Source of the DNA: Collinsella sp. An307
GTDB taxonomy: Bacteria > Actinomycetota > Coriobacteriia > Coriobacteriales > Coriobacteriaceae
NCBI RefSeq assembly: GCF_002161805.1
Contig: NZ_NFIP01000010.1
Location: 1 to 64,000 of the forward strand
Direction of reading: 5' to 3'
Length of the DNA stretch: 64,000 nt
Made by a program: the position numbers and the translations under genes. Every line of letters begins with the position of its first letter. The first letter of the stretch is position 1. The notes below the pieces were generated by a model. It searched no databases. It had not been told where the DNA came from and worked only from the letters and a program-made list of their open reading frames with translations. This document shows positions 1 to 64,000 of this stretch, piece after piece.

Positions 1-2
1 TC

Positions 3-80
3 CGGTCGGAGCGGGCGTCGGCGGCGCTGGGCTGGAGGACGCCGGACGAGAACCGCAGGCTGCTCGGCTACGCGGTGTAG
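3..80 (+). pseudogene. C-terminal end of a DDE transposase (IS3-like?), cut by the window edge
   Basis: An open frame enters from the left edge and ends at a TAG at 78-80. The last residues read ALGWRTPDENRRLLGYAV. A terminal 'LGWRTPxE' segment is typical of the C-terminus of integrase-core transposases of the IS3/IS30 type, so this is probably the end of an insertion-sequence transposase lying mostly outside the window. About 55 bp follow before the sequence changes character, and they contain a gtccg...cggac inverted pair that could belong to the element's right end. Only 25 residues are visible, so the family assignment is tentative and I cannot say whether the gene is intact. Confidence 0.4.
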
Positions 81-168
81 GATGTACAGGAAAACGTCCG
101 CAGTCCCATAGATTGCGAAAAACGGACATGAGGGTACAGGGTGGGGACGGCTTCAGGTCCTCCACTTT

Positions 169-190
169 TATTTGCTTCGTATTTGCTTTG
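169..190. repeat. 11-bp iterons TATTTGCT, two copies (169, 180)
   Basis: TATTTGCT occurs at 169-176 and 180-187, exactly 11 bp apart. The distance to the next cluster (279) is 99 bp, nine more 11-bp steps, so the two clusters are in register. This looks like a protein-binding array on one face of the helix rather than a random AT-rich patch. Confidence 0.7.
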
Positions 191-278
191 CAATTATCAA
201 ATGGCGGCAAAAAAGTGGCCTAAAGAAATCAGATAAGCTATCTACCTGCGCAAACAGCTTGGAACCACTATCGAGTTT

Positions 279-322
279 TATTTGCTTCTTATTTGCTCCG
301 TATTTGCTTGCTATTTGCTTTT
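279..322. repeat. 11-bp iterons TATTTGCT, four copies (279, 290, 301, 312)
   Basis: Four perfect TATTTGCT octamers start at 279, 290, 301 and 312, each followed by three variable bases. They lie immediately upstream of the truncated regulator frame. The ATG at 282 falls inside the array, so it is unlikely to be a real start codon. Confidence 0.8.
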
Positions 323-1394
323 GCGAGTCGAGCGTGGGCACAATCGATGCGAAGCGAGAAGAGGCGGATCGGCTTTGGAATCTGAGTTATGGCGCAAGGT
401 GCAGCAGGAAGATTATGAATCACAGATTGCGCGCACGTCGTGCACTGCGGAAGAGTTGCGATCTCTTCTGGACTGCGAAGCCTACTTTAACAGGCAGGGA
501 ATGCCAACGCCCGAAAGTAGCCAGACTATCATTCATTACCTAATCGACGAAGGCCTGGCTGTTGCCGAGGATGACGGCATGTTTGCGGTTACCAACATGG
601 GTGCCCTTCTATTCGCGCGTAACCTCGAAGAGTTTCCTGTGGTTATGCGCAAGGCGCCACGTGTTATTCAGTACGAGGGGCGCGGACGCATATCGATGCT
701 TCGGAGCAGGACGTTTGCCTCGGGATATGCCATCTGTTTAGATGAACTTGTCGATTACATCATGGCGCTCCTGCCGTCACGTGAGGTCATTGTGCACGCA
801 ACGCGAAGCACGCAAACACAACTACCTGCGCTGGCAGTTCGTGAGATTGTGGCAAACGCCCTCATCCATCAAGATTTTTCTATTACGGGAACCGGTCCGC
901 TGATTGAAGTATTTGCAGACAGGCTTGAGGTTACCAATGCGGGTGCGCCCCTTGTAGACGTTATGCGTATCGTGAACGATCCGCCGCGTGCTCGTAATGA
1001 GAAAACCGCTGCTCTTATGCGTCGTTTAGGTTTCTGTGAGGAGGCGGGCTCCGGTTGGGACAAGGTTGTTGAAGCGTGCGAGTATTACACCCTGCCCGCA
1101 CCACGCATCGAGACGCCGCAGGATAGCACGCGCGTAACATTGTTTGCGGCTATCGCATATCGCGCCCTTACGCCAGAGGAGCGCGAGCTTGCCTGTTATT
1201 GGCACACATGCATCTGTTATGCGAACCGTACGGCAGCGACTAACCAGTCTCTCAGGGCACGTTTTGGGTTGCCTTCATCGGCGTCTGCGCAGATTTCCCG
1301 TTTGATTCATACCTGTATTGACCGCGGGCTGATTCGCGCAGTGGACGCGGACGCGTCGAAGAAGAATAAGCGTTACGTGCCGGCTTGGGCTTGA
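282..1394 (+). pseudogene. 5'-truncated ATP-binding regulator of the AlbA_2/HATPase_c_4 (RecG-like) family
   Basis: From about 372 the frame matches the C-terminal two thirds of the putative DNA-binding proteins that have an N-terminal Schlafen AlbA_2 domain, a GHKL-like HATPase_c_4 domain and a C-terminal winged helix. Visible landmarks are NMGALLFARNLEEFP, REIVANALIHQDFSITG (ATP-binding helix with Asn), ADRLEVTNAG and RRLGFCEEAGSGWDKV. Full-length members carry about 160-200 further residues at the N-terminus with the AlbA_2 nucleic-acid-binding fold. These are absent here, and the sequence upstream is TATTTGCT iteron DNA. No ribosome binding site or credible start codon precedes the conserved part. 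Base composition is lower in GC than the neighbours. I read it as a remnant, although translation from an unusual start cannot be excluded. Confidence 0.65.
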
Positions 1395-1404
1395 GTGCCT
1401 CTCG

Positions 1405-1423
1405 TATTTGCTTGCTATTTGCT
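1405..1423. repeat. 11-bp iterons TATTTGCT, two copies downstream of the regulator (1405, 1416)
   Basis: Two more TATTTGCT octamers, 11 bp apart, begin 11 bp after the stop codon of the truncated regulator. They have the same orientation as the upstream arrays, so the gene is bracketed by direct iteron clusters. Confidence 0.75.
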
Positions 1424-1520
1424 CGACAGCGCAGGAAGCTCAGGTCCGACGGTGTACTTATATATAGTGCAGAGGCTCCTTCACGGTGAGCGCTCCTGGC
1501 GGCGCGATGCAGAAGGTGCT

Positions 1521-2859
1521 GGTAACGTACAATTTCTTGCGCACTTTGACAGCGGAATAGCGTCCGGATAGGAAGGGGGGCACTGCCCGCCCCGGTATGA
1601 TTCGAGTTGTCGAGACAGGAAACATGCTGGAGGCAGGCCATGTCCGGGCCCATCGTGACATTGAACGAGGATTCGCTGAAGACTGATCTGCGCGAGCTGG
1701 TGAGGAGGACCGTCGAGGACACCCTGAACGGCCTTCTCGAGGAGGAGGCGGGGGACCTCGTCGGCGCCGAGCGGTACGAGCGCGCCGCCGGGCGCGAGGT
1801 GTACCGCTCCGGCCACTACGAGCGCAGCCTGGCCACGTCGTCCGGCGAGGTAACGATCCATATGCCCAAGCTCAAGGGCATGAGGTTCACCGCGGCGATC
1901 ATCGAGCGCTACCGGCGCCGCGAGGCGAGCGTCGAGGAGGCCATGATCGAGATGTGCCTCGCCGGGGTCTCGACCCGCAGGATAGAGGACGTCTCCGAGA
2001 TCCTCTGGGGCTCCAGCGTCTCGGCTGCCACCGTCTCGAACCTCAACGAGAAGGCGTTCGCCTCGGTCGAGGAGCGGCGCAACCGCCCCCTCGAGCGCGC
2101 CTACCCCTACGCCTGCGTCGACGGGATCTACCTCAAGCGCAGCTGGGGCGGGAGCTATGAGAACGTGGCCGTGATGGTCGCCATCGGCGTCAACGACGAC
2201 GGCTACCGCGAGGTCATAGGCGCCGCCGAGGGGTTCACCGAGTCCTCGGGGTGCTGGCGGGAGCTCCTGTCGTGGCTGAAGTCCAGGGGGCTCCGCGGCG
2301 TGCGCGGGTTCACCGGCGACAGGGCCGCCGGCATGGTGGGGTCCATCGCCGAGGTCTTCCCCGGCGCCGCCCACCGGCGCCGCGCCGTGCACTTCTACCG
2401 CGACGTTCTCGCCGGGGTGCCCAAATCCGGGCGATCCGGGGTCGCGGCCATGCTCAGGGCGATCCGCGCCATGGAGTCCCGCGAGGCCGCCGAGGCCAAG
2501 GTGCTGGAGGTGGCCGCCGGCCCCGGCGGCATGAAGCTCGGGGAGGCCGCCAAGGCCGTGAGGGACGGCTACGCGGAGACCCTGGCCTACACGAGGTTCC
2601 CGCGCGAGCACTGGCGGCGCGTACGCACCGACAACGCAATAGAGCGCCTGAACCGCGAGATCCGCCGCAGGACGAGGGTGGTGGGCACCTTTCCCGACGG
2701 CAACTCGGCCCTCATGCCCGTGACCGCCAGGCTCAAGTACGTGGCCGAGAGCGAGTGGGGTTCGAGGCGCTACCTGGACGTGACTCTGCTGGAGGGGTAG
2801 CCGCACCGGACGGCGGGCCTATGGGCTGCCGGAAAGTGCGCAAGATTCTTGACGGTACC
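1521..2859 (+). mobile_element. Complete IS256-family insertion sequence
   Basis: A single transposase gene is bounded by imperfect terminal inverted repeats. The left end (1521-1547) and the reverse complement of the right end (2833-2859) share GGTA at the tip and a 13-bp identical core, TCTTGCGCACTTT. The element is about 1.34 kb, normal for IS256 relatives. A 7-bp GATGCAG occurs just outside both ends (1506-1512 and 2863-2869) and might be a target duplication, but it is not symmetrically placed, so I do not rely on it. Confidence 0.8.
1640..2800 (+). CDS. IS256-family (mutator-like) transposase
   Basis: This enzyme would cut and paste the element that encodes it through an RNase H-like DDE catalytic domain. 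The start chosen is the ATG at 1640 (386 residues), preceded by GGAGGCAGGCC. The first catalytic Asp is in YACVDGIYLK, the second in FTGDRAAGM, and the Glu in RTDNAIERLNREIRRRT, followed by the family signature VVGTFPDGNSAL. These are all three acidic residues of the IS256 type. The helical insertion motif normally ending RC-x-VHFYRN reads RRRAVHFYRDVL, so the usual Cys is Arg. Length matches active family members and no frameshift is visible. GC content is above that of the flanking regulator remnant. Confidence 0.9.
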   Translation: MSGPIVTLNEDSLKTDLRELVRRTVEDTLNGLLEEEAGDLVGAERYERAAGREVYRSGHYERSLATSSGEVTIHMPKLKGMRFTAAIIERYRRREASVEEAMIEMCLAGVSTRRIEDVSEILWGSSVSAATVSNLNEKAFASVEERRNRPLERAYPYACVDGIYLKRSWGGSYENVAVMVAIGVNDDGYREVIGAAEGFTESSGCWRELLSWLKSRGLRGVRGFTGDRAAGMVGSIAEVFPGAAHRRRAVHFYRDVLAGVPKSGRSGVAAMLRAIRAMESREAAEAKVLEVAAGPGGMKLGEAAKAVRDGYAETLAYTRFPREHWRRVRTDNAIERLNREIRRRTRVVGTFPDGNSALMPVTARLKYVAESEWGSRRYLDVTLLEG

Positions 2860-3055
2860 GTAGATGCAGCTCATGGTAAGAATCTCAGTGCAATTTGCAA
2901 GTAAGAAATCGGCCTAAAAATGACAACTTGCAATGCTGAATTAGGGGTGAAAAAGACACTTTGCAAAGATGGCCATGTGCGGTACTCCAACGTGCCTCAC
3001 GCGTGCAGAAAACGGGTACCCTGTAGGGAACAGTAGCTGGCTTGGGGGAGGAACC

Positions 3056-3772
3056 ATGGCAGAAGAGAAGCGCAACACGGTCGACGAGGCTGCGGTTGAG
3101 GTTAACGACGGCGACCGCACCGAGGAGAACGCCTCGCCCGAGCCCGAGATGGAGGATTTGCCCGCGCTCGTGCTGGGCGACGAGGCTGAGCACGATGCCG
3201 ACCTGCACGAGGAGGTCATCGACAGCGAGATTGCCTGGCGCGGCAAGATTTTTGACGTCGAGCGCCTGAACGTGCGCCTGCCCAACGGTCACACCTCGGT
3301 CCGCGACGTGGTGCGCCATCGCGGCGCGGCGGCCGTGGTTGCGCTTACCACCTCGGGTAAGATCGCGCTCGTGCGCCAGTACCGCACCTCGCTCGGCCGC
3401 GTGACGGTGGAGATCCCCGCCGGCAAGCTCGATTACCCCGGCGAGGACCCGCTCGAGTGCGCTAAGCGCGAGCTCAAGGAGGAGACCGGCTTTGTGGCCG
3501 GGCGCATTGCCTACCTCACCACCATTGCCACGAGCTGCGGATTTGCCGACGAGCTCATCCACATCTACCTGGCCACGCAGCTCTCATTTGAGGGGGCGCG
3601 CCCCGATGACGACGAGTTCCTCAACGTCGACCTGGTGCCGGTGGAGGAGCTGGTGGACGCCGTGCTCGACGGCAAGATCGAGGACGCCAAGACTGTGGTG
3701 GGCGCCCTTGCCTGCGAGGTCATGAGCCGCCGCTTGGCGGATGCCGCCGTGGCCGAGGAGGCCGCGGAGTAA
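3056..3772 (+). CDS. Nudix hydrolase, ADP-ribose pyrophosphatase-like
   Basis: The protein has 238 residues starting at the ATG at 3056, which follows the ribosome binding site GGGGGAGGAACC. The Nudix box at residues about 122-145 is complete: GKLDYPGEDPLECAKRELKE continuing into ETGF, with the RELKEE metal-binding core. The residues before it (GAAAVVALTTSGKIALVRQY) and the EIPAGKLD lead-in are those of ADP-ribose/NDP-sugar pyrophosphatases, which hydrolyse nucleoside diphosphate sugars in the cytoplasm. The first 55 residues are acidic and of low complexity and are probably a disordered extension. It stands alone, between the IS256 element and an ABC exporter. The exact substrate cannot be read from the sequence. 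Confidence 0.88.
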   Translation: MAEEKRNTVDEAAVEVNDGDRTEENASPEPEMEDLPALVLGDEAEHDADLHEEVIDSEIAWRGKIFDVERLNVRLPNGHTSVRDVVRHRGAAAVVALTTSGKIALVRQYRTSLGRVTVEIPAGKLDYPGEDPLECAKRELKEETGFVAGRIAYLTTIATSCGFADELIHIYLATQLSFEGARPDDDEFLNVDLVPVEELVDAVLDGKIEDAKTVVGALACEVMSRRLADAAVAEEAAE

Positions 3773-3801
3773 GCGCTCTCGAGCCGAAGGGGCGTGCGGT
3801 T

Positions 3802-3843
3802 TGTGATTCTCAGGCAACTGAATGTGATTTGGCGGCAACTAAA
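3802..3843. repeat. Two tandem 21-bp repeats TGTGATT-N4-GGCAACT
   Basis: TGTGATT followed after four bases by GGCAACT is present at 3802 and again at 3823, a spacing of two helical turns. The pair sits in the gap between the Nudix gene and the ABC exporter. It could be an operator; no regulator can be named. Confidence 0.4.
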
Positions 3844-4002
3844 ACCGTGCCGCAAGGGCGTTCTCGATAAACCATGCTGCAAGGGTTTGCGCGGCGCGGC
3901 CGGCGCTCGTCATGGCGTATACTAAGCGCCGGTTTGTGCGGCACCTTTTGCAGCGCGGACCTCGGCATCTTACATCTCAACCACGAAAGGCAGTGTCCTA
4001 CC

Positions 4003-5847
4003 GTGAGCACCGCTAGTACCACCTCGGCCGCTAACTCTTCGACCGCAACCGCGGCACCCAAGCACCGCAGCATGTTCCGTCGCTTTCTTGCCTACTACGG
4101 GCCGGAGCGCGGCCTCTTTATTGCCGACACCGTCTGCGCGCTGGTGATTGCCGGCATTGACCTTGCGTTCCCGAGCATTCTGCGCTCGCTCACGGGCGGC
4201 CTCTTTACCGAGGGGCGCGACGCCATTCTGGGCGCGCTGGGCATGATTGCCCTCGGTCTTGTGGTGCTCTACCTCGTGCGCATGGGCTGCCGCTACTTTG
4301 TGTCGGCGCAGGGCCACATCATGGGCGCGCGTATGGAGTCGCGCATGCGCGAGGACCTGTTTGACCAGTACGAGCGTTTTTGCTTTAGCTATTTTGACCG
4401 CGTGAACTCCGGCGACATGATGAGCCGCGTGGTCAACGACCTGTTTGACATTTGCGAGGCCGCTCACCACGTGCCGGAGTGGATCATCATCTGCGGCGTG
4501 GAGATTGTGGGCGCCTACGTGATCCTCTTTACCATCTCGCCCGTGCTCGCCGGCGTGATGGCGCTGGTGACCGTGGTCTTTGTGGCGATTATGGTGCGCC
4601 AGAACTTCCGCATGCGCGAGGTTTTTGCGGACAACCGTCGCAAGATCTCTGAGGTTAACTCGCAGCTGCAGGACTCGCTCTCGGGCATTCGCGTGGTCAA
4701 GTCCTTTGCGAACGAGGAGACCGAGCGCGCCAAGTTCCGTACCTCCAACGCGCGCTACCTCGACTCCAAGGTCAGCCAGTACCACGCCATGGGCGCATAC
4801 CAGGCAACAAGCGCGCTCATGACGGGCGCTCTCTTTACCATCATCGTGGTCTTGGGTGGCTACCTGGTGGCCCAGGGTCAGATGACCGCCGTCGACATGG
4901 CGACCTTTGCCCTCTACATCAGCCTCTTTACCACGCCGATCGAGACGCTCGTCAACTCGACCGAGACGGTGCAGAAGGCCATCGCGGGCTTTAAGCGCAT
5001 GGACGAGGTCATCCTGAGCATGCCCGACATTGTGGACGCGCCCGACGCGCGTCCGCTTGAGGTCACCGCGGGCGCCATTGCCTACCGCGACGTGTGCTTT
5101 AGCTACGACGACGCCGAGCTCACCGAGGACGGCGCCGACCGCATGCGCCCGGTGATCGACCACCTGTCGCTTGAGATTGCGCCCGGCGAGACCATTGCGC
5201 TTGTGGGTCCGTCCGGCGGCGGCAAGTCCACCACCTGCTCGCTGCTGCCGCGCTTCTACGACGTGGCCTCCGGCTCGATTAGCATCGACGGGCAGGACGT
5301 GCGCTCGGTCACGCAGGAGAGCCTGCGCCGTGCCATCGGCCTCGTACAGCAGGACGTCTACCTGTTTGACGGCACCCTGCGCGACAACATCGCCTACGGT
5401 CGCCCCGGCGCGACTCAGGCCGAGATCGAAGAGGCCGCGCGTCGCGCGAACATCCACGACTTCATCGCGAGTCTGCCCGAGGGGTACGACACCGTGGTGG
5501 GCGAGCGCGGCAGCCGTCTTTCTGGTGGCCAGAAGCAGCGCGTTGCCATCGCCCGCGTGTTCTTGAAGGACCCCAAGATCCTCATTCTGGACGAGGCGAC
5601 CTCGGCGCTTGATAACGAGAGCGAAGAGGCCGTGCAGGAGTCGCTCGAGCGGCTCGCGGCGGACCGCACGACGATCATCATCGCGCACCGCCTCTCGACC
5701 ATTAAGGGCGCCGACGAGATCGCCACGGTGGAGAACGGCCGCGTGGTTGAGCGCGGCACGCACGACGAGCTTCTGGCGCGCGGCGGCACCTACGCGCGCT
5801 ATTACCGCATGCAGTTTGAGGGCGCCCGCGCGCACGAGCTCGCGTAG
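4003..5847 (+). CDS. ABC exporter, fused membrane and ATPase domains (homodimer type)
   Basis: This is a 614-residue half-transporter with an N-terminal six-helix ABC_membrane domain (about residues 25-330) and a C-terminal nucleotide-binding domain (about 345-600). The ATPase motifs are canonical: Walker [12 protein letters not shown]-loop [10 protein letters not shown], signature RLSGGQKQR, Walker [13 protein letters not shown] and switch His in IIAHRLST. Because both signature and catalytic Glu are intact, it can work as a homodimer, unlike the two paired exporters further along the window. I chose the GTG at 4003, 12 bases after GAAAGG; an in-frame ATG at 3874 would add 43 unconserved residues. 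A TATACT hexamer near 3916 could be the -10 box. The substrate is unknown. Confidence 0.85.
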
Positions 5848-5978
5848 GGCGCGGCCCGTGGTGGGTGTGGGCTTGTGCCGCGATGCCGGCAGGGCCGGGC
5901 CCTGCATGAGGGCACGCGACGCTCTGCAGCTTGCATGGTGATTGTCGCAGCGTAGGCAGCGTGCCTGCGACGTATGCG

Positions 5979-5984
5979 TATAAT
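5979..5984 (+). promoter_or_regulatory. Candidate -10 box TATAAT
   Basis: A perfect TATAAT lies 65 bp before the start of the membrane protein gene at 6049. No convincing -35 hexamer stands at the expected distance. Confidence 0.4.
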
Positions 5985-6048
5985 GCCGATGCGGCAGGGC
6001 TTGCGCCCGGCCGCGCAAAGGAGATCACCCGCTGCCCAAGGTCGACGC

Positions 6049-6924
6049 ATGGCAAAGAAAACCCCGCTTACACCCGAGGAAGTCACCGAGCTCTTTGCGC
6101 AGCTCGATGATTCGGGCGTGCTCGACCCCGGCGGTCCGCACCGCAAGCGCACACGCCGCACCATCGACCCGCTCTCCGACGAGGACCCCTCCGGCTCCAA
6201 CGTCGACCACGCCATCTCGCGCGCGGCCATGGCGGTTATCATCGGCGTGCTTTTGCTCGTGCTGGGCATGCAGCTTTGGTACGGCATCAGCCGCCGCCTC
6301 AACACCGCAAATCTCTCCGACACCGCCAATGCTCAGACCGTAAGCCTCGCGCTTGAGGGCGGCGTGGAGTGGGGCAACGGCTTCACGCAGTTCCCGCACG
6401 ACTTCACGGTCGAGGAGGCCGACGAGCGCACGGGCATCGTGGAGGTGTCCGTGGTCGACACCGAATCCTCCAACGAGCTGGAGCTCTTCTCTAACAGCCA
6501 GATCCAAGCGGCCGCGCTTGCCACAAACGCGCTTTTGAACGACAACATCAACCAGGTGGTCTACAACGTGAGCGCGCGTCTCGACGAGGACGGCAACATC
6601 ACCTACGACCACCTCTTTGGCCTTCTGCCCGCACAGGGCGAGGAGGGCGTGATCTTTACGTTCGTGTGGACCAAGTATCGCTCCGGCGACTCGGCCAACA
6701 TCGACTGGGAGCTGCGCATCATCGGCATGGACGAGGATATTGCGGGCCGTATTCAGGAGCAGGTCAACTCCGTGTCGTCACTCATCGATACGCCGGGCAT
6801 TGACCAAGACGACTTCGACGCGCAGCGCAGCGAGCTTGACCTGGAGCGCGAACTTTTGGGCGGCGAGCAGTACCTGGGCGGCCCCGCCGAGAAGTATCCG
6901 GAGGACGTGCGACCGCAGGAGTAG
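6049..6924 (+). CDS. Single-pass membrane protein of unknown function
   Basis: The product has 291 residues. One transmembrane helix (AMAVIIGVLLLVLGMQLWYG, about residues 63-83) follows a polar, basic N-terminal segment, so most of the protein (residues 90-291) probably faces outward. I do not recognise the extracytoplasmic domain; it is acidic and contains no cysteine. The start is the ATG at 6049, with AAGG seven bases upstream; the stronger AAAGGAG at 6017 is too far away unless a non-AUG start is used. It follows the ABC exporter but has its own -10-like box, so it is probably expressed separately. Confidence 0.7.
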   Translation: MAKKTPLTPEEVTELFAQLDDSGVLDPGGPHRKRTRRTIDPLSDEDPSGSNVDHAISRAAMAVIIGVLLLVLGMQLWYGISRRLNTANLSDTANAQTVSLALEGGVEWGNGFTQFPHDFTVEEADERTGIVEVSVVDTESSNELELFSNSQIQAAALATNALLNDNINQVVYNVSARLDEDGNITYDHLFGLLPAQGEEGVIFTFVWTKYRSGDSANIDWELRIIGMDEDIAGRIQEQVNSVSSLIDTPGIDQDDFDAQRSELDLERELLGGEQYLGGPAEKYPEDVRPQE

Positions 6925-6961
6925 CCTTGCAATTAGAGCGAATTGCCGCTGGGACCTCCAG

Positions 6962-7111
6962 AAAACTCGCGTTGTAAGTGGCCATATCGGGAAGCGCTGA
7001 TTCCTCATTCCTAGGCTCACTATGAGAATCCGTGTTTCCCCAGTTGGGCGCTTTATTTAGATAAAGCATTAAGAAGAAAGCGGGAAGAGCCCACTTACTT
7101 GGCGATGTTTT
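6962..7111. repeat. 150-bp inverted-repeat element, copy 1
   Basis: Arms at 6962-6983 and 7089-7111 are complementary (AAAAC, TCGC and GTAAGTGG blocks). The core GTTTCCCCAG begins 72 bp from the left end, followed by a small palindromic CTTTATTTAGATAAAG. Total length and the +72 core offset equal those of the element at 8487-8636. It lies in the convergent gap between the membrane protein gene and the nuclease-fold gene. Confidence 0.7.
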
Positions 7112-7164
7112 GTGCCCTCCACTCCGGGATTGCGCCTTCGGGGGCGGCCCCAGCGCGGATCATG

Positions 7165-8232
7165 TTAAGGTTGACGCCATAGTTGGTTCCATGCGTGCAA
7201 TACCTGATACCTCAGCTCTCTTTCCTTTGCCGTTTGCCGGGCCGTTTTCGGTCGCAGTTTTACCCCTCTTTTCTTGGCAATGTATTGGATGAGCTCTTGG
7301 AACCGCTTCTGATTATTAATCTGCTGATACGTCACAAGAATCATGGGAAGCCCCGTCGACTCTAGCGCGAGCAGGCGGTCTGCATCGTGCTCCGTGATGC
7401 CGCCCGGGCCATGAACCGAGCGTCCCTGACACTCAATCCCCAGAGCAGGAAGAGAATCTGTTGTTTCAAGGAACAGGTCGACACGGGCGTAGCTCTGTCC
7501 AGCGATGGTCTGGGCGCCGGCGTCAAAGTGTACGGTTCGATTGAGGGACATTGGTCCTAGGCCCCAGCCGCCAAGATGTCGTCCCCAGCCAATTGTTATT
7601 GCCGCCTTCGCTTCGAAAGACGACCTGGCAACACCGCAAAGGAGCTCAACGGCTTGACGGAAGCGCCTGATGCCGCGCACATTTCCAACGGCATCGGCAA
7701 AGCGCTCCAGGTTTTCCTTGCTTGTAAGGGGTTCGCGATACCACTGGTCGGTAATATCGCCCTTAACGTCAATTACTGGCCTCCAGCCGTCTTCGCCGCG
7801 CCATCCAGTTTGGGACATACGCCTCTTCAGCTCATTACGATGCTCGGCGGTAAGGTGGATCTCCGAATAGGTTCCCGTAAGCTCATACATTGCGAGTGCA
7901 AGTTGCGGGAGGGGCAGATGCCTTGCGAGTTGAAGCAGCGTGAACTCTGGAGAAGTAACGGAATGGTATGCATCGATCTCGATAAGCGAACCGCTCGGCA
8001 GATCGCCTTTCCAAAGATGCCTGATGAATGCGGCGGACTGGTGCATGTGGGTTCTGTTGCATTCAAGGATGTGCAAGGGGACGCGCACGTAGCCAAGAAA
8101 CCTGTCGCGGCGGTAAAGGGACTGCCTGCCACGGCTCGTTGAGAGGTCCGGCGTGTCCAGCGAGAGGCGAAGCACGCAGGGCGGGATGCGAAGGAACTCA
8201 AAAGCCGATATGTCACAAAGAATCGTCTCCAT
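7165..8232 (-). CDS. Nuclease-fold protein (DUF559/Vsr-like C-terminus), degenerate active site
   Basis: The 355-residue protein is built like the gene product at 34423-35394: a start of the type METILCDISAFEFLRI, a central helical region containing a CGTY-like 'YELTGTYSEI', then a C-terminal segment resembling PD-(D/E)XK nucleases (ARVDLFLE, then LGIECQGR). In the paralogue the last motif is GIEYKGR; here the catalytic Lys is Gln, so cleavage activity is doubtful. I chose the ATG at 8232 because it aligns with the paralogue's start; an in-frame ATG at 8328 would add 32 residues. Neither start has a good ribosome binding site. The gene has a 150-bp inverted-repeat element on each side. Its role is unknown; an antitoxin/regulator or defence function is possible. 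Confidence 0.6.
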   Translation of the reverse strand: METILCDISAFEFLRIPPCVLRLSLDTPDLSTSRGRQSLYRRDRFLGYVRVPLHILECNRTHMHQSAAFIRHLWKGDLPSGSLIEIDAYHSVTSPEFTLLQLARHLPLPQLALAMYELTGTYSEIHLTAEHRNELKRRMSQTGWRGEDGWRPVIDVKGDITDQWYREPLTSKENLERFADAVGNVRGIRRFRQAVELLCGVARSSFEAKAAITIGWGRHLGGWGLGPMSLNRTVHFDAGAQTIAGQSYARVDLFLETTDSLPALGIECQGRSVHGPGGITEHDADRLLALESTGLPMILVTYQQINNQKRFQELIQYIAKKRGVKLRPKTARQTAKERELRYQVLHAWNQLWRQP

Positions 8233-8486
8233 GGCATTACGGTAAGAGAGAGAAGTGGGGTGGAGGGTAACAATCTCAGATTTCTGGTGCACGTTCTCAC
8301 CAATGTCTGACACGTTTCTGACTGGCAAGAGAAAACAGGCATATTTACCAGCGCATTTGACAAAACGGAGACGCCTTGTTAGCGAAACGAGGCCTGTTCA
8401 CAGATTGTTCGCATCTAACGTGGAGCATATTCAGAGCAGTGACGGAGAGTCTGCTGCGGGCCGGGTGCGGTTTGGTGACGGTTCGC

Positions 8487-8636
8487 AAAAAAATGCGATG
8501 TAAGTGGGCCCCTTCGACAAGGGATGAGTCAGTGAAGGACATACGGCCCCCATGTCGGGTTTTCCCAGTAAAAACCTTACCTAGATGGAGTATTCGATTC
8601 CATGACTGCCGGAGGCCACTTACATCGTGCATTTTT
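8487..8636. repeat. 150-bp inverted-repeat element, copy 2
   Basis: Arms at 8487-8510 and 8614-8636 pair almost perfectly (AAAAATGC..GATGTAAGTGG). The core GTTTTCCCAG starts exactly 72 bp from the left end, as in the 6962 copy, and is followed by CCTTACCTAGATGGAG. Apart from arm and core, the two copies have diverged. Confidence 0.75.
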
Positions 8637-8642
8637 GAGAGG

Positions 8643-8672
8643 GGGGGTGCCGCACGGCTGCGCGGCACCCCC
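8643..8672 (-). terminator. GC-rich hairpin after the pyridoxal kinase gene
   Basis: GGGGGTGCCGC and GCGGCACCCCC pair around a 6-8-base loop directly after the minus-strand kinase gene. No clear U-tract follows, so termination may be weak or factor-dependent. Confidence 0.45.
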
Positions 8673-8698
8673 GGCTTCAAGTGCGTGAGGCTGTTGGA

Positions 8699-9592
8699 TT
8701 AGCCCAGAAGCGCGGCGACCTTGCCCAGAAGTGGCTCGAAGCTGACGCCGCGGTCCTGGAACTGCGGCTGCTTGGAGGACACGATCATGGCGTCGTGCAC
8801 GAAGTCGCCGGCAAAGCGCACAGCCTCCTCCGTAGTGCGGCCAGCCATAACGGCGGCGAGCAGGCACGAGCAGTACAGGTCACCAGTGCCGTGCAGCATG
8901 TAGGGCAACAGCTCATTGTTGACCTCAAAGAACGATCCGTCCTGCGCGCCCACGAAGTTGCGGATAAGTCCGTCGCCGCGCTGGATGCCCTTGAGGACAA
9001 CTGTCTTGGTGCCCTTTGCAAGCAGCGCGTCGGTCAGGCGGTGCGCCTCGTCGTCGGTGATGTCCTCGCCGGCCCAGGCGTCCCCGATGGGCTCGCCCAG
9101 GATGATGGCGGCCTCAGTGAGGTTGGGCGTGAGGATGTCCGCGCCCTCAGCGAGCTTGGCCATGGCGTCGCAGAGCTCGGGGGTGTAGGTGGGGTAGACA
9201 CGGCCGTGGTCCGCCATAACGGGGTCGACCACGCGCAGCGCGGCAGGGTAGGTGGCGTAGAGGTCACGGATGCGGTCGACCTGCTCGGGCGCGCCGAGGA
9301 AGCCGGAGTAGATTGCGTCGATATCGACCCCGATACCCTTCCAAGCGGCGAGGTAATCGGAGAGGATTTCGGTCGTGTCGTGCATGTACCAGCCGGGGAA
9401 GGCGGTGTGCGACGAGAAGAGGCCGGTCGGGACCGGGCAGACGTCGCAGCCGGCGGCCGAGAGGACCGGGATGGCGACGCCAAGCGAGCACTTGCCGTAG
9501 CCGCACAGGTCGTGGACGGCGGCAACGCGCGGGATGTAGTCCCCTTCACGCTGGTAAAGGGGCTGTGTAGACATGCTGATTCCGTTGGACAT
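8699..9592 (-). CDS. pdxK: Pyridoxamine/pyridoxal kinase family protein
   Basis: This 297-residue ribokinase-superfamily enzyme resembles PdxK/PdxY kinases, which phosphorylate vitamin B6 vitamers with ATP in the cytoplasm. Visible motifs are AVHDLCGYGKCSL near the N-terminus, VVDPVMADHGRVY in the middle, ILTPNLTEAAIILG, and HGTGDLYCSCLLAA near the C-terminus, where GTGD supplies the anion hole and catalytic Asp. The start is the ATG at 9592, preceded on its strand by AAGGAAT; the longer open frame upstream is low-complexity and non-coding in appearance. A TATGCT at 9642-9647 (minus) may be the -10 box. The gene is divergent from carA. Which B6 vitamer is used cannot be told from sequence. 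Confidence 0.85.
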   Translation of the reverse strand: MSNGISMSTQPLYQREGDYIPRVAAVHDLCGYGKCSLGVAIPVLSAAGCDVCPVPTGLFSSHTAFPGWYMHDTTEILSDYLAAWKGIGVDIDAIYSGFLGAPEQVDRIRDLYATYPAALRVVDPVMADHGRVYPTYTPELCDAMAKLAEGADILTPNLTEAAIILGEPIGDAWAGEDITDDEAHRLTDALLAKGTKTVVLKGIQRGDGLIRNFVGAQDGSFFEVNNELLPYMLHGTGDLYCSCLLAAVMAGRTTEEAVRFAGDFVHDAMIVSSKQPQFQDRGVSFEPLLGKVAALLG

Positions 9593-9872
9593 GGATATTC
9601 CTTCTTTCATCCGCGGACTTATGGACCAGCGTACGGTTACCCAGCATAGTACGCGCGGGCGATTGGGCGGGCGCGCATTCACATCGAAACAGAGAGCGCA
9701 CATTGCGCGCGCTTCGCACCGAGTGCTTCGCACCAGGCGGGACGCGGCTACACCGCTTGCCACGGGCGTGCTTGCGACGGCGGCCGGCGCGCCGCCGAGC
9801 GCCTCGCGCCGGGCGGGGTGCGGAATTATCGCGGACAGGCCGCCCCAGCGGGCGCGCATGGCAGAAAACGCC

Positions 9873-9878
9873 TACAAT
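9873..9878 (+). promoter_or_regulatory. Candidate -10 box TACAAT for carAB
   Basis: TACAAT stands 55 bp before the carA start. No PyrR-type attenuator or obvious pyrimidine-responsive leader is visible in the short leader. Confidence 0.35.
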
Positions 9879-9933
9879 GAGGTGCAGCCCATCCACCTTT
9901 AAGCCGGTCCTGCGAGGCCGGGAAGGAGTGCAT

Positions 9934-11406
9934 ATGGCGGTTACAGACGTGTCGGGCGCGCAGGCCCGCACCTCCGGCGGCGACCGCGCCGTCCGCAGCG
10001 CAGCCTTAAGTGAGCTCGCGCAGCACATGCTTTCCAAAACCAGCAAAAAGTCGAGTGTTCCGGGCATTCTGATGCTCGCCGACGGCACGGTCTTTTACGG
10101 CCGCGCCTGCGGAGCTCAGGGCACGGCCACGGGCGAGGTCTGCTTCAACACCTCGCTCGAGGGGTACTTCGAGGTCCTCACCGACCCGAGCTACGCCGGC
10201 CAGATCGTGACCATGACCTACCCGCAGATCGGCAACTACGGCATCGACCCGGTCGACACCCAGACCGGCCTCGGCGCCGACGGCGACCCCACGCTCAACA
10301 CGCGCCCGGCGCTGCGCGGCATGATCGTGCACGACATGTGCCGCACGCCGTCCAACTGGCGCTCCACCGAGAGCGTGCCCGCCTACCTCGCCGAGCGTGG
10401 CATCGTGGCGCTCGAGGGCATCGACACGCGCGCGCTCGTGCGGCATCTGCGCGACAACGGCGCCCAGAAGGGCATCATCACCACGGAGGTCTTTGACCTC
10501 GAGGAGCTCGCGCGCCTGCTCGCGGAGGCTCCCGACCTGGTGGGCGAGAACCTCGTCAAGACCGTGAGTCGCACCGACCGCCGTTCCTACACCGCCGCTG
10601 ACCTGCCGGCCGACCACGCCTTTGCCTCCGCCGACCCGGTGCCGGCGCGCCACAAGGTCGTGGCCTACGACTGCGGCATCAAGCGCGGCATCCTCGAGGG
10701 CCTCGTCCGCGCCGGCTGCGACCTCACGCTCGTGCCGTGGGACACCCCCGCCGAGGACGTGCTCGCGCTCGAGCCCGACGGCGTCTTCCTCTCCAACGGC
10801 CCGGGCGACCCGGACGCCGTGGAGGAGACCTACACCCAGGTGCAGAAGCTCATTGGCAAGCTGCCGATTTTTGGCATCTGCCTGGGCCACCAGATGATCA
10901 GCCTCGCCTGCGGCGCGGATATGGAGAAGCTTAAGTTCGGCCACCGCGGCGGCAACCAACCGGTCATGAACTTGCTCACCCGCCGCGTGGAGATCACCGC
11001 CCAAAATCACGGCTTTGGCCTGGTGTTCCCGAGCCTCGGCGCGCTCGTGCCCGAGCTCTCGGGCGGCGTGGCCGAGCACCCCGCCGGCGCCGACGGCACC
11101 GCCGCCACCGGCGACTTGCGCTTCTGGGTGGAGCGCGGGGTTGCGCCGGTCGTGCAGAACGAGCGCTTCGGCCGCATCCGTCTCACGCACGTGAACTTGA
11201 ACGACGGCACCGCCGAGGGCATCCAGCTACTCGACCAGCCGTGCTTCTCGGTCCAGTACCACCCCGAGGCCTCGCCCGGCCCCACCGACGCCCACTACCT
11301 GTTCACGGCGTTCGCGCGCCTCATGGACGGTGACGCCGATTACCTCAACATCGATATCTCGAAAGACCGCCTCGCGGGGTGGAAGTTCGCAGAGGAGGAG
11401 ATGTAG
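9934..11406 (+). CDS. carA: Carbamoyl-phosphate synthase small (glutaminase) subunit
   Basis: CarA hydrolyses glutamine and channels ammonia to CarB for carbamoyl phosphate, the entry to pyrimidine and arginine synthesis. The 490-residue product has the CPSase small-subunit domain (GILMLADGTVFYG through the region near residue 195) and a class I glutamine amidotransferase domain with the nucleophile in GICLGHQM and the catalytic His/Glu in YHPEASPGP. The ATG at 9934 has GGAAGGAG seven bases upstream. It adds about 47 residues before the usual start of the domain; ATGs at MLSKTSKK or MLADG are alternatives without a comparable ribosome binding site. The stop is three bases before carB, so the two are one operon. 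Confidence 0.95.
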   Translation: MAVTDVSGAQARTSGGDRAVRSAALSELAQHMLSKTSKKSSVPGILMLADGTVFYGRACGAQGTATGEVCFNTSLEGYFEVLTDPSYAGQIVTMTYPQIGNYGIDPVDTQTGLGADGDPTLNTRPALRGMIVHDMCRTPSNWRSTESVPAYLAERGIVALEGIDTRALVRHLRDNGAQKGIITTEVFDLEELARLLAEAPDLVGENLVKTVSRTDRRSYTAADLPADHAFASADPVPARHKVVAYDCGIKRGILEGLVRAGCDLTLVPWDTPAEDVLALEPDGVFLSNGPGDPDAVEETYTQVQKLIGKLPIFGICLGHQMISLACGADMEKLKFGHRGGNQPVMNLLTRRVEITAQNHGFGLVFPSLGALVPELSGGVAEHPAGADGTAATGDLRFWVERGVAPVVQNERFGRIRLTHVNLNDGTAEGIQLLDQPCFSVQYHPEASPGPTDAHYLFTAFARLMDGDADYLNIDISKDRLAGWKFAEEEM

Positions 11407-11409
11407 ACC

Positions 11410-14748
<3,339 letters not shown>

Positions 14749-14759
14749 GCTGCAGGTAG

Positions 14760-14801
14760 GCGGGGCGCGTCGGCCTTGTTGGCCGGCGCGCCCCGCTTTT
14801 G
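14760..14801 (+). terminator. Rho-independent terminator of carAB
   Basis: GCGGGGCGCG-TCGGCC pairs with GGCCG-GCGCGCCCCGC around a TTGTT loop and is followed by TTTTG, 11 bases after the carB stop. Confidence 0.85.
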
Positions 14802-14938
14802 CTGCGTGGGGGCGGGAGGCGCTGGGGCGCGGATGCTGCCCTGCGCAAGAACAAATGGCATTACATGGGGCCGGGTTTGCCTGCTAAGGCGCGCCCGACC
14901 TCGTTTTTGGAGCGGCCGGCCATATTGGGAGATGCTTC

Positions 14939-15133
14939 TGGCCAAAAACGCGGTCGAAAAAGTACATCGACCTGCCCAAAAGGTGGCGGAGCGCGCTGTA
15001 GCCATCGTAACCGCTTGGTTACTGGTATAAAACATATCTATTTGCAGCATTTCTCAAACGGCCAGAGGCGCTCATCGCCGTTTGCGAGTGCGCTGGCATG
15101 CCCAAAATACTTTTTCGACGCCATTTTTGGCCA
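14939..15133. repeat. 195-bp inverted-repeat element
   Basis: Two 26-bp arms (14939-14964 and 15108-15133) are complementary except for four bases in the middle: TGGCCAAAAA, variable, GTCGAAAAAGTA. On the minus strand the interior contains GTTTTATACCAGTAACC, which recalls the GTTTTCCCAGTAA core of the 150-bp elements. The rest of the 14802-15264 gap holds no gene I can support. Confidence 0.6.
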
Positions 15134-15264
15134 CGCTTGCATTTCATTACCGTCAGCACTGGCTAGCGAGGTGGTGGGGTCTTCTTTCAGGCACGCAAGG
15201 GCCATCTTGCCATATCGCCAGTCTGGTCTGGGATAGCCCTTCTAGCTTGGGAAACGCAAAGTCA

Positions 15265-15320
15265 GTTTCGTTTTCCGAGGGCTTCGTTGATCATTTTCCG
15301 AACTTTCCGTTTTCCGAATC
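15265..15320. repeat. TTTTCCGA repeat cluster, downstream copy
   Basis: TTTTCCGA occurs at 15271, 15294 and 15310. The whole stretch is a direct, same-orientation copy of the cluster at 16700-16764 (shared GTTTNCGTTTTCCGAG, TTCATTTTCCGAACTTT-like and CGTTTTCCGAAT blocks), with a 7-bp deletion between the last two octamers. Confidence 0.7.
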
Positions 15321-15334
15321 TCCGCTCAACACCG

Positions 15335-16654
15335 CTACGCCGTTAAACAGCGGATGGGAATGACGTAGATGTTTTCGTCAACTTGTCGGGCATATTGAGA
15401 AAAGCCCGTAATGACCGCCATAAACTCCGGCTCGCGCGTGCGCGCAGCGTCGCCGCGGCAGAGTTTCCGCTGCAGGCGTCGCAGGGAGTTCACGGCATCG
15501 TCCACCTTGTCTTCGCTGAGCTCGATCTCCAGCGCCGCCCACCGACCGTCGGCGAGCTCGATGATGGCGTCGACCTCCAAACCGGCGTCGTCGCGGTAAT
15601 AACGCACAGGCTCAAACCCGATGTTGGGAAGTGCCCCGGCATACACGAGCAGGTCGCGCATGCACAGGTTCTCAAAAGCCAAGCCCAACGTTTGGTAATC
15701 GCGCATGAGTGCCTGCGGATCCATGCCAAGCTGCGCCACAGCGAGCGATGGGTCGGCTAGGTAGCGCTTTGGCTTGGTGGCCATGCGTTTGCGGGAGCGG
15801 GTAGCGGGGACCCACCCCGGAATCTCGTCAATAAGATACGAGTTCTTAAAGAACGCGAGGTAGTCCGAGATGGTGGCAAGACTCGCAAGAGCCTCGCCCG
15901 TTTTGTCAGCGAGGGAATCGGGCTCACTCATGTCGGCAACAAGGGTTTTGCGTGTCACGGCCTGGCCAAGGTTACAGGCTAGAGAATAGATGAGCAGGCG
16001 GGCGACGTTTCCATCGCGGCCGGACTGCGGGACGCTCTCCGTGCAAAAAAGCTGGAGGTACTGCCGGGCAATCAGCTGTGCCTGCGCGGTATCGAGGTCG
16101 AGCGCTTCGGGCCATCCGCCGTGGCAGATGATATTGATGAGCTCCTGCGAGTCGTCGGGGACAACGGCTGGGGAGAACTCGCCGTTAAACAGCGCAGAAA
16201 GAGAGACGCTCTTTGTGGAATTGGAGATTTCGGAAAGCGTCATGGGGTGCATGCGGATGCGCCCGATGCGCCCGGCACCGCTGTGAAGCGGTTGGGGGTC
16301 TTCGACCCGGCGCAAAAACGGAGTGGAGGAGCCGGTGAGAATCCACCCGCCGCGGAGGTTGCGGGTGCGGTCGATGGATCGGCGGACGGCATTCCAGATT
16401 GCAGGGACGAGCTGCCATTCGTCGATGGCATGCGGCTGCTCACCTAGAGTGACGAGGTAGGGGTCGCTGCTCGCAAGCGCGTAATCGTCGTCGATGTAGC
16501 TGACGCTTTGGGCGTGCGCAAGGGCAGTCCAGGTTTTGCCGCACCATTTAGTGCCGGCAATCTCCACGGCGCCAAACACAGAGAGATAGCGCTCAACCTG
16601 TGTATCGGCGATACGCGGAATGTAGCCCTCTGGAGTGAGTGGGGATGCCGCCAT
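15335..16654 (-). CDS. AAA_14/DUF4143 family ATP-binding protein
   Basis: The 439-residue protein starts at the ATG at 16654 with the strong upstream site AGGAGG. It has the layout of the AAA_14-DUF4143 family: an N-terminal P-loop ATPase (Walker A-like GTKWCGKTWTAL at about residues 33-44, Walker B HAIDEWQL at about 76-83), then a DUF4143 domain ending in a restriction-endonuclease-like segment (LEVDAIIELADGRWAALEIE at about residues 355-375). Family members are widespread in gut bacteria; their biochemical role is not established. A short TTTTCCGA repeat cluster lies both upstream (16700-16764) and directly after the stop codon, which suggests autoregulatory binding sites or a mobile cassette. 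Confidence 0.8.
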   Translation of the reverse strand: MAASPLTPEGYIPRIADTQVERYLSVFGAVEIAGTKWCGKTWTALAHAQSVSYIDDDYALASSDPYLVTLGEQPHAIDEWQLVPAIWNAVRRSIDRTRNLRGGWILTGSSTPFLRRVEDPQPLHSGAGRIGRIRMHPMTLSEISNSTKSVSLSALFNGEFSPAVVPDDSQELINIICHGGWPEALDLDTAQAQLIARQYLQLFCTESVPQSGRDGNVARLLIYSLACNLGQAVTRKTLVADMSEPDSLADKTGEALASLATISDYLAFFKNSYLIDEIPGWVPATRSRKRMATKPKRYLADPSLAVAQLGMDPQALMRDYQTLGLAFENLCMRDLLVYAGALPNIGFEPVRYYRDDAGLEVDAIIELADGRWAALEIELSEDKVDDAVNSLRRLQRKLCRGDAARTREPEFMAVITGFSQYARQVDENIYVIPIRCLTA

Positions 16655-16699
16655 AAAAACCTCCTGAGATTGGCTACTCTAGCTGGAATTATAGAAGCA

Positions 16700-16764
16700 G
16701 TTTACGTTTTCCGAGAGTTTCATTATTCATTTTCCGAACTTTTCGTTTGACGTTTTCCGAATTT
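16700..16764. repeat. TTTTCCGA repeat cluster, upstream copy
   Basis: TTTTCCGA begins at 16707, 16730 and 16753, a constant 23-bp spacing of about two helical turns. The cluster sits in the promoter region of the minus-strand ATPase gene, 46 bp from its start codon, and has a direct partner at 15265-15320. Confidence 0.75.
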
Positions 16765-16878
16765 TGGCGAGGGACAGGGCTGTGCGGAGGGGTGGCGAGT
16801 CGCTTGCAACGGGCGGCTGGTGGCACGCTGCTGGGTGGTTACACGCCGCGGCTGCGTGGTTTGCGTTGCCTCCGCGCG

Positions 16879-16970
16879 TTAGTTAGGTGCCCGGCCATTA
16901 CACCAGCGGCAAATCATGGTCTAAATCGGGCATGATTTGCCGCTGGTGTAATGGCCGGGCACCTAACTAA
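16879..16970. repeat. Perfect inverted repeat, 40-bp arms, 12-bp loop
   Basis: 16879-16918 and 16931-16970 are exact reverse complements over 40 bp, separated by GTCTAAATCGGG. No U-tract follows on either strand. Perfect arms of this length suggest recent origin or strong maintenance. No gene can be supported between 16765 and 17546; the gap holds this hairpin, the smaller one at 17039 and GC-rich sequence before the giant gene. Confidence 0.95.
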
Positions 16971-17038
16971 TCCAGCGGGTGTTTTTGAGCTGGTTTTGGG
17001 TGAGCGCGTTGCCGATGGGAAGGGGATTACCCGCGGGA

Positions 17039-17066
17039 GGCCATTTGGTGCAGGCACCAAATGGCC
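17039..17066. repeat. Perfect inverted repeat, 13-bp arms
   Basis: GGCCATTTGGTGC and GCACCAAATGGCC are separated by only AG. Such a near-continuous palindrome could be a cruciform or an operator. It lies 70 bp from the larger perfect hairpin and shares GGCCATT with its arms. Confidence 0.8.
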
Positions 17067-17546
17067 GGAAACGGTCCAACTCACCAAGTTGATGTGTTCG
17101 CGGGTGTCGCGCCGGCCTCGCACCGCGCGCCGCGCCGCGGTGCGTTGGGCCGTCCGCCCGCCGCGGCCGCGCGCCCCTCGTGTGCCCCAACATAATGTGC
17201 TTTAGTAATAGCACTTTACAAGCTCTTGATCAATTGGTGGGGGAGGTACCGTTTATCCCGCCGAATTGGCCGTCCAGAGGGGTGTACACACCCAATCTGA
17301 CAAGCTTTATGCACCCCGACGCATTTTCTACACAAAATGAGCTAGACTTGGCTCCGTAGGAGCTTATGTCTCGAATGCGTGTGCTGCGGTGCCGTGCGCT
17401 CAGACATTCTGTCCCCGGGGGTGCAAAAGCTGCGTGCGCCCGGGCTCCAGAACTCGCAACGGCAAGCGACGCCGCAGCCGCGAATTGGGGGCGAGGCGAG
17501 AGGGGCGGGCCCGGTGTAGCCCGCTGACATGTTGGGAGTGGTACAG

Positions 17547-20500
17547 ATGCATGTTCCACAGAAGTTGCGCAAGGAGCTGAAACGCAAGGGCACGAAGGCG
17601 CTCGCCTTCTTCTTGGCATTTGTTTTGGCCGTCCAGTGCATGAACCTGCCGGTGATCGTGGCAGCGGCAACCGACGCCGCGGGCAACGCGCTCGCGACCG
17701 TTGAGGACACGCCGTCCAACGATCAGGCAACGAGCGCCGCCACCGATCAGGCGGCCGACCAGGCTGCGACGGAAACCGAGCAGCCGGCAACAGAGCAGGC
17801 GCCGGTTGAGCAGCCGGCAACAGAGCAGGCGCCGGTTGAGCAACCGGCCGAGCCCGCTGAACCTGCAGAACCCGCGACCGAGGAGCCCGCGGCCACGGAG
17901 GCCCCGGCGGCCGATCAGCCCGCCGAGAGCACGACTCCCGCAGGCTCAGAAAACGTAACGGAGGGGGGCGCTTCTGAGAATGGCCAAGCGCCGGTAGCGC
18001 CCGCGGCGGACACCACCGCAACTGTTGCCCTCTCGCTCGCCGAGAGCACACTTACCGTTGGGGCGGACACCTACACCGCCACCGACGCGACCATGGAGGC
18101 TCCGACCAACCAGGAGCTCAAGTTCACCGTCGCGCCCGAGGGCGGCTTTGCCGTAAAGACGGTCAAGCAGATCGCGGCCGACCGAACCGAGACCGAGCTT
18201 TCTGCCGACGCGTCCGGCATCTACACCATTGCCCCCGAGGCGGTGGCCGACGGTCTGGAGATCAAGGTTGAGACCGAGGAGGCCCAGGCCGCCGAGGAGC
18301 AGCCCGCCGAGGAGGCTCCGGCCGAGGAGCCGGCGACCGACGAGTCGACCGATGAGACGACCGAGCCCACCGAGGACGAGGCCGCAACCGAGGAGCCCGC
18401 TGAGGACGAGGCTGCAACCGACGAGCAGACCCCTGCCGACGAGGCGACCGAGGATGAGGCTGTCGAGGAGGCTGCGTCCGAGGACAAAGCAGCGGTTGTC
18501 GATGAACTTGTCACCGAAGACGGTCAGGCGGTTACTGAGCTCGAGTCCGACTCGGTAAAGGCCGACGTGAGCTCTCCTGCATTCGAGGGCTACGCTCACG
18601 TGGGCGACATTACGGTCAAGGTAACTGCCGGTGAGGGTATTGTTCCCGAGGGCACAACCGTCAGTGCGTATCGGGTGAACCGACAGGACGTACTCGATGC
18701 TGTTTCGAGTGTTGTGGAGAAGAACGGCAAGGTCGTTGAGGACTCCGTTGCCATTGACGTGACCTTGCTCGGCCCCGACGGCAACGTCATCCAGCCTGAC
18801 GGTGCGGTCAACGTCTGCTTCTTTAACACTAGCCTTGGCGGCGGCGAGATTAGCGTCTGGCGCGTCGCCGACGACGCCTCGACCGTCCAGGCCATCGGCA
18901 CCCGCCAGGCGGACGCTTCCGTCCAGAGCTTCGACGTCGATCACTTCAGCATTTATGTGGTGACTGATGAGGGCGAGCCGGCCCTCGCGACGTACAACTT
19001 CTACGTTAACGATAGGATTGTCAGCACTCAGGTCGTGAAGACGGGCGACACCCTTTACGAGCCCGCAGCGCCTGAGGCAAACGACAACGGCTTCAAGTTC
19101 ACCGGCTGGTACACCAAAGAGCAGGGCGGGGAACTCTTTGACGGCTTTGGCGAGCAGAATGTCAGCGAGACCATGACCGTTGACCTATACGCGCATTTCG
19201 AAGAGGTTCACTACGTCTTCTTCTACGACAACCAGGGGCGTATCTTCCACACCGAAGAGGGCATGACGGGGTATTCCGTTTCCGTTGGAGAGGCCACTCA
19301 GATTCTCGAACAGAGTCTGCCCATTAATCAGGGCCTGGCTGGATGGTATACCAGTGAAGGCTTCGAGGGCGATTCCGTCGAGTCTGTGACTCTCGAGAAT
19401 GCCAACATCTATCTGTACCCGAAGGTAGTAAACGGCCATTGGATTACCTTCAGCACGGAAGGTGGCACCTACATCGAGCCGCAGTTTGTGGCTGGCGGGG
19501 CAACCTCCGTTGGGCCTGAAAACCCCACGCGTCCCGGCTACACCTTCGTCGGCTGGGAAACGGAAGACGGAAAGAACTTCAACTTTGGTGACGAGCTGAC
19601 TGATGATGTGAAGCTTGTTGCGCAGTGGAATCCGGGTCAAACCTCCTACCGAGTCATCTATTGGGTCGAGAAGGCCAACTGGAAAGAGGGCGATAACGAG
19701 GCTGACCGCTACTCCTTCATGAGTAGTGAGGTCATCGACAACGTGAGCTCCGGTTCCACGACGAACGTTGGCGGAATCGATTGGTGGGATTGGGACTACA
19801 ACGATCTTTCCTTCAACGATGCAGAACTCCAAACAGTTGAACAGAAAACGGTTGCTGGTGACGGCTCGACCATCGTCAACGTCTACTACAACCGGGCCGA
19901 GTACAAAGTTGTCTTCAAGACGCACCGCGAAGGTGAATATAAACTTACGTGCACGAAAACAGAGCACACTCACGAGTATGAAGGTCGAGATTGGCACGAC
20001 GACGGCTGGTTCAGTGGTCACTACGAATACACCGGTGGATGTTACGGCCCTGGCTGGCATCGGGAGGGTCAGACAAATTGCGGAATTGATGAGCATCAGC
20101 ACGAGTGGTGGGAAGGCTGCTACGAGTATGTCGGCGGAGGCTGGTCTGACGCGTATGTGATCGAGGCAAAGGTTGGTGCGTACATCGGCGATCAGTGGCC
20201 GACTAGCGAGGATGTTGATGGCGGCCCGTACCGTTGGGCGATTAGTGAGAGCGCGCGGACATGGCAGGCCCATATGGAAGTCATGCCTTCCGGTGGAGAT
20301 GAATTCTGGGGACAGACGGCAAGTGGCACTTCAACCGCGACGTATTGGGTCGAGAATGTTGAAGGTACTGGTTACGAGGTCCACCACAGGGACGTAAGCG
20401 CCGGAACGGGAATGGGTGTAAGTCCTGAAGATAAGTATGAGCTTCAAGGCTTCACCTACGACCGGGGGCCTGTAGATGGCAGCGACTATAGCGGCGCCGA

Positions 20501-23500
20501 TTTCTACTATACGCGCAACGATTATACGGTCTCGTTTATCAACGGTGATGAGCAGCAGGATAGAACAAAGCCCTATCAGGCATCGCTAGATGATTTGGCC
20601 TACACGCCCAACAAGCCAAGCACGGTTGAAGAGAACTTTGTGTTTGCCGGCTGGTACGACAACCAGTTCGGCGAAGGTGATCCGTTCAACTTTGATACGA
20701 CCATGCCGGCCTACAACCTCTCGCTGTATGCCGTCTGGAAGGCGCCCGAGGTATCGGTAAGCTATTACAGCGACATGGACGGTGCGGGCACACTTCAGAC
20801 CATTGATGCTGTGTCCTATGGCGAGACCATCAATGAGAATCAGCTGGGTGAACCCGCTGAGGTTGAGGACATGCAGTTCGTCGGCTGGGCGACTCGCACG
20901 GGCACTGAGGGCAACTACGTCTACACGCTGTTCAACTTCGACACCGAGATTCGCTCTGACGTTGTGCTCTACCCGTACTACATCAGCAAGGGTTCCTTCA
21001 AGGTGACCTACGATTCCAACGGGGCGAGCGAAACCGCGCCCACCGACGATCGCAAGTACGCCGAGGACGCATACGCCGATGTGCTTTCTGCTGAAGGCAT
21101 GACCGCGCCCGAGGGCGAGGTCTTCCTTGGATGGAGTACTAATAAAGATGGCACGGGTACGCTGTACCAGCCTGAGGACAAGATCTTGATTGAGGGCAAC
21201 GTGACCCTCTACGCCCATTGGGGTCACCGTCCTTCTCAGGTTACTGTGACCTACGACGCGAACTATCCCGAGGGCGCCGTTCCCAGCGGGGCGAAGGAAG
21301 AATATACGACTGATTCGTTCCCCAGCAATGCGGAGCACACCGTCTTTGAATTCGAAGCGATTAACGGCTTCGAGGTTCCTGACGGCTACAAGTTTGTAGG
21401 CTGGACCAACGGCAGCGCTACATATAAGCCCGGCGACAAGGTTCGCGTCGACGAGCTCCAAAAGGGCGGCGACAACACCCTCACCGCCCAGTGGACCCAC
21501 GTGGGCACGCAAATTTACGTCAAGGTTGTGCTAGATGGCAATCAAGTAGCGGCTAAAAAATATGTGAATCCTGTCGTCGATGGAACCACACAAGGGTTCA
21601 TGGCTACCTATGACCCAAACACACAGCTGTACACGATTGACTACACCTACGAAAACTTCAACTGTGCCGATTTCATACTCGAGACGTTTGACATCCCTGC
21701 TGGCTATGTTGTGTCAGTAAGCTCTGACAATACGAATGACACCCTCGGTATTGATGGGAGTATTGCCGAATACCATGATCCCGTAGAGGAAAACGGCAAC
21801 TGGACGCTCGATAATGTCCCCGGTGGCGCAACGGTCACCGTTGACCTTCACAAGTCTGAATACGCTGTGAAGTATGTTGCCGACGACAATGGCTCCGTGT
21901 CCACGAAGCAGGAAGTGGTGAAGTACGGCGAGAACGCGAATGGCTCGACCGCAAAGCCCGATGACGGCTACTTCTTCGTCAACTGGACTGATTCTGAGGG
22001 CGAAGTAGTAAGCACTGATCCCACGTATGTTCCCCAGAACGTCACAGCCAACGCTACTTACACCGCTCACTTCGCTAAGAAGTACGAGGTCACGATTAGG
22101 GCTAACTCAAAGTCTGACACCTACGATGGCACCATGAAGAGCGTCTCTGGCTTCCAGGACGAGACAGATAAGGGTGTGCCTGTGGTCGCCGACGACGTCA
22201 CCTACTACGTGAACGGCCTGACCTCCGAAGCATCTGGCGTCAACGTAGCCGACTCCGTGAATAGTATTCCCGTCATCGGAACAGCTGTGGTAAAGGATGC
22301 TAACGGCAACGACGTCAGCGCTCGGTTCGACGTGTCGGTCACTCCCGGCTTCCTGACCATCGCTGCTCGCGAGATCACGGTCCACGCCGAGAAGACGGTC
22401 AAGTACAACGGCTCCGACCAGAAGCTCGACATCACCGAGGGCCACATCACCACGGGCTCCGTCGCCGACGGCGAGAGCCTGGACCTCTCCGCCTCCATCA
22501 CCGGCAGGAACAAGGGCGTCTACGAGGAGTTCGACGCCGACCCGACCTACAAGGTGACCGACGGCGAGGGCAACGAGACCACCGCCAACTACCGCATCAC
22601 CGTCACCGGCAAGCTCACCATCGAGCAGGCCGCCGCCGACGCGTTCACCGGCACGGTCACCCTCGACGACTGGACCTACGGCGACGAGGCCAAGGCCGAG
22701 GTGCCCGAGGTGACCCCGGAGGGCTCCGACTACGACGGCCCGACCTACCAGTACAAGGTGCGCGGCGCCGACGACTCGACCTACACCGACCAGAAGCCGA
22801 CCCAGGCCGGCGACTACACGGTGAAGGCCGTCTGGGCCGCCACCGAGAACTGCCCCGAGATCTCCGACACGGACGACTTCTCGATCCTGAGGCGCCCGGT
22901 GACCATCACGGTTGCTGACGATAGCAAGATCTTTGGCCAGGATGATCCGGTGTTTGAAGATGCTGTTATGACTAACCACGTCAAGGGCGAGCTGGCTGAC
23001 ATTGACCTCAGCGTAATCCGTTCTAACGAGGAGGAGGGTGTTGACCACTACGAGGATGTCCTGACCATTGGTCAAACTGCTGAAGAGCTCAACGGTCTTT
23101 ATGGCAACTACACCTTCACGGTGGAGCCCGGTGACTTTGAGATTACGCAGCAGACCATCAACCCGGAGGATCCTGACAATCCGGATTCCTACCTCAACGT
23201 GCAGGTGAGCCAGCCGGCCGACGTAACTTACAACGGTCAGCATCAGCAGTCGCCCGTCAAGGTTGAGCGCCTTGACGCCGACGGCAAGGTCATCGCTACG
23301 CTTGAGGAGGGCGTTGACTACAAACTCACCTATGTTGACGACGTGAACGCTGGCACTGCAAAGGTCAAGGTCGAAGGCCAGGGCAACTACAAGGGCCAGA
23401 TCACGAAGGAATACACCATCAACCCGGCTAAGGCCATGATCGTGGTGAGCAACAACGCCAAGGTGTACGGCGAGGACGACCCTGACTTCCAGGGCAAGGT

Positions 23501-25814
23501 CGTGCTCTACAACGATGGCGCGTGCGATCAGCCACTCTACCTCAACGTGCTCACGCGCAAACAGGACGTGCTGGGCGACATCGCCTACAGCCGCACCAAC
23601 GCGGAAGTCGAGAGTGCCGGCACCTACGAGGGCGTCCTGACCGCAGCGGTCAAGGACGGCACGCTCAACGGCAACTACACCTACGACGTGTGGCCCGGCG
23701 ACTTCCACATCGCCAAGTCCACTGATCTGGTTGCGAAGATCACCTCTACTGCCGAGGACATGACCAAGGTCTACGATGGCAAGGCGCTGACGCTCACCGC
23801 CGAGGCGACCCCTGCCGAGGGATCCACGCTCATGTACTCCACCGACGGTGGTACCACGTGGACCGATGAGGCCCCGAGCATCACCAACGTCGGCACGCTC
23901 GACGTGCAGGTCAAGGCTGTGAACCCCAACTACGAGGATTCGTATCCCGTGGAGGCCACGCTTACGGTGACTCCTGCCACGCTTACCATCACCACGCCGA
24001 GTGCGGCCAAGGTCTTCGACGGCACGCCGCTTGAGGCGCCTGGCTCCGCTGAGGAATGCGTGACTGGCCTGAAGAACGGTGAAACGGTCGACTTCAAGAC
24101 CACGGGCGCCATTACCGCGGTTGGTCAGACCGACAACACCTACGCCATCGTCTTCGCGGGCGAGGAGGGTGCAACCGAGGCGACTGCTCAGAGCGGCAAC
24201 TATCGGATTGTGACTGAGGACCTCGGTACCCTCCAGGTGTTCCCGCAGTCTGTTGACCCCGATGACCCCGATCCGAGCAACCCCGATCCGGACGACCCGG
24301 ATCCCAGCAAGCCCGACCCCGAGAACCCGGACCAGCCGTTCTACACCGGCATCACGGTCGAGTGGCCCGGCAACACCGAATACAACGGCAAGAGCCAGGA
24401 ACTCCCGGTAACGGTTAAGGACCGCAACGGCAACGTGCTCACCCAGAGCACCGACGGCGGCAAGACCGGCGACTACGTGCTCGTCTACGGTGACGATACG
24501 GTTAACGCCGGCGAGGTGAAGGTCACGGTCAAGGGCGTCAACAACTACGGTGGCGAGATCTCCGGCAGCTACCAGATCACCCCGGTAACGCTGACCATCT
24601 CCACGCCGGACGCCAGCAAGCTCTACGACGGCACCGCGCTCACCACGGGCGAGGACAGCGCCACGGTTGAGGGCCTCATGGACGACGATCAGGTGCAGAC
24701 TACCGTGTACGGCAGCCAGACCGAGGCGGACGTGAGCGCCAACCATGTGCGCATCGACGGCTGGGTCAACACCGAGCCGACCAACTACGACGTGAAGCTC
24801 AACCTCGGCACCCTGCTGGTCTACCCGCAGTCCATCAACCCCGGTGACCCCGACCCGAGCAACCCCGATCCGAACGATCCGGATCCCACGGTGCCCGATC
24901 CCGAGAACCCGAAGCAGCCGTTCTACAGCGGTGCCACGGTTAACTCGCCGTCCGACCTCACCTACGACGGCGCCGACCACACGTGGGAGCCAACGGTCCG
25001 CGACGCCCAGGGCAACGTGCTCGTGCTCAACCGGGACTACGCGGTCACGTACAGCAAGGCCGACCGCACCAACGTCACCGGCGCCATCGAGGTCACCATC
25101 ACCGGCATGGGCGACTACGCCGGCACCGTCGAGCGCACCTACCAGATCACGCCGCGCGAGATCGTCCTCACGATTGACAACCAGACTAAGGTTGCCGGTA
25201 CGGCCGACCCGACCTTTACCTCGAGCTACGAGGGCACCGTCCCCGGCGAGGTGGCGGGCTGGAGCTTCCAGACCGGCCACGTGCGCGACGCGGGCGAGGC
25301 TGTGGGCAGCTACGCCATCAACCAGGGCGACATGCAGCTTGCCGACAACCCGTCGACCGGCTTCCTGGCCAGCAACTACACGCTGAGGGTCGTCCCCGGC
25401 ACGCTGACCATCACCCCGGCCCCGGCAACCCCGGGTGACGGCGGCACCGGCACCAACCCCGGCACCAACCCGGGTGGCGGCACGGGCACCAACCCCGGCG
25501 CTGGCACCACCGCGACCCCGACTCCGGCCGCCGCGACTGACGGCACTGCCGCCGCAGCGACGGATGACACCGCCGAGGCCATCGAGGACGAGGCCACCCC
25601 GCTCGCCGCGGGCACCGAGCGCATCTCCGACGACGAGACGCCGCTCGCCTCGGGCCGCGAGGACCGCGACTGCTGGGTCCACTGGCTCATGCTCGTCGGC
25701 CTAGTCATCAGCGCCGTGTACTACCTCGGCGCCGTGATCCACCGCCGCAAGTTCACCGCCGACCTCGAGGGCTACGAGAAGGACGTCCTCGACCCCGACA
25801 ACCGGAACGCGTAA
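17547..25814 (+). CDS. Giant surface protein: InlB-type repeats, MBG/YDG beta-domains, C-terminal membrane anchor
   Basis: This 2755-residue protein starts with a long basic signal peptide (FFLAFVLAVQCMNLPVIVAA near residues 20-42). Two acidic/Pro/Thr low-complexity stretches (about 75-135 and 245-315) probably form a flexible stalk. Residues about 480-1320 contain several Listeria-Bacteroides (InlB/Flg_new) repeats ending in GWYT...LYAHF, GWET...LVAQWN and similar. A Trp/His/Tyr/Cys-rich block interrupts them at about 790-985. Residues 1510-2625 are MBG/YDG-type domains (VKYNGSDQKL, KVYGEDDPDF, KLYDGTAL and others), with two Asp-Pro-rich linkers. The C-terminus has EDEATPLA and SDDETPLASG motifs, one transmembrane helix (about 2710-2732) and a charged tail; no LPxTG was found. 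ATG 17547 is preferred over 17529 for its GGGAG site. An adhesin-like or matrix role is inferred. Confidence 0.85.
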   Translation: MHVPQKLRKELKRKGTKALAFFLAFVLAVQCMNLPVIVAAATDAAGNALATVEDTPSNDQATSAATDQAADQAATETEQPATEQAPVEQPATEQAPVEQPAEPAEPAEPATEEPAATEAPAADQPAESTTPAGSENVTEGGASENGQAPVAPAADTTATVALSLAESTLTVGADTYTATDATMEAPTNQELKFTVAPEGGFAVKTVKQIAADRTETELSADASGIYTIAPEAVADGLEIKVETEEAQAAEEQPAEEAPAEEPATDESTDETTEPTEDEAATEEPAEDEAATDEQTPADEATEDEAVEEAASEDKAAVVDELVTEDGQAVTELESDSVKADVSSPAFEGYAHVGDITVKVTAGEGIVPEGTTVSAYRVNRQDVLDAVSSVVEKNGKVVEDSVAIDVTLLGPDGNVIQPDGAVNVCFFNTSLGGGEISVWRVADDASTVQAIGTRQADASVQSFDVDHFSIYVVTDEGEPALATYNFYVNDRIVSTQVVKTGDTLYEPAAPEANDNGFKFTGWYTKEQGGELFDGFGEQNVSETMTVDLYAHFEEVHYVFFYDNQGRIFHTEEGMTGYSVSVGEATQILEQSLPINQGLAGWYTSEGFEGDSVESVTLENANIYLYPKVVNGHWITFSTEGGTYIEPQFVAGGATSVGPENPTRPGYTFVGWETEDGKNFNFGDELTDDVKLVAQWNPGQTSYRVIYWVEKANWKEGDNEADRYSFMSSEVIDNVSSGSTTNVGGIDWWDWDYNDLSFNDAELQTVEQKTVAGDGSTIVNVYYNRAEYKVVFKTHREGEYKLTCTKTEHTHEYEGRDWHDDGWFSGHYEYTGGCYGPGWHREGQTNCGIDEHQHEWWEGCYEYVGGGWSDAYVIEAKVGAYIGDQWPTSEDVDGGPYRWAISESARTWQAHMEVMPSGGDEFWGQTASGTSTATYWVENVEGTGYEVHHRDVSAGTGMGVSPEDKYELQGFTYDRGPVDGSDYSGADFYYTRNDYTVSFINGDEQQDRTKPYQASLDDLAYTPNKPSTVEENFVFAGWYDNQFGEGDPFNFDTTMPAYNLSLYAVWKAPEVSVSYYSDMDGAGTLQTIDAVSYGETINENQLGEPAEVEDMQFVGWATRTGTEGNYVYTLFNFDTEIRSDVVLYPYYISKGSFKVTYDSNGASETAPTDDRKYAEDAYADVLSAEGMTAPEGEVFLGWSTNKDGTGTLYQPEDKILIEGNVTLYAHWGHRPSQVTVTYDANYPEGAVPSGAKEEYTTDSFPSNAEHTVFEFEAINGFEVPDGYKFVGWTNGSATYKPGDKVRVDELQKGGDNTLTAQWTHVGTQIYVKVVLDGNQVAAKKYVNPVVDGTTQGFMATYDPNTQLYTIDYTYENFNCADFILETFDIPAGYVVSVSSDNTNDTLGIDGSIAEYHDPVEENGNWTLDNVPGGATVTVDLHKSEYAVKYVADDNGSVSTKQEVVKYGENANGSTAKPDDGYFFVNWTDSEGEVVSTDPTYVPQNVTANATYTAHFAKKYEVTIRANSKSDTYDGTMKSVSGFQDETDKGVPVVADDVTYYVNGLTSEASGVNVADSVNSIPVIGTAVVKDANGNDVSARFDVSVTPGFLTIAAREITVHAEKTVKYNGSDQKLDITEGHITTGSVADGESLDLSASITGRNKGVYEEFDADPTYKVTDGEGNETTANYRITVTGKLTIEQAAADAFTGTVTLDDWTYGDEAKAEVPEVTPEGSDYDGPTYQYKVRGADDSTYTDQKPTQAGDYTVKAVWAATENCPEISDTDDFSILRRPVTITVADDSKIFGQDDPVFEDAVMTNHVKGELADIDLSVIRSNEEEGVDHYEDVLTIGQTAEELNGLYGNYTFTVEPGDFEITQQTINPEDPDNPDSYLNVQVSQPADVTYNGQHQQSPVKVERLDADGKVIATLEEGVDYKLTYVDDVNAGTAKVKVEGQGNYKGQITKEYTINPAKAMIVVSNNAKVYGEDDPDFQGKVVLYNDGACDQPLYLNVLTRKQDVLGDIAYSRTNAEVESAGTYEGVLTAAVKDGTLNGNYTYDVWPGDFHIAKSTDLVAKITSTAEDMTKVYDGKALTLTAEATPAEGSTLMYSTDGGTTWTDEAPSITNVGTLDVQVKAVNPNYEDSYPVEATLTVTPATLTITTPSAAKVFDGTPLEAPGSAEECVTGLKNGETVDFKTTGAITAVGQTDNTYAIVFAGEEGATEATAQSGNYRIVTEDLGTLQVFPQSVDPDDPDPSNPDPDDPDPSKPDPENPDQPFYTGITVEWPGNTEYNGKSQELPVTVKDRNGNVLTQSTDGGKTGDYVLVYGDDTVNAGEVKVTVKGVNNYGGEISGSYQITPVTLTISTPDASKLYDGTALTTGEDSATVEGLMDDDQVQTTVYGSQTEADVSANHVRIDGWVNTEPTNYDVKLNLGTLLVYPQSINPGDPDPSNPDPNDPDPTVPDPENPKQPFYSGATVNSPSDLTYDGADHTWEPTVRDAQGNVLVLNRDYAVTYSKADRTNVTGAIEVTITGMGDYAGTVERTYQITPREIVLTIDNQTKVAGTADPTFTSSYEGTVPGEVAGWSFQTGHVRDAGEAVGSYAINQGDMQLADNPSTGFLASNYTLRVVPGTLTITPAPATPGDGGTGTNPGTNPGGGTGTNPGAGTTATPTPAAATDGTAAAATDDTAEAIEDEATPLAAGTERISDDETPLASGREDRDCWVHWLMLVGLVISAVYYLGAVIHRRKFTADLEGYEKDVLDPDNRNA
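17781..17840 (+). repeat. Tandem 30-bp repeat coding QPATEQAPVE twice
   Basis: Two identical 30-bp units, 17781-17810 and 17811-17840, encode two copies of the decapeptide QPATEQAPVE in the stalk of the giant protein. Copy number could vary by slippage without changing the reading frame. Confidence 0.85.
24255..24921 (+). repeat. Duplicated Asp/Pro-rich linker DNA (about 24255-24345 and 24837-24921)
   Basis: Two stretches of roughly 85-90 bp are nearly identical and encode PDPSNPDPxDPDP-type linkers ending in QPFYTG or QPFYSG, each introducing an MBG-like domain. They indicate internal duplication of a linker-plus-domain module. Confidence 0.7.
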
Positions 25815-25829
25815 GGGAGGTTTAGAGAG

Positions 25830-26354
25830 ATGAAGAAGTCCAACATCGCACTCACGGTCGTCTTCGCCGTCGTCTCGGTCTTCCTGCTGTGGCTGTGGTT
25901 CTGGCTCGGCTTCGATAAGATCGACTCGCCGCTCGACCTCGTCATCAGCATCGTCTGGTGGCTCGTCATCGCGGCGGGGGCGGTGCTCGTGTACCGCTCC
26001 GAGCAGAAGCGCCGCGCCGCGGTGCGCACGGTCTACCTGGCGGACGGCCGCTACTACAACTCCGAGAGCGGTATGCGCTCGGTGGCGCCCGGCTCCAACG
26101 CGGCAGACTCCATCGCCGCTGTGCTTGAGGCACTTGAGTATGATTTCTCGCGCATGACGCCGCCCGATCAGAAGGACGATGCCGAGCGTGTCGACTGGCG
26201 TTACGTGATCCACACGGATACGTTCAAGCCCACGCGTATGGATGACGACGGCAATCGTGAGAACGAGACCTGGGAGGGCGACGTGGTGACCGTAGCCACC
26301 GGCGCCAAGCGCACCTTCGCCTCCCGCGAGGAGCTTGCCGCGCTCATCGCGTAG
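25830..26354 (+). CDS. Small membrane protein, partner of the giant surface protein
   Basis: The 174-residue protein begins 15 bases after the giant gene, with GGGAGG as ribosome binding site, so the two are co-transcribed. Two transmembrane helices (residues about 5-27 and 35-56) precede a soluble, presumably cytoplasmic domain of about 115 residues. I do not recognise that domain. The ending TFASREELAALIA is polar and regular. The position suggests a role in export, anchoring or sensing connected to the giant protein, but this is inference from context only. Confidence 0.75.
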   Translation: MKKSNIALTVVFAVVSVFLLWLWFWLGFDKIDSPLDLVISIVWWLVIAAGAVLVYRSEQKRRAAVRTVYLADGRYYNSESGMRSVAPGSNAADSIAAVLEALEYDFSRMTPPDQKDDAERVDWRYVIHTDTFKPTRMDDDGNRENETWEGDVVTVATGAKRTFASREELAALIA

Positions 26355-26404
26355 CGCGGGCACCGTTCGGGCGTAAAAGCTCGGGCTACAGGCAGTTCAC
26401 GCAA

Positions 26405-26445
26405 AGGGCGGCCGCTGGACCAACATCCAGCGGCCGCCCTATTTC
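26405..26445 (+). terminator. Terminator of the giant-protein operon
   Basis: A perfect 15-bp stem (AGGGCGGCCGCTGGA with its complement at 26426-26440) around CCAACA is followed by ATTTCGTT. Confidence 0.8.
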
Positions 26446-26510
26446 GTTAGCGTCTAGGATATGTAGGCCTTAGTGACTCCGGATAAACGACGAACGCTGT
26501 TTCCCTTTTG

Positions 26511-27917
26511 CTATCCCTCATACATCTCATTCAGTGATACCGCGTGCAGATCTGTTCTCTCAAGGCACTTGCGCGCTGTGCCCTCGGATACGGGATACTT
26601 GGTAAATAGGTAGAGGTGCTCTGCATGGTGTCCTGGCACGAGATCCCGCTTGCTCTCCAAGTCTGCAATTTCGGCCGACTCGTCGAATGACTCTCGATAC
26701 TTGCATTCACCTATGATGAGGCGCTTGTGGCCTTCGTCTGCGGCAATAACGTCTATGTCGTCTTGTGCCCGCTTGCGAGGATTGGTGCCCCACCATGAAC
26801 CTACATTGGTTACCGGCAGGGGGAGTTTTTCGGCAATTGCCTGTCGCGTCAACCATTCTGCGCAAAGACGTTCGAAGCGTCTTCCCAAATACTCGTCAAG
26901 ACGCGAATCGTCAAGCTGGGCGAGCGCGGCACCGCCCAGCCCCGCCTCGATGCTTGATGTTGCGGGCATCACAAAGCGAAACCAAAAGTCATAGCAAGCG
27001 TCGCGAATGCGGTACAGCCCGCGCTTGCTTGTGCGCGCGTTCTTGCCAAACGGAACAGTACGCTCGACAATGCTTAGGTTTTCCAAGGTTCGTAGGTATG
27101 AGGGGAGGGTGGTGGCGGAAATACCCGTTCGATCTGCTATTTCCTTTTGGCGATTGGCCCCGCCGGCGATGGCTCTAAGTACGCTGCTGTAGAGAGCAGG
27201 TTCGGATAACTCTTGACGGAGTAAGCCAAAGGGCTCGTCATAGAGGAAGCCAGCAGGGTCAAAATACAGGCTTGACAAGTTCTCGCGCAACGAAGTGGCA
27301 GAGTCTATAAGTTCCAAATAGTATGGCACGCCGCCAAAGCAGCCGTAATAGCGAAAGGCGTCCTGCGGTTCGACGTTTGGCAGCATTTCCCGCACTTCGA
27401 GATAGCCGAGCTGTTGCAATTTGATTTGAATAGTTCGTCTGCCGTACAAAGGGCTCTTCTTCCCAAGGACGCGACTCTCCATGAGGCCCTGATTGCTGCC
27501 GCAGAGCGCTAAAAACAGATTGGTGTGCTTGAGTTTATGGTCAATAGCTACTTGGAGGATGGAGGGCAGGCTCTCGTTGCGCTTGACTGCATAGGGAAAT
27601 TCGTCGAAGACAAGGACGAAGCGCTCTTGTTGGGCGCGTTCGGCGAGATAGTCGATGGCGGATGTCCAAGAGGGAAAGGAAACCATATCTTCAGGTAGTT
27701 GGAAAAAACGGGCTATAGCGGCGCTAAAGTCTCTCAGGTTGTCATGGTCGGACTGCTCAAGGGCGGTAAAGAACAGGGTGCGTTTGTCCTGCGTGAAGGC
27801 ATTGAGCAGCGAGGTCTTGCCCACGCGTCGTCTGCCGTAGACCACGGCGAATTGGAAGCCACCACGGTCGTAGCGAGTTTGAAGTGCGGTCAACTCGCGT
27901 TTACGTCCTACGAACAT
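26511..27917 (-). CDS. ATP-binding protein, archaeal-type ATPase with DUF234 nuclease-like C-terminus
   Basis: The 468-residue product starts MFVGRKREL at 27917, with AGGAGG at 27922-27927 on the minus strand. It has a P-loop ATPase domain (Walker A YGRRRVGKTSLL, Walker B FVLVFDEFPYAV), a winged-helix segment (RQKEIADRTGISATTLPSYL) and a C-terminal DUF234/PD-(D/E)XK-like domain with DDIDVIA...IIGECKYRE, whose acidic residues and Lys are intact. Related proteins are common in archaea and gut bacteria and their function is not settled. Upstream lies an AT-rich inverted repeat (27928-27972), a likely operator. It is the second P-loop ATPase with a nuclease-like tail in the window, after the gene at 15335-16654. 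Confidence 0.82.
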   Translation of the reverse strand: MFVGRKRELTALQTRYDRGGFQFAVVYGRRRVGKTSLLNAFTQDKRTLFFTALEQSDHDNLRDFSAAIARFFQLPEDMVSFPSWTSAIDYLAERAQQERFVLVFDEFPYAVKRNESLPSILQVAIDHKLKHTNLFLALCGSNQGLMESRVLGKKSPLYGRRTIQIKLQQLGYLEVREMLPNVEPQDAFRYYGCFGGVPYYLELIDSATSLRENLSSLYFDPAGFLYDEPFGLLRQELSEPALYSSVLRAIAGGANRQKEIADRTGISATTLPSYLRTLENLSIVERTVPFGKNARTSKRGLYRIRDACYDFWFRFVMPATSSIEAGLGGAALAQLDDSRLDEYLGRRFERLCAEWLTRQAIAEKLPLPVTNVGSWWGTNPRKRAQDDIDVIAADEGHKRLIIGECKYRESFDESAEIADLESKRDLVPGHHAEHLYLFTKYPVSEGTARKCLERTDLHAVSLNEMYEG

Positions 27918-27927
27918 AGTGCCTCCT

Positions 27928-27972
27928 AAAATAAGTAGCAAGATAATTATTATCTCACTAATTATTTTAGGA
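27928..27972. promoter_or_regulatory. AT-rich inverted repeat, likely operator of the DUF234 ATPase gene
   Basis: CCTAAAATAA and TTATTTTAGG pair across about 25 bp that contain a second palindrome, ATAATTATTAT. The site abuts the ribosome binding site of the ATPase gene. It is strikingly AT-rich for this GC-rich neighbourhood. Confidence 0.55.
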
Positions 27973-28154
27973 TTCGTTGATGCGCCGAGCAAGTAGCGTA
28001 TATATGCCCATTTGTGAACTGCATTTGGTGCATTTGGGGACGGGTACGAAACATGCAACGTGGAGTAGCGCCTTATCGCATGGCTCCCGCGGTGCTCCTA
28101 TGGCAGCGGAGTTCGCGTGCGGGCGGCGCACCTTCAAGAAAGGGGCGATCGCCA

Positions 28155-28265
28155 ATGAATAAGATTCTTGAATTGCTCCAGGCGCTTGCGGCAATCGCGG
28201 GTATAGGACGATTCCTCATCGACCTTTGGAAGGAGTTCAGGCACCAACGCATGACTCGGGAATAG
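28155..28265 (+). CDS. Possible 36-residue hydrophobic peptide
   Basis: An ATG at 28155 with GAAAGGGG upstream opens a 36-codon frame: a hydrophobic helix (LLQALAAIAGIGRFLIDLW) followed by a basic tail ending EFRHQRMTRE. One amphipathic/transmembrane helix with a positive tail is the general form of type I toxins and holin-like toxins, but no specific family match is claimed. It is followed by sequence with an AGCCCGG...CCGGGCT inverted pair. The gap 27975-28571 otherwise contains only the promoter of the kinase operon. It could also be a chance frame. Confidence 0.4.
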   Translation: MNKILELLQALAAIAGIGRFLIDLWKEFRHQRMTRE

Positions 28266-28492
28266 CAAAGAGCCCGGCTGGCACCGGACTCTAAGTTAAG
28301 AACCGCGTCGCCCGCCCTGTTAAGCCTCCGGGCTCCGCTGCACCCTTATCGTACACCGCAGGCGCAAAGCTTATACCGGGGGAGACAATTTCTTCAAGTT
28401 GCAAGTGGCGGGGCGGCCTAGGGTGAAAACGGTGCAGCATTTTGCTCCTCCCCGTCCACTTTTCACCCGGGTGACGTGCTGTCCGCTTGGGC

Positions 28493-28501
28493 TGGTATGA
28501 T
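28493..28501 (+). promoter_or_regulatory. Extended -10 promoter TGGTATGAT for the signalling operon
   Basis: TATGAT at 28496-28501 preceded by TG-N forms an extended -10 element 70 bp before the kinase start codon. The same TATGAT hexamer precedes prfA. Confidence 0.5.
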
Positions 28502-28571
28502 GAAAGACATCCGTAGCGGAACGTTTCCGCAGCGGGGCGCCCGTAACGTTGACGGAAGGCGAGGCGAGCCC

Positions 28572-31280
28572 ATGGGCCGAAGAATGCGCACCATAGCAAA
28601 GCAGCTCGGCCGCATGCGCTTGGGGCTGGTGCTCCTCGTCTGCTTTGTGGCACTTACCCTCGCCGGCGGCGCGATTCTGCGCCAGACGCTCCTCCAGAAC
28701 GCGCACGAGTCCAACACCGCGCTCTCGCGCTACTACGCGGCCGAGACCAACAGCTCCCTTACCATGTACCGCTCGCTCCTTGAGTTTGGTACCGAGTCGC
28801 TCGACGTGCGAATGGAGCGCGGCGAGTCGTGGACCGAGCTCGAGGACTGGGTGGAGATGTACTGCGAGCGTCTGCGCTCGGTTGTGGGGGACGATGCCAT
28901 CAACGTCTACGGCGTGATTGATGGCACGCCACTTACCGTGGGCGATTGGGGCGAGCTGGCCGAGCAGGACGTCACCACCGACGCCGTCACCGGGGCGACT
29001 CCGGATATCGACATGTCCACCCGCGCGTGGTACCGCGAGGCCATGGCCTCCCCCGGCGAGACCATCTTTACCGACGTGTACCAAGACGCCCTCACCGGCC
29101 AGAACATCGTCACGGTGGCGCGCGCCTGCTGGGCGGGCAACGCGGTGCTCGCCTTTGACCTCTACCCCGAGAACTTTGTTTTCCAATACCAGCAGCAGGA
29201 CCTGCCCGAGGGCGCGTCGTTCTTCTTGTGCGATAGCACCGGCAACCTCCTCTACCGCGAGACCTCGCTCACCAACGAGCGTGGGATCGACGACTACATC
29301 CGCGACTTGGTGACGCGCATCGAGGCGGGCGAGCTCAAGGGGGCGGACGCCTACATCATCGACCTCGACGGGCGTGAGCGCGTGGTGGACTACGCCCAGC
29401 TCGACAACGGCTGGTACTCCATCGTGACGGCCCCGCGTGAGGTGATTCTGGGCAGCCTCGACACCGTGAACGTGCTCTTTGGCTGCATGGTGGCGGCGTT
29501 TGCCACAGGTATTGGCATTCTGGCCGTGCGCGATTTGCGCCGCGCGCGCACCATGGAGCGCACCAACGAGACGGTGCGCGTGCTCGGCAACAGCTACTAC
29601 GCCATCTACCTCGTCAATTACGAAGAGGGCACCTACGAGATGATCAAGGGGTCCGACTATGTGCGCCGGCGCATCGCCAAAAAGGGGCCGTACGCGGACC
29701 TGCTGCGCACCGCGGCCGAGGTAATCGAGCGCGACACCTTTGAGGAGTTTGAAGAGAGTTTTTCTGCCGAGAGCATCCGCCGGCTGGTGGCCGGGCGCGT
29801 GCGCGACTACGGCGGCGACTTTATGCGCCGTTTTGGGGACGAGTACCGTTGGGTCAACGTCCGCGTGCTCTACGACGAGTCGCTCGACCCTGAGGAGGTT
29901 GTGCTTTGCTTCCGCGAGGTCGACCAAGAAAAGCAACGCCAGCTGCAGGAGCGCCAGTACCTTAAAGAGGCGCTCGAGAGCTCCAAGCAGAGCATTCAGA
30001 CGCGCCAAGCGTTCTTTAACAACATGAGTCACGACATGCGCACGCCGCTGAACGCCATCATCGGCCTCACCGAGCTGGCGCGGCAGCACACCGACGACCC
30101 GGCCGCCACCACGAGCTACCTCGAGCGCATCGACCGGTCGGGCAAGCAACTGTTGGCGCTCATTAACGACATTCTTGACATCTCGCGCATGGAGCAGGGG
30201 TCCGTTGCGCTCAACAACGAGCAGATGGACCTCGTGCAGGTGCTTGGCGACTGCGCGGTGCCCTTCCAGCTGCAGGCGGAGCGCGAGGGCAAGACCTTTG
30301 ACCTTGCGTTTGACGTGCGTGACCGCACGGTGATGGGTGACGCGCTGCGCCTGAGCCAGGTGCTGAACAACCTGCTCTCCAACGCTATCAAGTACACCAA
30401 CCCGGGTGACGCGGTGCATATGCGTGCCGAGCAGCTTGCCGGCGACGCAACCTCTGCCGGCGCGGCGGGCGCGGTGGCGAGCTATCGCATTACGGTGGCG
30501 GACACGGGCATTGGCATGACGGAGGAGTTCTTGGGCCACCTCTTTGACCTGTACGCCCGCGAGCAGCGCTTTGGCACGCAGCAGACGGTGGGCACGGGTC
30601 TGGGTATGCCTATCACCAAGAATCTGGTCGAGCAGATGGGCGGCACGTTGGAGGTTACAAGCGAGGTCGACCACGGCAGCACGTTTACCGTGACGATTCC
30701 GTTTGCACGGGCGGCCGAAGGCGCGGGCGGAGCGGGTGCCGCCGCGGCCGGCTCGGCTGCGGGCGCCGACGCCACCGCTGCCGACGCGATCAGCGTAGAA
30801 GCCCCGCGGCCGGTTGCCTCGGCAACGCCTGCCGTGGCAGCGCCGGCGCCCACGGCAGAGAACCTGCTCGCGTCGCTTGCCGGCAAGCGCATCCTCATTG
30901 CGGAGGACAACGCGGTTAACATGGAGATTGCGACCGAGATGCTCGGCATGGCGGGCCTTGAGACGGAGCAGGCCTGGAATGGGCGCGAGGCGCTCGACAC
31001 CTTTGCCGCAAGCGTGCCCGGCCACTTTGACGCCGTGCTCCTCGACATGAAGATGCCCGAGATGGACGGTTGTGCCGCGGCCCGCGCCATCCGCGCGCTC
31101 GACCGGCCAGATGCACGCACGGTGCCGCTTATTGCCGTGACCGCCAACGCGTTTGCCGAGGACATTGTGGCCACCACGGCCGCCGGCATGGACGCGCACA
31201 TCTCCAAGCCTATCGACTTCCACCTGCTCTGCCAGACGCTCGCCGAGCTCATTGCGGCGCGGGGAGGTGACGCCTCGTGA
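28572..31280 (+). CDS. Hybrid sensor histidine kinase (Cache sensor, HisKA, HATPase, REC)
   Basis: The 902-residue protein has a transmembrane helix at about residues 16-36, an extracytoplasmic Cache-like sensor (about 50-285; STRAWYREAMASPGETIFTD is typical of dCache domains), a second helix near 300-320, then a PAS-like linker. The HisKA phosphoacceptor is in NMSHDMRTPLNAII (about residue 485). HATPase motifs are NAIKYTNPGD, DTGIGM and GTGLGMPI. An Ala/Gly-rich linker leads to a receiver domain with its Asp in VLLDMKMPEMDG (about residue 820). It would autophosphorylate on an extracellular cue and pass phosphate to its own receiver and to the HPt protein encoded at 33620. The ATG at 28572 is preferred because conserved sequence begins there; the ribosome binding site is weak. 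It overlaps the next gene by four bases. Confidence 0.93.
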   Translation: MGRRMRTIAKQLGRMRLGLVLLVCFVALTLAGGAILRQTLLQNAHESNTALSRYYAAETNSSLTMYRSLLEFGTESLDVRMERGESWTELEDWVEMYCERLRSVVGDDAINVYGVIDGTPLTVGDWGELAEQDVTTDAVTGATPDIDMSTRAWYREAMASPGETIFTDVYQDALTGQNIVTVARACWAGNAVLAFDLYPENFVFQYQQQDLPEGASFFLCDSTGNLLYRETSLTNERGIDDYIRDLVTRIEAGELKGADAYIIDLDGRERVVDYAQLDNGWYSIVTAPREVILGSLDTVNVLFGCMVAAFATGIGILAVRDLRRARTMERTNETVRVLGNSYYAIYLVNYEEGTYEMIKGSDYVRRRIAKKGPYADLLRTAAEVIERDTFEEFEESFSAESIRRLVAGRVRDYGGDFMRRFGDEYRWVNVRVLYDESLDPEEVVLCFREVDQEKQRQLQERQYLKEALESSKQSIQTRQAFFNNMSHDMRTPLNAIIGLTELARQHTDDPAATTSYLERIDRSGKQLLALINDILDISRMEQGSVALNNEQMDLVQVLGDCAVPFQLQAEREGKTFDLAFDVRDRTVMGDALRLSQVLNNLLSNAIKYTNPGDAVHMRAEQLAGDATSAGAAGAVASYRITVADTGIGMTEEFLGHLFDLYAREQRFGTQQTVGTGLGMPITKNLVEQMGGTLEVTSEVDHGSTFTVTIPFARAAEGAGGAGAAAAGSAAGADATAADAISVEAPRPVASATPAVAAPAPTAENLLASLAGKRILIAEDNAVNMEIATEMLGMAGLETEQAWNGREALDTFAASVPGHFDAVLLDMKMPEMDGCAAARAIRALDRPDARTVPLIAVTANAFAEDIVATTAAGMDAHISKPIDFHLLCQTLAELIAARGGDAS

Positions 31281-32488
31281 GAAGTACCGATACGCCCCGC
31301 GCCCGCCTTGCTGCGTTGGCGGCGCGCCGCCGGGCGTTCTATACCGCCGACTGGGAGCGCGTGACCGAGCGCAATCTGCGCAACGTGAAGGCGGCGTGCG
31401 TGATTGCCGCCATGATCTCGCTTTGGTTCACGCCCATCGCCCGTCTGGTCGCCCCCTCGTGGCAGCCCACGGTGGCGCACATGGCGCTCGCCCCGGTCGC
31501 ACTGGTGCTCGCCCTATGCGTGGTGTTTGCCGGCAAACAACTTGCGTCTCGTCCGCGAGCGGCGGCTGCCTTCTGCTTGGCGGTCGAGGCCGTGCTTCTG
31601 GCCTGCGTCGTTTTGCTCGACACGGTCTTTTCTGGTGGACGCCCGGGCATCCTCACCCAGCCGGTGGGCATTGGCCTTGGCGTGCTCATCGTCACGCCGT
31701 GGGGTCTGCCGCTCTGGGTGCTCGGCGCTGCGGACGCGGCTTTTATTGCGCTATCCGTTACGGCAAAGGTGCCGGATATCGCAGCGGCGGACGCGTTCTC
31801 GGTTTGCGTGGGCTATGTGGTGGCAATCGCTGTTGCCGAGCTCGCCCTCGCCCTGCGCCTGCAGGACTTTGAGGCGCGTGAGCGCTACCGCGAGCTCTCG
31901 GAGCGCGATGCCCTGACCGGCCTTCTCAACCGCGGCGCGCTTGCGACCTTTACGTCGCGCCTCTTTGCGGGTGCTGGCGGCAGCGCTGCGCGCGGTGCAG
32001 GGTCCAGCGCGACCCTCGCTCCGGCGCAGGGTGTATGCGTTATGATGCTCGACCTCGACGACTTCAAACAGGTGAACGATCAGCGCGGTCACGACGCCGG
32101 CGACGACCTCCTGCGCCTTATGGGCGATATCCTCCGCACGTCTTTCCGCACGTCGGACGCGGTGGTGCGCTACGGCGGTGACGAGTTCATGGTCGTGGCG
32201 CCCGGTCTTACCGACGAACATGTGGCCTCAGCAAAGGTCGAGCACGTGTGCGCCGAGCTGCGCGAGCGCGGCAGCCGTCTGGTGGACATGCGCGTCTCGT
32301 GCAGCGCGGGCGTGGTTGTCGCGCCCCAGGGCGCCGCGAGCTTTGAGGAGCTTCTGCGTGAGGCGGATCAGGCGCTTTACGAGGTGAAAGGTTCCAGCAA
32401 GGGCGGGTATGCCTATAGGGTGCACGCGCCGCACCCGCCGCAGGCGGAGCGCCGCGGGAACCACGGGGGAGGCGAGAGGATTGCCTAG
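31277..32488 (+). CDS. Membrane-bound diguanylate cyclase (GGDEF)
   Basis: The 403-residue protein starts at a GTG overlapping the kinase stop codon (GTGA). Residues about 35-200 form five or six hydrophobic helices. The GGDEF domain follows, with DLDDFKQVNDQRGHDAGD for metal and substrate binding and the intact active site RYGGDEF (about residue 298). RTSD five residues upstream fits the RxxD product-inhibition site, so the enzyme is probably an active cyclase making c-di-GMP from two GTP under feedback inhibition. Its position between a kinase and a c-di-GMP phosphodiesterase suggests coordinated control of the second messenger. Confidence 0.92.
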   Translation: MRSTDTPRARLAALAARRRAFYTADWERVTERNLRNVKAACVIAAMISLWFTPIARLVAPSWQPTVAHMALAPVALVLALCVVFAGKQLASRPRAAAAFCLAVEAVLLACVVLLDTVFSGGRPGILTQPVGIGLGVLIVTPWGLPLWVLGAADAAFIALSVTAKVPDIAAADAFSVCVGYVVAIAVAELALALRLQDFEARERYRELSERDALTGLLNRGALATFTSRLFAGAGGSAARGAGSSATLAPAQGVCVMMLDLDDFKQVNDQRGHDAGDDLLRLMGDILRTSFRTSDAVVRYGGDEFMVVAPGLTDEHVASAKVEHVCAELRERGSRLVDMRVSCSAGVVVAPQGAASFEELLREADQALYEVKGSSKGGYAYRVHAPHPPQAERRGNHGGGERIA

Positions 32489-33581
32489 CAGCGAGAATAT
32501 CACCGACGTGCGCCGCGACGGCGCGAGCGGAGGCCTCGGCACCATACTCATCGTCGACGACGATGCCATCAGCCGCATCATTCTCTCGGAGCTCTTTAAA
32601 GATTCCTACCGGGTCGTGGAGGCGGAAAACGGCGAGGAGTGCCTCGAGGCTATCGCGCGCGAGGGCGACGCCGTCGTTGCGGTTCTGCTCGACGTGATGA
32701 TGCCGCGCCTGAACGGCATGGAGGTGCTAGAGCGCCTTGCGGCGGACGGGTACACCAAGCGCGTCCCGGTGTTTTTGATTACCGCCGAGCGCACCTCGCA
32801 GGTTATGGAGGACGCCTACCGCCTCGGTGTGATGGATTTTATTGCCAAGCCGATTATTCCCTTTGTGGTCACGCGACGTGTGAACTCGGTCATCGAGCTC
32901 TTTGAGAGCCGAAAGCGCCTCTCCTCAACCGTGGAGGATCAGCGCCAGCAGCTGCTCGAGCGCGCGGAGCAGATCATCGAGCTCAACGTTGGCATGATCG
33001 AGGCGCTCTCCACCGCGATCGAGTTTCGCGACGGCGAGAGCGGCGACCACGTGCGCCGCATCCACGACATTACGCACCTTATGCTCTCGCGCACGCCGTT
33101 TGGCGCGGGGCTCAGCGAGGAGGATATCGACGACATCTCCCTCGCTGCCATCATGCACGACGTGGGCAAGATCGCCATCCCCGATGCGATTCTCTGCAAG
33201 CCGGGGCGCCTCACGGCTGAGGAGTTCGAGATCATGAAGACGCATACGGTGCAGGGTGCGGATCTTCTGGAGCGGATACCCCAGATGCATAGCCTTGGGG
33301 CGTACCGCTATGCGGTCGACATCGCGCGCCATCACCACGAGCGCTGGGATGGCCGGGGGTACCCCGATGGCCTCGCGGGCGACGAGATAAGCATCTGGGC
33401 GCAGGTGGTCTCGCTTGCCGACGTGTATGACGCGCTGACCAACAAGCGCGTGTACAAAGCGGCGTTCACGCGCGAGGAATCGCTGCGCATGATTGCCGAC
33501 GGCGAGTGCGGGACCTTCAATCCCGAGCTCTTGTCCTGCTTCTTTGAGATTGAGCCGGAGATTGTGAAGCTGTACGAATAG
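32481..33581 (+). CDS. Response regulator with HD-GYP phosphodiesterase domain
   Basis: The 366-residue product carries an N-terminal receiver domain (TILIVDDDAISRIIL, phosphoacceptor Asp in VLLDVMMPRLNG, about residue 69) and a C-terminal HD-GYP domain with IMHDVGKIAIPD (about residue 225) and HHHERWDGRGYPDGL (about 285-298). All metal ligands and the GYP motif are present, so it is predicted to hydrolyse c-di-GMP when its receiver is phosphorylated. The best start is a TTG at 32481 preceded by GGGGGAGGCGAGAGGA; it overlaps the cyclase gene by eight bases. There is no ATG with a usable ribosome binding site. Confidence 0.9.
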   Translation: MPSSENITDVRRDGASGGLGTILIVDDDAISRIILSELFKDSYRVVEAENGEECLEAIAREGDAVVAVLLDVMMPRLNGMEVLERLAADGYTKRVPVFLITAERTSQVMEDAYRLGVMDFIAKPIIPFVVTRRVNSVIELFESRKRLSSTVEDQRQQLLERAEQIIELNVGMIEALSTAIEFRDGESGDHVRRIHDITHLMLSRTPFGAGLSEEDIDDISLAAIMHDVGKIAIPDAILCKPGRLTAEEFEIMKTHTVQGADLLERIPQMHSLGAYRYAVDIARHHHERWDGRGYPDGLAGDEISIWAQVVSLADVYDALTNKRVYKAAFTREESLRMIADGECGTFNPELLSCFFEIEPEIVKLYE

Positions 33582-33619
33582 GCGCCGCGCTGATTGTTGT
33601 TGCGCCGGGAGGGATAGTT

Positions 33620-33970
33620 ATGGATCTTGCCGTTTTGGATGCCGCCGGATTGGATACGGCAGATGCGCTTAGTCGTCTGATGGGAAGCGAGGCGCTGCTC
33701 GGGCGCCTGCTGGGAACGTTTCTAGCTGATGAGAACATGGATCGGCTTGAGGCAGCGGCCGCGGCCGACGATGCGTCGGCGGGTCTCGAGGCGGCTCACG
33801 CTCTCAAAGGGGTGAGCGGAAATTTGTCCATGACCAAGCTCTATGAGTTGACCGCACGCCAATGCGAGCTCATCCGTGCCGACGATTGGCCCGCCGCGCG
33901 TGTCCTCGTACCCGAGGTGCGTGCAGTTTACGACCGTCTGGTCGCCGCAATCGATGCCTGTGGGCGCTGA
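33620..33970 (+). CDS. Histidine phosphotransfer (HPt) protein
   Basis: The protein is 116 residues, all-helical in appearance, with the HPt phosphohistidine motif AAHALKGVSGNLSM at residues about 56-69. It starts at ATG 33620 behind GGGAGG, 38 bases after the HD-GYP gene. An HPt of this size acts as the shuttle in His-Asp-His-Asp relays. The obvious partners are the receiver of the hybrid kinase (donor) and that of the HD-GYP protein (acceptor), which would let an external signal raise or lower c-di-GMP. Confidence 0.88.
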   Translation: MDLAVLDAAGLDTADALSRLMGSEALLGRLLGTFLADENMDRLEAAAAADDASAGLEAAHALKGVSGNLSMTKLYELTARQCELIRADDWPAARVLVPEVRAVYDRLVAAIDACGR

Positions 33971-33984
33971 TTTGGGTCTGGTGG

Positions 33985-34180
33985 TCAAAGACCCCCGCAG
34001 AATAATAAAAGACCCCCTGCAGGGACTATGGCGTACCGCTGAATGGCGGGGTTAGTGGGACTCCAAGCCCGATTCAGACGCCAAAAGAGCGGCCAAAAGG
34101 CCGCTCTTTCTCTCTTGAGGGGCAGATTGATCTCAACAGCAGGGGGTTCTTTATTATTCTGCGGGGATTTTTGACCATCT
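33985..34180. repeat. 195-bp inverted-repeat element with internal terminator
   Basis: Arms of about 40 bp (33985-34025 and 34139-34180) are complementary with few mismatches; both contain GCAGAATAATAAA flanked by CCCC tracts and end in GGTCAAA/TTTGACC. The stem at 34085-34108 (AAGAGCGGCC, AAAA, GGCCGCTCTT, then TCTCTCTT) inside it is a good terminator for the signalling operon. The rest of the gap to 34422 is AT-rich and contains the palindrome CAGATATCTG at 34333. Confidence 0.75.
34085..34116 (+). terminator. Terminator after the HPt gene
   Basis: A 10-bp perfect stem with AAAA loop and a T-rich tail; it lies in the middle of the 195-bp inverted-repeat element and can act in both directions. 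Confidence 0.7.
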
Positions 34181-34422
34181 GGGCCGTGTGCACATGATGT
34201 AGGTATAGGACTCATGGTAATGGCATTAGATAAATCGTTTGGATTTGGGGCTATCTATTGCACGAAGAATGAGGTCTCGCGCAAAACGACGCATATTTCT
34301 AAATGCGCGGTTAGATGGCTATAAAGCTTGGTCAGATATCTGTCAGATTGTCTTGCCTTATCTCGTACTAGGGTGAATATTTACAAAGATATACGCCTTA
34401 TAGAATGCCGTATCGTAGGGCT

Positions 34423-35394
34423 ATGAGTATTTGCGTGTACGGCATATCAGCTCTTGAGCTGTATCGGTCGAGCGGGAGGTTGCTCCCAGATTTGCTCGAC
34501 GCCCCACGGGTGAGGCGGCCCGCGGGTTGCTGCATCCCGCCTCGTGGATTCCTGGAAGATGATATGACGCGCGCAGGCGTGAAAACCAGGCCGTACCACG
34601 TATTGGTCGACACGCCCGAAGCGTGGCGCGAGCGCGATGACCTGGTATGTCACAAGCTTGCCGGGAGCGGTAGCGGCGCTTCGTTTATCCAAGCATCGCG
34701 CGATCTCTATGTGGTTTCCCCGGAGCTTATGTTCATAGAGCTGGCGGCATCGGGGGAGTTTGACCTGCTTAATCTTGTGGAAATAGGCTACGAGCTCTGC
34801 GGGACGTACGTCATCGACTCCTCGTGGGATGGCTATACCACAACCGACCGACAGATTACCTCCGTGCGGGCTCTCGAGCGCATGGCAAAGGCATGGAGTC
34901 CGCGCCATGGTGCGCGTCTAGCGCTCGATGCCCTGCGGCATGTTCACGACGGCGCGCACTCGCCCATGGAGACCGTCGTGGCGATCCTGCTGTCGTACGG
35001 GCGCCGCCGCGGCGGGTTGGGGCTTGGTCCCATGGTGCTAAACGCCCGCGTGGACACGCCGGACGGACCGCGCTACGTGGACATCCTGTTCCCCGAGGCC
35101 AGGGTGGGCATCGAATACAAGGGCAGGCACTATCACGCCGTCGAGCAGTCGGCGCGCGACGACCGGCGCCAGAACGCGCTTGTGGGAATGGGCTACGCCA
35201 TCATCAACGTGTGGTACGAGGACATCGTCGAGGACCACCTGTTTGAGCAGCTAGTTCAGAGTATCTTTCGCGCGCTTGGGCGGCGCTACCGCGTGCGAAG
35301 CGATGCCTTCGCCGCGCGGCAGCGCCTGTTGCGCATGCGTCTGCTTCCGCGGTTCCGCCAGCTACAAGGCGGAGGCGCGGGCGCCCCCAGCTGA
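34423..35394 (+). CDS. Nuclease-fold protein (DUF559/Vsr-like C-terminus), intact motif
   Basis: This 323-residue protein is a distant paralogue of the product at 7165-8232 (MSICVYGISALELYRS aligns with METILCDISAFEFLRI; both have a 'YELCGTY/YELTGTY' segment). The C-terminal domain contains RYVDILFPEARVGIEYKGR followed by HYH and a helical end, which is the D...ExK arrangement of very-short-patch-repair/DUF559-type nucleases. The start at ATG 34423 is supported by TAGGG and by alignment with the paralogue; ATG 34405 is an alternative. Many Coriobacteria carry such proteins, but no established function is known to me. DNA nicking, regulation or abortive infection are all possible. Confidence 0.6.
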   Translation: MSICVYGISALELYRSSGRLLPDLLDAPRVRRPAGCCIPPRGFLEDDMTRAGVKTRPYHVLVDTPEAWRERDDLVCHKLAGSGSGASFIQASRDLYVVSPELMFIELAASGEFDLLNLVEIGYELCGTYVIDSSWDGYTTTDRQITSVRALERMAKAWSPRHGARLALDALRHVHDGAHSPMETVVAILLSYGRRRGGLGLGPMVLNARVDTPDGPRYVDILFPEARVGIEYKGRHYHAVEQSARDDRRQNALVGMGYAIINVWYEDIVEDHLFEQLVQSIFRALGRRYRVRSDAFAARQRLLRMRLLPRFRQLQGGGAGAPS

Positions 35395-35415
35395 GCGGGC
35401 GCGTGGGCGCCCGCT
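35394..35415. terminator. Hairpin between convergent nuclease-fold and pilT genes
   Basis: AGCGGGCGC and GCGCCCGCT pair around GTGG in the 33-bp gap between two convergent stops. There is no U-tract on the plus strand, so this is only a likely bidirectional terminator. Confidence 0.4.
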
Positions 35416-35427
35416 GTGAACGCGCCT

Positions 35428-36501
35428 CTAGAGCCCTTCTGTGTCGAGGCGGACCGCCAGCGCCTCCTGATGGATGGCGTACTGCAGGGACGCAGTACGG
35501 TCGATGGTGCCGTCCTTCACGAGCGCGAACAGGCTCTGGTCCATGGTGCGCATGCCGGCGTCGCCGTTTGCGGCGATAACGGAGTCAATCTGGTGCGTCT
35601 TGCCCTCGCGGATGAGGTTGCGGATGGCGGTGTTGGTGGTCATGATCTCAAACACCGGCACCACGCCTCCCGCGCGCGCCGGCACGAGCTGCTGGCTCAC
35701 GATGGCCTGCAGGACCTGCGAGAGCTGCAGGCGGATCTGGCGCTGTTGGCCGACGGGGAACGCGTCGACAATGCGGTCGACGGTGCCCGCGGCGCCGGTG
35801 GTGTGGAGCGTCGAGAAGATGAGCTGCGCCATCTCGGCCGCGGTGACGGCGGTGGCGATGGTCTCGGGGTCGCGCATCTCACCGAGCAGGATGACGTCGG
35901 GTGCCTCGCGCATGGCGGATCGCAGCGCCTCGGCGTAGGTGGCGACATCGGTGGGAACCTCGCGCTGCGTCACGATGCAGGTGCCGTGACGGTGCACGTA
36001 CTCGATGGGGTCCTCCATGGTGATGATGTGACCCGCGCGCTCGTGGTTGAGCTTGTCGATAAGGCAGGCGAGCGTGGTGGACTTGCCGGCGCCGGCCGGG
36101 CCGGTTACGAGCACGAGGCCGCGCGAGAGCTCGGCTTGGCGCAGCACCTCGGCGGGAATGTGGTACTCGGCGGGGTCGGGCAGGCCAAAGGGGATGACGC
36201 GGATGACCGCGGCGAGCGAGCCGCGCTGGCGGAAGATGTTCGCGCGGAAGCGGCCGATGCCCGGCAGCGCGAAGGAGAAATCCTCGTCGTGGTTGCCGCT
36301 CGCGAGGAAGCCCTCGGTATCGCGCCCGGCGGCAGCGTAGATAGCGCGCACGGCCTCCTCGGTGTCGGCGGGCATGAGCGCGCCGTCGTCCGCGCGGACC
36401 TGGACGCCGCCTTTGCGATAGGTGAGCGGCAGGCCCGCGATGATGAAGACGTCCGAGGCGCCGACCTCGATCATCTTGTTCAAAAACTCAGCTACGTTCA
36501 T
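35428..36501 (-). CDS. pilT: Type IV pilus retraction-type ATPase PilT
   Basis: The 357-residue cytoplasmic hexameric ATPase has Walker A TGPAGAGKSTT, Asp box TMEDPIEYVH, Walker B LLGEMRDPETI and His box STLHTTGA. The late motif AIRNLIREGKTHQI and the GMRTMDQSL ending are diagnostic of PilT rather than PilB/GspE. It starts one base after the preceding gene's stop. It is the only motor ATPase in the cluster; no PilB, PilM or prepilin peptidase is visible here, so these are encoded elsewhere or PilT drives the machine alone. Confidence 0.92.
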   Translation of the reverse strand: MNVAEFLNKMIEVGASDVFIIAGLPLTYRKGGVQVRADDGALMPADTEEAVRAIYAAAGRDTEGFLASGNHDEDFSFALPGIGRFRANIFRQRGSLAAVIRVIPFGLPDPAEYHIPAEVLRQAELSRGLVLVTGPAGAGKSTTLACLIDKLNHERAGHIITMEDPIEYVHRHGTCIVTQREVPTDVATYAEALRSAMREAPDVILLGEMRDPETIATAVTAAEMAQLIFSTLHTTGAAGTVDRIVDAFPVGQQRQIRLQLSQVLQAIVSQQLVPARAGGVVPVFEIMTTNTAIRNLIREGKTHQIDSVIAANGDAGMRTMDQSLFALVKDGTIDRTASLQYAIHQEALAVRLDTEGL

Positions 36502-36502
36502 G

Positions 36503-37015
36503 TCATGCTCCCATCCAAAGCGTGTCCGATGTGTCTTCGGTCCAGGTGGTCGAGGGTTTCCAGTACGAGATCGCAAGCTCGCCGTTGCTTGTGACCGCGA
36601 GCCCGATGGTAAGGGTGCGCCCGCTTGGGGCGTCGACGCGAACGGAGATGGCGTTTCCGTCCGCTTGCGCCTGCAGCGTGTGGCCGTCGGCCGCTGCGGT
36701 GTCTTTTGCGCGGGCGGCCAGGTTGTCGAGCTCTTCGGCAAGTGCCGCGGCGGCTTCTGCCGGGCCGAGTCCCGCGGCGCGCGCGGAGGCGAGGGCGGCA
36801 TCCACCTCGGCGAGGAAGGCCTGGCCGAGGCACTCGTTGGCGTAGTCGTCGGCCGTGAAGGAGGCCTGCCGCTCGGCGAGGGCGGTGTCTGCGCGCGCGG
36901 TGGTGAGTGCGAGCGTTGCCATGACGGCGAGGCAGATCACAATCACTAGGGTGAAGATGCTGATGGGGCCCATGCGAACCGACCCGGTCGTGGCGGGCTC
37001 GGTCTTACGCGCCAT
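36503..37015 (-). CDS. Pilus-cluster membrane protein with one N-terminal helix
   Basis: The 170-residue product starts at ATG 37015, with GGGAGGTGAGCGCG upstream. A short basic head (MARKTEPATTGSVRMGP) is followed by a hydrophobic helix (ISIFTLVIVICLAVMATLAL) and a soluble Ala-rich domain. The form recalls minor pilins, but there is no canonical G-FxxxE cleavage site. A cluster-specific accessory membrane protein is therefore equally possible. It overlaps the upstream prepilin gene by 11 bases and ends one base before pilT. Confidence 0.7.
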   Translation of the reverse strand: MARKTEPATTGSVRMGPISIFTLVIVICLAVMATLALTTARADTALAERQASFTADDYANECLGQAFLAEVDAALASARAAGLGPAEAAAALAEELDNLAARAKDTAAADGHTLQAQADGNAISVRVDAPSGRTLTIGLAVTSNGELAISYWKPSTTWTEDTSDTLWMGA

Positions 37016-37508
37016 CGCGCTCACCTCCCTGTGCCGTGGGTGCGGCTGCGGATTCTTCCGCTGGCAGGTAACGTGCTGTCTCGAGCGTGTACAGCGGCTC
37101 GACGTCCGCGGCGCGTTCGGCTGGCTCGGCGCCCGCGCCACCCACGGCGGAGTGGACAGCATTGGCGTCGCAAACGGTTATGGTCGCGTGCCAGAGCGTT
37201 CCCGCTCCCGTTGCCTGCGGCTCGAGCTCGATAGCGAGCTCGTAGGTGGTGCCCGTCTGCGCGCCGGTCACGGTCTGCGTGGCGGGCGTGGTATCCGCGG
37301 AGAACGTGTCCGCCGCGGCAATGCCCTCGGCAGCGTTTTGCGCGATAGCGACCGCCTCGGAGAGGCGGGCGGCGCGGTCCGCCTCGGCGCGAGCGCTCGC
37401 AAACAGGCTAAAGAGCACCGCGAGGGACGCGGCAAGAAAGGCAAGCAACACAAGCGCCTCCACCAAGAAGGCCGCTCCGTGCCATAAGGGCTGGCGATCG
37501 CGCATCAT
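37005..37508 (-). CDS. Minor pilin-like protein (PilV-type)
   Basis: The 167-residue protein begins MMRDRQPLWHGAAFLVEALV and continues as a strongly hydrophobic helix. The small residue followed by AFLVE gives a Glu at position +5 of a plausible class III signal, like the type IV prepilin consensus. The C-terminal two thirds are soluble and contain one Cys. It overlaps both neighbours by a few bases, so translation is coupled. I take it for a minor pilin needed to prime or decorate the fibre. Confidence 0.7.
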   Translation of the reverse strand: MMRDRQPLWHGAAFLVEALVLLAFLAASLAVLFSLFASARAEADRAARLSEAVAIAQNAAEGIAAADTFSADTTPATQTVTGAQTGTTYELAIELEPQATGAGTLWHATITVCDANAVHSAVGGAGAEPAERAADVEPLYTLETARYLPAEESAAAPTAQGGERDGA

Positions 37509-38149
37509 GCCGCACCTCCCTCGTCGGTCGCGCCGAGCGCCCCGTTAGACGTGCCGAGCGCTCCGTCGGATCGCAGGGCGATAAACGTGGTCGTGTCGTC
37601 GCAGGTAACGCGCAGCGCGCCCGCGCCCCCGTCAAGCTCAACCGCAAAGGCGGACGCCGCTACAAGGGGTTCGGCGTGCGCAGGGTCGTAGGCGGTGCCG
37701 GCGGGCACGTACTCCTCCACAAGCTCGCCGTCGTAGAGGTACAGGCGCGTCTCGAACGTGCCGGAATCGAGGCGCTCCGTGAGCACGAGGCTCTGCCCGC
37801 CGCCCGGGGCGGTGTCGAGCGAGACGGCCGCCTCCGCGTCCTTGGAACGCACGACGTTGGTCACAAGCGCCCCGGCGAGGCGTGCCCTCTCGGTTGCCAA
37901 GCCGGTTGCGTGAATGTGCCGGTAGACGCCCACACCCGCCGCAAGCGCGAGCAAAAGCGCGCAGACGAACACCAAAAACAGAATCGAGGTGAAGAGGTGC
38001 ACGCTGCGGGAGCCCCCGCGCGAGGCGAGGCGCTCGTTGCGAGGGCGCGTGCCCTGGGCGAGGCTGCCGCTGCGAGGGCGCCCGCTCTGGTCGAGGCGCC
38101 CGCTCTGGGCGAGGTGCTCGCCGCCACCTATGGTGTTGCGCGCGCTCAT
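37505..38149 (-). CDS. DUF4860-like pilus-associated protein
   Basis: The 214-residue protein has an unusually long basic N-terminus (about 50 residues, rich in Arg, Gly and Ser), then one hydrophobic helix (LFTSILFLVFVCALLLALAA) and a beta-rich domain of about 130 residues. The arrangement fits DUF4860-type proteins found in actinobacterial type IV pilus clusters. It overlaps the genes on both sides by four bases. No prepilin cleavage motif is evident. Confidence 0.65.
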   Translation of the reverse strand: MSARNTIGGGEHLAQSGRLDQSGRPRSGSLAQGTRPRNERLASRGGSRSVHLFTSILFLVFVCALLLALAAGVGVYRHIHATGLATERARLAGALVTNVVRSKDAEAAVSLDTAPGGGQSLVLTERLDSGTFETRLYLYDGELVEEYVPAGTAYDPAHAEPLVAASAFAVELDGGAGALRVTCDDTTTFIALRSDGALGTSNGALGATDEGGAA

Positions 38150-38472
38150 CGGGGCACCACCACAACGCTCGGCGTGACGTTCGATGCAAACGCCTCATAG
38201 GTCACCGCGTAGTCGCGGTGGTTGATTGCAAGTCCGTAGTGCTCCTCGAGGTGCTCGATGGTGGAGGGGTAGGATCCCTCAACGGCGCAGCACTGCGCGG
38301 CGGTCTCGAGCACCGCCTCGCGCACGCTGGCGCACCCCTGCTCGAGCGTCTGGCGCCGCGCCGCGCCCCAGCCGATGGCGCAGCCGAGCGCAAGCACGAG
38401 CGCAACGAGCACCGCCGCTATCGCAAGGCGCCGCCGCCGGCGCCGGAGTTGTGCGGTTTGGTCGTGATACAT
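38146..38472 (-). CDS. Small pilin-like protein
   Basis: The 108-residue protein has a basic head (QLRRRRRRL), one hydrophobic helix (AIAAVLVALVLALGCAIGWG) and a short soluble domain with a Cys pair (AQCCAVEGSYPSTIEHLEEH). 'GSYPSTIEHL' resembles the start of the globular part of pseudopilins. It could be the major pilin of this minimal cluster, since no other small pilin gene is present, but the cleavage site is not canonical. Confidence 0.65.
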   Translation of the reverse strand: MYHDQTAQLRRRRRRLAIAAVLVALVLALGCAIGWGAARRQTLEQGCASVREAVLETAAQCCAVEGSYPSTIEHLEEHYGLAINHRDYAVTYEAFASNVTPSVVVVPR

Positions 38473-38484
38473 CGCCCCACCGCC

Positions 38485-39558
38485 TTAGCCGATCGAGCCC
38501 ATAATGCCCACAAGCGGCAGCATGATGGCAATAAGCGTTGCCCCCACAGCTACGGTCAAAAAGGCCGCAAGCACGGGTTCCGTGCTGTTTACCACGCGGT
38601 CTATCTGGGCGATGGCATCGTCAAAAAACGTTGTTGCCAAGCGGTCGAGCACCTCGTCAATTTGCCCCGCGCGCGTGCCCACCGTGAGCATGCGCGCGTA
38701 GACGGGCTCGAATACCTCGGCCTCGGTGATGGCCTGCGCGAGGCTGCGCCCGCGGTCGAGGTCGCTCATGGCGGCGTGCGCGCGGCCAAGGCGCTCCCGC
38801 AGCGCCGCGTGGTCGACGGTCTCGATCGAGCGCGCCATGGCCTTGTCGGTATCGAGGCCCGCCGCGGTGTAGGCGGCGAGTGCGGAAGAGAAGCGGGAGA
38901 GCGCGAGCTGGTACATCGCGTCGCGCGTGAAGGGCGCGCGCTCAAACGGGCGCACGAGACGTTCCTGCCCGCGCGGGGTGCGGCTGGTGGCGAGCGCGGC
39001 CAGCGCGGCGAGCGTGAGCACAAAGGTCACGGCGAGCGCGGCCCACCCAATGCCAATGGCCACGGCGACCACGGCCGACGAGCCGGCGGTAAGGGAGCCG
39101 GCGAGGCCCTCGTACACGTCGATAAAGACGGGCAGGATCGCCCAGACCGTTACGGCAAGAATCACCGTCATCACGCACAGCAGCGCTGCGGGGTAGCCGA
39201 CGGCGCTTCGCACCTTGGAGAAGACGCGGTCCTCCTCGTCGTAATAGACGGCGAGGTTGCGCAAGACGTTTTCCAGGCGACCAGAGGTCTCGCCCACCTC
39301 AACCATATGGACGGCATGCGCGGGAAAGGCGCCGCAGGCGCGCAGGGCGTCTGCCAGGCGCGCACCACCGGCGAGCGCGGGGTAGAGCTCGTCGCACACC
39401 TGCTTGAACGAGGCGTCGGCGAGGTTGGCGCCGAGCATATGGACCGCCTCGTCGAGCTGTATGCCCGCCCCGAGCATGAGCGCGATGTCCTCGCAAAAGA
39501 CGCTCACCGCGCTCGCCGGCAGGGGTGCGCGCCGCGTCTGGTTTGTCTGCTTCTCCAT
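38485..39558 (-). CDS. pilC: Type IV pilus inner-membrane platform protein (PilC/GspF family)
   Basis: The 357-residue protein contains two GspF domains. Each has the helical cytoplasmic portion (FCEDIALMLGAGIQLDEAVH and the later FSSALAAYTAAGLDTDKAM) followed by transmembrane helices; MVEVGETSGRLENVL and LTVGTRAGQIDEVLDRLA are the signature turns. It anchors the pilus assembly platform and couples ATPase motion to the fibre. It lies upstream of four pilin-like genes and pilT, transcribed in the same direction. Confidence 0.9.
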   Translation of the reverse strand: MEKQTNQTRRAPLPASAVSVFCEDIALMLGAGIQLDEAVHMLGANLADASFKQVCDELYPALAGGARLADALRACGAFPAHAVHMVEVGETSGRLENVLRNLAVYYDEEDRVFSKVRSAVGYPAALLCVMTVILAVTVWAILPVFIDVYEGLAGSLTAGSSAVVAVAIGIGWAALAVTFVLTLAALAALATSRTPRGQERLVRPFERAPFTRDAMYQLALSRFSSALAAYTAAGLDTDKAMARSIETVDHAALRERLGRAHAAMSDLDRGRSLAQAITEAEVFEPVYARMLTVGTRAGQIDEVLDRLATTFFDDAIAQIDRVVNSTEPVLAAFLTVAVGATLIAIMLPLVGIMGSIG

Positions 39559-39576
39559 CTTCTCGCCCTTCTCGCG

Positions 39577-40677
39577 CTAGTAGGTGTATCGATCGGTGTA
39601 GCCGCTGCCGTCGCCCACGGTATCGCCCGCGCCCGCCGCCGCAAACGTGATGTCCACGCGGGTCCAGGTGTTGGGGTCGATCCGGATGGCAACGCTGGTC
39701 CAGCTGCCGTTGATGTAGACCATGTTCCAGGCGTGGTAGACGCCGTCTGGGGCAACATAGCCCGTGATGATTTTGGTGGGGATGCCGAGGCTCCGCAGCA
39801 TCGCGGCGGCAAGCGACGCGTAGTCAAAGCAGATGCCGCTTTTGGCCTCGAGCGTGGCGTCGGGGTCGGGCACGTAACCCGTGGTGCCGCTCACCTGCGC
39901 GGCTTTGTCGTAGTCGTAGGTGATGTTCTCGACAAGCCACGTGTAGACGCTGCGCATGACGTCGCCCTCGTTGGCGGCGTCGGCGGCAAGTTCGCGGGCG
40001 AGCGCCACGCAGGCGCTGTCGTCGTTGTAGCTGCAGAAAAGGTTGGGGCGCAGGTACGGCTCAAACTCGCTCGCAAGCGTAACGATGGCGTCTGCGCGGG
40101 CGATTTCCACATAGTTGTTGCCGCTTGTGTTTTGCATGACGCGGAAGGCGTAGGCGCCGTCGCCCATGTTGAGGGGTGCCACGATGGGCGTTCCGTCGCC
40201 GGGGAGGTCGTAGTTGTAGCTCATCTCTCCGCAGACAACCTGCAGCTTAAGGCGGTTGGCGTTTTGGGCCGAGGCCGCCACGTAGCCCTCGGCAAGGTGC
40301 GAGGTGTCAATGCTCGCCCCGGCGGAGGTGGTTGCGGACGCCGCGTCAAAGGTGGCCTGCGTGATGGACGTTGGCTCCTCAAAGGCGGGGCCGCTTGTCT
40401 CGCCGTCGGTGGCGTCCGCGGCCGCGCCGCCCCCGCCGCCGTTGCCTGCGGATGCGTCGTCGCCGCATGCGGAGAGCGTAAGCGCGAGGCCCAGGGCGCA
40501 GACGACGGCCAGGCGGGCAACGCGGGCGGTCGGGCGGCCACAAGGGACGGTGAACCGGGCGGAGAGCGCGGCAAGGCGGGCGGCGAGCCGGCGAAGCGCC
40601 TGCTTGGGCGAGGTGCGCGGCCGCCGCTTTTCGCGCGCGCTGGGGGAGAGCTCCGGTATGTAGCGCGCGTCTGTCAC
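39577..40677 (-). CDS. Transglutaminase-like lipoprotein at the head of the pilus cluster
   Basis: The 366-residue product has a long basic N-terminus, then a hydrophobic signal with lipobox LTLSAC (about residues 65-71), so it is probably a lipid-anchored extracellular protein. The transglutaminase-core domain shows the catalytic Cys in KSGICFDYASL, His in VYHAWNMVYI and Asp in IRIDPNTW. Such domains act as proteases or cross-linkers. The likely start is GTG 40677, with AGG nearby. It ends 18 bases before pilC, so it is probably the first gene of the operon and may process or cross-link the surface fibre. Confidence 0.8.
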   Translation of the reverse strand: MTDARYIPELSPSAREKRRPRTSPKQALRRLAARLAALSARFTVPCGRPTARVARLAVVCALGLALTLSACGDDASAGNGGGGGAAADATDGETSGPAFEEPTSITQATFDAASATTSAGASIDTSHLAEGYVAASAQNANRLKLQVVCGEMSYNYDLPGDGTPIVAPLNMGDGAYAFRVMQNTSGNNYVEIARADAIVTLASEFEPYLRPNLFCSYNDDSACVALARELAADAANEGDVMRSVYTWLVENITYDYDKAAQVSGTTGYVPDPDATLEAKSGICFDYASLAAAMLRSLGIPTKIITGYVAPDGVYHAWNMVYINGSWTSVAIRIDPNTWTRVDITFAAAGAGDTVGDGSGYTDRYTY

Positions 40678-40710
40678 GTGACCTGCCTATCGTTTGCCGT
40701 GTTGCTCGCT

Positions 40711-40716
40711 ATTATA
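40711..40716 (-). promoter_or_regulatory. -10 box TATAAT of the pilus operon
   Basis: A perfect TATAAT on the minus strand lies 34 bp before the GTG of the lipoprotein gene. The -35 region is weak. The rest of the 290-bp divergent gap contains a CAGGTCG...CGACCTG pair near 40839-40866 and no gene. Confidence 0.5.
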
Positions 40717-40964
40717 CCGTTCGCCCCTCCCCCAAACTGCATCATCGCAAGCGACCTGTATTTGGTGCAGTGCGCGCGCGACAAGAAGAGGCTCACATTT
40801 TCTTGAGGCGCGCGAGCGGGCACGCTTCAACAGGTCGTGAAAAAGCGACCCGACCTGCCCGTGTGCGTACGCCCACGCGGCAGCGTGCCGTATCATTATG
40901 ACGTTTGGGCGGTTTACGGCGCGGCCGTCCGGCGCACCATCCCAACGCGTCTGTGTGAGGCACC

Positions 40965-42818
40965 ATGCTTAAGCTCGCCCGCCGTTTTTTTGGCAGGTTC
41001 CGCCTGAACCTCATCATAGGCCCCCTTTGCAAGCTCATCGAGGTTGTCTTTGACGTGCTCACGCCCATTGTGGTCGCCCTTATGATCGACGAGGGTGTCA
41101 GCCGCCACAGCCTGCCGACCGTTTTGTTCTACGGCGGCGTGCTCGGCGTCTTTGCGCTTGTGGGCATCGCGTTTGCCCTCGTGTGCCAGAAGATGGCGAG
41201 CCGCGCCTCGCAGGGCATTGGCACCGAGATTCGCGCTACCCTCTACCAGCACATCAACGAGCTCTCCTACACCGAGCTCGACCACTTTGGCACGCCCTCG
41301 CTCATCACTCGCATCACCAACGACGTCAACCAGGTGCAGCTTGCGGTGGCGCTCGCCATCCGTCAGCTCATCCGTTGGCCGTTGCTTGCAGTGGGGTCCA
41401 TGATCGCGGCGCTCGCCATCGACTGGCATCTCGGCCTCATCTTCCTCATCTCCACCCCCATCATCGCGGGCGTCTTTTGGTTTGTTATGGCTCGCTGCGT
41501 GCCGTTCTTTAAGGAGCTGCAGGCGCGCCTCGACCACATTGCCCTGCTCACGCGCGAGGGGCTCTCGGGCGTGCGCGTTATCCGCGCCTTCGCGCGCGGG
41601 GCACACGAGCGCGAGCGCTTCCGCCGCGCTGCCGACGACCAGGCTGCCGTGGCCATCGCCGTGGGCAAGCTGTCGTCGCTTTTGAACCCGGTGACCTTCC
41701 TCGTGATGAACCTCGCCGTCTGCGCCATCCTCTGGCAGGGCGGCGGCCTGGTCGACACGGGCGAGCTCAGCCAGGGCGAGGTCATGGCGTTTGTGAACTA
41801 CATGACCCAGACGCTGCTCTCCATCGTGTACGTCGCCAACCTCGTGGTGGTCTTCACCAAGGCGAGCGCCTCGGCCTCGCGTATCAACGAGGTGCTCGAC
41901 TGCGCGCCCACCATCGTCGACGCACCGGACGCTGCGGTGCCGGTGCTTGTGGGTCCCGCTGCGGCGCCGGTGCTTGCGGGTCCCGCTGCGGTGCCGTCGC
42001 TCCGTATGGCAAACGCCGCCTTCACCTACCCCGGCGCCATGCGCCCCGCCGTTGCCGGTGCCGACTTCTCGCTCATGCCGGGGCAGACTTTGGGCATCAT
42101 CGGCGGTACCGGCTCGGGCAAGTCCACGCTTGTGAACCTCATCCCGCGCCTGTACGACGCAACCGAGGGCACGGTCGAGCTCTTTGGTCGCGACGTGCGC
42201 ACCTGGCCGCTCGCCGAGCTCAGGCGCGCCGTGGGCATCGTCCCGCAGAAGGCGAGCCTGGTCTCGGGCACGATCCGCTCAAACCTCACCTGGCGCGACA
42301 CAGGCGCCTCAGACGACGAGCTCTGGCGCGCGCTTGAGATTGCCCAGGCAGCCGACTTTGTGCGCGCGAACCCCAAGGGGCTCGATGCGCCGGTCGAGGC
42401 GGCGGGCAAGAACTTCTCCGGCGGCCAGCGGCAGCGCCTCACCATCGCGCGCGCCCTGGTGGGCGACCCGGCCGTCCTCATTTTGGACGACTCCGCCTCG
42501 GCGCTCGACTTCAAGACTGATGCGGCGCTTCGCCACGCTATCCACGTCCGCTCGCGCGAGGGCGCGGTAGCGGGTGGCGTGCCCCTCACCACGGTTATCG
42601 TGAGCCAGCGCATCTCGTCGGTCCGCGAGGCCGACCTCATCTGCGTCATGCGCCGCGGCCAGGTGGTGGGCCTGGGCACGCATGACGAGCTCATGCGCGC
42701 GTGCACGGTCTACCAGGAGATTTTCTACTCGCAGTTCAAGCGCGAGGAGGCCGAGGGTGCTACCCCGTCCGCCCCGCTTGCTTCGAGCGACACTAAGGAG
42801 GTGGCCGAGAATGCCTAA
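40965..42818 (+). CDS. ABC exporter subunit 1 of heterodimer (non-catalytic Walker B)
   Basis: This is a 617-residue half-transporter with a six-helix membrane domain and a nucleotide-binding domain. Walker A is GGTGSGKSTL and the signature is NFSGGQRQRL, both canonical, but the Walker B reads VLILDDSASALD: the catalytic Glu is Asp. This is the hallmark of one half of heterodimeric exporters (BmrC/TM287 type), in which this subunit supplies the degenerate site. A 27-bp tandem repeat (41931-41984) adds PVLVGPAAAPVLAGPAA to the linker before the ATPase. It overlaps the partner gene by eight bases. The substrate is not predictable. Confidence 0.9.
   Translation: MLKLARRFFGRFRLNLIIGPLCKLIEVVFDVLTPIVVALMIDEGVSRHSLPTVLFYGGVLGVFALVGIAFALVCQKMASRASQGIGTEIRATLYQHINELSYTELDHFGTPSLITRITNDVNQVQLAVALAIRQLIRWPLLAVGSMIAALAIDWHLGLIFLISTPIIAGVFWFVMARCVPFFKELQARLDHIALLTREGLSGVRVIRAFARGAHERERFRRAADDQAAVAIAVGKLSSLLNPVTFLVMNLAVCAILWQGGGLVDTGELSQGEVMAFVNYMTQTLLSIVYVANLVVVFTKASASASRINEVLDCAPTIVDAPDAAVPVLVGPAAAPVLAGPAAVPSLRMANAAFTYPGAMRPAVAGADFSLMPGQTLGIIGGTGSGKSTLVNLIPRLYDATEGTVELFGRDVRTWPLAELRRAVGIVPQKASLVSGTIRSNLTWRDTGASDDELWRALEIAQAADFVRANPKGLDAPVEAAGKNFSGGQRQRLTIARALVGDPAVLILDDSASALDFKTDAALRHAIHVRSREGAVAGGVPLTTVIVSQRISSVREADLICVMRRGQVVGLGTHDELMRACTVYQEIFYSQFKREEAEGATPSAPLASSDTKEVAENA
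41931..41999 (+). repeat. 27-bp in-frame tandem repeat in the ABC linker
   Basis: Two near-identical 27-bp units (41931-41957, 41958-41984) and a partial third encode repeats of AAVPVLVGP. They extend the linker between the membrane and ATPase domains. Confidence 0.8.
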
Positions 42819-44661
42819 CCCCTATGCTTCCACCGGCTCGGTGGCAACCGTTACCTCGAGCATCGCCGGCGGCGCCGACGACCTTACCGGCGGCGGCACG
42901 GGCTCGGCGCCCAAGCTCTCCACGGGCACGGTCCTCGCCCGCCTCGCCGCCTATGTGCGCCCGCACGCAGGGCTGTTTGTGCTGTCGTTTATCTCGGCTG
43001 CGGTGTCGGTCATTTTGCAGCTGTACGTGCCGATCCAGATCGGTCGCGCCATCGACATCATCATTGGCCCCGGCCAGGTCGACTTCGAGGCGCTGCTTGT
43101 GCTCGCGACGCAGCTCGCCGCCGTGGTTGCCGGCGCCTCCGTCACCCAGTGGATCCAGGGCTACTGCATCAACCGCCTCTCGTACCGCGCGGTGCGCGAC
43201 ATGCGCGTCGAGACGAGCGAGAAGATCGGCCGCATGCCGCTGTCCTTCATCGACGCGCACCCGCACGGCGACCTCATCAGTCGCGTGGTAAACGACGTCG
43301 ACCAGGTGGGCGACGGCCTGCTCCAGGGCTTCACGAACCTCTTCACGGGCGTCGTTACCATTGTGGGTACGCTCGTGTTCATGCTCACGGTTTCGGTCCC
43401 CATGGCCATCGTGGTCGTGCTCGTCACGCCGCTGTCCATTGTGGCGGCGGGCCTTATCGCCAAGCTCTCCAACAGGAGCTTCGCCGCGCAGCAGCGCATC
43501 CAGGGCGAGCTCGGCGCGCATGTGGAGGAGTACGTTGGCCAGCAGAAGCTCGTGGCGGCCTTTGGTTTTGCGCCGCGCGCCGAGGAGCGCTTTGGTTCCC
43601 TCAACGGCGAGCTCTACACCGCCGGCGAGCGCGCGCAGTTTTTAAGCTCGCTCTCCAATCCCGGCACGCGCTTTATCAACAACATCATCTACGCGGTGGT
43701 GGGCGTGTTCGGTTGCGCGTGCGTCATCACCGGCTGGCCTGCGACTCTCACGGTGGGCGGCGTCCAGACGTTCCTCTCCTACGCCAATCAGTACACCAAG
43801 CCGTTTAACGAGGTCACAAGCGTTATCACGCAGATCCAGACGGCGTTTGCCTCGGCCCGCCGCGTGTTTGCGCTCGTCGATGCGGCGGAGGAGACGCCCG
43901 ACGCGCCCACCGCGATTGAGCTTGCCGACCCGCAGGGCGACGTCCAGATCGAGCACGTCGACTTCTCCTACGTGCCGGACCGACCGCTCCTGCGCGACAT
44001 CTGCGTGCACGCCCGCCCCGGCATGCGCGTGGCGCTTGTGGGCCCCACGGGTTGCGGCAAGACGACCCTCATCAACCTGCTGCTGCGCTTCTACGACGTT
44101 AACGCCGGGCAGATCCTGCTCGACGGGCACGATATTCGCCAGCTCACGCGCAAGAGCCTGCGCGCGGCCTTTGGCATGGTGCTGCAGGAGACGTGGCTCT
44201 TCGAGGGCACGGTGGCGGACAACATCGCCTACGGCCGCCCGGGCGCCACGCGCGAGCAGGTCATCGCCGCGGCGGAGCGCGCGCACGCCGACTCGTTCAT
44301 CCGCGCGCTGCCGCAGGGCTACGACACGGTGATCGGTGAGGACGGCGGCACGTTCTCGCAGGGCCAGAAGCAGCTTCTGTGCATCGCACGCATCATGCTC
44401 ACCGACCCGGCAATCCTGCTGCTTGACGAGGCCACAAGCTCTATCGATACCCGCACCGAGCTGCAGGTACAGGCGGCCTTTGACCAGCTCATGAGCGGAC
44501 GCACGAGCTTTATCGTGGCGCATCGCCTGAGCACGATCAGAAACGCCGACTGCATCCTCATGATGCGCGACGGCCAGATTATCGAGCGCGGCACGCACGA
44601 CGAGCTCCTCGCCCGCGGCGGCGCCTACGCCGAGCTCTACAACGCCCAGTTCGCGGAGTAG
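42811..44661 (+). CDS. ABC exporter subunit 2 of heterodimer (catalytic Walker B)
   Basis: The 616-residue partner starts at ATG 42811, with AAGGAGG upstream, inside the end of subunit 1. Its Walker A (GPTGCGKTTL) and Walker B with Glu (ILLLDEATSSID) are intact, while the signature is FSQGQKQLL instead of LSGGQ. Together with subunit 1's Asp, this yields one competent and one degenerate ATP site, as expected for an obligate heterodimer. The first 45 residues are Gly/Ser/Thr-rich and disordered in appearance. No regulator is encoded next to this pair. Confidence 0.9.
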   Translation: MPNPYASTGSVATVTSSIAGGADDLTGGGTGSAPKLSTGTVLARLAAYVRPHAGLFVLSFISAAVSVILQLYVPIQIGRAIDIIIGPGQVDFEALLVLATQLAAVVAGASVTQWIQGYCINRLSYRAVRDMRVETSEKIGRMPLSFIDAHPHGDLISRVVNDVDQVGDGLLQGFTNLFTGVVTIVGTLVFMLTVSVPMAIVVVLVTPLSIVAAGLIAKLSNRSFAAQQRIQGELGAHVEEYVGQQKLVAAFGFAPRAEERFGSLNGELYTAGERAQFLSSLSNPGTRFINNIIYAVVGVFGCACVITGWPATLTVGGVQTFLSYANQYTKPFNEVTSVITQIQTAFASARRVFALVDAAEETPDAPTAIELADPQGDVQIEHVDFSYVPDRPLLRDICVHARPGMRVALVGPTGCGKTTLINLLLRFYDVNAGQILLDGHDIRQLTRKSLRAAFGMVLQETWLFEGTVADNIAYGRPGATREQVIAAAERAHADSFIRALPQGYDTVIGEDGGTFSQGQKQLLCIARIMLTDPAILLLDEATSSIDTRTELQVQAAFDQLMSGRTSFIVAHRLSTIRNADCILMMRDGQIIERGTHDELLARGGAYAELYNAQFAE

Positions 44662-44764
44662 GGGAGCGGCGGCTGACGCCCCTATTGACGATACAGCCTC
44701 CGGTAAACGCTGAGAGCGCCCTCTTGCAAAGACGCGTGTATCGATATGTGCGGGCCGCTAGCGT

Positions 44765-44895
44765 TGCAGGTGCCGATTTCCCGTGACTATGTCTGAGCAA
44801 AAGTTCGTTTTGCGACGGAGCATTTCGAAAGTTCCCAGCTCAGGGCGTTACTGTGTTTAGGGGCTGTTCGACATAGTCACAGGAAATCGGTGCAG
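44765..44895. repeat. 131-bp inverted-repeat element
   Basis: CCGATTTCCYGTGACTATGTC is present as an inverted pair at 44773-44793 and 44870-44890, extended by TGCA. The interior contains GTTCCCAGCTCAGGGCG and GTGTTTAG at the position where the 150-bp elements have their GTTTTCCCAG core. The flanking gap (44662-45064) shows no gene. Confidence 0.6.
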
Positions 44896-45064
44896 ATTGA
44901 TGAAGCGGTGTCCTCCGATGCGTCGAACGCGCCTGCGCGGAGTTTGTCTGTTGGCGCTTGGCGGGAGGCTCGGGCGCGGTTGCAATTTGGCCGTATGGGT
45001 ACAACGCTTGCAGCACAGAAGACAAAGGATGCGGCGCGGCGGCGCGCTCGGAGAGGGGCAGATC

Positions 45065-45598
45065 ATGAGCTACGCGATTGTTTGGGCAAGCAAGGGCGGC
45101 AACACGGCTAAGGTGGGCGAAGAGCTCGCGCGTTCGCTCGCAGCGGCTGGCGCAGAGTTTGCTTATGCAGGCGCCCTTCCTGCTGCGGGCGCGCCCGAGG
45201 AGGCGCAGATCCTTGCAGCGGATACCGTGCTCGCGGGTTCATGGACCGATAAGGGTGATTGCGACCCGGCGCTTGCCGAGTTCCTCGCCAAGCTCGATGG
45301 CAAGCGCGTGTTCCTGTTTGGCACGGCGGGCTTTGGCGGCGACCCGGCGTATTTTGAGCGGATTCTCGGCAACTTTAAGAAGCACTTGCCTGTGGGCGCA
45401 GAGCTTCTGGGAGGGGCGATGTGCCAGGGCAAGATGGGCGCCGGCATTCGTCATCGCTACGAGGCCATGCTTGCCGAGAATCCTGAGGACGCCCGCGCCC
45501 AGGCGATGATCGCCAACTTTGATGCGGCGCTCGCGCATCCTACGGACGATGACCTCGCCCAGATTGTGAGCGTGGCGCTCGAGGCTCTTGGTCTCTAG
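45065..45598 (+). CDS. Flavodoxin-family protein
   Basis: The 177-residue protein starts at ATG 45065 behind GAGAGGGG. The N-terminus AIVWASKGGNTAKVGEELA corresponds to the FMN phosphate-binding loop (normally T/S-x-T/S-G-N-T), and LFGTAGFGGDPAYF supplies the second flavin loop. It should bind FMN and carry electrons or act as a quinone reductase-like protein in the cytoplasm. It is a single gene between the ABC pair and a phosphatase; partner enzymes are unknown. Confidence 0.82.
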   Translation: MSYAIVWASKGGNTAKVGEELARSLAAAGAEFAYAGALPAAGAPEEAQILAADTVLAGSWTDKGDCDPALAEFLAKLDGKRVFLFGTAGFGGDPAYFERILGNFKKHLPVGAELLGGAMCQGKMGAGIRHRYEAMLAENPEDARAQAMIANFDAALAHPTDDDLAQIVSVALEALGL

Positions 45599-45712
45599 TC
45601 TGTAAGGGCTTCATCAGGCGCCTGACAGCCCGTCCGGCGTCGGTAGAGGGCTACGATATACTCGAACGATGCGCCGAATATCTCGGTGCTATCTGGCATT
45701 AAAGGAGAGAGC

Positions 45713-46486
45713 ATGTCCGCTGCCGCGCACACATCGGTGCCGCTCCGTCTAAGCGGGGCGCATAACGTGCGCGACCTGGGCGGCTTCTCCTTTACGGACT
45801 CCGATGGCACTACGGGCACCACGGCAAAGGGTGTCTTTCTGCGTTCCGGCTCGCTCACGCGCCTCACCAAGCGCGACCGCGCGACGCTGCGCGCCTACGG
45901 GCTCGTGCGCGTTATCGATGTGCGCAGCAACTTTGAGCTCAAGATCTTTCCCGATCCGTACAGCCGCCGCCCCGAGCCCGGCATCGACTACCGCCACGTC
46001 CCCATGCTCGACCAGCTCAACTCCAACGGGTTCCAGGGGCTTTTGCCCGAGAGCATGTTTGCGGTCTACCGCGACCTTCTTGACGAGGGGCAGGAAGGCT
46101 TTCGCCTGCTTATTGATGCGCTCGATGTTGATGCGGGGTGCGTGCTCTTTCACTGCCGTGTGGGCAAGGACCGCACGGGCGTGATCGCGATGCTTCTGCT
46201 CGACCTTGCCGGCGTGGCGCCGCGCGACATCATTGCCGATTACGCGGCGAGCGAGCGCTACATGGGCGGCTTTTTGCGCATACAGCGCGTGGGCGCCTCG
46301 CTGCTCGCGCGGCGTATCGTGCCCAAGTGCCTGTTTGAGGCTAGCCCGTCCGAGATGGAGCGAACGCTTACCTACCTGTACGAACGCTACGGCAATGCCC
46401 GGCGTTTTTTGGTGGACACCTGCGGCTGCAACGCCGCGACCGTCGAGCGCATCTGCCGTCGCTTGCAGGGCCGCACGGCAAGGTAA
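45713..46486 (+). CDS. Tyrosine-protein phosphatase (Y_phosphatase3 type)
   Basis: The 257-residue protein starts at ATG 45713 (AAAGGAGAGAGC upstream). NVRDLGGF near the N-terminus and the P-loop HCRVGKDRTG (residues about 146-155, CX5R nucleophile and Arg) identify the bacterial dual-specificity/tyrosine phosphatase family that also dephosphorylates phosphoinositides in some species. It is convergent with the LTA-synthase-like gene with only nine bases between the stops. The physiological substrate is unknown. Confidence 0.88.
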   Translation: MSAAAHTSVPLRLSGAHNVRDLGGFSFTDSDGTTGTTAKGVFLRSGSLTRLTKRDRATLRAYGLVRVIDVRSNFELKIFPDPYSRRPEPGIDYRHVPMLDQLNSNGFQGLLPESMFAVYRDLLDEGQEGFRLLIDALDVDAGCVLFHCRVGKDRTGVIAMLLLDLAGVAPRDIIADYAASERYMGGFLRIQRVGASLLARRIVPKCLFEASPSEMERTLTYLYERYGNARRFLVDTCGCNAATVERICRRLQGRTAR

Positions 46487-46495
46487 CCAAAAACG

Positions 46496-48799
46496 TTATT
46501 TGATCTTGGTTGTGCCCGGCGCGAGGTTGGGGTCCGTCTCGTTCGCTGCGCTCTGCAGCGTCTTGATAAAGATGCCATCGCCGTGTCCAAAGAGCTTGAG
46601 GTACTGAATCAGCGACAGGTCGTAGCGCGTATTCACCGCGGCGTCGCCCGCCTCGGTGGTGGTCTCGTCTGCGCTAGTGCCCGTGAGGTACCACGTGCCG
46701 CGCGCGTCGCAGAAGCCGGTGGTGTTGATGGCCGGCATGCTTTCGCGGGCGGTGAGCTGCGCCTTCTCATAATCGGTGAGCGGCGCGCCAATGAGCTGCT
46801 TCATAAGGGCGCCGAGGTAGTTGATCGAGGTGTCGATGTTCTCGCTCGTCTGGCTGTTGCCTGCGACATCGTAGTTTGCCCAGATGACGTAGTCGGTCTG
46901 CCAGAGGCGTTCGGCGTGGGTGGCCTCGTCCTCGCCGGTAAACCAGGCGTCGTTGTACTTGTCGGGGAAGAACGGCTGGTGGTCGCCAAAGAACACCACG
47001 ACCACCTTGCGGTCGAGCTGACTGAGCTCGGCAAGGAACTGCTCGAGCGCGCGGTCGGACTCCTGAATGAGCGCGAGGTACTCGTTGACCTCGGCGTCGT
47101 ATTCGCCGTCGACGAGGTAGTTGGTCTGTTTATCGCTCGGCAGAAGCCCCGTCTCGTAGCCGGAGTGGTTTTGCATGGTCACGTCGAAGATGAACTGCGG
47201 ATCGCTGTTCTCGTCGAGCATCTGGAGGATCTTGTCGTAGGTGGCCTCGTCGGTCACCATGCCACGGAGTTTGTCAGCACCCTCAAAGTCCTCGATGGTG
47301 AGGAACTCGTCAAACCCAAAGTCGTTATAGACGTTCTCGCGGTTCCAGTTGGTGCCGTGGTTGGGGTGCATCGCGGTGGTGGTGTAGCCAAGCTCGCTGA
47401 ACTGCTCGGCGAGGTTCTCGGTCTGCGTGAGGTTGTAGGTCGAGTACGGGTACACGCCGTTGCCGAGGTAGGCCATGGAGTTGCCGGTGAGGAACTCAAA
47501 CTCGGTGTTGCAGGTGCCGCCGCCGTACGCAGAGACGTAAAGCGTGCCGCGCGCCACGGCGTCGGAGATGCTCTTAAAGTACGTGGGGCCCTCGTAGTCG
47601 GCGTGCAGGTTTTGATAGATGGAGAGGTCGGAGAAGGTCTCGTTCATGATGGCGATTACCGTGGGCTTCTCCTCGTCAAACTGCGCGGCGGCCTGGGCGC
47701 GCTCCTCGCTTGTGCCGGCGCCCTCGTCGTAGCTGGCAGCATAGCTGTTGAGCAGCTCCTCGGCCTCGGAGGCGGAGTAGTCGCGCGGCTTGGGCGGGAT
47801 AATGGTTTGGGCGCTCGTGATGAATGAGGGGATGTAGCCCTGGCGGTAGAAGCTCTCGAGCGGGCGCCAGGTGTAGATCTGGATACCGAGGGTGTTGTAG
47901 TAATCGATGAGCGTTACGTGCGCGGTGATGCCGCCGAGGCAAAGTGCGCCCACAAGCAGGTTGATAAGGAGCGCGCGGCGGGTGCGGCGAGCGCGCTCGG
48001 GTCGCCAGAGGCCGGCGATGATGAGCGCGAGCACACCGAGCGCGGCTAGCGCGATGCCGTAGATGCAGTATGGCGAGAGCAGGTAGGTGTAGCCGGCGCT
48101 TACGGCGGCGGCGGTGCTCAGGGCAAAGAGATCGCCGGGCTGGATGGGCATCGACTTGAAGAGGATGACAAAGTATTCGGCGATGCCGAGGGCGCAAAGG
48201 GCAAGCGCGAGCACAGCCGGAGCGGTGGCGCGGCGCTGGAAGAGGAAGAACAGGCCGGCGAGCGCCGCAGTAACAAGCGCGTACTCAAGCAGAAGGCAGA
48301 GGGGATACATCCAGAAGATGTCGTGGTTGCTGGGGATTTCGAGCCCCAGGGTGGCAAACACGCCGGCCACAAGCAGGGCGATAACGGTTGCGCACATGGG
48401 ATGAGGGAAGCGGCCGCCCTCGGCAGTGAGGGTGCGGACGCGCACGGCCAGGTGCGGGCGGGCAAAGCAGCATACGGCGGTGAGCGTGAGGACAATGTTG
48501 GCAAAAAGCGCCGAGAACAGGTCGTTCTCCACAAGACCGAGCGTAGCCCAGACGCCAATGAAGAGCTGGATTGCACAGATGACGATGCCCCAGGCAATGC
48601 CGCTCTTGCGGAAGAGCGCGGGCTGCGCCACTGCGGTGTTGCTCCCTGCGGTGGGCGCGGCGTGTGCTGCGCCGTTGGTGCCGGCGGGGGTGGCGGCGCC
48701 GGCGGTGCCAACGATGGCGCCCGCAAAGCGGGTGTTGGCGAGGATGCCGAGCGCGATGCTCGCAATCAAACCAATATATGAGATGACGGCTACGATCAT
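46496..48799 (-). CDS. LTA synthase-like membrane sulfatase-fold enzyme
   Basis: The 767-residue protein has about eight hydrophobic helices in its first half and an extracytoplasmic alkaline-phosphatase/sulfatase-fold domain in the second. IAIMNETFSDLS (metal Glu), SAYGGGTCNTEFEFLTG (Thr nucleophile) and VFFGDHQPFFP (metal Asp/His) match the LtaS catalytic layout, so transfer of glycerol phosphate or a related group onto a surface polymer is likely. The N-terminal membrane part is longer than in S. aureus LtaS and has an Ala/Gly/Thr-rich insertion near residues 30-60. GGAAGG precedes ATG 48799. Confidence 0.87.
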   Translation of the reverse strand: MIVAVISYIGLIASIALGILANTRFAGAIVGTAGAATPAGTNGAAHAAPTAGSNTAVAQPALFRKSGIAWGIVICAIQLFIGVWATLGLVENDLFSALFANIVLTLTAVCCFARPHLAVRVRTLTAEGGRFPHPMCATVIALLVAGVFATLGLEIPSNHDIFWMYPLCLLLEYALVTAALAGLFFLFQRRATAPAVLALALCALGIAEYFVILFKSMPIQPGDLFALSTAAAVSAGYTYLLSPYCIYGIALAALGVLALIIAGLWRPERARRTRRALLINLLVGALCLGGITAHVTLIDYYNTLGIQIYTWRPLESFYRQGYIPSFITSAQTIIPPKPRDYSASEAEELLNSYAASYDEGAGTSEERAQAAAQFDEEKPTVIAIMNETFSDLSIYQNLHADYEGPTYFKSISDAVARGTLYVSAYGGGTCNTEFEFLTGNSMAYLGNGVYPYSTYNLTQTENLAEQFSELGYTTTAMHPNHGTNWNRENVYNDFGFDEFLTIEDFEGADKLRGMVTDEATYDKILQMLDENSDPQFIFDVTMQNHSGYETGLLPSDKQTNYLVDGEYDAEVNEYLALIQESDRALEQFLAELSQLDRKVVVVFFGDHQPFFPDKYNDAWFTGEDEATHAERLWQTDYVIWANYDVAGNSQTSENIDTSINYLGALMKQLIGAPLTDYEKAQLTARESMPAINTTGFCDARGTWYLTGTSADETTTEAGDAAVNTRYDLSLIQYLKLFGHGDGIFIKTLQSAANETDPNLAPGTTKIK

Positions 48800-49016
48800 G
48801 GTGACCTTCCATCTCCGTCGGCGCGGCTACGTGCGCGTTTGCCGACGCCTAATCAAATGCTTACAAACCAACGCCTTATCGTATCCTTCACGTGTCAAGA
48901 AAATGTCGACATGCGGTTTGTCCGCCGAAAAGCTACAACGCCTAAGATAAACGCAAGAAAGATCACAAAGCCGCCGCGGCCATTGGGCGCTCGCGGCGCG
49001 GTGCGAGGAGGCTCCC

Positions 49017-49817
49017 ATGACCAACATTGATGCGCTACCCCAAGCTGTTGCCACCAATGCAACGCTGGACCTTATCTGCCGGAGGTCCTCGACCCGTGCG
49101 TTTGCGGACGCGCCGGTTGACGAGGCCCAGCGCCAGGCGGTGCTCCACGCGGCAACGCGCGCGCCCTCGGGCGGTGCCATGATGATGTACTCGATTATCG
49201 ACATTCGCCGGCGCGAGACCATCGAGCAGCTCGCGGTTCTCTGCGACAACCAGCCCTTTATTGCCAAGGCGCCGTGGGCGCTGGTGTTTGTGGTCGACTA
49301 CGCAAAGTGGATGGACCTCTTTGTTGAGCTGGACTGTGCAGATGCCGAGGGTACCGGCCCGCGCCCGCCGCTGCGAGGGGAGCTTGCCATCGCCGCGCAG
49401 GATACGGTTGCGGCGGCTCAGACCGCGGTGATCGCTGCGGAGGCGGTGGGCCTGGGGAGTTGCTACATTGGAGATGTGGTCGAGCATGCCGAAGAAGTGG
49501 CGGCGCTTCTTGACCTGCCACCCTACACGCTGCCGCTCTCTATGTTGGTTTTGGGCACGCCCGCCAAGGAGCGCCCCGCCACGCCGCATCCCACGGTCAA
49601 CATCGTGATGGAGGAGCGCTACCATCGCGCCGACGCAAGGGTGCGCGCTGCGCAGATTGCAGAGATGGACGCCATGTTTCGTCCGCACGCTGCAGAGCCC
49701 GGGGCCCGCGTGCGCGACATCTACCAGCGCAAGCACACGAGCGACTTCATGGCCGAGATGGACCGGTCGCTCGCGCTTTGGTATCAAAACTGGACGGGCG
49801 AGGCGCCGCTTTTGTAA
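49017..49817 (+). CDS. Nitroreductase-family FMN oxidoreductase
   Basis: The 266-residue protein starts at ATG 49017 with AGGAGG. ICRRSSTRAFADAPV is the FMN phosphate-binding start of nitroreductases, and HAATRAPSGGAMMMYSII and GLGSCYIGDVVEHAEEVAALL complete the fold. It should reduce nitro or quinone substrates with NAD(P)H in the cytoplasm. The C-terminus extends further than in minimal family members and contains a helical tail. It is divergent from the LTA-synthase-like gene. Confidence 0.88.
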   Translation: MTNIDALPQAVATNATLDLICRRSSTRAFADAPVDEAQRQAVLHAATRAPSGGAMMMYSIIDIRRRETIEQLAVLCDNQPFIAKAPWALVFVVDYAKWMDLFVELDCADAEGTGPRPPLRGELAIAAQDTVAAAQTAVIAAEAVGLGSCYIGDVVEHAEEVAALLDLPPYTLPLSMLVLGTPAKERPATPHPTVNIVMEERYHRADARVRAAQIAEMDAMFRPHAAEPGARVRDIYQRKHTSDFMAEMDRSLALWYQNWTGEAPLL

Positions 49818-49842
49818 GCTGCACCTCGCCCGCGTCAAACCC

Positions 49843-49951
49843 GTATGCGCTCAAGCGCTTGGGGGTATGTGGTCACGCCTTAGGCGTATGTGGCCTAGTC
49901 CTAGGTGGATGCGGCCACGCCCTTAGGCGTATGTGATCAAGCCCTTAGGGG
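49843..49951. repeat. Five tandem 21-23-bp degenerate repeats
   Basis: Units begin at 49843, 49865, 49886, 49908 and 49929, with consensus close to GTATGTGGNCACGCCCTTAGG. Each contains a short self-complementary core such as CGCCTTAGGCG or CCTAGTCCTAGG. They fill the gap between the convergent nitroreductase and kup genes; the last unit includes the kup stop codon. Confidence 0.75.
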
Positions 49952-52011
49952 CGGTCGTTCGGCCCGATACGGCGCATGCGCTCAACCTCTTTGAACTTGG
50001 TGAACATGGGCACGTACTCGATGGAGACGCTGGAGTTCTCCAGACCGTACCAACGTGCCGGCGAACCCGCCCAGCGGCGGATTGCGTACTTGAGCGCGAT
50101 GGCGGTGCGCTCGTGATGGTCCACGTCGCTCTCGGGCGAGAGGGTCTTGCGCAGCATGAAGAACATGAACGAACCCACGGGGCCCGGCTTCTTGTAGACC
50201 GAATACTCGTGCACCTGCGCGGGCAACTCGCCGGTGGCGGAAAGGTCCTGAACCACCTGGCGGAGGTAGGCGTTAACGCGCTGTGGCACCTTGTAGCCAA
50301 GGTAGAGGTGCACGCGATAGACGTAGTCGGTGTCAAAGTTCTCGACTGAGTACGCAAAGGTGTGCGGCTCGTCCATCGTCTGGATGTTGATGAACCACCA
50401 GGCCTTGGCGCGCTTGGGGTGCTTGTCCAGGATCGAGTAGAGGATGTCGCGATCGAGGAAGTCCGTGTTGGTACCGTTGGTGAGGTAGACCAGGTTGTCG
50501 CTCACGAGGTCGTAGGTGGTGTCGTGACGCAGACGGTCGAGCTGGTCAAGGTAGTTCTTGATGGGCAGAAGCGTTGCCTGACGGCGCTCGACGGCGGTGC
50601 CGGCGTACCAGCAGAGCATGATTGCCATAATGAGCGCGGCCATAAGCAGGGTGAAGTAGCCGCCATGGAAGAACTTGGTGAGCGAGGAGATGAGGAACGA
50701 GCCCTCAAGCAGCGCAAAGAACGCCACAAAAATCCAGGGGAACACCTTCACACGGCGAAGCTTGTGCAGATAAAAGAAGAGCAGAAGCGTCGTGCAGAGC
50801 ATGGTGATGGTGATGGCAAGACCGTAGGCCGCCTCCATGTGCGCGGAGCTCTGGAACAGCAGCACAACGATGGCGCAGCCGATCCACAGCACGTAGTTGA
50901 CCATGGGGATATAGAGCTGACCCTTGGTCTCGGCCGGATAGAACGTCTGCATGTGCGGCATAAGGTCGAGGCGGATTGCCTCAGAAACCAGGCTGAAGGC
51001 GCCGGTGATGAGCGCCTGCGAAGCGATGATGGCTGCCGCGGTGGAGAGCAGAACCGCGAACGGACGGACGCCCGGGTCGAGCATCTGGAAGAACGGGTTC
51101 AGGTCCTCGATAGCGAGGAGCTCGGCATTGCCCGCGTTGGAGAGCAGCCACGCGCCCTGGCCGAGGTAGGAGAACAGCAGGCAGATTTTAACGAACGGCC
51201 AGGTGGCGTAGATGTTGCCGCGGCCGACGTGGCCCATGTCGGAGTAGAGCGCCTCGGCACCGGTGGTGGCGAGGAAGCAGCTGCCAAGAATCATAAAGCC
51301 TGCGTAGTTGTTGGGCGAAAGCAAGAACTGGATGCCGTAGAGCGGGTTGATCGCCAAAAAGACGATGGGGTTGTCGACCACGTGCATGAGGCCCATGACG
51401 CCGAGGAAAATGAACCAGAGCGTCATCACGGGGCCAAAGGCGCGGCCGATTTTGCTCGTGCCGGCGCGCTGCACCACAAAGAGCAGGCAGATGATGGCGA
51501 GCGTGATGGCGACGACGTTCATCTGGTTATCGCCAATGACCTGGTAGACCTCGGGGATGGTGCGCAGACCCTCGATAGCCGTCGTCACGGTGACGGCGGG
51601 GGTGAGGATGCCGTCGGCGAGCAGCGCCGAGCCGCCGAGCATGGCGGGGATGATGAGCCACTTGCCAAAGCGACGCACGATCGAGTAGAGCGCGAAGATG
51701 CCGCCCTCGCCGTGGTTATCGGCCTTGAGTGAAATCAGAACGTACTTGACGGTGGTAAGCAGCGTCACCGTCCAAATGACGAGCGACAGCGCGCCGAGCA
51801 CGAACTCCTGGTTCACGCTCATGATGCCGCCGTTGCCGGCGACGAGCGCCTTGGTGACGTACATGGGCGACGTTCCGATGTCGCCGTAGACAACACCCAA
51901 GGTGACGAGCATCGCGCCGATGCTCACCGGGATAGCGGGATGCGCCCCGCTTGCGGCTTTATCGGTGCCCTTTGCGGTGGCCGATAGGTCGCCGGTAGAT
52001 TGTTTGCTCAT
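49945..52011 (-). CDS. kup: Kup-type potassium transporter
   Basis: The 688-residue protein has about twelve transmembrane helices followed by a C-terminal soluble domain, as in KUP/HAK/KT proton-coupled K+ importers. The helix-1 motif GVVYGDIGTSPMYV and the later GNAELLAIEDLNPFFQ region are family signatures. I chose ATG 52011 (MSKQSTGD) because GAGGAGC lies upstream; the open frame extends 15 residues further to 52056. No regulatory domain or riboswitch is visible upstream. Confidence 0.92.
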   Translation of the reverse strand: MSKQSTGDLSATAKGTDKAASGAHPAIPVSIGAMLVTLGVVYGDIGTSPMYVTKALVAGNGGIMSVNQEFVLGALSLVIWTVTLLTTVKYVLISLKADNHGEGGIFALYSIVRRFGKWLIIPAMLGGSALLADGILTPAVTVTTAIEGLRTIPEVYQVIGDNQMNVVAITLAIICLLFVVQRAGTSKIGRAFGPVMTLWFIFLGVMGLMHVVDNPIVFLAINPLYGIQFLLSPNNYAGFMILGSCFLATTGAEALYSDMGHVGRGNIYATWPFVKICLLFSYLGQGAWLLSNAGNAELLAIEDLNPFFQMLDPGVRPFAVLLSTAAAIIASQALITGAFSLVSEAIRLDLMPHMQTFYPAETKGQLYIPMVNYVLWIGCAIVVLLFQSSAHMEAAYGLAITITMLCTTLLLFFYLHKLRRVKVFPWIFVAFFALLEGSFLISSLTKFFHGGYFTLLMAALIMAIMLCWYAGTAVERRQATLLPIKNYLDQLDRLRHDTTYDLVSDNLVYLTNGTNTDFLDRDILYSILDKHPKRAKAWWFINIQTMDEPHTFAYSVENFDTDYVYRVHLYLGYKVPQRVNAYLRQVVQDLSATGELPAQVHEYSVYKKPGPVGSFMFFMLRKTLSPESDVDHHERTAIALKYAIRRWAGSPARWYGLENSSVSIEYVPMFTKFKEVERMRRIGPNDRP

Positions 52012-52164
52012 GGAAGAAAGCTCCTCTAAGACGCCTGCGATGCCGTCTACCTGCACGCGGGTGAGCCCGGTTCAAAGCAGACGATGGCCGAGGTGCCCCA
52101 CGAGGAGCATGCTCGGCCTGATGATGGGCATTATAGCTATAGTGAACCCACTACGCTAGAGCTT

Positions 52165-53367
52165 CTACCTGCTGTTCCGTACGTTGCGGACGAGGTAGCA
52201 GCGGTGGATGCGGGCGTTGCGCGAGAAGTCCTCGGGAATCGTCTCGGCGGAGATGTCCTCAAGCACGACCCCGCGGCGCTCGAGCTCGCGGACGTTGGGC
52301 CTAAAGGTGCGCAGGTTGCAGCTAAAGATTGCCTCGCCGTCGTCGGTCAGCAGGCCCGCCACGCCGCAGAGGAGCTCCACGTGGTCGCGCTGCACATCCC
52401 AGGTGCGCTGACCCATCTTACTCGAGTTGGAGAAGGTCGGCGGGTCGCAGAAGATAAGGTCCCAACGGTTGTCCGGGTTTTTGCGCATCTGGCGGATCCA
52501 CGCCAGCACGTCGGCACGCACAAAATGGTGCTCGGGGCCGGTGAAGCCGTTGCGCACCATGTTGCGCTCCGCCCAGTCGAGGTAGGTATTAGAGAGGTCA
52601 ACGGTTACCGTCTCCTCCACGCCGGCGTCGGCGGCGTAGCAGGTAGCCGTGCCCGTGTAGGCAAAGAGGTTCAAAAACCAGCGACGCCCGCGCGCGTGCT
52701 CGCGCACAAGGCCGCGCGTCACGCGGTGGTCGAGGAAGATACCGGTGTCGAGGTAATCGTCAAAGTTCACCTCAAAGGTGAGACCGCCCTCGCGGATAAG
52801 CGGGTGGGCGAGGGCATCGCCTGCCGCCGCTGCGCCGCTTGCGGGTGCTTTACTGCCTGCGGCCGATCCGGTTGAAGCCGCGCCAGCTTTGCCGACGGTC
52901 GAAGTCGCGGCGCGGGAGCCGCTTGCACGGCCAAGGCCGCCGTGGCGCGGGTCGGCCTCGCCGGCGAGGGCGTACTGCGAGCCGCCACGCGCCCGCAGGC
53001 GTTCGCGGGCGTGCACGTGGTCGGCAGGCACGTCGAGCACGCGCGGCGCAATGGCAAGGATGTCGGTCATGCGGGCGTGGGCGAGCGCCGGGTCGACCGT
53101 CTTGGGCGCGGCATACTCGGCGATAACGAGCCAGCGGCCCGGTGTTTCGGGCGCGCCCTCGTACAGATCGATGGCGGCGGCGTAGTCGGGGAGGTCGGCG
53201 TCGTAGACGCGGTAGCAGGTGATGCTCTCGCGCGCTGCCCAGCGGCGGCGCAGACGTGCGACCTTGATGAGACGCCGAGCAAACTGCTCGGACTCGGGCA
53301 CGAGCACGGGTATGGGCTTGCCTTGGCCCACGTCGACGGTGGCCTGCGGCTTTTGATAGTCGGTCAT
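52165..53367 (-). CDS. RlmK-like 23S rRNA methyltransferase
   Basis: The 400-residue protein aligns with the C-terminal half (RlmK) of RlmKL: ITCYRVYDADLPDYAAAID, EYAAPKTVD, NFDDYLDTGIFLDHR, FLNLFAYTGTAT (SAM-binding loop), the Asp in VTVDLSNTYLDWAERN and the catalytic region FCDPPTFSNSS. RlmK forms m7G2069 in 23S rRNA; the target here is inferred from similarity. An Ala/Gly/Ser-rich linker of about 45 residues (about 148-192) is inserted before the catalytic domain. The N-terminal RlmL half is absent, so this is a stand-alone enzyme. Confidence 0.85.
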   Translation of the reverse strand: MTDYQKPQATVDVGQGKPIPVLVPESEQFARRLIKVARLRRRWAARESITCYRVYDADLPDYAAAIDLYEGAPETPGRWLVIAEYAAPKTVDPALAHARMTDILAIAPRVLDVPADHVHARERLRARGGSQYALAGEADPRHGGLGRASGSRAATSTVGKAGAASTGSAAGSKAPASGAAAAGDALAHPLIREGGLTFEVNFDDYLDTGIFLDHRVTRGLVREHARGRRWFLNLFAYTGTATCYAADAGVEETVTVDLSNTYLDWAERNMVRNGFTGPEHHFVRADVLAWIRQMRKNPDNRWDLIFCDPPTFSNSSKMGQRTWDVQRDHVELLCGVAGLLTDDGEAIFSCNLRTFRPNVRELERRGVVLEDISAETIPEDFSRNARIHRCYLVRNVRNSR

Positions 53368-53433
53368 GCGTGCTCCTTACCCTATGGGGACGGCTCTCAT
53401 GGTAAAGCACCGGCCGCCCTTTGCCCCGCTTCA

Positions 53434-53550
53434 TGCAAAAAGTGAGGTAATGAACCCGGCTGCCGTTTCTTGCAAAAAATGAAGTAGTGAACCCGATAAT
53501 GCGCGATTCAGCGCCTTGCCGGCGCCGGGTTCACTACCTCACTTTTTGCA
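53434..53550. repeat. Inverted-repeat element with a duplicated arm
   Basis: TGCAAAAAGTGAGGTAATGA (53434) and TGCAAAAAATGAAGTAGTGA (53471) are direct copies 37 bp apart, each followed by ACCCG. A 27-bp inverted copy lies at 53524-53550. Either left copy can pair with the right arm, so two alternative hairpins are possible. The element is in the divergent gap between the methyltransferase and MarR genes. Confidence 0.75.
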
Positions 53551-53767
53551 GGGAGAGCCGCATCGGGTTTTCGGGCGCAGTGCAGACCCCACTGCTTCGG
53601 TACTCGCCGATTCACGCGGCTCCGCTAGCTGCAGCGACTCGTGCCGCCCGCCTGCGCTCGGAGCAGGTGGAAAGACGTTACTTGACCCATCAATTGTTAA
53701 GAACCCGTACAATATTGCAACCTAATGATTTGGTACCTTGATAGTTGCGGATGAGGGGAGTAGACTT

Positions 53768-53790
53768 CTCCCGTCAAATCAAGTTGGGAG
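53768..53790. promoter_or_regulatory. Possible operator of the marR-ABC operon
   Basis: CTCCC and GGGAG form an inverted pair 18 bp before the MarR start, just ahead of the GGGGAGG ribosome binding site. Promoter-like TTGACC (53682) and TACAAT (53708) lie upstream, but with 20-bp spacing. MarR autoregulation would be typical. Confidence 0.35.
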
Positions 53791-53808
53791 TATAGAGGGG
53801 AGGAACGT

Positions 53809-54300
53809 ATGTGTGACAAGCAAGAACAGAACGTGGACGATACCGCCGCTGCGGCGCAGCCCACTGACGAGGCGGCGCAAGCTGCCGACGACCTCGCGCG
53901 CGAGCTGCTGCACGGCCTCGGCTTCTGCGGGCACTATCTCCACTTCCGTAACGGAGGTATGTCCGGACGAGCGCCTATCATCTGCCTCATCGCCAAACGC
54001 GGCGGCCAGATGTCGCAGCAGGAGCTCGGCGCCAGCTTTGAGCTCAAGCCGGGGTCACTCTCGGAGGTGCTCAACAAGATGGAGACCTGCGGTCTCATCG
54101 AGCGCAAGCGCAACCCCGAGGACCGCCGCCAGCTTACGGTTCGGCTCACCGATGCCGGCTTTGAGCAGGCACGCCTCGAGCAGGAGGGCCGTACCAAGTT
54201 TCGCGCCGAGGCGTTTACGTGCCTCGACGACGCCGAGAAGCTCCAGCTTCTTGACATGCTTAAGCGCATTCGTACCAGATGGGAGGAACTAGATGCTTAA
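53809..54300 (+). CDS. MarR-family transcriptional regulator
   Basis: The 163-residue protein has an acidic N-terminal extension and a MarR winged helix: MSQQELGASFELKPGSLSEVLNKME (recognition helix region) and the wing ERKRNPEDRRQLTVRLTDAG. It would bind a palindromic operator as a dimer and release it on ligand binding. Its stop overlaps the start of the first ABC gene (ATGCTTAA), so regulator and exporter are translationally coupled. This suggests that it controls the exporter pair in response to the exported compound. Confidence 0.92.
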   Translation: MCDKQEQNVDDTAAAAQPTDEAAQAADDLARELLHGLGFCGHYLHFRNGGMSGRAPIICLIAKRGGQMSQQELGASFELKPGSLSEVLNKMETCGLIERKRNPEDRRQLTVRLTDAGFEQARLEQEGRTKFRAEAFTCLDDAEKLQLLDMLKRIRTRWEELDA

Positions 54301-56107
54301 AACCCTGATGGCAAGCATCCGCGAGTACCGGAAGGCGGCCATCGCGACCCCGATCATCGTGTCCGGCGAGGTGGTGATGGAGGTGGCGATCCCGTTCGTG
54401 ACCGCCCAGCTCATCAACACCATTCAGGCCGGGGCCGGGGTGCACGAGATGCTGCCCTACGCGGGCATCCTGATCGCCATGGCGCTCGCCTCGCTCGCCT
54501 TTGGTATCGGCGCGGGCATCACCTGCTCCGAGGCCAGCTGCGGCTTTGCCAAGAACCTGCGTCACGACGTCTTTGCCGCCGTGCAGCGCTTCAGCTTCGC
54601 CAACATCGATCAGTTCTCGAGCTCCTCGCTCGTGACCCGTCTCACGACGGACATCACGAACGTCCAGCTCGCCTACATGATGGTTATCCGCACCGCCATC
54701 CGCTGCCCGATGCTGCTGCTCGCCGGCATCGTCATGGGCTTCATCATGGGCGGCCCCATGGCCATCGTGTATGTGATTGTCGTGCCGCTTCTGGGCTTTG
54801 GTCTCTTCAAGGTTGTGCGCACCGTGCACCCAATCTTCCGCGCGGTCTTCCATAAGTACGACGCGCTGAACGAGTCCATCGAGGAGAACGTCACCGGCAT
54901 GCGCGATGTCAAGAGCTACGTGCGCCAGGAGTACGAGAAGGAGAAGTTCGGCCGCGCCGCTCAGGACGTCTGCCGCGACTTCACCCGTGCCGAGAAGATC
55001 CTCGCCTTCAACGCGCCGATGATGAACCTCGCCGTGTTCACGGTTTTTGCCGTGGTCATCCAGTTCGGTAGCTACCTCATCGTTTCCACCAAGGGCGTGG
55101 CGCTGAACGTCGGCCAGTTCTCGGCACTCACCACCTACGGCTTCATGATCTTGATGGCCCTCATGATGGTGTCGATGGTCTTTGCCATGATCACCATGGC
55201 GCAGGAGTCTGCCGAGCGTATCGTTGAGGTTATCGAGACCGAGCCCACCATCAAAAACCCGGAGAATCCGGTGATGGAGATGGCGGATGGCTCCATCGAC
55301 TTTGACCATGTGACGTTCAAGTATTCCGAGAAGGCCGAGAACGCGGCGTTGACCGACATCGACCTGCACATTCGCTCCGGCGAGACCATTGGCATCATGG
55401 GCGGCACCGGTTCGGCTAAGACCTCGCTCGTGAACCTCATCAGCCGCCTGTACGACGTGACCGAGGGCTCCGTCAAGGTCGGCGGCGTGGACGTGCGCGA
55501 CTACGACCTCGAGTACCTCCGCAACAACGTCGCCGTGGTGCTGCAGAAAAACGTGCTCTTCTCGGGCACCATCAAGGAGAACCTGCGTTGGGGCGACCCG
55601 AACGCCTCCTACGACGAGCTCGTGGAGGTCTGCAAGCTCGCTCAGGCGGACGAGTTCATCCAGGGCTTCCCGCAGAAGTACGACACCTACATCGAGCAGG
55701 GCGGCACCAACGTCTCCGGCGGCCAGAAGCAGCGTCTGTGCATTGCGCGCGCCCTGCTGAAGCGCCCGAAGGTCCTCATCCTCGACGACTCCACGAGCGC
55801 CGTCGACACCAAGACCGACGCGCTTATCCGCGAGGGTCTGGCGAGCTACCTGCCCGACACGACCAAGATCATCATCGCGCAGCGTACAAGCTCCGTTGAG
55901 CATGCCGACCGCATTCTCGTGCTCGACAACGGCCGCATCGCCGGCCTCGGCAGCCACGCCGAGCTCATGGAGAACTGCGAGATTTACCGCGAGACCTACA
56001 TCTCGCAGAACCGTACCGGTGAGGAGGGCGCGGAGGCAGATGCCGCCGCCGAGCCCGCGCCGCACGTTGAGCACGCCCTGGAAGGAGGTGTCGCCGATGA
56101 GCAGTAA
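54293..56107 (+). CDS. ABC exporter subunit 1 of the MarR-linked heterodimer
   Basis: This is a 604-residue half-transporter. Its Walker A is MGGTGSAKTSL, with Ala for the last Gly of GxxGxGK(S/T), and its Walker B is VLILDDSTSAVD, with Asp for the catalytic Glu; the signature VSGGQKQRL is canonical. These features mark it as the non-catalytic half of a heterodimeric exporter of the BmrC/D or TM287/288 type. The membrane domain occupies about residues 15-320. The C-terminal 30 residues are acidic and Ala-rich. It overlaps the partner gene by 11 bases. Confidence 0.92.
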   Translation: MLKTLMASIREYRKAAIATPIIVSGEVVMEVAIPFVTAQLINTIQAGAGVHEMLPYAGILIAMALASLAFGIGAGITCSEASCGFAKNLRHDVFAAVQRFSFANIDQFSSSSLVTRLTTDITNVQLAYMMVIRTAIRCPMLLLAGIVMGFIMGGPMAIVYVIVVPLLGFGLFKVVRTVHPIFRAVFHKYDALNESIEENVTGMRDVKSYVRQEYEKEKFGRAAQDVCRDFTRAEKILAFNAPMMNLAVFTVFAVVIQFGSYLIVSTKGVALNVGQFSALTTYGFMILMALMMVSMVFAMITMAQESAERIVEVIETEPTIKNPENPVMEMADGSIDFDHVTFKYSEKAENAALTDIDLHIRSGETIGIMGGTGSAKTSLVNLISRLYDVTEGSVKVGGVDVRDYDLEYLRNNVAVVLQKNVLFSGTIKENLRWGDPNASYDELVEVCKLAQADEFIQGFPQKYDTYIEQGGTNVSGGQKQRLCIARALLKRPKVLILDDSTSAVDTKTDALIREGLASYLPDTTKIIIAQRTSSVEHADRILVLDNGRIAGLGSHAELMENCEIYRETYISQNRTGEEGAEADAAAEPAPHVEHALEGGVADEQ

Positions 56108-58157
56108 GACCGAGTTCACCGAGAAGGACTTTGAGGCCGAGGTCGAGCGCGTGAGCGCCGCCTCCGGCAACGACAACTCCTACCCGGCGCCCCAGAAGCG
56201 CGACCCGCGCTACGTGGATGAGAACGATACGCGCCAAAACGTCGCCGGCCGCCGCGCCATGCCCCAGAAGAAGGGTATGGGCGTTCAGCTCAAGACGCTC
56301 GGCCGCGTCATCAAGACCCTGTTCTCCTTCTATCCCAAGATGCTGCCGCTCGTGCTGGTGTTCATCATCATTTCCGGCATCCTGGGCACGCTGCCTGCGA
56401 CCTTTATGCAGCGCGCGCTCGAGATCGTGACCGCTGTGTGGCAGACGGGCGACTGGGCGAGCGTGTCCGGCCAGATCACCACGCTCACGCTCACGCTTAT
56501 TGGCATGTACGCCATCATCCTCGTGCTGAACTTCAGCTACACCCGCATGATGGCCATCATCACGCAGGGCTCGCTCGAGAAGTTCCGCGAGAAGCTCTTC
56601 GATCACATGCAGGACCTGCCGATCAGCTACTTCGACACGCATCAGCGTGGCGACATCATGAGCCACTACACCAACGACATCGACACGCTTCGCCAGATGA
56701 TTGGCCAGTCGCTGCCCAACATCACGCTCACCATCGTCACCATCTGCTCGGTGACCTGCGTCATGCTCTACTACAGCGTGTGGATGTTCCTCGTGGTTAT
56801 CGCCGGCGTGCTCTTTATGGCTTACATGACCAAGACGCTCGGCGGCCGCTCCGCCAAGAACTTTGTTGCGCAGCAGAAGGAGATTGGTGTTGTCGAGGGC
56901 CACGTCGAGGAGATCATGAACGGCCAGCGCGTGGTGAAGGTCTTCTGCCACGAGGATGCCGCCCAGGAGGACTTCGACGTCCGTAACGAGGCGCTCTTCC
57001 GTGCGTCGCGCGCTGCGAACCTCTACTCCAACACGCTCGGCCCCATCCTCATGAACCTCGGCAACCTGCTCTACGTGGTCGTGGCGCTTATGGGCGGTGT
57101 CTTTATTGCCTATCAGGTGCCCAACCTTTCGTTCTCGGGCCTGCCGCTCACCATTGCGGTGGCGGTGCCGTTCCTGAACATGACCAAGCAGTTTGCCGGC
57201 CAGATCGGTCAGATCTCGCAGCAGATCAACGCCGTGGTCATGGGCCTCGCCGGCGCCGAGCGCCTCTTCGAGCTGCTCGACGAGGAGACCGAGCATGACG
57301 AGGGCTACGTGACGCTCGTCAACACCAAGATGGAGAACGGCAAGATTGTCGAGACCGACAAGCGCACCGGCCGTTGGGCGTGGAAGTGGCCGCACCACAC
57401 CGGTGAGACCGAGCTTGTGCCTCTCGAGGGCGACGTGCGCCTCTTTGACGTGGACTTTGGCTACAAGCCGGGCCACACGGTGCTGCACGACATCTCCGTT
57501 TGGGCAAAGCCTGGCCAGAAGATCGCCTTCGTGGGTGCTACCGGTGCCGGTAAGACCACCATCACGAACCTGATCAACCGCTTCTACGACATCCAGGACG
57601 GCAAGATCCGCTACGACGGCATCAACGTCACCAAGATCAAGAAGGACGACCTGCGCCGCTCGCTCGGCATGGTCCTGCAGGACGTGAACCTGTTCACGGG
57701 TACCGTTATGGACAACATCCGCTACGGTCGCCTCGACGCAAGCGATGAGGAGTGCATCGCCGCCGCCAAGCTCGCTGGCGCGCACGGCTTCATCGAGCGC
57801 CTGCCGCAGGGCTACCAGACGATGCTTACCGACAACGGCTCGAATCTGTCGCAGGGCCAGCGTCAGCTGCTCTCGATCAGCCGTGCCGCCGTCGCCGACC
57901 CGCCCGTCATGATTCTGGACGAGGCGACGTCGTCGATCGACACGCGTACTGAGGCTATCGTGCAGCGCGGTATGGACGCCCTCATGAACGGGCGCACCAC
58001 GTTCGTGATTGCGCACCGTCTGTCGACCGTCCGCAACTCCGATGCCATCATCGTGCTCGACCACGGTCGCATCATCGAGCGCGGCAGCCACGATGAGCTC
58101 ATCGCCAAGCGCGGTACGTACTACCAGCTCTACACCGGAGCCTTCGAGCTCGAGTAG
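56097..58157 (+). CDS. ABC exporter subunit 2 of the MarR-linked heterodimer
   Basis: The 686-residue partner starts at ATG 56097 behind GAAGGAGG. A polar N-terminal extension of about 60 residues precedes the membrane domain. Between membrane and ATPase domains lies an extra segment of about 45 residues (MENGKIVETDKRTGRWAWKW). Walker A is GATGAGKTT, the signature is LSQGQRQLL (altered) and the Walker B is VMILDEATSSID with catalytic Glu. This is the complement of subunit 1's defects. A terminator follows, 32 bases after the stop. Confidence 0.92.
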   Translation: MSSKTEFTEKDFEAEVERVSAASGNDNSYPAPQKRDPRYVDENDTRQNVAGRRAMPQKKGMGVQLKTLGRVIKTLFSFYPKMLPLVLVFIIISGILGTLPATFMQRALEIVTAVWQTGDWASVSGQITTLTLTLIGMYAIILVLNFSYTRMMAIITQGSLEKFREKLFDHMQDLPISYFDTHQRGDIMSHYTNDIDTLRQMIGQSLPNITLTIVTICSVTCVMLYYSVWMFLVVIAGVLFMAYMTKTLGGRSAKNFVAQQKEIGVVEGHVEEIMNGQRVVKVFCHEDAAQEDFDVRNEALFRASRAANLYSNTLGPILMNLGNLLYVVVALMGGVFIAYQVPNLSFSGLPLTIAVAVPFLNMTKQFAGQIGQISQQINAVVMGLAGAERLFELLDEETEHDEGYVTLVNTKMENGKIVETDKRTGRWAWKWPHHTGETELVPLEGDVRLFDVDFGYKPGHTVLHDISVWAKPGQKIAFVGATGAGKTTITNLINRFYDIQDGKIRYDGINVTKIKKDDLRRSLGMVLQDVNLFTGTVMDNIRYGRLDASDEECIAAAKLAGAHGFIERLPQGYQTMLTDNGSNLSQGQRQLLSISRAAVADPPVMILDEATSSIDTRTEAIVQRGMDALMNGRTTFVIAHRLSTVRNSDAIIVLDHGRIIERGSHDELIAKRGTYYQLYTGAFELE

Positions 58158-58189
58158 TCGCGCGGACCGACGAACTGTTCGTTGCAACG

Positions 58190-58228
58190 AGCCCCGTCGC
58201 AGGTGCCAGTGCCTGCGGCGGGGCTTTA
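58190..58228 (+). terminator. Terminator of the marR-ABC operon
   Basis: AGCCCCGTCGCAGG pairs with CCTGCGGCGGGGCT around TGCCAGTG, followed by TTTA. Confidence 0.8.
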
Positions 58229-58276
58229 TGTTGTCATGCCCCGGCGGCTCGAGAGGGCTCGAATCGTTCCTTTGCG

Positions 58277-58434
58277 CCAGCCCAAGTCGTTCATGAGCGT
58301 AAAGAGCGTGGGCTTTCGGGACACTTTATCTAGCTAAAGCAACTATCTGGGAAAACATAGACGCTTTTCCCTGAAAACAAGAGCAGCGATAGCTAGGGCA
58401 CCGTTTTTACGCTCATAAGCGACTTGAGCCCTGG
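58277..58434. repeat. 150-bp inverted-repeat element, minus orientation
   Basis: The arms share CAAGTCG, ATGAGCGTAAA and outer CCAG, at 58277-58308 and 58401-58434. On the minus strand GTTTTCCCAG begins 72 bp from the conserved arm start at 58428, followed by CTTTAGCTAGATAAAG, the same spacing as in the 6962 and 8487 copies. The arm sequence differs from those copies. Confidence 0.75.
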
Positions 58435-58603
58435 AGCGGTGTGGTGCGGGGCGACTGGTGCGCGGCAACCGTCTGCGGATGAACCGCCGCGCGCGCCCGC
58501 CGCAACGGATAAGATAGGTTGAGGAGGCCGGCGCGGGCCGGTTTACTATCGGTATGGTCGGGTTTGACGGGAAGACCCGTCGCCATCTGCGAAAGGGGCA
58601 TTG

Positions 58604-59491
58604 ATGTCTAGCGTCGTCACTATCCAGAAGGGCGGGCTCACCGCCAAGATTGACTCCATGGGCGCCGAGCTCCAGAGCCTCGCACTCGACGGGCGCGAGT
58701 ATCTCTGGCAGGCGGACCCGGCGTTTTGGGGCAAGCACGCGCCGGTGTTGTTCCCCATTGTGGGCTCCATCCGCAATGACGTTGCCGAGTCTGCCGAGGG
58801 TCCGTGCCATATGGGTCGCCACGGCGTGGCGCGCATCAACGAGCATGAGGTGGTCTCGACCTCCGACGACGGCTCGAGTGTGACCTTCGAGCTCGTGAGC
58901 AACGACGAGACGCGCGCGCAGTACCCCTACGACTTCAAGCTCAACATGACATATGCCATCACGGGCGACGCCACGCTCACGCAGACCTTCCGCGTCGAGA
59001 ACACGGGCAATGTTGACCTGCCGTTCTCGGTGGGTGGGCACCCGGCGTTCAACATCCCGGTCGAGGGCACCGACGAGGCGTACGAGGACTACGAGTTCCG
59101 TTTTGCCGAGGCGTGGACGGCCGATTGCCCCAAACTCGTTGAGGGCGGACTTGCCACGTACGAGGATACGTTCCGCACGGTTGACGGCTCCGATACGCTG
59201 CCGCTCACGCGCGACATCTTCCGCTACGACACGATGATTCTCGACCACGTGCCCGGCAACACCCTCTCCCTCGTGGGCACCAAGTCGGGCCACGGGATTC
59301 GCGTCGACTTCCCCGGATTTGACTTTGTGGGCGTGTGGGCGGCCCCGGGTGCGCCGTTTGTGGCGCTCGAGCCCTGGACGGGCACGACCACGCTCGATAC
59401 CGAGGACGACGTGCTCGAGCACAAGCACGACATCACCATTCTCGAGCCCGGCGGGGTTTTCGAGCGTTCCTTCGACATCACGCTGCTGTAG
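58604..59491 (+). CDS. Aldose 1-epimerase family protein (LacX/GalM-like)
   Basis: The 295-residue cytoplasmic protein starts at ATG 58604, with GAAAGGGG upstream. MGRHGVAR (His/Arg of the active site), SVGGHPAFNIP (catalytic His) and the later FVALEPWTGTTT follow the pattern of LacX-like galactose mutarotases, which interconvert sugar anomers. No sugar operon surrounds it, so the physiological sugar is unknown. Confidence 0.87.
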   Translation: MSSVVTIQKGGLTAKIDSMGAELQSLALDGREYLWQADPAFWGKHAPVLFPIVGSIRNDVAESAEGPCHMGRHGVARINEHEVVSTSDDGSSVTFELVSNDETRAQYPYDFKLNMTYAITGDATLTQTFRVENTGNVDLPFSVGGHPAFNIPVEGTDEAYEDYEFRFAEAWTADCPKLVEGGLATYEDTFRTVDGSDTLPLTRDIFRYDTMILDHVPGNTLSLVGTKSGHGIRVDFPGFDFVGVWAAPGAPFVALEPWTGTTTLDTEDDVLEHKHDITILEPGGVFERSFDITLL

Positions 59492-59614
59492 GGCGGCTCC
59501 GCCGCGGGCGGCACAAAAGAGCGATTTGGGCGAGGCGGTGCGCTTCTGGCGCGCCGCCTTTGCCATGCCGGCGAGCCCGCTGATGGCGATTCTGCAGGAT
59601 AGGGGCACCGCCGC

Positions 59615-59642
59615 TTGCCCTTTTCACCGGTCTGGGTATGAT
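59615..59642 (+). promoter_or_regulatory. Promoter of prfA: TTGCCC - 16 bp - TATGAT
   Basis: TTGCCC at 59615-59620 and TATGAT at 59637-59642 are spaced by 16 bp. Transcription would start near 59649, only about 12 bp before the small leader frame at 59661. Confidence 0.55.
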
Positions 59643-59660
59643 TAGGTGCCGGAAGAAAGG

Positions 59661-59693
59661 ATGCGCATGTATATCAGGTTCGACATGCTCTAG
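59661..59693 (+). other. Possible leader ORF of 10 codons ending in UAG, upstream of prfA
   Basis: GAAGAAAGG is followed by ATGCGCATGTATATC and an in-frame TAG at 59691-59693 (MRMYIRFDML). It lies between the predicted prfA promoter and the prfA ribosome binding site. Its stop codon, UAG, is read only by release factor 1, the product of the next gene. Too short to support as a gene on its own. Confidence 0.35.
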
Positions 59694-59777
59694 CTGGGCC
59701 GTCGCTTTGCCGCCATAGCGCGGCGCCTCACGTTGTACCCTCCGCGCCCCAGGGCGCTCACCTGCAAAGGAACCATC

Positions 59778-60845
59778 ATGCGCGACAAGCTGGAAAAACT
59801 CATCGCTGCCTACGAGGAGCTCGAGAAGAAGCTCTCCGACCCCTCGATTGCCTCCGACATAAAGGAATTCACGCGCCTCAACAAGGAGTACGCGCATCAG
59901 ACGCCGCTGGTAGCGGCCGCGCGCGAGTACCTGAGCGCCCTCGACGACATCGAGGCCGCCAAGGAGATGCTGCGCGACACCTCCGACGCCGACGAGAAGG
60001 CGATGCTTCAGGAGGACATCTCCGAGAACGAGGCAAAGCTTCCTCAGCTCGAAGAGGATATCAAGTTCATGCTCATCCCGGGCGATCCCAACGACGAGAA
60101 GAACACCATCGTCGAGATCCGCTCCGCCGCGGGCGGCGACGAGGCAGCCATCTTTGCCGGCGACCTCTTCAAGATGTATCAGCACTTCTGCGAGGCACAG
60201 GGCTGGAAGCTCGAGGTGCTCGACTCGAGCCCGTCCGAGGCCGGCGGCTTCAAGTCCATTGAGTTCAAGGTCAACGGCGACAAGGTCTACTCGGTCATGA
60301 AGTACGAGAGCGGCGTGCACCGCGTGCAGCGCGTTCCCAAGACCGAGAGCCAGGGTCGCATCCAGACCTCGACCGCCACGGTAGCGGTGCTGCCTGAGGC
60401 GGACGAGATCGACATCAAGATCGACCAGTCCGACCTGCGCATCGACACTTACTGCGCGTCGGGCCCCGGCGGCCAGTGCGTTAACACCACCTACTCGGCG
60501 GTGCGCATCACCCACCTGCCCACCAACACCGTGGTGCAGTCCCAGGAGCAGCGCTCCCAGATCCAGAACCGCGAGGTCTGCATGCAGATGCTACGCGCTC
60601 GCCTCTACGAGATGGAGCTTGAGAAGCAGCAGGCCGAGCTTGGTGCCGAGCGCCAGAGCCAGATCGGCCACGGAAACCGCTCTGAGAAGATCCGCACCTA
60701 CAACCAGCCGCAGGACCGCGTGACCGACCATCGCATCGGTTTCAACTCCACCTACAACGGCGTGCTTTTGGGCGACCAGCTGGGTACCGTCATCGACGCG
60801 CTTGCCGCGGCCGATCGCGCCGAGAAGCTGGCCCAGGCGGTCTAA
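59778..60845 (+). CDS. prfA: Peptide chain release factor 1
   Basis: RF1 recognises UAA and UAG and triggers peptide release. The 355-residue protein starts at ATG 59778 (AAAGGA upstream). The PxT-type anticodon region reads RVPKTESQGRIQTSTATV, with Lys in place of the common Ala. The universal GPGGQCVNTT carries the Gln that PrmC methylates; prmC lies downstream. The N-terminal helical domain (MRDKLEKLIAAYEELEKKL) is intact. A terminator 28 bases after the stop means prmC is at least partly expressed from its own promoter. Confidence 0.96.
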   Translation: MRDKLEKLIAAYEELEKKLSDPSIASDIKEFTRLNKEYAHQTPLVAAAREYLSALDDIEAAKEMLRDTSDADEKAMLQEDISENEAKLPQLEEDIKFMLIPGDPNDEKNTIVEIRSAAGGDEAAIFAGDLFKMYQHFCEAQGWKLEVLDSSPSEAGGFKSIEFKVNGDKVYSVMKYESGVHRVQRVPKTESQGRIQTSTATVAVLPEADEIDIKIDQSDLRIDTYCASGPGGQCVNTTYSAVRITHLPTNTVVQSQEQRSQIQNREVCMQMLRARLYEMELEKQQAELGAERQSQIGHGNRSEKIRTYNQPQDRVTDHRIGFNSTYNGVLLGDQLGTVIDALAAADRAEKLAQAV

Positions 60846-60872
60846 GGCGCGCCATCAAACCAACTGCGTGCG

Positions 60873-60897
60873 ACGGGCACCTGCGGGTGCCCGTTTC
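60873..60897 (+). terminator. Terminator after prfA
   Basis: ACGGGCACC and GGTGCCCGT pair around a TGCG loop and run into TTTCTAT. Confidence 0.75.
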
Positions 60898-61100
60898 TAT
60901 GCCGGTTTTATGGAACCTCAAAGCGCCTTCCGTCGCCCGCATCGGCGCAGGCGTGCAAAAACGCCCACGCTGAGCTGGGCGGTTAGAATTCGTACAATCT
61001 CAGTTGGCGAATGGTTTGTCCGGTGCGAGAGGCGTGCTGATTTCTGTTTGAGGTGCGCGCTAACGTGAGAAGCGCGGCGGTCTCCCGGGAGCGCCTGCAG

Positions 61101-61106
61101 TAGAAT
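61101..61106 (+). promoter_or_regulatory. Candidate -10 box TAGAAT for prmC
   Basis: TAGAAT lies 30 bp before the prmC start; another -10-like TACAAT occurs near 60992 in the same 290-bp gap. -35 elements are not clear. Confidence 0.35.
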
Positions 61107-61135
61107 CTCCACCGAGCCGACGATGAGGGGAAGCC

Positions 61136-62317
61136 ATGGGCACGACAGAACAAATGGTTGGACAGAACGCGGGGCAGGTCACAGCGCCGGAACAGCCGCA
61201 AAAAGAGGTCTGGACCATCGAGCGCTGCCTCAGGTGGTCCACGGGCTATCTTGAGCGCCATGGCGAGGAGCGTCCGCGCCTGGCGGCTGAGTGGTTGATC
61301 TGCGCCGCGGCGCATCGTAAGCGCATCGACCTCTATCTCAATTTTGATCAGCCCTTGTCCGAGGCCGAGCTTGCTGCGGTCCGCAATGGCTTGAAGCGCC
61401 GTGCGGCGGGGGAGCCTCTGCAGTACATCACGGGCGAAACCTCATTCCGCCAGCTCGACGTCCTCTGCGAGCCTGGCGTGCTCATCCCGCGTCCCGAGAC
61501 GGAGCTGCTGGTTGACTTTGTGCTCGAGTACCTCGACCACGCGGTTCTTACCGGCGGGTCGTCCGTCGCGCGTCGCGAGCGTGTTGAGCTTCCCTGGAAC
61601 GCCGAGGTTGCCCAAGCGCGCGAGCAAGAGCTCGCCGCTCTTGCCGCAAAGGCGCAAAGCGATGACGAGGCGACGGAGGCGGAGGAGGACGCTGCGGACG
61701 GTGTAGCGACGCCGGACGAGGCGGCCCCTGCTGATACCACGGCTGGCGAAGGCGATTTCGAGGCGTCGGATCCTGAGCCCGTAGCACCGCCGGTTGCGCA
61801 TGTGCTTGAGGTGGGGTGCGGCACCGGTTGCATCTCGCTCTCGCTTGCTGCCGAGAGGCCGGGCGCAGTTCGCTGCGTTGCCACCGATATCGAGCCGCGT
61901 GCTGTCGCGCTCGCGCACCGCAACCGCGAGCGCGCCGGTCTTGCGGGTGACGCCGTTGATATTCGTGAGGGCGATTTGGTTTCGCCTGTTCACGCTGAGG
62001 AGTACGGCGCCTTTGACGTGCTCGTTTCGAACCCGCCCTATGTGCCGACCAAGGTGGTAGATACGCTCCCGCGGGAGGTGGCCGCCTTTGAGCCGCACCT
62101 CGCGCTCGACGGTGGAGCGGACGGGCTCGATATCTTCCGGCGCCTGCTCGACGTTGCACCGGCTTTGCTCAAGCCGGGAGCGCTGTTTGCCGTCGAGCTA
62201 TTCGAGACCGCCACAGAGCCCGCTGCGGAGCTCTGCCGCGCCGCCGGATTCACCGACGTGCGCGTTGCCTCCGATATGACGGGAAGGCCCCGCTTCGTGC
62301 TCGCGCATTGCGCCTAA
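61136..62317 (+). CDS. prmC: Release factor glutamine methyltransferase
   Basis: PrmC methylates the GGQ glutamine of RF1 and RF2 using SAM. The 393-residue protein has the N-terminal helical domain (ERCLRWSTGYLERHG, QYITGETSFRQLDV, VLIPRPETELLVD) and the Rossmann domain with HVLEVGCGTGCISLSL and VSNPPYVP, the glutamine-binding NPPY. An acidic Ala/Glu/Asp-rich insertion of about 75 residues (about 145-220) separates the two, where ordinary PrmC has a short linker. The start is ATG 61136 behind GAGGGGAAGCC. Its last 41 bp recur at 63214-63254, beyond the HicA/HicB genes. Confidence 0.93.
   Translation: MGTTEQMVGQNAGQVTAPEQPQKEVWTIERCLRWSTGYLERHGEERPRLAAEWLICAAAHRKRIDLYLNFDQPLSEAELAAVRNGLKRRAAGEPLQYITGETSFRQLDVLCEPGVLIPRPETELLVDFVLEYLDHAVLTGGSSVARRERVELPWNAEVAQAREQELAALAAKAQSDDEATEAEEDAADGVATPDEAAPADTTAGEGDFEASDPEPVAPPVAHVLEVGCGTGCISLSLAAERPGAVRCVATDIEPRAVALAHRNRERAGLAGDAVDIREGDLVSPVHAEEYGAFDVLVSNPPYVPTKVVDTLPREVAAFEPHLALDGGADGLDIFRRLLDVAPALLKPGALFAVELFETATEPAAELCRAAGFTDVRVASDMTGRPRFVLAHCA
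62276..62316 (+). repeat. 41-bp direct repeat, left copy (3' end of prmC)
   Basis: ATGACGGGAAGGCCCCGCTT and the following 21 bp, up to CGCCTA, match 63214-63254 at 39 of 41 positions. This copy encodes the last residues of PrmC. Confidence 0.9.
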
Positions 62318-62444
62318 GGTAAGGCGGGTTTCAACGCAACGCGTTTGGTACGGACTTAAAGCGACGCCGTTCGTTGATGTGGAAAAACAGAGCCTTTCAT
62401 TCAAAGCCTTTTCGGAAGGTGCGCTATTGCCGCACTCATAGAGC

Positions 62445-62459
62445 CTTAGCAATGCTAAG
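62445..62459. promoter_or_regulatory. Palindrome CTTAGC-AAT-GCTAAG, likely HicB operator
   Basis: A perfect 6-bp inverted repeat overlaps a TAAGAT -10-like hexamer 15 bp before hicA. DNA-binding HicB antitoxins usually autoregulate through such sites. Confidence 0.5.
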
Positions 62460-62473
62460 ATAGAGGTGACATT

Positions 62474-62695
62474 ATGACGAAGCGCCGGGATTTGATTCGA
62501 GAGCTTCTATCCGCCGGATGGGTAATGGGGCACGGAGGCAAACACGACTACTTCCGCAAGGGGTCAGGAAGAGTGACGATGCCGCGTCATGGTGAGATTA
62601 GCGATGCGCTGGCGGATAGGATTCGGAAACAGGCGGGGCTGGTCGTTCGACGTCCCTTGGACGCGAAGCGCAAGAGGGGAGAGACTCGTGAATAA
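62474..62695 (+). CDS. hicA: HicA-family mRNA interferase toxin
   Basis: The 73-residue basic protein follows the HicA pattern: RDLIRELLSAGW, then GHGGKHDYFRKG with the catalytic His (about residue 24), then VTMPRHGEISDALADRIRKQ. HicA toxins use a double-stranded RNA-binding-like fold to cleave mRNA. GAGGTGAC precedes ATG 62474. The stop overlaps the GTG start of hicB, giving the coupled toxin-antitoxin order typical of hicAB. Confidence 0.85.
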   Translation: MTKRRDLIRELLSAGWVMGHGGKHDYFRKGSGRVTMPRHGEISDALADRIRKQAGLVVRRPLDAKRKRGETRE

Positions 62696-63206
62696 CGGAA
62701 TGTCTTCGCAAGAACATGCGGGAAACGAATGGGAAGAAGTGTTCGTTAGAGAATTCGAGGTGTTTGTCGACGAAGGAATCTTTGTCGCGCTCCCTTGCGA
62801 TATGGAAGGCGGAACTCAAGGGACCAGTTTTAATGATGCGGTTTATATGGCAGCAGACTGGTTGAGGGACGCGGCGCTAGCTTCGTTGGCAAAAGGCAAG
62901 GCACTGCCCGGAGGGGCATTGGGGCATGTGCCGCAATATGGCGGAAGAGTAATTGCGGTTGCTGTTCTTGCGGGGCGTGATGATATCCCTGCTATGACTG
63001 CCGCCGATGCCGCGCGGGCGCTGAACGTGAGCACAGCACGTGTGGCGCAGCTCTGCAAGGCGGGTAAGTTAGACTCCTGGCGTGTGGGGGCGACGCGAAT
63101 GGTCTCGAAGGAAAGTGTCGAGATGCGCAAAATACTGGCGCAACGGGAGGAGGCGCTGGGGGAGCGATCACGCGCCTCGCATGTTGGCTTGGCGGCGGCG
63201 GGATAG
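62688..63206 (+). CDS. hicB: HicB-family antitoxin with C-terminal DNA-binding domain
   Basis: The 172-residue protein likely starts at GTG 62688 (AGAGGGGAGA upstream, overlapping hicA) or ATG 62700. The first part (EFEVFVDEGIFVALPCDMEGGTQGTSFNDAVYMAADWL) has the partial RNase H fold of HicB. The C-terminal part (TAADAARALNVSTARVAQLC...LDSWRVGATRMV) is an excisionase/MerR-like helix-turn-helix. It should neutralise HicA and repress the operon. It is longer than minimal HicB because of the added DNA-binding domain. Confidence 0.82.
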   Translation: MNNGMSSQEHAGNEWEEVFVREFEVFVDEGIFVALPCDMEGGTQGTSFNDAVYMAADWLRDAALASLAKGKALPGGALGHVPQYGGRVIAVAVLAGRDDIPAMTAADAARALNVSTARVAQLCKAGKLDSWRVGATRMVSKESVEMRKILAQREEALGERSRASHVGLAAAG

Positions 63207-63213
63207 AAGCTAA

Positions 63214-63254
63214 ATGACGGGAAGGCCCCGCTTCGTGCTTGCGCATCGCGCCTA
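63214..63254 (+). repeat. 41-bp direct repeat, right copy (duplicated prmC 3' end)
   Basis: This matches 62276-62316 at 39 of 41 bases, including the terminal CGCCTA. It lies seven bases after the hicB stop. The intervening 62317-63213 holds only hicA/hicB and their promoter. Confidence 0.9.
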
Positions 63255-63423
63255 GCCAGAGCCTCGACAACTTAACCCCGACCGTGAGCGGTCGGGCGAC
63301 ACATTTCCTACGCATCTTCTCCTTTTGCCGAGCCACGCGGCCCGTTGGCGTGCGTTATTGACAATGTGTCCCTATGTCACCGTCTCCCGTGCGACAATAC
63401 TGCGCAAAACGTCAGCAGGAGTA

Positions 63424-63457
63424 TCGGGCGACGCGGAACAGCCGTCGCCCGAGCGAT
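63424..63457 (+). terminator. Intrinsic terminator-like hairpin just before tsaC
   Basis: TCGGGCGACG pairs with CGTCGCCCGA around CGGAACAGC and is followed by GCGATTTTT. It ends about five bases before the tsaC ribosome binding site AAAGGGAG, so it may act as a leader attenuator rather than an operon end. Confidence 0.6.
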
Positions 63458-63483
63458 TTTTAAAGGGAGCAGGCGACGCAACG

Positions 63484-64000
63484 ATGACCCAGGTGTTCCG
63501 CACCGCAGCAGATGAGGGCCTAACTGAGTCCGCAGCAATCGCGCAGGCGGCGCGCGTCCTCATGGCGGGCGGGCTCGCACTCATCCCTACGGAAACCGTG
63601 TACGGTCTTGCCGTAGCGGTGTCCGCATTCACCTGTCCCTCCGCGGACGCAGCGGAGCCCTTGGTTAACGGTTGCCCCGTGCCCGCCGAGGGGTCCGGCT
63701 ATCGTCGCATCTTCGACCTCAAGCAACGCGACCTCGCGCAGACCGTGCCTTGGCTCGTAGATGGCGCAGGTGCCCTTGAGCGCTATGGGCACGACGTCGA
63801 CCCCGGCGTGCAGGCGCTCGCCCGCGCGTTCTGGCCGGGCGCCCTCACCCTTATCGTCCCGGCGCGTGATGACGTGCCCGCGTTTATGCGCGCGGCAGAC
63901 GGAACAGTTGCGCTGCGCTCGTCGGCCTCTCCGGTGGTGGCCGCGCTCATCGAGGCTTGCGGCAGCCCGCTTGCCTGCACGAGCGCAAATACCCACGGCG
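63484..64000 (+). CDS. tsaC: L-threonylcarbamoyladenylate synthase (TsaC/Sua5/YrdC), 3' end beyond the window
   Basis: TsaC condenses threonine, bicarbonate and ATP to threonylcarbamoyl-AMP for t6A37 in tRNA. The 172 visible residues start at ATG 63484 and remain open to the window edge. GLALIPTETVYGLAVAV is the diagnostic PTETVYGL strand, FDLKQRDLAQ gives the KxR motif, FWPGALTLIVPA is typical, and CTSANTHG is the SAN motif. An unusual short insertion (CPSADAAEPLVNGCPVPAEG) separates the first strands from KxR. prfA-prmC-tsaC is a common bacterial neighbourhood; here hicAB separates the last two. Confidence 0.9.
   Translation, partial: MTQVFRTAADEGLTESAAIAQAARVLMAGGLALIPTETVYGLAVAVSAFTCPSADAAEPLVNGCPVPAEGSGYRRIFDLKQRDLAQTVPWLVDGAGALERYGHDVDPGVQALARAFWPGALTLIVPARDDVPAFMRAADGTVALRSSASPVVAALIEACGSPLACTSANTHG

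Follow-up and report, generated by a model that had tools for sequence, protein, structure and literature searches.

The window, a stretch of 64,000 nucleotides from a 2.2-Mb genome whose nearest named relatives with the same repeats are Collinsella, carries on its minus strand a predicted nuclease gene of the Vsr/EDxHD type (MTES_1575/DUF559-like) at 7165..8232. The gene encodes 355 amino acids from METILCDISAF, which is the homology-supported start, and the longer open reading frame starts at 8328. Its neighbours are a gene whose product begins with MAKKTPL and a pyridoxal-kinase-like gene (pdxK), the latter named from its own sequence. One family A element lies on either side of the nuclease gene. 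The element at 6962..7111 (+) is located on the 3' side, 54 bp from the end of the reading frame, with the terminal inverted repeats (TIRs) GTTGTAAGTGGCC / GAGCCCACTTACTTGGCG and a core at 7036-7066, and the element at 8487..8636 (+) is located on the 5' side, with the TIRs GCGATGTAAGTGGGCC / GGCCACTTACATCG and a core at 8560-8590. A second nuclease homolog is present at 34423..35394 (+), with an E value of 8e-13 in the single-sequence protein search and 1.5e-109 with the profile. On its 5' side is a family C element at 33982..34177 (+), a 196-bp inverted repeat (TGGTCAAAGACCCCCGCAG...) that is conserved at the orthologous locus L248.

Dispersed copies of further families were found elsewhere in the window. 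A family B element (TIR AAGTCGYTYATGAGCGTAAA) is located at 58280..58429 on the minus strand. The family G element at 44765..44895 (+) has GACATAGTCACNGGAAAT in common with locus L168, and its TIR matches that of the element beside the gene G000:C10:186258, there in the opposite orientation, which counts against our main reading. The family H element at 14937..15135 (+) has GGTCGAAAAAGTA arms with GTGGCCA outer ends, and its TIR is that around a homolog in the relative G004 (L242). The family F element at 53417..53567 (+) is composed of two direct TIR units and one inverted unit, and shares the TIR GAAGTARTGAACCCGG with the gene G000:C5:2030 (L167). The original prediction described five elements with a shared core and arms specific to each copy, and the linked nuclease gene was absent from its account. 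All five are part of one system, as are two further elements in the window. The two 150-bp palindromes at 6962-7111 and 8487-8636 exist as described, and a third copy on the minus strand near 58277 is bounded at 58280-58429. The elements at 44765 and 14939 are likewise genuine inverted repeats, which represent additional families associated with other members of the nuclease gene family. The common core TTYCCCAG-N7-CYTTANNTAGATRRAG was recovered at all three copies, against none expected from 100 shuffles, with an offset of 72 in the 6962 and 8487 copies. The arms, however, are not copy-specific, because the 6962 and 8487 copies carry the same arms (TGTAAGTGG) and the same TIR around GTAAGTGG; the difference lies between families, and the proposed super-group with one core and several arm types holds in this form.

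The TIR searches of the genome gave two constant-TIR families, A (GCGAWGTAAGTGGGC) and B (AAGTCGYTYATGAGCGTAAA), and the genome-wide copy counts cover these two: about seven paired copies of A, and eight of B spread over six contigs, the 58280 copy among them. Within each family the TIRs of the genome copies are nearly invariant and the interiors have drifted, save for a weak common core. Families A and B have the internal core in common and are otherwise strongly diverged inside. The core pattern search of the genome recovered the three true cores, besides one match within other sequence that is probably due to chance. A DNA search with the whole 8487 copy matched only itself and one end, since the interiors diverge. 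A sub-terminal GAGTAG-type motif (GAGTAGACCGC and similar) was seen in several families with different TIRs (L202, L206, L268, L270, L275), and it is perhaps the counterpart of the A/B core. The window also contains, at 16879-16970, a perfect 40-bp inverted repeat (TTAGTTAGGTGCCCGGCCATTACACC...) that is set apart from the other elements by its short loop of 12 nt. In agreement with the earlier view that the elements are no ordinary named repeat, the Rfam scan of the window gave no match, and no matching paper on these elements was found in the open-licence literature.

The protein is predicted to be a nuclease of the Vsr/EDxHD restriction endonuclease (REase) type, judging from the conserved D...E...H...R catalytic-type residues and a REase-like fold in the model. 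The residues E117, E207, D252, E267, H274 and R286 are invariant in the alignment of 61 homologs. At E<0.01, PF18741 (MTES_1575 REase) matched 30 of the 61 members and PF04480 (DUF559) 13 of them, mostly weakly, and the PF18741 match of the window protein itself was below the Pfam cutoff. MTES_1575 has been named as a REase of the Vsr fold (PMC3710099). The family profile had remote matches to 3hrl and to 3r3p, the catalytic domain of the homing endonuclease I-Bth0305I. The AlphaFold model of the window protein had a pLDDT of 93 and a pTM of 0.92, and the more plausible of its Foldseek matches, which were non-significant, included 3r3p and TnsA of Tn7. NCBIfam gave no name for the protein. Six such genes are present in the window's genome and at least one in 49 of the 61 genomes searched (its own included), often four to ten.

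The comparison of 60 homolog loci from relatives, taken with flanks of about 4 kb, contig ends permitting, showed that these genes adjoin, and in many cases sit between, elements with a TIR specific to the gene lineage. An element was defined as an inverted repeat of 80-225 bp with arms at least 40 bp apart. Fifty-one of the 60 loci had an element within 450 bp of the homolog, and nine had none at this threshold. Within 450 bp of the gene the elements numbered 1.17 per kb, as compared to 0.030 per kb beyond 1 kb, a difference of about 39-fold. Many genes have a 5' element and many a 3' element. The same TIR recurred in the opposite flank of 21 of 57 genes, as against 1 of 276 distal control stretches, and the other 36 genes were without a detectable partner; these 36 genes and the nine loci lacking an element count against our main reading. 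The TIR was common to 89% of gene pairs at 75% protein identity or more, to 26% at 50-75% and to about 1% below 40%. The flanks of the L233 gene stand out by tandem units of the ACTCAGYRCTGACA type, which make up an unusual form of the flanking element, rich in repeats.

The pdxK site of the window differs among relatives in both the gene and the elements. In G002 and G007, the same chromosomal site holds a homolog of about 50% identity with B elements on both sides. In at least eight relatives, G003, G005, G006, G013, G014, G017, G018 and G021, the DNA search placed the two neighbours adjacent, with no element detected between them. Lone elements of other families occupy the site in G009, G001 and G012, and that of G009 has the TIR of a nuclease gene located elsewhere in the G009 genome (L202 family). 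The exchange of A for B at this site indicates that gene type and element type change together, and that different families occupy one site in different species.

For several families, copies that lack a gene lie scattered through intergenic DNA, in the same genome or in a related one. Besides the eight B copies and the A copies in the window's genome, the L208 family is found beside the MAKKTPL-start gene of G005 and G006. Many elements are located between convergent genes or just downstream of genes. No cognate B-type gene was found among the six nuclease genes of the window's genome despite the eight B elements, which indicates that elements can outlive their gene. Across the 61 genomes, family B matches are short pairs about 113-134 bp apart and a few single sites. 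An A and a B element stand side by side in the same intergenic region twice in G000, the window's genome (C11, ~235.0-235.36 kb; C16, ~81.5-82.0 kb). A LysR-type gene has a B half-site upstream of it at L099 ~2335-2500 (the counterpart in the sister genome being L085). The divergent reductase-like gene starts with ATGAGCGTAAAA, which matches part of the B TIR; this may be a coincidence or a co-opted site. The site comparisons with relatives gave no clean empty site with a target duplication, which counts against our main reading. Searching the loci automatically for empty sites, with BLAST of their flanks, returned unrelated inverted repeats only, and further comparisons with relatives had unalignable flanks. 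Neither of two candidate sites was clean. The one near-identical comparison concerns the 3' end of dnaB (named from its own sequence) in the window's genome (L289 ~1450-1480), where one TIR is still present and the rest of a B element was lost by deletion between CGCTCA direct repeats; G002, G005 and G007 retain this element. At C13:69808, the A site and its counterparts in relatives differ by about 250 bp, a difference that exceeds the element itself.

The original prediction suggested that selection for a folded RNA or a DNA hairpin keeps the arms paired, and proposed a test for arm covariation. No compensatory changes were found among 31 distinct B elements, and family A behaved alike. In the B TIR, 15 of 18 positions are invariant or nearly so, and positions 7 and 9 are degenerate. 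At these two, the variation on one side is independent of that on the other, with mispairing in 8 and 7 of the 31 elements, respectively. Two positions of the A TIR are mispaired in 8-9 of 10 elements. Whole elements fold far better than shuffles owing to their TIRs, whereas the interiors alone hardly do so (median z -0.6). The lengths fall into classes, 133, 142-144 and 151-154 bp for B, 124 and 134-135 bp for A, and 184-185 and 195 bp for the L253 family. The two copies around one gene are mostly equal in length, 1 bp apart, or about one helical turn apart (L202, L204, L206, L219, L221, L226, L227, L230, L249, L253), and in L219 and L249 this holds although the interiors, compared without gaps, are only 38-44% identical. 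This phasing was reached in 0 of 5000 uniform-length simulations, a figure that overstates the support because the length classes may descend from a few ancestral copies. Phased spacing is a requirement of protein complexes that join the two ends of a stiff short duplex, as in short IS50/Tn5 constructs. The TIR spacing, fixed or stepping by a helical turn, points to protein assembly on duplex DNA. Given these lengths, the absence of covariation at the variable TIR positions and the unfolded interiors, the arms are best read as putative protein-binding sites on DNA, not as RNA. In G007, the orthologous B element (L083 2423-2564, compared with L100 and L108) has the left side of its core hairpin rewritten into a perfect 19-bp complement of the right side (TGCCTGATGAGTGCTTTAG), which is a signature of a template-switch correction inside the element.

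Our main reading, to which we give a probability of roughly 60%, is that every nuclease gene belongs together with its own palindromic elements as a single genetic unit, in which the predicted nuclease drives the copying of the elements in a REPIN/RAYT-like manner. The nuclease would bind the two TIRs of one element as a phased pair on duplex DNA, in a synaptic complex, and its Vsr/EDxHD centre would nick or cut at the bound TIRs. Cutting would lead the repair or replication machinery of the host to copy the element, or the gene with its elements, into new intergenic sites. The probable function of the conserved core is to help close the short loop, as a site for bending or for a host factor. 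Mobilisation, the sequence-specific binding of paired TIRs and the spread by host repair or replication are all steps that we infer.

The main rival is that the protein is a DNA-binding regulator, like the AbiEi/DUF559 antitoxin-type proteins, and the elements are operator pairs. The flanking copies would then serve autoregulation, and DNA looping at the dispersed copies would make these a regulon. Inverted pairs in phase, about 110-150 bp apart, would suit repressor looping, a 5' element is present at many genes, a B half-site lies upstream of the LysR gene, and a few members match AbiEi profiles, although weakly. But the many elements between convergent genes or just downstream of genes are poorly placed for operators, and the nuclease-type residues are invariant; for these reasons the regulator is disfavoured, and we consider it unlikely. 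The 3' elements at many genes, and dispersed copies that differ by family between species at one site, also argue against it. Improbable as well is a role in host defence or self-marking, in which the nuclease would attack foreign DNA and the palindromes would be decoys, tethers or self marks. The Vsr/REase-type fold and the several divergent paralogs per genome would fit this role, but the PADLOC defence-family library gave scattered weak matches only and the two neighbourhoods examined showed no evident modification gene. The elements have the TIRs, the small size and the intergenic dispersal of ordinary MITEs, and could then belong to an unrelated DDE transposon with the nuclease genes as passengers. 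We regard this as no less improbable than defence, as TIR identity tracks the nuclease lineage, the nuclease gene and the element family change together at one locus, all convincing B TIR matches in the window's genome are short pairs with no long element between them, no DDE-type autonomous partner for family B was found, and no target duplication was found. A structured RNA or DNA hairpin kept by base-pairing selection, such as a small RNA or a terminator, would explain why whole elements fold so well, but it is very improbable, as the variable arm positions are uncompensated, the interiors mostly unfolded, the helical-turn steps in length needless for RNA and Rfam matches absent.

The proposed copying of elements by their own nuclease has its closest analogue in the RAYT-REPIN relationship, with an unrelated enzyme. 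In Pseudomonas and other bacteria, one resident RAYT (TnpA-REP) gene belongs to each REPIN type, and the families are matched to their own gene (PMC3116915, PMC8266576). The present system resembles it in the type-specific pairing of a gene with adjacent cognate palindromic repeats, in the non-autonomous palindromic doublets dispersed in intergenic space as well as near the gene, and in the coexistence of several parallel systems within a genome, with mobility being uncertain. It differs in that the HUH (Y1) tyrosine transposase, a defining feature, was not found, the profiles and the structure pointing instead to a Vsr/EDxHD REase-type domain; the elements measure about 100-225 bp, have TIRs of about 16-30 bp and fall into length classes a helical turn apart, and the copies per genome are of the order of ten where counted. 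By both profile and fold, the EDxHD homing endonucleases (I-Bth0305I, 3r3p) offer one of the nearest catalytic domains of solved structure, and such enzymes drive the mobility of their own gene, as the present genes may do. In contrast to them, no intron or intein was seen here, the genes are free-standing, intergenic and palindrome-flanked, and non-coding copies exist. With MITEs and insertion sequences the elements share TIRs, small non-autonomous copies and a gene between two ends, but neither a DDE, tyrosine or serine recombinase nor a target duplication was found, nor a full-length relative encoding a known TIR-recognising transposase, and the interiors diverge while the length is kept. 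The Correia/NEMIS, ERIC, RUP and bcr1 elements are likewise palindromic intergenic repeats of 100-160 bp. The elements here differ from them in their many TIR families, each tied to a gene, their variable interiors and their quantised lengths.

Taken together, these gut bacteria of the Collinsella group seem to have a system of mobile DNA whose enzyme is of a type that had no earlier connection with palindromic elements of this kind. Tentatively, and at slightly less than even odds, we propose a new class of bacterial DNA mobility, in which a Vsr/EDxHD-type nuclease, without a known transposase or recombinase, would read a helically phased, lineage-specific inverted-repeat pair and spread its own gene and short non-coding elements, with several orthogonal gene-TIR systems per genome across Coriobacteriales. 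The DUF559/MTES_1575-type nucleases are common, and the open-licence literature gave no described role that explains the resident multi-gene sets in these genomes. The genes here have visible DNA targets that differ from one gene to the next, so that specificity can be read from the sequence and is directly testable, and the many orthogonal nuclease-site pairs could serve as DNA-targeting tools. If the elements move, they would represent a transposition-like system whose enzymes belong to a class otherwise familiar from homing and mismatch repair, and the RAYT-REPIN way of life would have arisen a second time, independently.

Follow-up and report, generated by a model that had tools for sequence, protein, structure and literature searches.

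A hicAB toxin-antitoxin insertion at the 3' end of prmC in Collinsella sp. An307, resolved to its junctions

Introduction

How did a toxin-antitoxin (TA) pair come to lie between prmC and tsaC in Collinsella sp. An307, with prmC intact in front of it and a second copy of the last bases of prmC behind it? One section of a review on type II TA systems describes the movement and integration of such modules as unelucidated, and their insertion loci as plastic (PMC7167474). At the locus studied here, the junctions of a TA insertion can be read to the base, two relatives show the empty site, and the differences between the repeat copies form a mosaic that can be polarised. In addition, TA modules have been gained, exchanged and stacked across the family in the gap that holds the insertion, a natural series on which the mechanism can be tested.

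The prmC-tsaC locus and its repeat

The window, i.e. the whole stretch of 64,000 nucleotides analysed here, is situated on a 96.6-kb contig of an assembly of 2.2 Mb in 17 contigs. The gene order at the locus is prfA-prmC-hicA-hicB-tsaC, with prfA read from its ORF. prmC (61136..62317, plus strand), encoding the peptide-chain-release-factor glutamine methyltransferase, carries PF17827 and methyltransferase domains, is intact and ends with ..CAT TGC GCC TAA, the TAA stop being at 62317. tsaC, a member of the Sua5/YciO/YrdC family (PF01300), starts on the same strand at about 63484 and runs off the window (63484..64000).

By employing a repeat search with scores of +1 for a match and -2 for a mismatch, we found that the last 41 bp of prmC (62276-62316) recur behind hicB at 63214-63254, with 39/41 identity and a start-to-start distance of 938 bp. 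This reproduces the coordinates of the first-pass annotation of this DNA, which had described the repeat and a 938-bp unit carrying the TA pair, and which had also stated that prmC was left whole (its reading frame and stop are preserved) and that no integrase was present (there is none among the ORFs of the unit). The pair has the second-highest score (35) of the window's repeats with a spacing of 100-10,000 bp. When the window was resampled 10 times under a first-order Markov model, the top-scoring pairs reached 14-17, which rules out a chance origin. Neither 41-mer shows secondary structure beyond that of shuffles (z -0.44 and -0.39). Between the proximal, attL-like copy (62276..62316, plus strand) and the distal one lie 897 bp of inserted DNA (62317..63213), making up a unit of 938 bp when one repeat copy is counted. 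The G+C content of the insert is 56.3%, compared to 63.0% for the window, and its non-coding portion of about 157 bp has 48% G+C.

The HicA/HicB module

Both TA reading frames are intact and on the plus strand. The hicA toxin gene (62474..62695) encodes 73 aa that match Pfam family PF07927 above the cut-off (E 1.9e-9), including a conserved His24 that is invariant in 6/6 aligned sequences. Its downstream partner (62688..63206), of 172 aa when read from a GTG whose choice as start is uncertain, is tentatively assigned as HicB on the basis of its position and a weak N-terminal match of its own family profile to the solved HicB 5yrz (E 0.003 over 38 profile positions). As to the partial RNase H fold expected of HicB, no HicB Pfam family was matched by the window protein or by any of 10 aligned members, and a single-sequence AlphaFold2 model of the protein was poor (pLDDT 44.5). 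At its C-terminus, an HTH_17 domain was identified that also matches the excisionase-family model, below the cut-off. A DNA-binding domain of this HTH_17/excisionase type is found in 10/10 aligned members of the protein's family.

HicAB modules are type II TA systems according to PMC11594946, and the window pair resembles them in its predicted catalytic-type histidine in HicA, its toxin-first two-gene operon and its putative DNA-binding antitoxin. As far as the corresponding sections of two papers go, the DNA-binding domains of HicB are of the HTH (Xre-type) or RHH kind (PMC11594946, PMC2701414), whereas the C-terminus of the window protein is HTH_17/excisionase-like, i.e. neither Xre nor RHH but a further flavour. 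Just upstream of hicA, the palindrome CTTAGCAATGCTAAG (62445..62459) is a probable HicB operator, as predicted from TTAGCA..TGCTAA-like motifs that precede the related hicA genes of L013 and L016, and from a diverged form in L020.

Empty sites within the genus

In all of the other genomes of the genus (8/8), prmC and tsaC are adjacent without an insert, with a match-to-match gap of 212-409 bp. The junction could be read base by base in two of these, while the remaining six show the absence of the insert. The two, L003 and L004, are close congeners, their prmC genes being 94% and 93% identical to that of the window at the nucleotide level, and both have an empty site with a single repeat copy followed by the same prmC-tsaC spacer. 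The junction reads ..CTCGCGCACCGCGCCTAG|CCAGAGCC.. in both, i.e. prmC runs straight into the spacer. In the window, this empty-site context stands behind the distal, attR-like copy (63214..63254, plus strand), which is followed by the native TAG and spacer. By this comparison, it is the distal copy that represents the original end of prmC, and the last bases of the present prmC arrived with the insert. Since the congeners have empty sites, the gain amounts to 897 bp and one copy of the repeat, and the TAA stop is not ancestral.

The claim that the TA pair had entered at the 3' end of prmC is consequently supported, both by the eight insert-free congeners and by the two resolved junctions, and relatives with prmC directly followed by tsaC and a single copy of the repeat, which the first-pass annotation had proposed to look for, do exist. 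Its description of prmC as whole stands as regards the frame, with the addition that the native end is the distal copy and that the proximal prmC has a new tail. We also considered the second copy as a conserved regulatory element and rejected this, as its only good matches family-wide are to prmC's own end in congeners. A hairpin, CCCGACCGTGAGCGGTCGGG (63277..63296, plus strand), follows the distal copy and occurs in a longer form behind prmC in the empty sites. It is a probable operon terminator, and since the spacer with this hairpin is conserved, hicAB would now lie between prmC and the terminator.

The gap across family and order

The survey of the family covered 64 genomes, including that of the window, which have both prmC and tsaC. 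The gap measures 60-496 bp in 39 of them, exactly 918 bp in 12, 980-981 bp in six and 1169-2129 bp in another six (the window among these), while the two genes are apart in one (G037). A HicB-type match behind prmC was found in all 12 genomes of the 918-bp group and in G023. Full reading of two members of the 918-bp group, L030 and L034, showed a hicA-hicB pair unlike that of the window. Of the 980-bp group, four of six loci were fetched, with matching flanks in three; both genomes listed for ORFs have a toxin-HTH_3 pair, and the toxin is of the Gp49 family in L066, the one with proteins scanned. In G023, hicB is followed by a related toxin/HTH pair, with no hicA seen. The gap of G027 holds a HigB-like toxin, an HTH_3 partner and an aminotransferase-like ORF; G050 has an HTH_3 gene together with an ORF of the latter kind, and G029 and G039 have the aminotransferase alone (the enzyme scanned was that of G029). 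In another genus, the gap is occupied by a hicAB unlike that of the window, by Gp49 with an HTH partner and by HigB with an HTH partner.

No repeat of the prmC end was found around a cassette in the 16 prmC-tsaC stretches fetched; the longest repetitions among them were, in G050, the two prmC paralogues and a tandemly repeated stretch and, in G037, a 47-nt sequence whose copies are 36 bp apart. A repeat like that of the window was likewise absent from the 28 other loci with a HicB-type match that were scanned. By its gene content, the gap is a place where toxin-antitoxin modules have settled repeatedly in the family, which is a new observation; the repeat, absent from the other loci scanned, is special to the window insertion. 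Outside the family, but within the order, prmC and tsaC were adjacent in 35 of 45 genomes among the matches listed (of 217), with gaps of 34-296 bp, and were not adjacent in 10.

Some details of these loci may be added. The last prmC codons differ from the empty allele in L065, L067 and L071 of the 980-bp group (CAGCGTATTTAA vs CAGCGTCAGTAA), and the cassettes of the other genus would thus also change the prmC end. In L070 (G023), the word CAATAACCCC(C)TC was seen by eye on both sides of the second toxin/HTH pair. In L061 (G050; 1257-11238), about 8.7 kb separate two complete, diverged prmC genes. A fucosidase-like ORF and IS21-like and IS3-like transposase ORFs were recognized between them by eye; the G050 genome is listed with 6% contamination.

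Mosaic of the copies and mode of entry

Within the repeat, the copies disagree at positions 27 and 34; a third difference, at position 42, lies just outside it. Four in-register outgroups (G006, G007, G003 and G001) were used for polarising these differences; G002, G004 and G005, which are out of register and have differing prmC ends, were not used, and G008 was left out. The ancestral state is C at position 27 (proximal C, distal T), C at position 34 (proximal T, distal C) and G at position 42 (proximal A, distal G). Polarised in this way, the differences form a reciprocal mosaic, the proximal copy being ancestral on the left and derived on the right, and the distal copy the reverse.

A single crossover between positions 27 and 34 with a gene end borne by the incoming element would explain this mosaic without later mutations. 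In the scenario that we favor, a DNA circle of about 938 bp, or one that was longer and has since shrunk, would have carried hicAB together with its own last ~41 bp of prmC. One reciprocal recombination between the circle and the chromosomal prmC end would then have taken place within the 6-nt interval GCGCAT (repeat positions 28-33; 62303..62308, plus strand), whereby prmC would have received a new but equivalent 3' end, and its native end would have been pushed behind hicB. A likely agent would be a site-specific integrase, acting in trans or since lost, while HicA and HicB with their own operator may hold the unit in place by addiction. The polarised mosaic predicts both the 938-bp circle and a crossover within GCGCAT. 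Because the repeat matches the synonymous codons of the subclade, the element's copy must in this case stem from a close relative.

The resemblance to att-site integration that was suggested from the sequence at first thus gains from the mosaic, but no integrase was found and the case is not proven. Since the integrase is hypothetical, the mosaic comprises two sites within the repeat, and the repeat is identical to the codons of the host clade, we give att-type integration of a circle by reciprocal crossover about an even chance, hold an additive insertion possible, and consider integration by RecA unlikely. In the additive or illegitimate case, a linear hicAB fragment would have been joined into prmC with a duplication of 41 bp of the target, and each copy would later have acquired one point mutation; the event would be a long target-site duplication, or would combine a homologous side in prmC with an illegitimate joint upstream of it. 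Such an insertion requires no integrase, and it accounts for the agreement of the repeat with the host gene down to the codons, as well as for position 33, where both copies have a T as opposed to C in the two nearest outgroups (G006 and G007). This shared T mildly favors a local origin of both copies. In another genus, furthermore, cassettes in the prmC-tsaC gap abut the prmC stop without repeats, which makes a prmC-hicAB donor conceivable. On the other hand, the insert has no transposase and no inverted-repeat pair joining its ends, and by our own estimate only about 1/4 of cases would give the two mismatches the left/right order seen, a fraction that makes the support of the mosaic for a crossover modest. 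That the gap repeatedly takes TA cassettes in the family was counted in favor of the att-type circle, and the lack of a comparable repeat at the 28 other loci and around the other cassettes of the gap was counted against it.

The same reciprocal mosaic would result from an integrase-free, Campbell-type integration by RecA of a circularized fragment that carried 41 bp from the end of a relative's prmC; however, a mismatched homology of 41 bp is close to the shortest that RecA usually exchanges efficiently, or falls short of it. Import of hicAB by homologous recombination from a neighboring genus, g3, which has a HicB-type gene behind prmC in 13 genomes, is barely credible, as the g3 HicB proteins match weakly and partly (about 35-42% over 48-79 residues, and 28% over a longer stretch in L030), their HicA and operator differ, and the scanned loci have no repeat.

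Returning to the att-type circle, we searched for a mover, an island or a donor. The proposed remnant of a larger island found no support: in 63/64 family genomes, prmC and tsaC are separated by no more than 2.1 kb, the larger of these gaps that were read showed no integrase, and no parent ICE/IME was found at the site in the 64 genomes. At the seven tyrosine recombinase loci of the genome, no core-like sequence scored above shuffled cores. A scan of genome contigs gave one relative of HicB, in Collinsella sp. An7 (52%), which by its coordinates appears to be genome G002 of the genus; none was found in viral contigs, plasmids and phages. The single match of the repeat core in viral contigs lies on the opposite strand of a replication/primase-like ORF in a short contig and was read as chance. 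A speculative extension, which we regard as a long shot, is that the TA pair might move as a tiny circle, i.e. a 0.9-kb gene-end cassette with the 3' end of a host gene as its attachment site, a borrowed integrase, and the excisionase-like domain of HicB serving as operator repressor and recombination directionality factor.

Comparison with known elements

The locus is a junction-resolved TA insertion of a known general kind. A CIME, as introduced in a passage of PMC5704250, is an element without integration and transfer genes that has kept attL and attR; the window unit similarly lacks an integrase and has its cargo between two target-gene ends, of which one copy restores the gene, but it is only 0.9 kb long and holds a TA pair only, with no parent ICE/IME or integrase seen at the site. 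An excerpt of PMC8409611 describes integrative islands that target protein-coding genes at the 3' end, such as SGI1 in trmE. Like these, the insert targets and restores a gene 3' end, and unlike these, it has no integrase, excisionase or transfer genes. The section on plastic intergenic loci in PMC7167474 lists ccd in folA-apaH, and mazEF and parDE in relA-mazG, where, as here, an accessory TA pair lies between conserved genes, relatives are empty and different TA families occur per gap, whereas in the window the junctions are resolved and 41 bp from the end of the upstream gene are duplicated. In the literature searched, we found no report of prmC as an integration site; we do not claim that none has been published.

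Other repeats in the window

Two further repeats in the window deserve mention. A 44-nt imperfect direct repeat of GTTTTCCGA motifs (15269-15312 and 16705-16748) flanks a minus-strand ORF of 439 aa (15335-16654), whose product we take, by eye, to be an ATP-binding protein of the AAA_14/DUF4143 kind. This repeat-flanked ORF (15269-16748) is possibly another small gene cassette. The other, a 130-nt imperfect direct repeat at 24220 with a spacing of 582, is rich in GATCC/GACCC units and probably represents intragenic Pro/Asp repeats.
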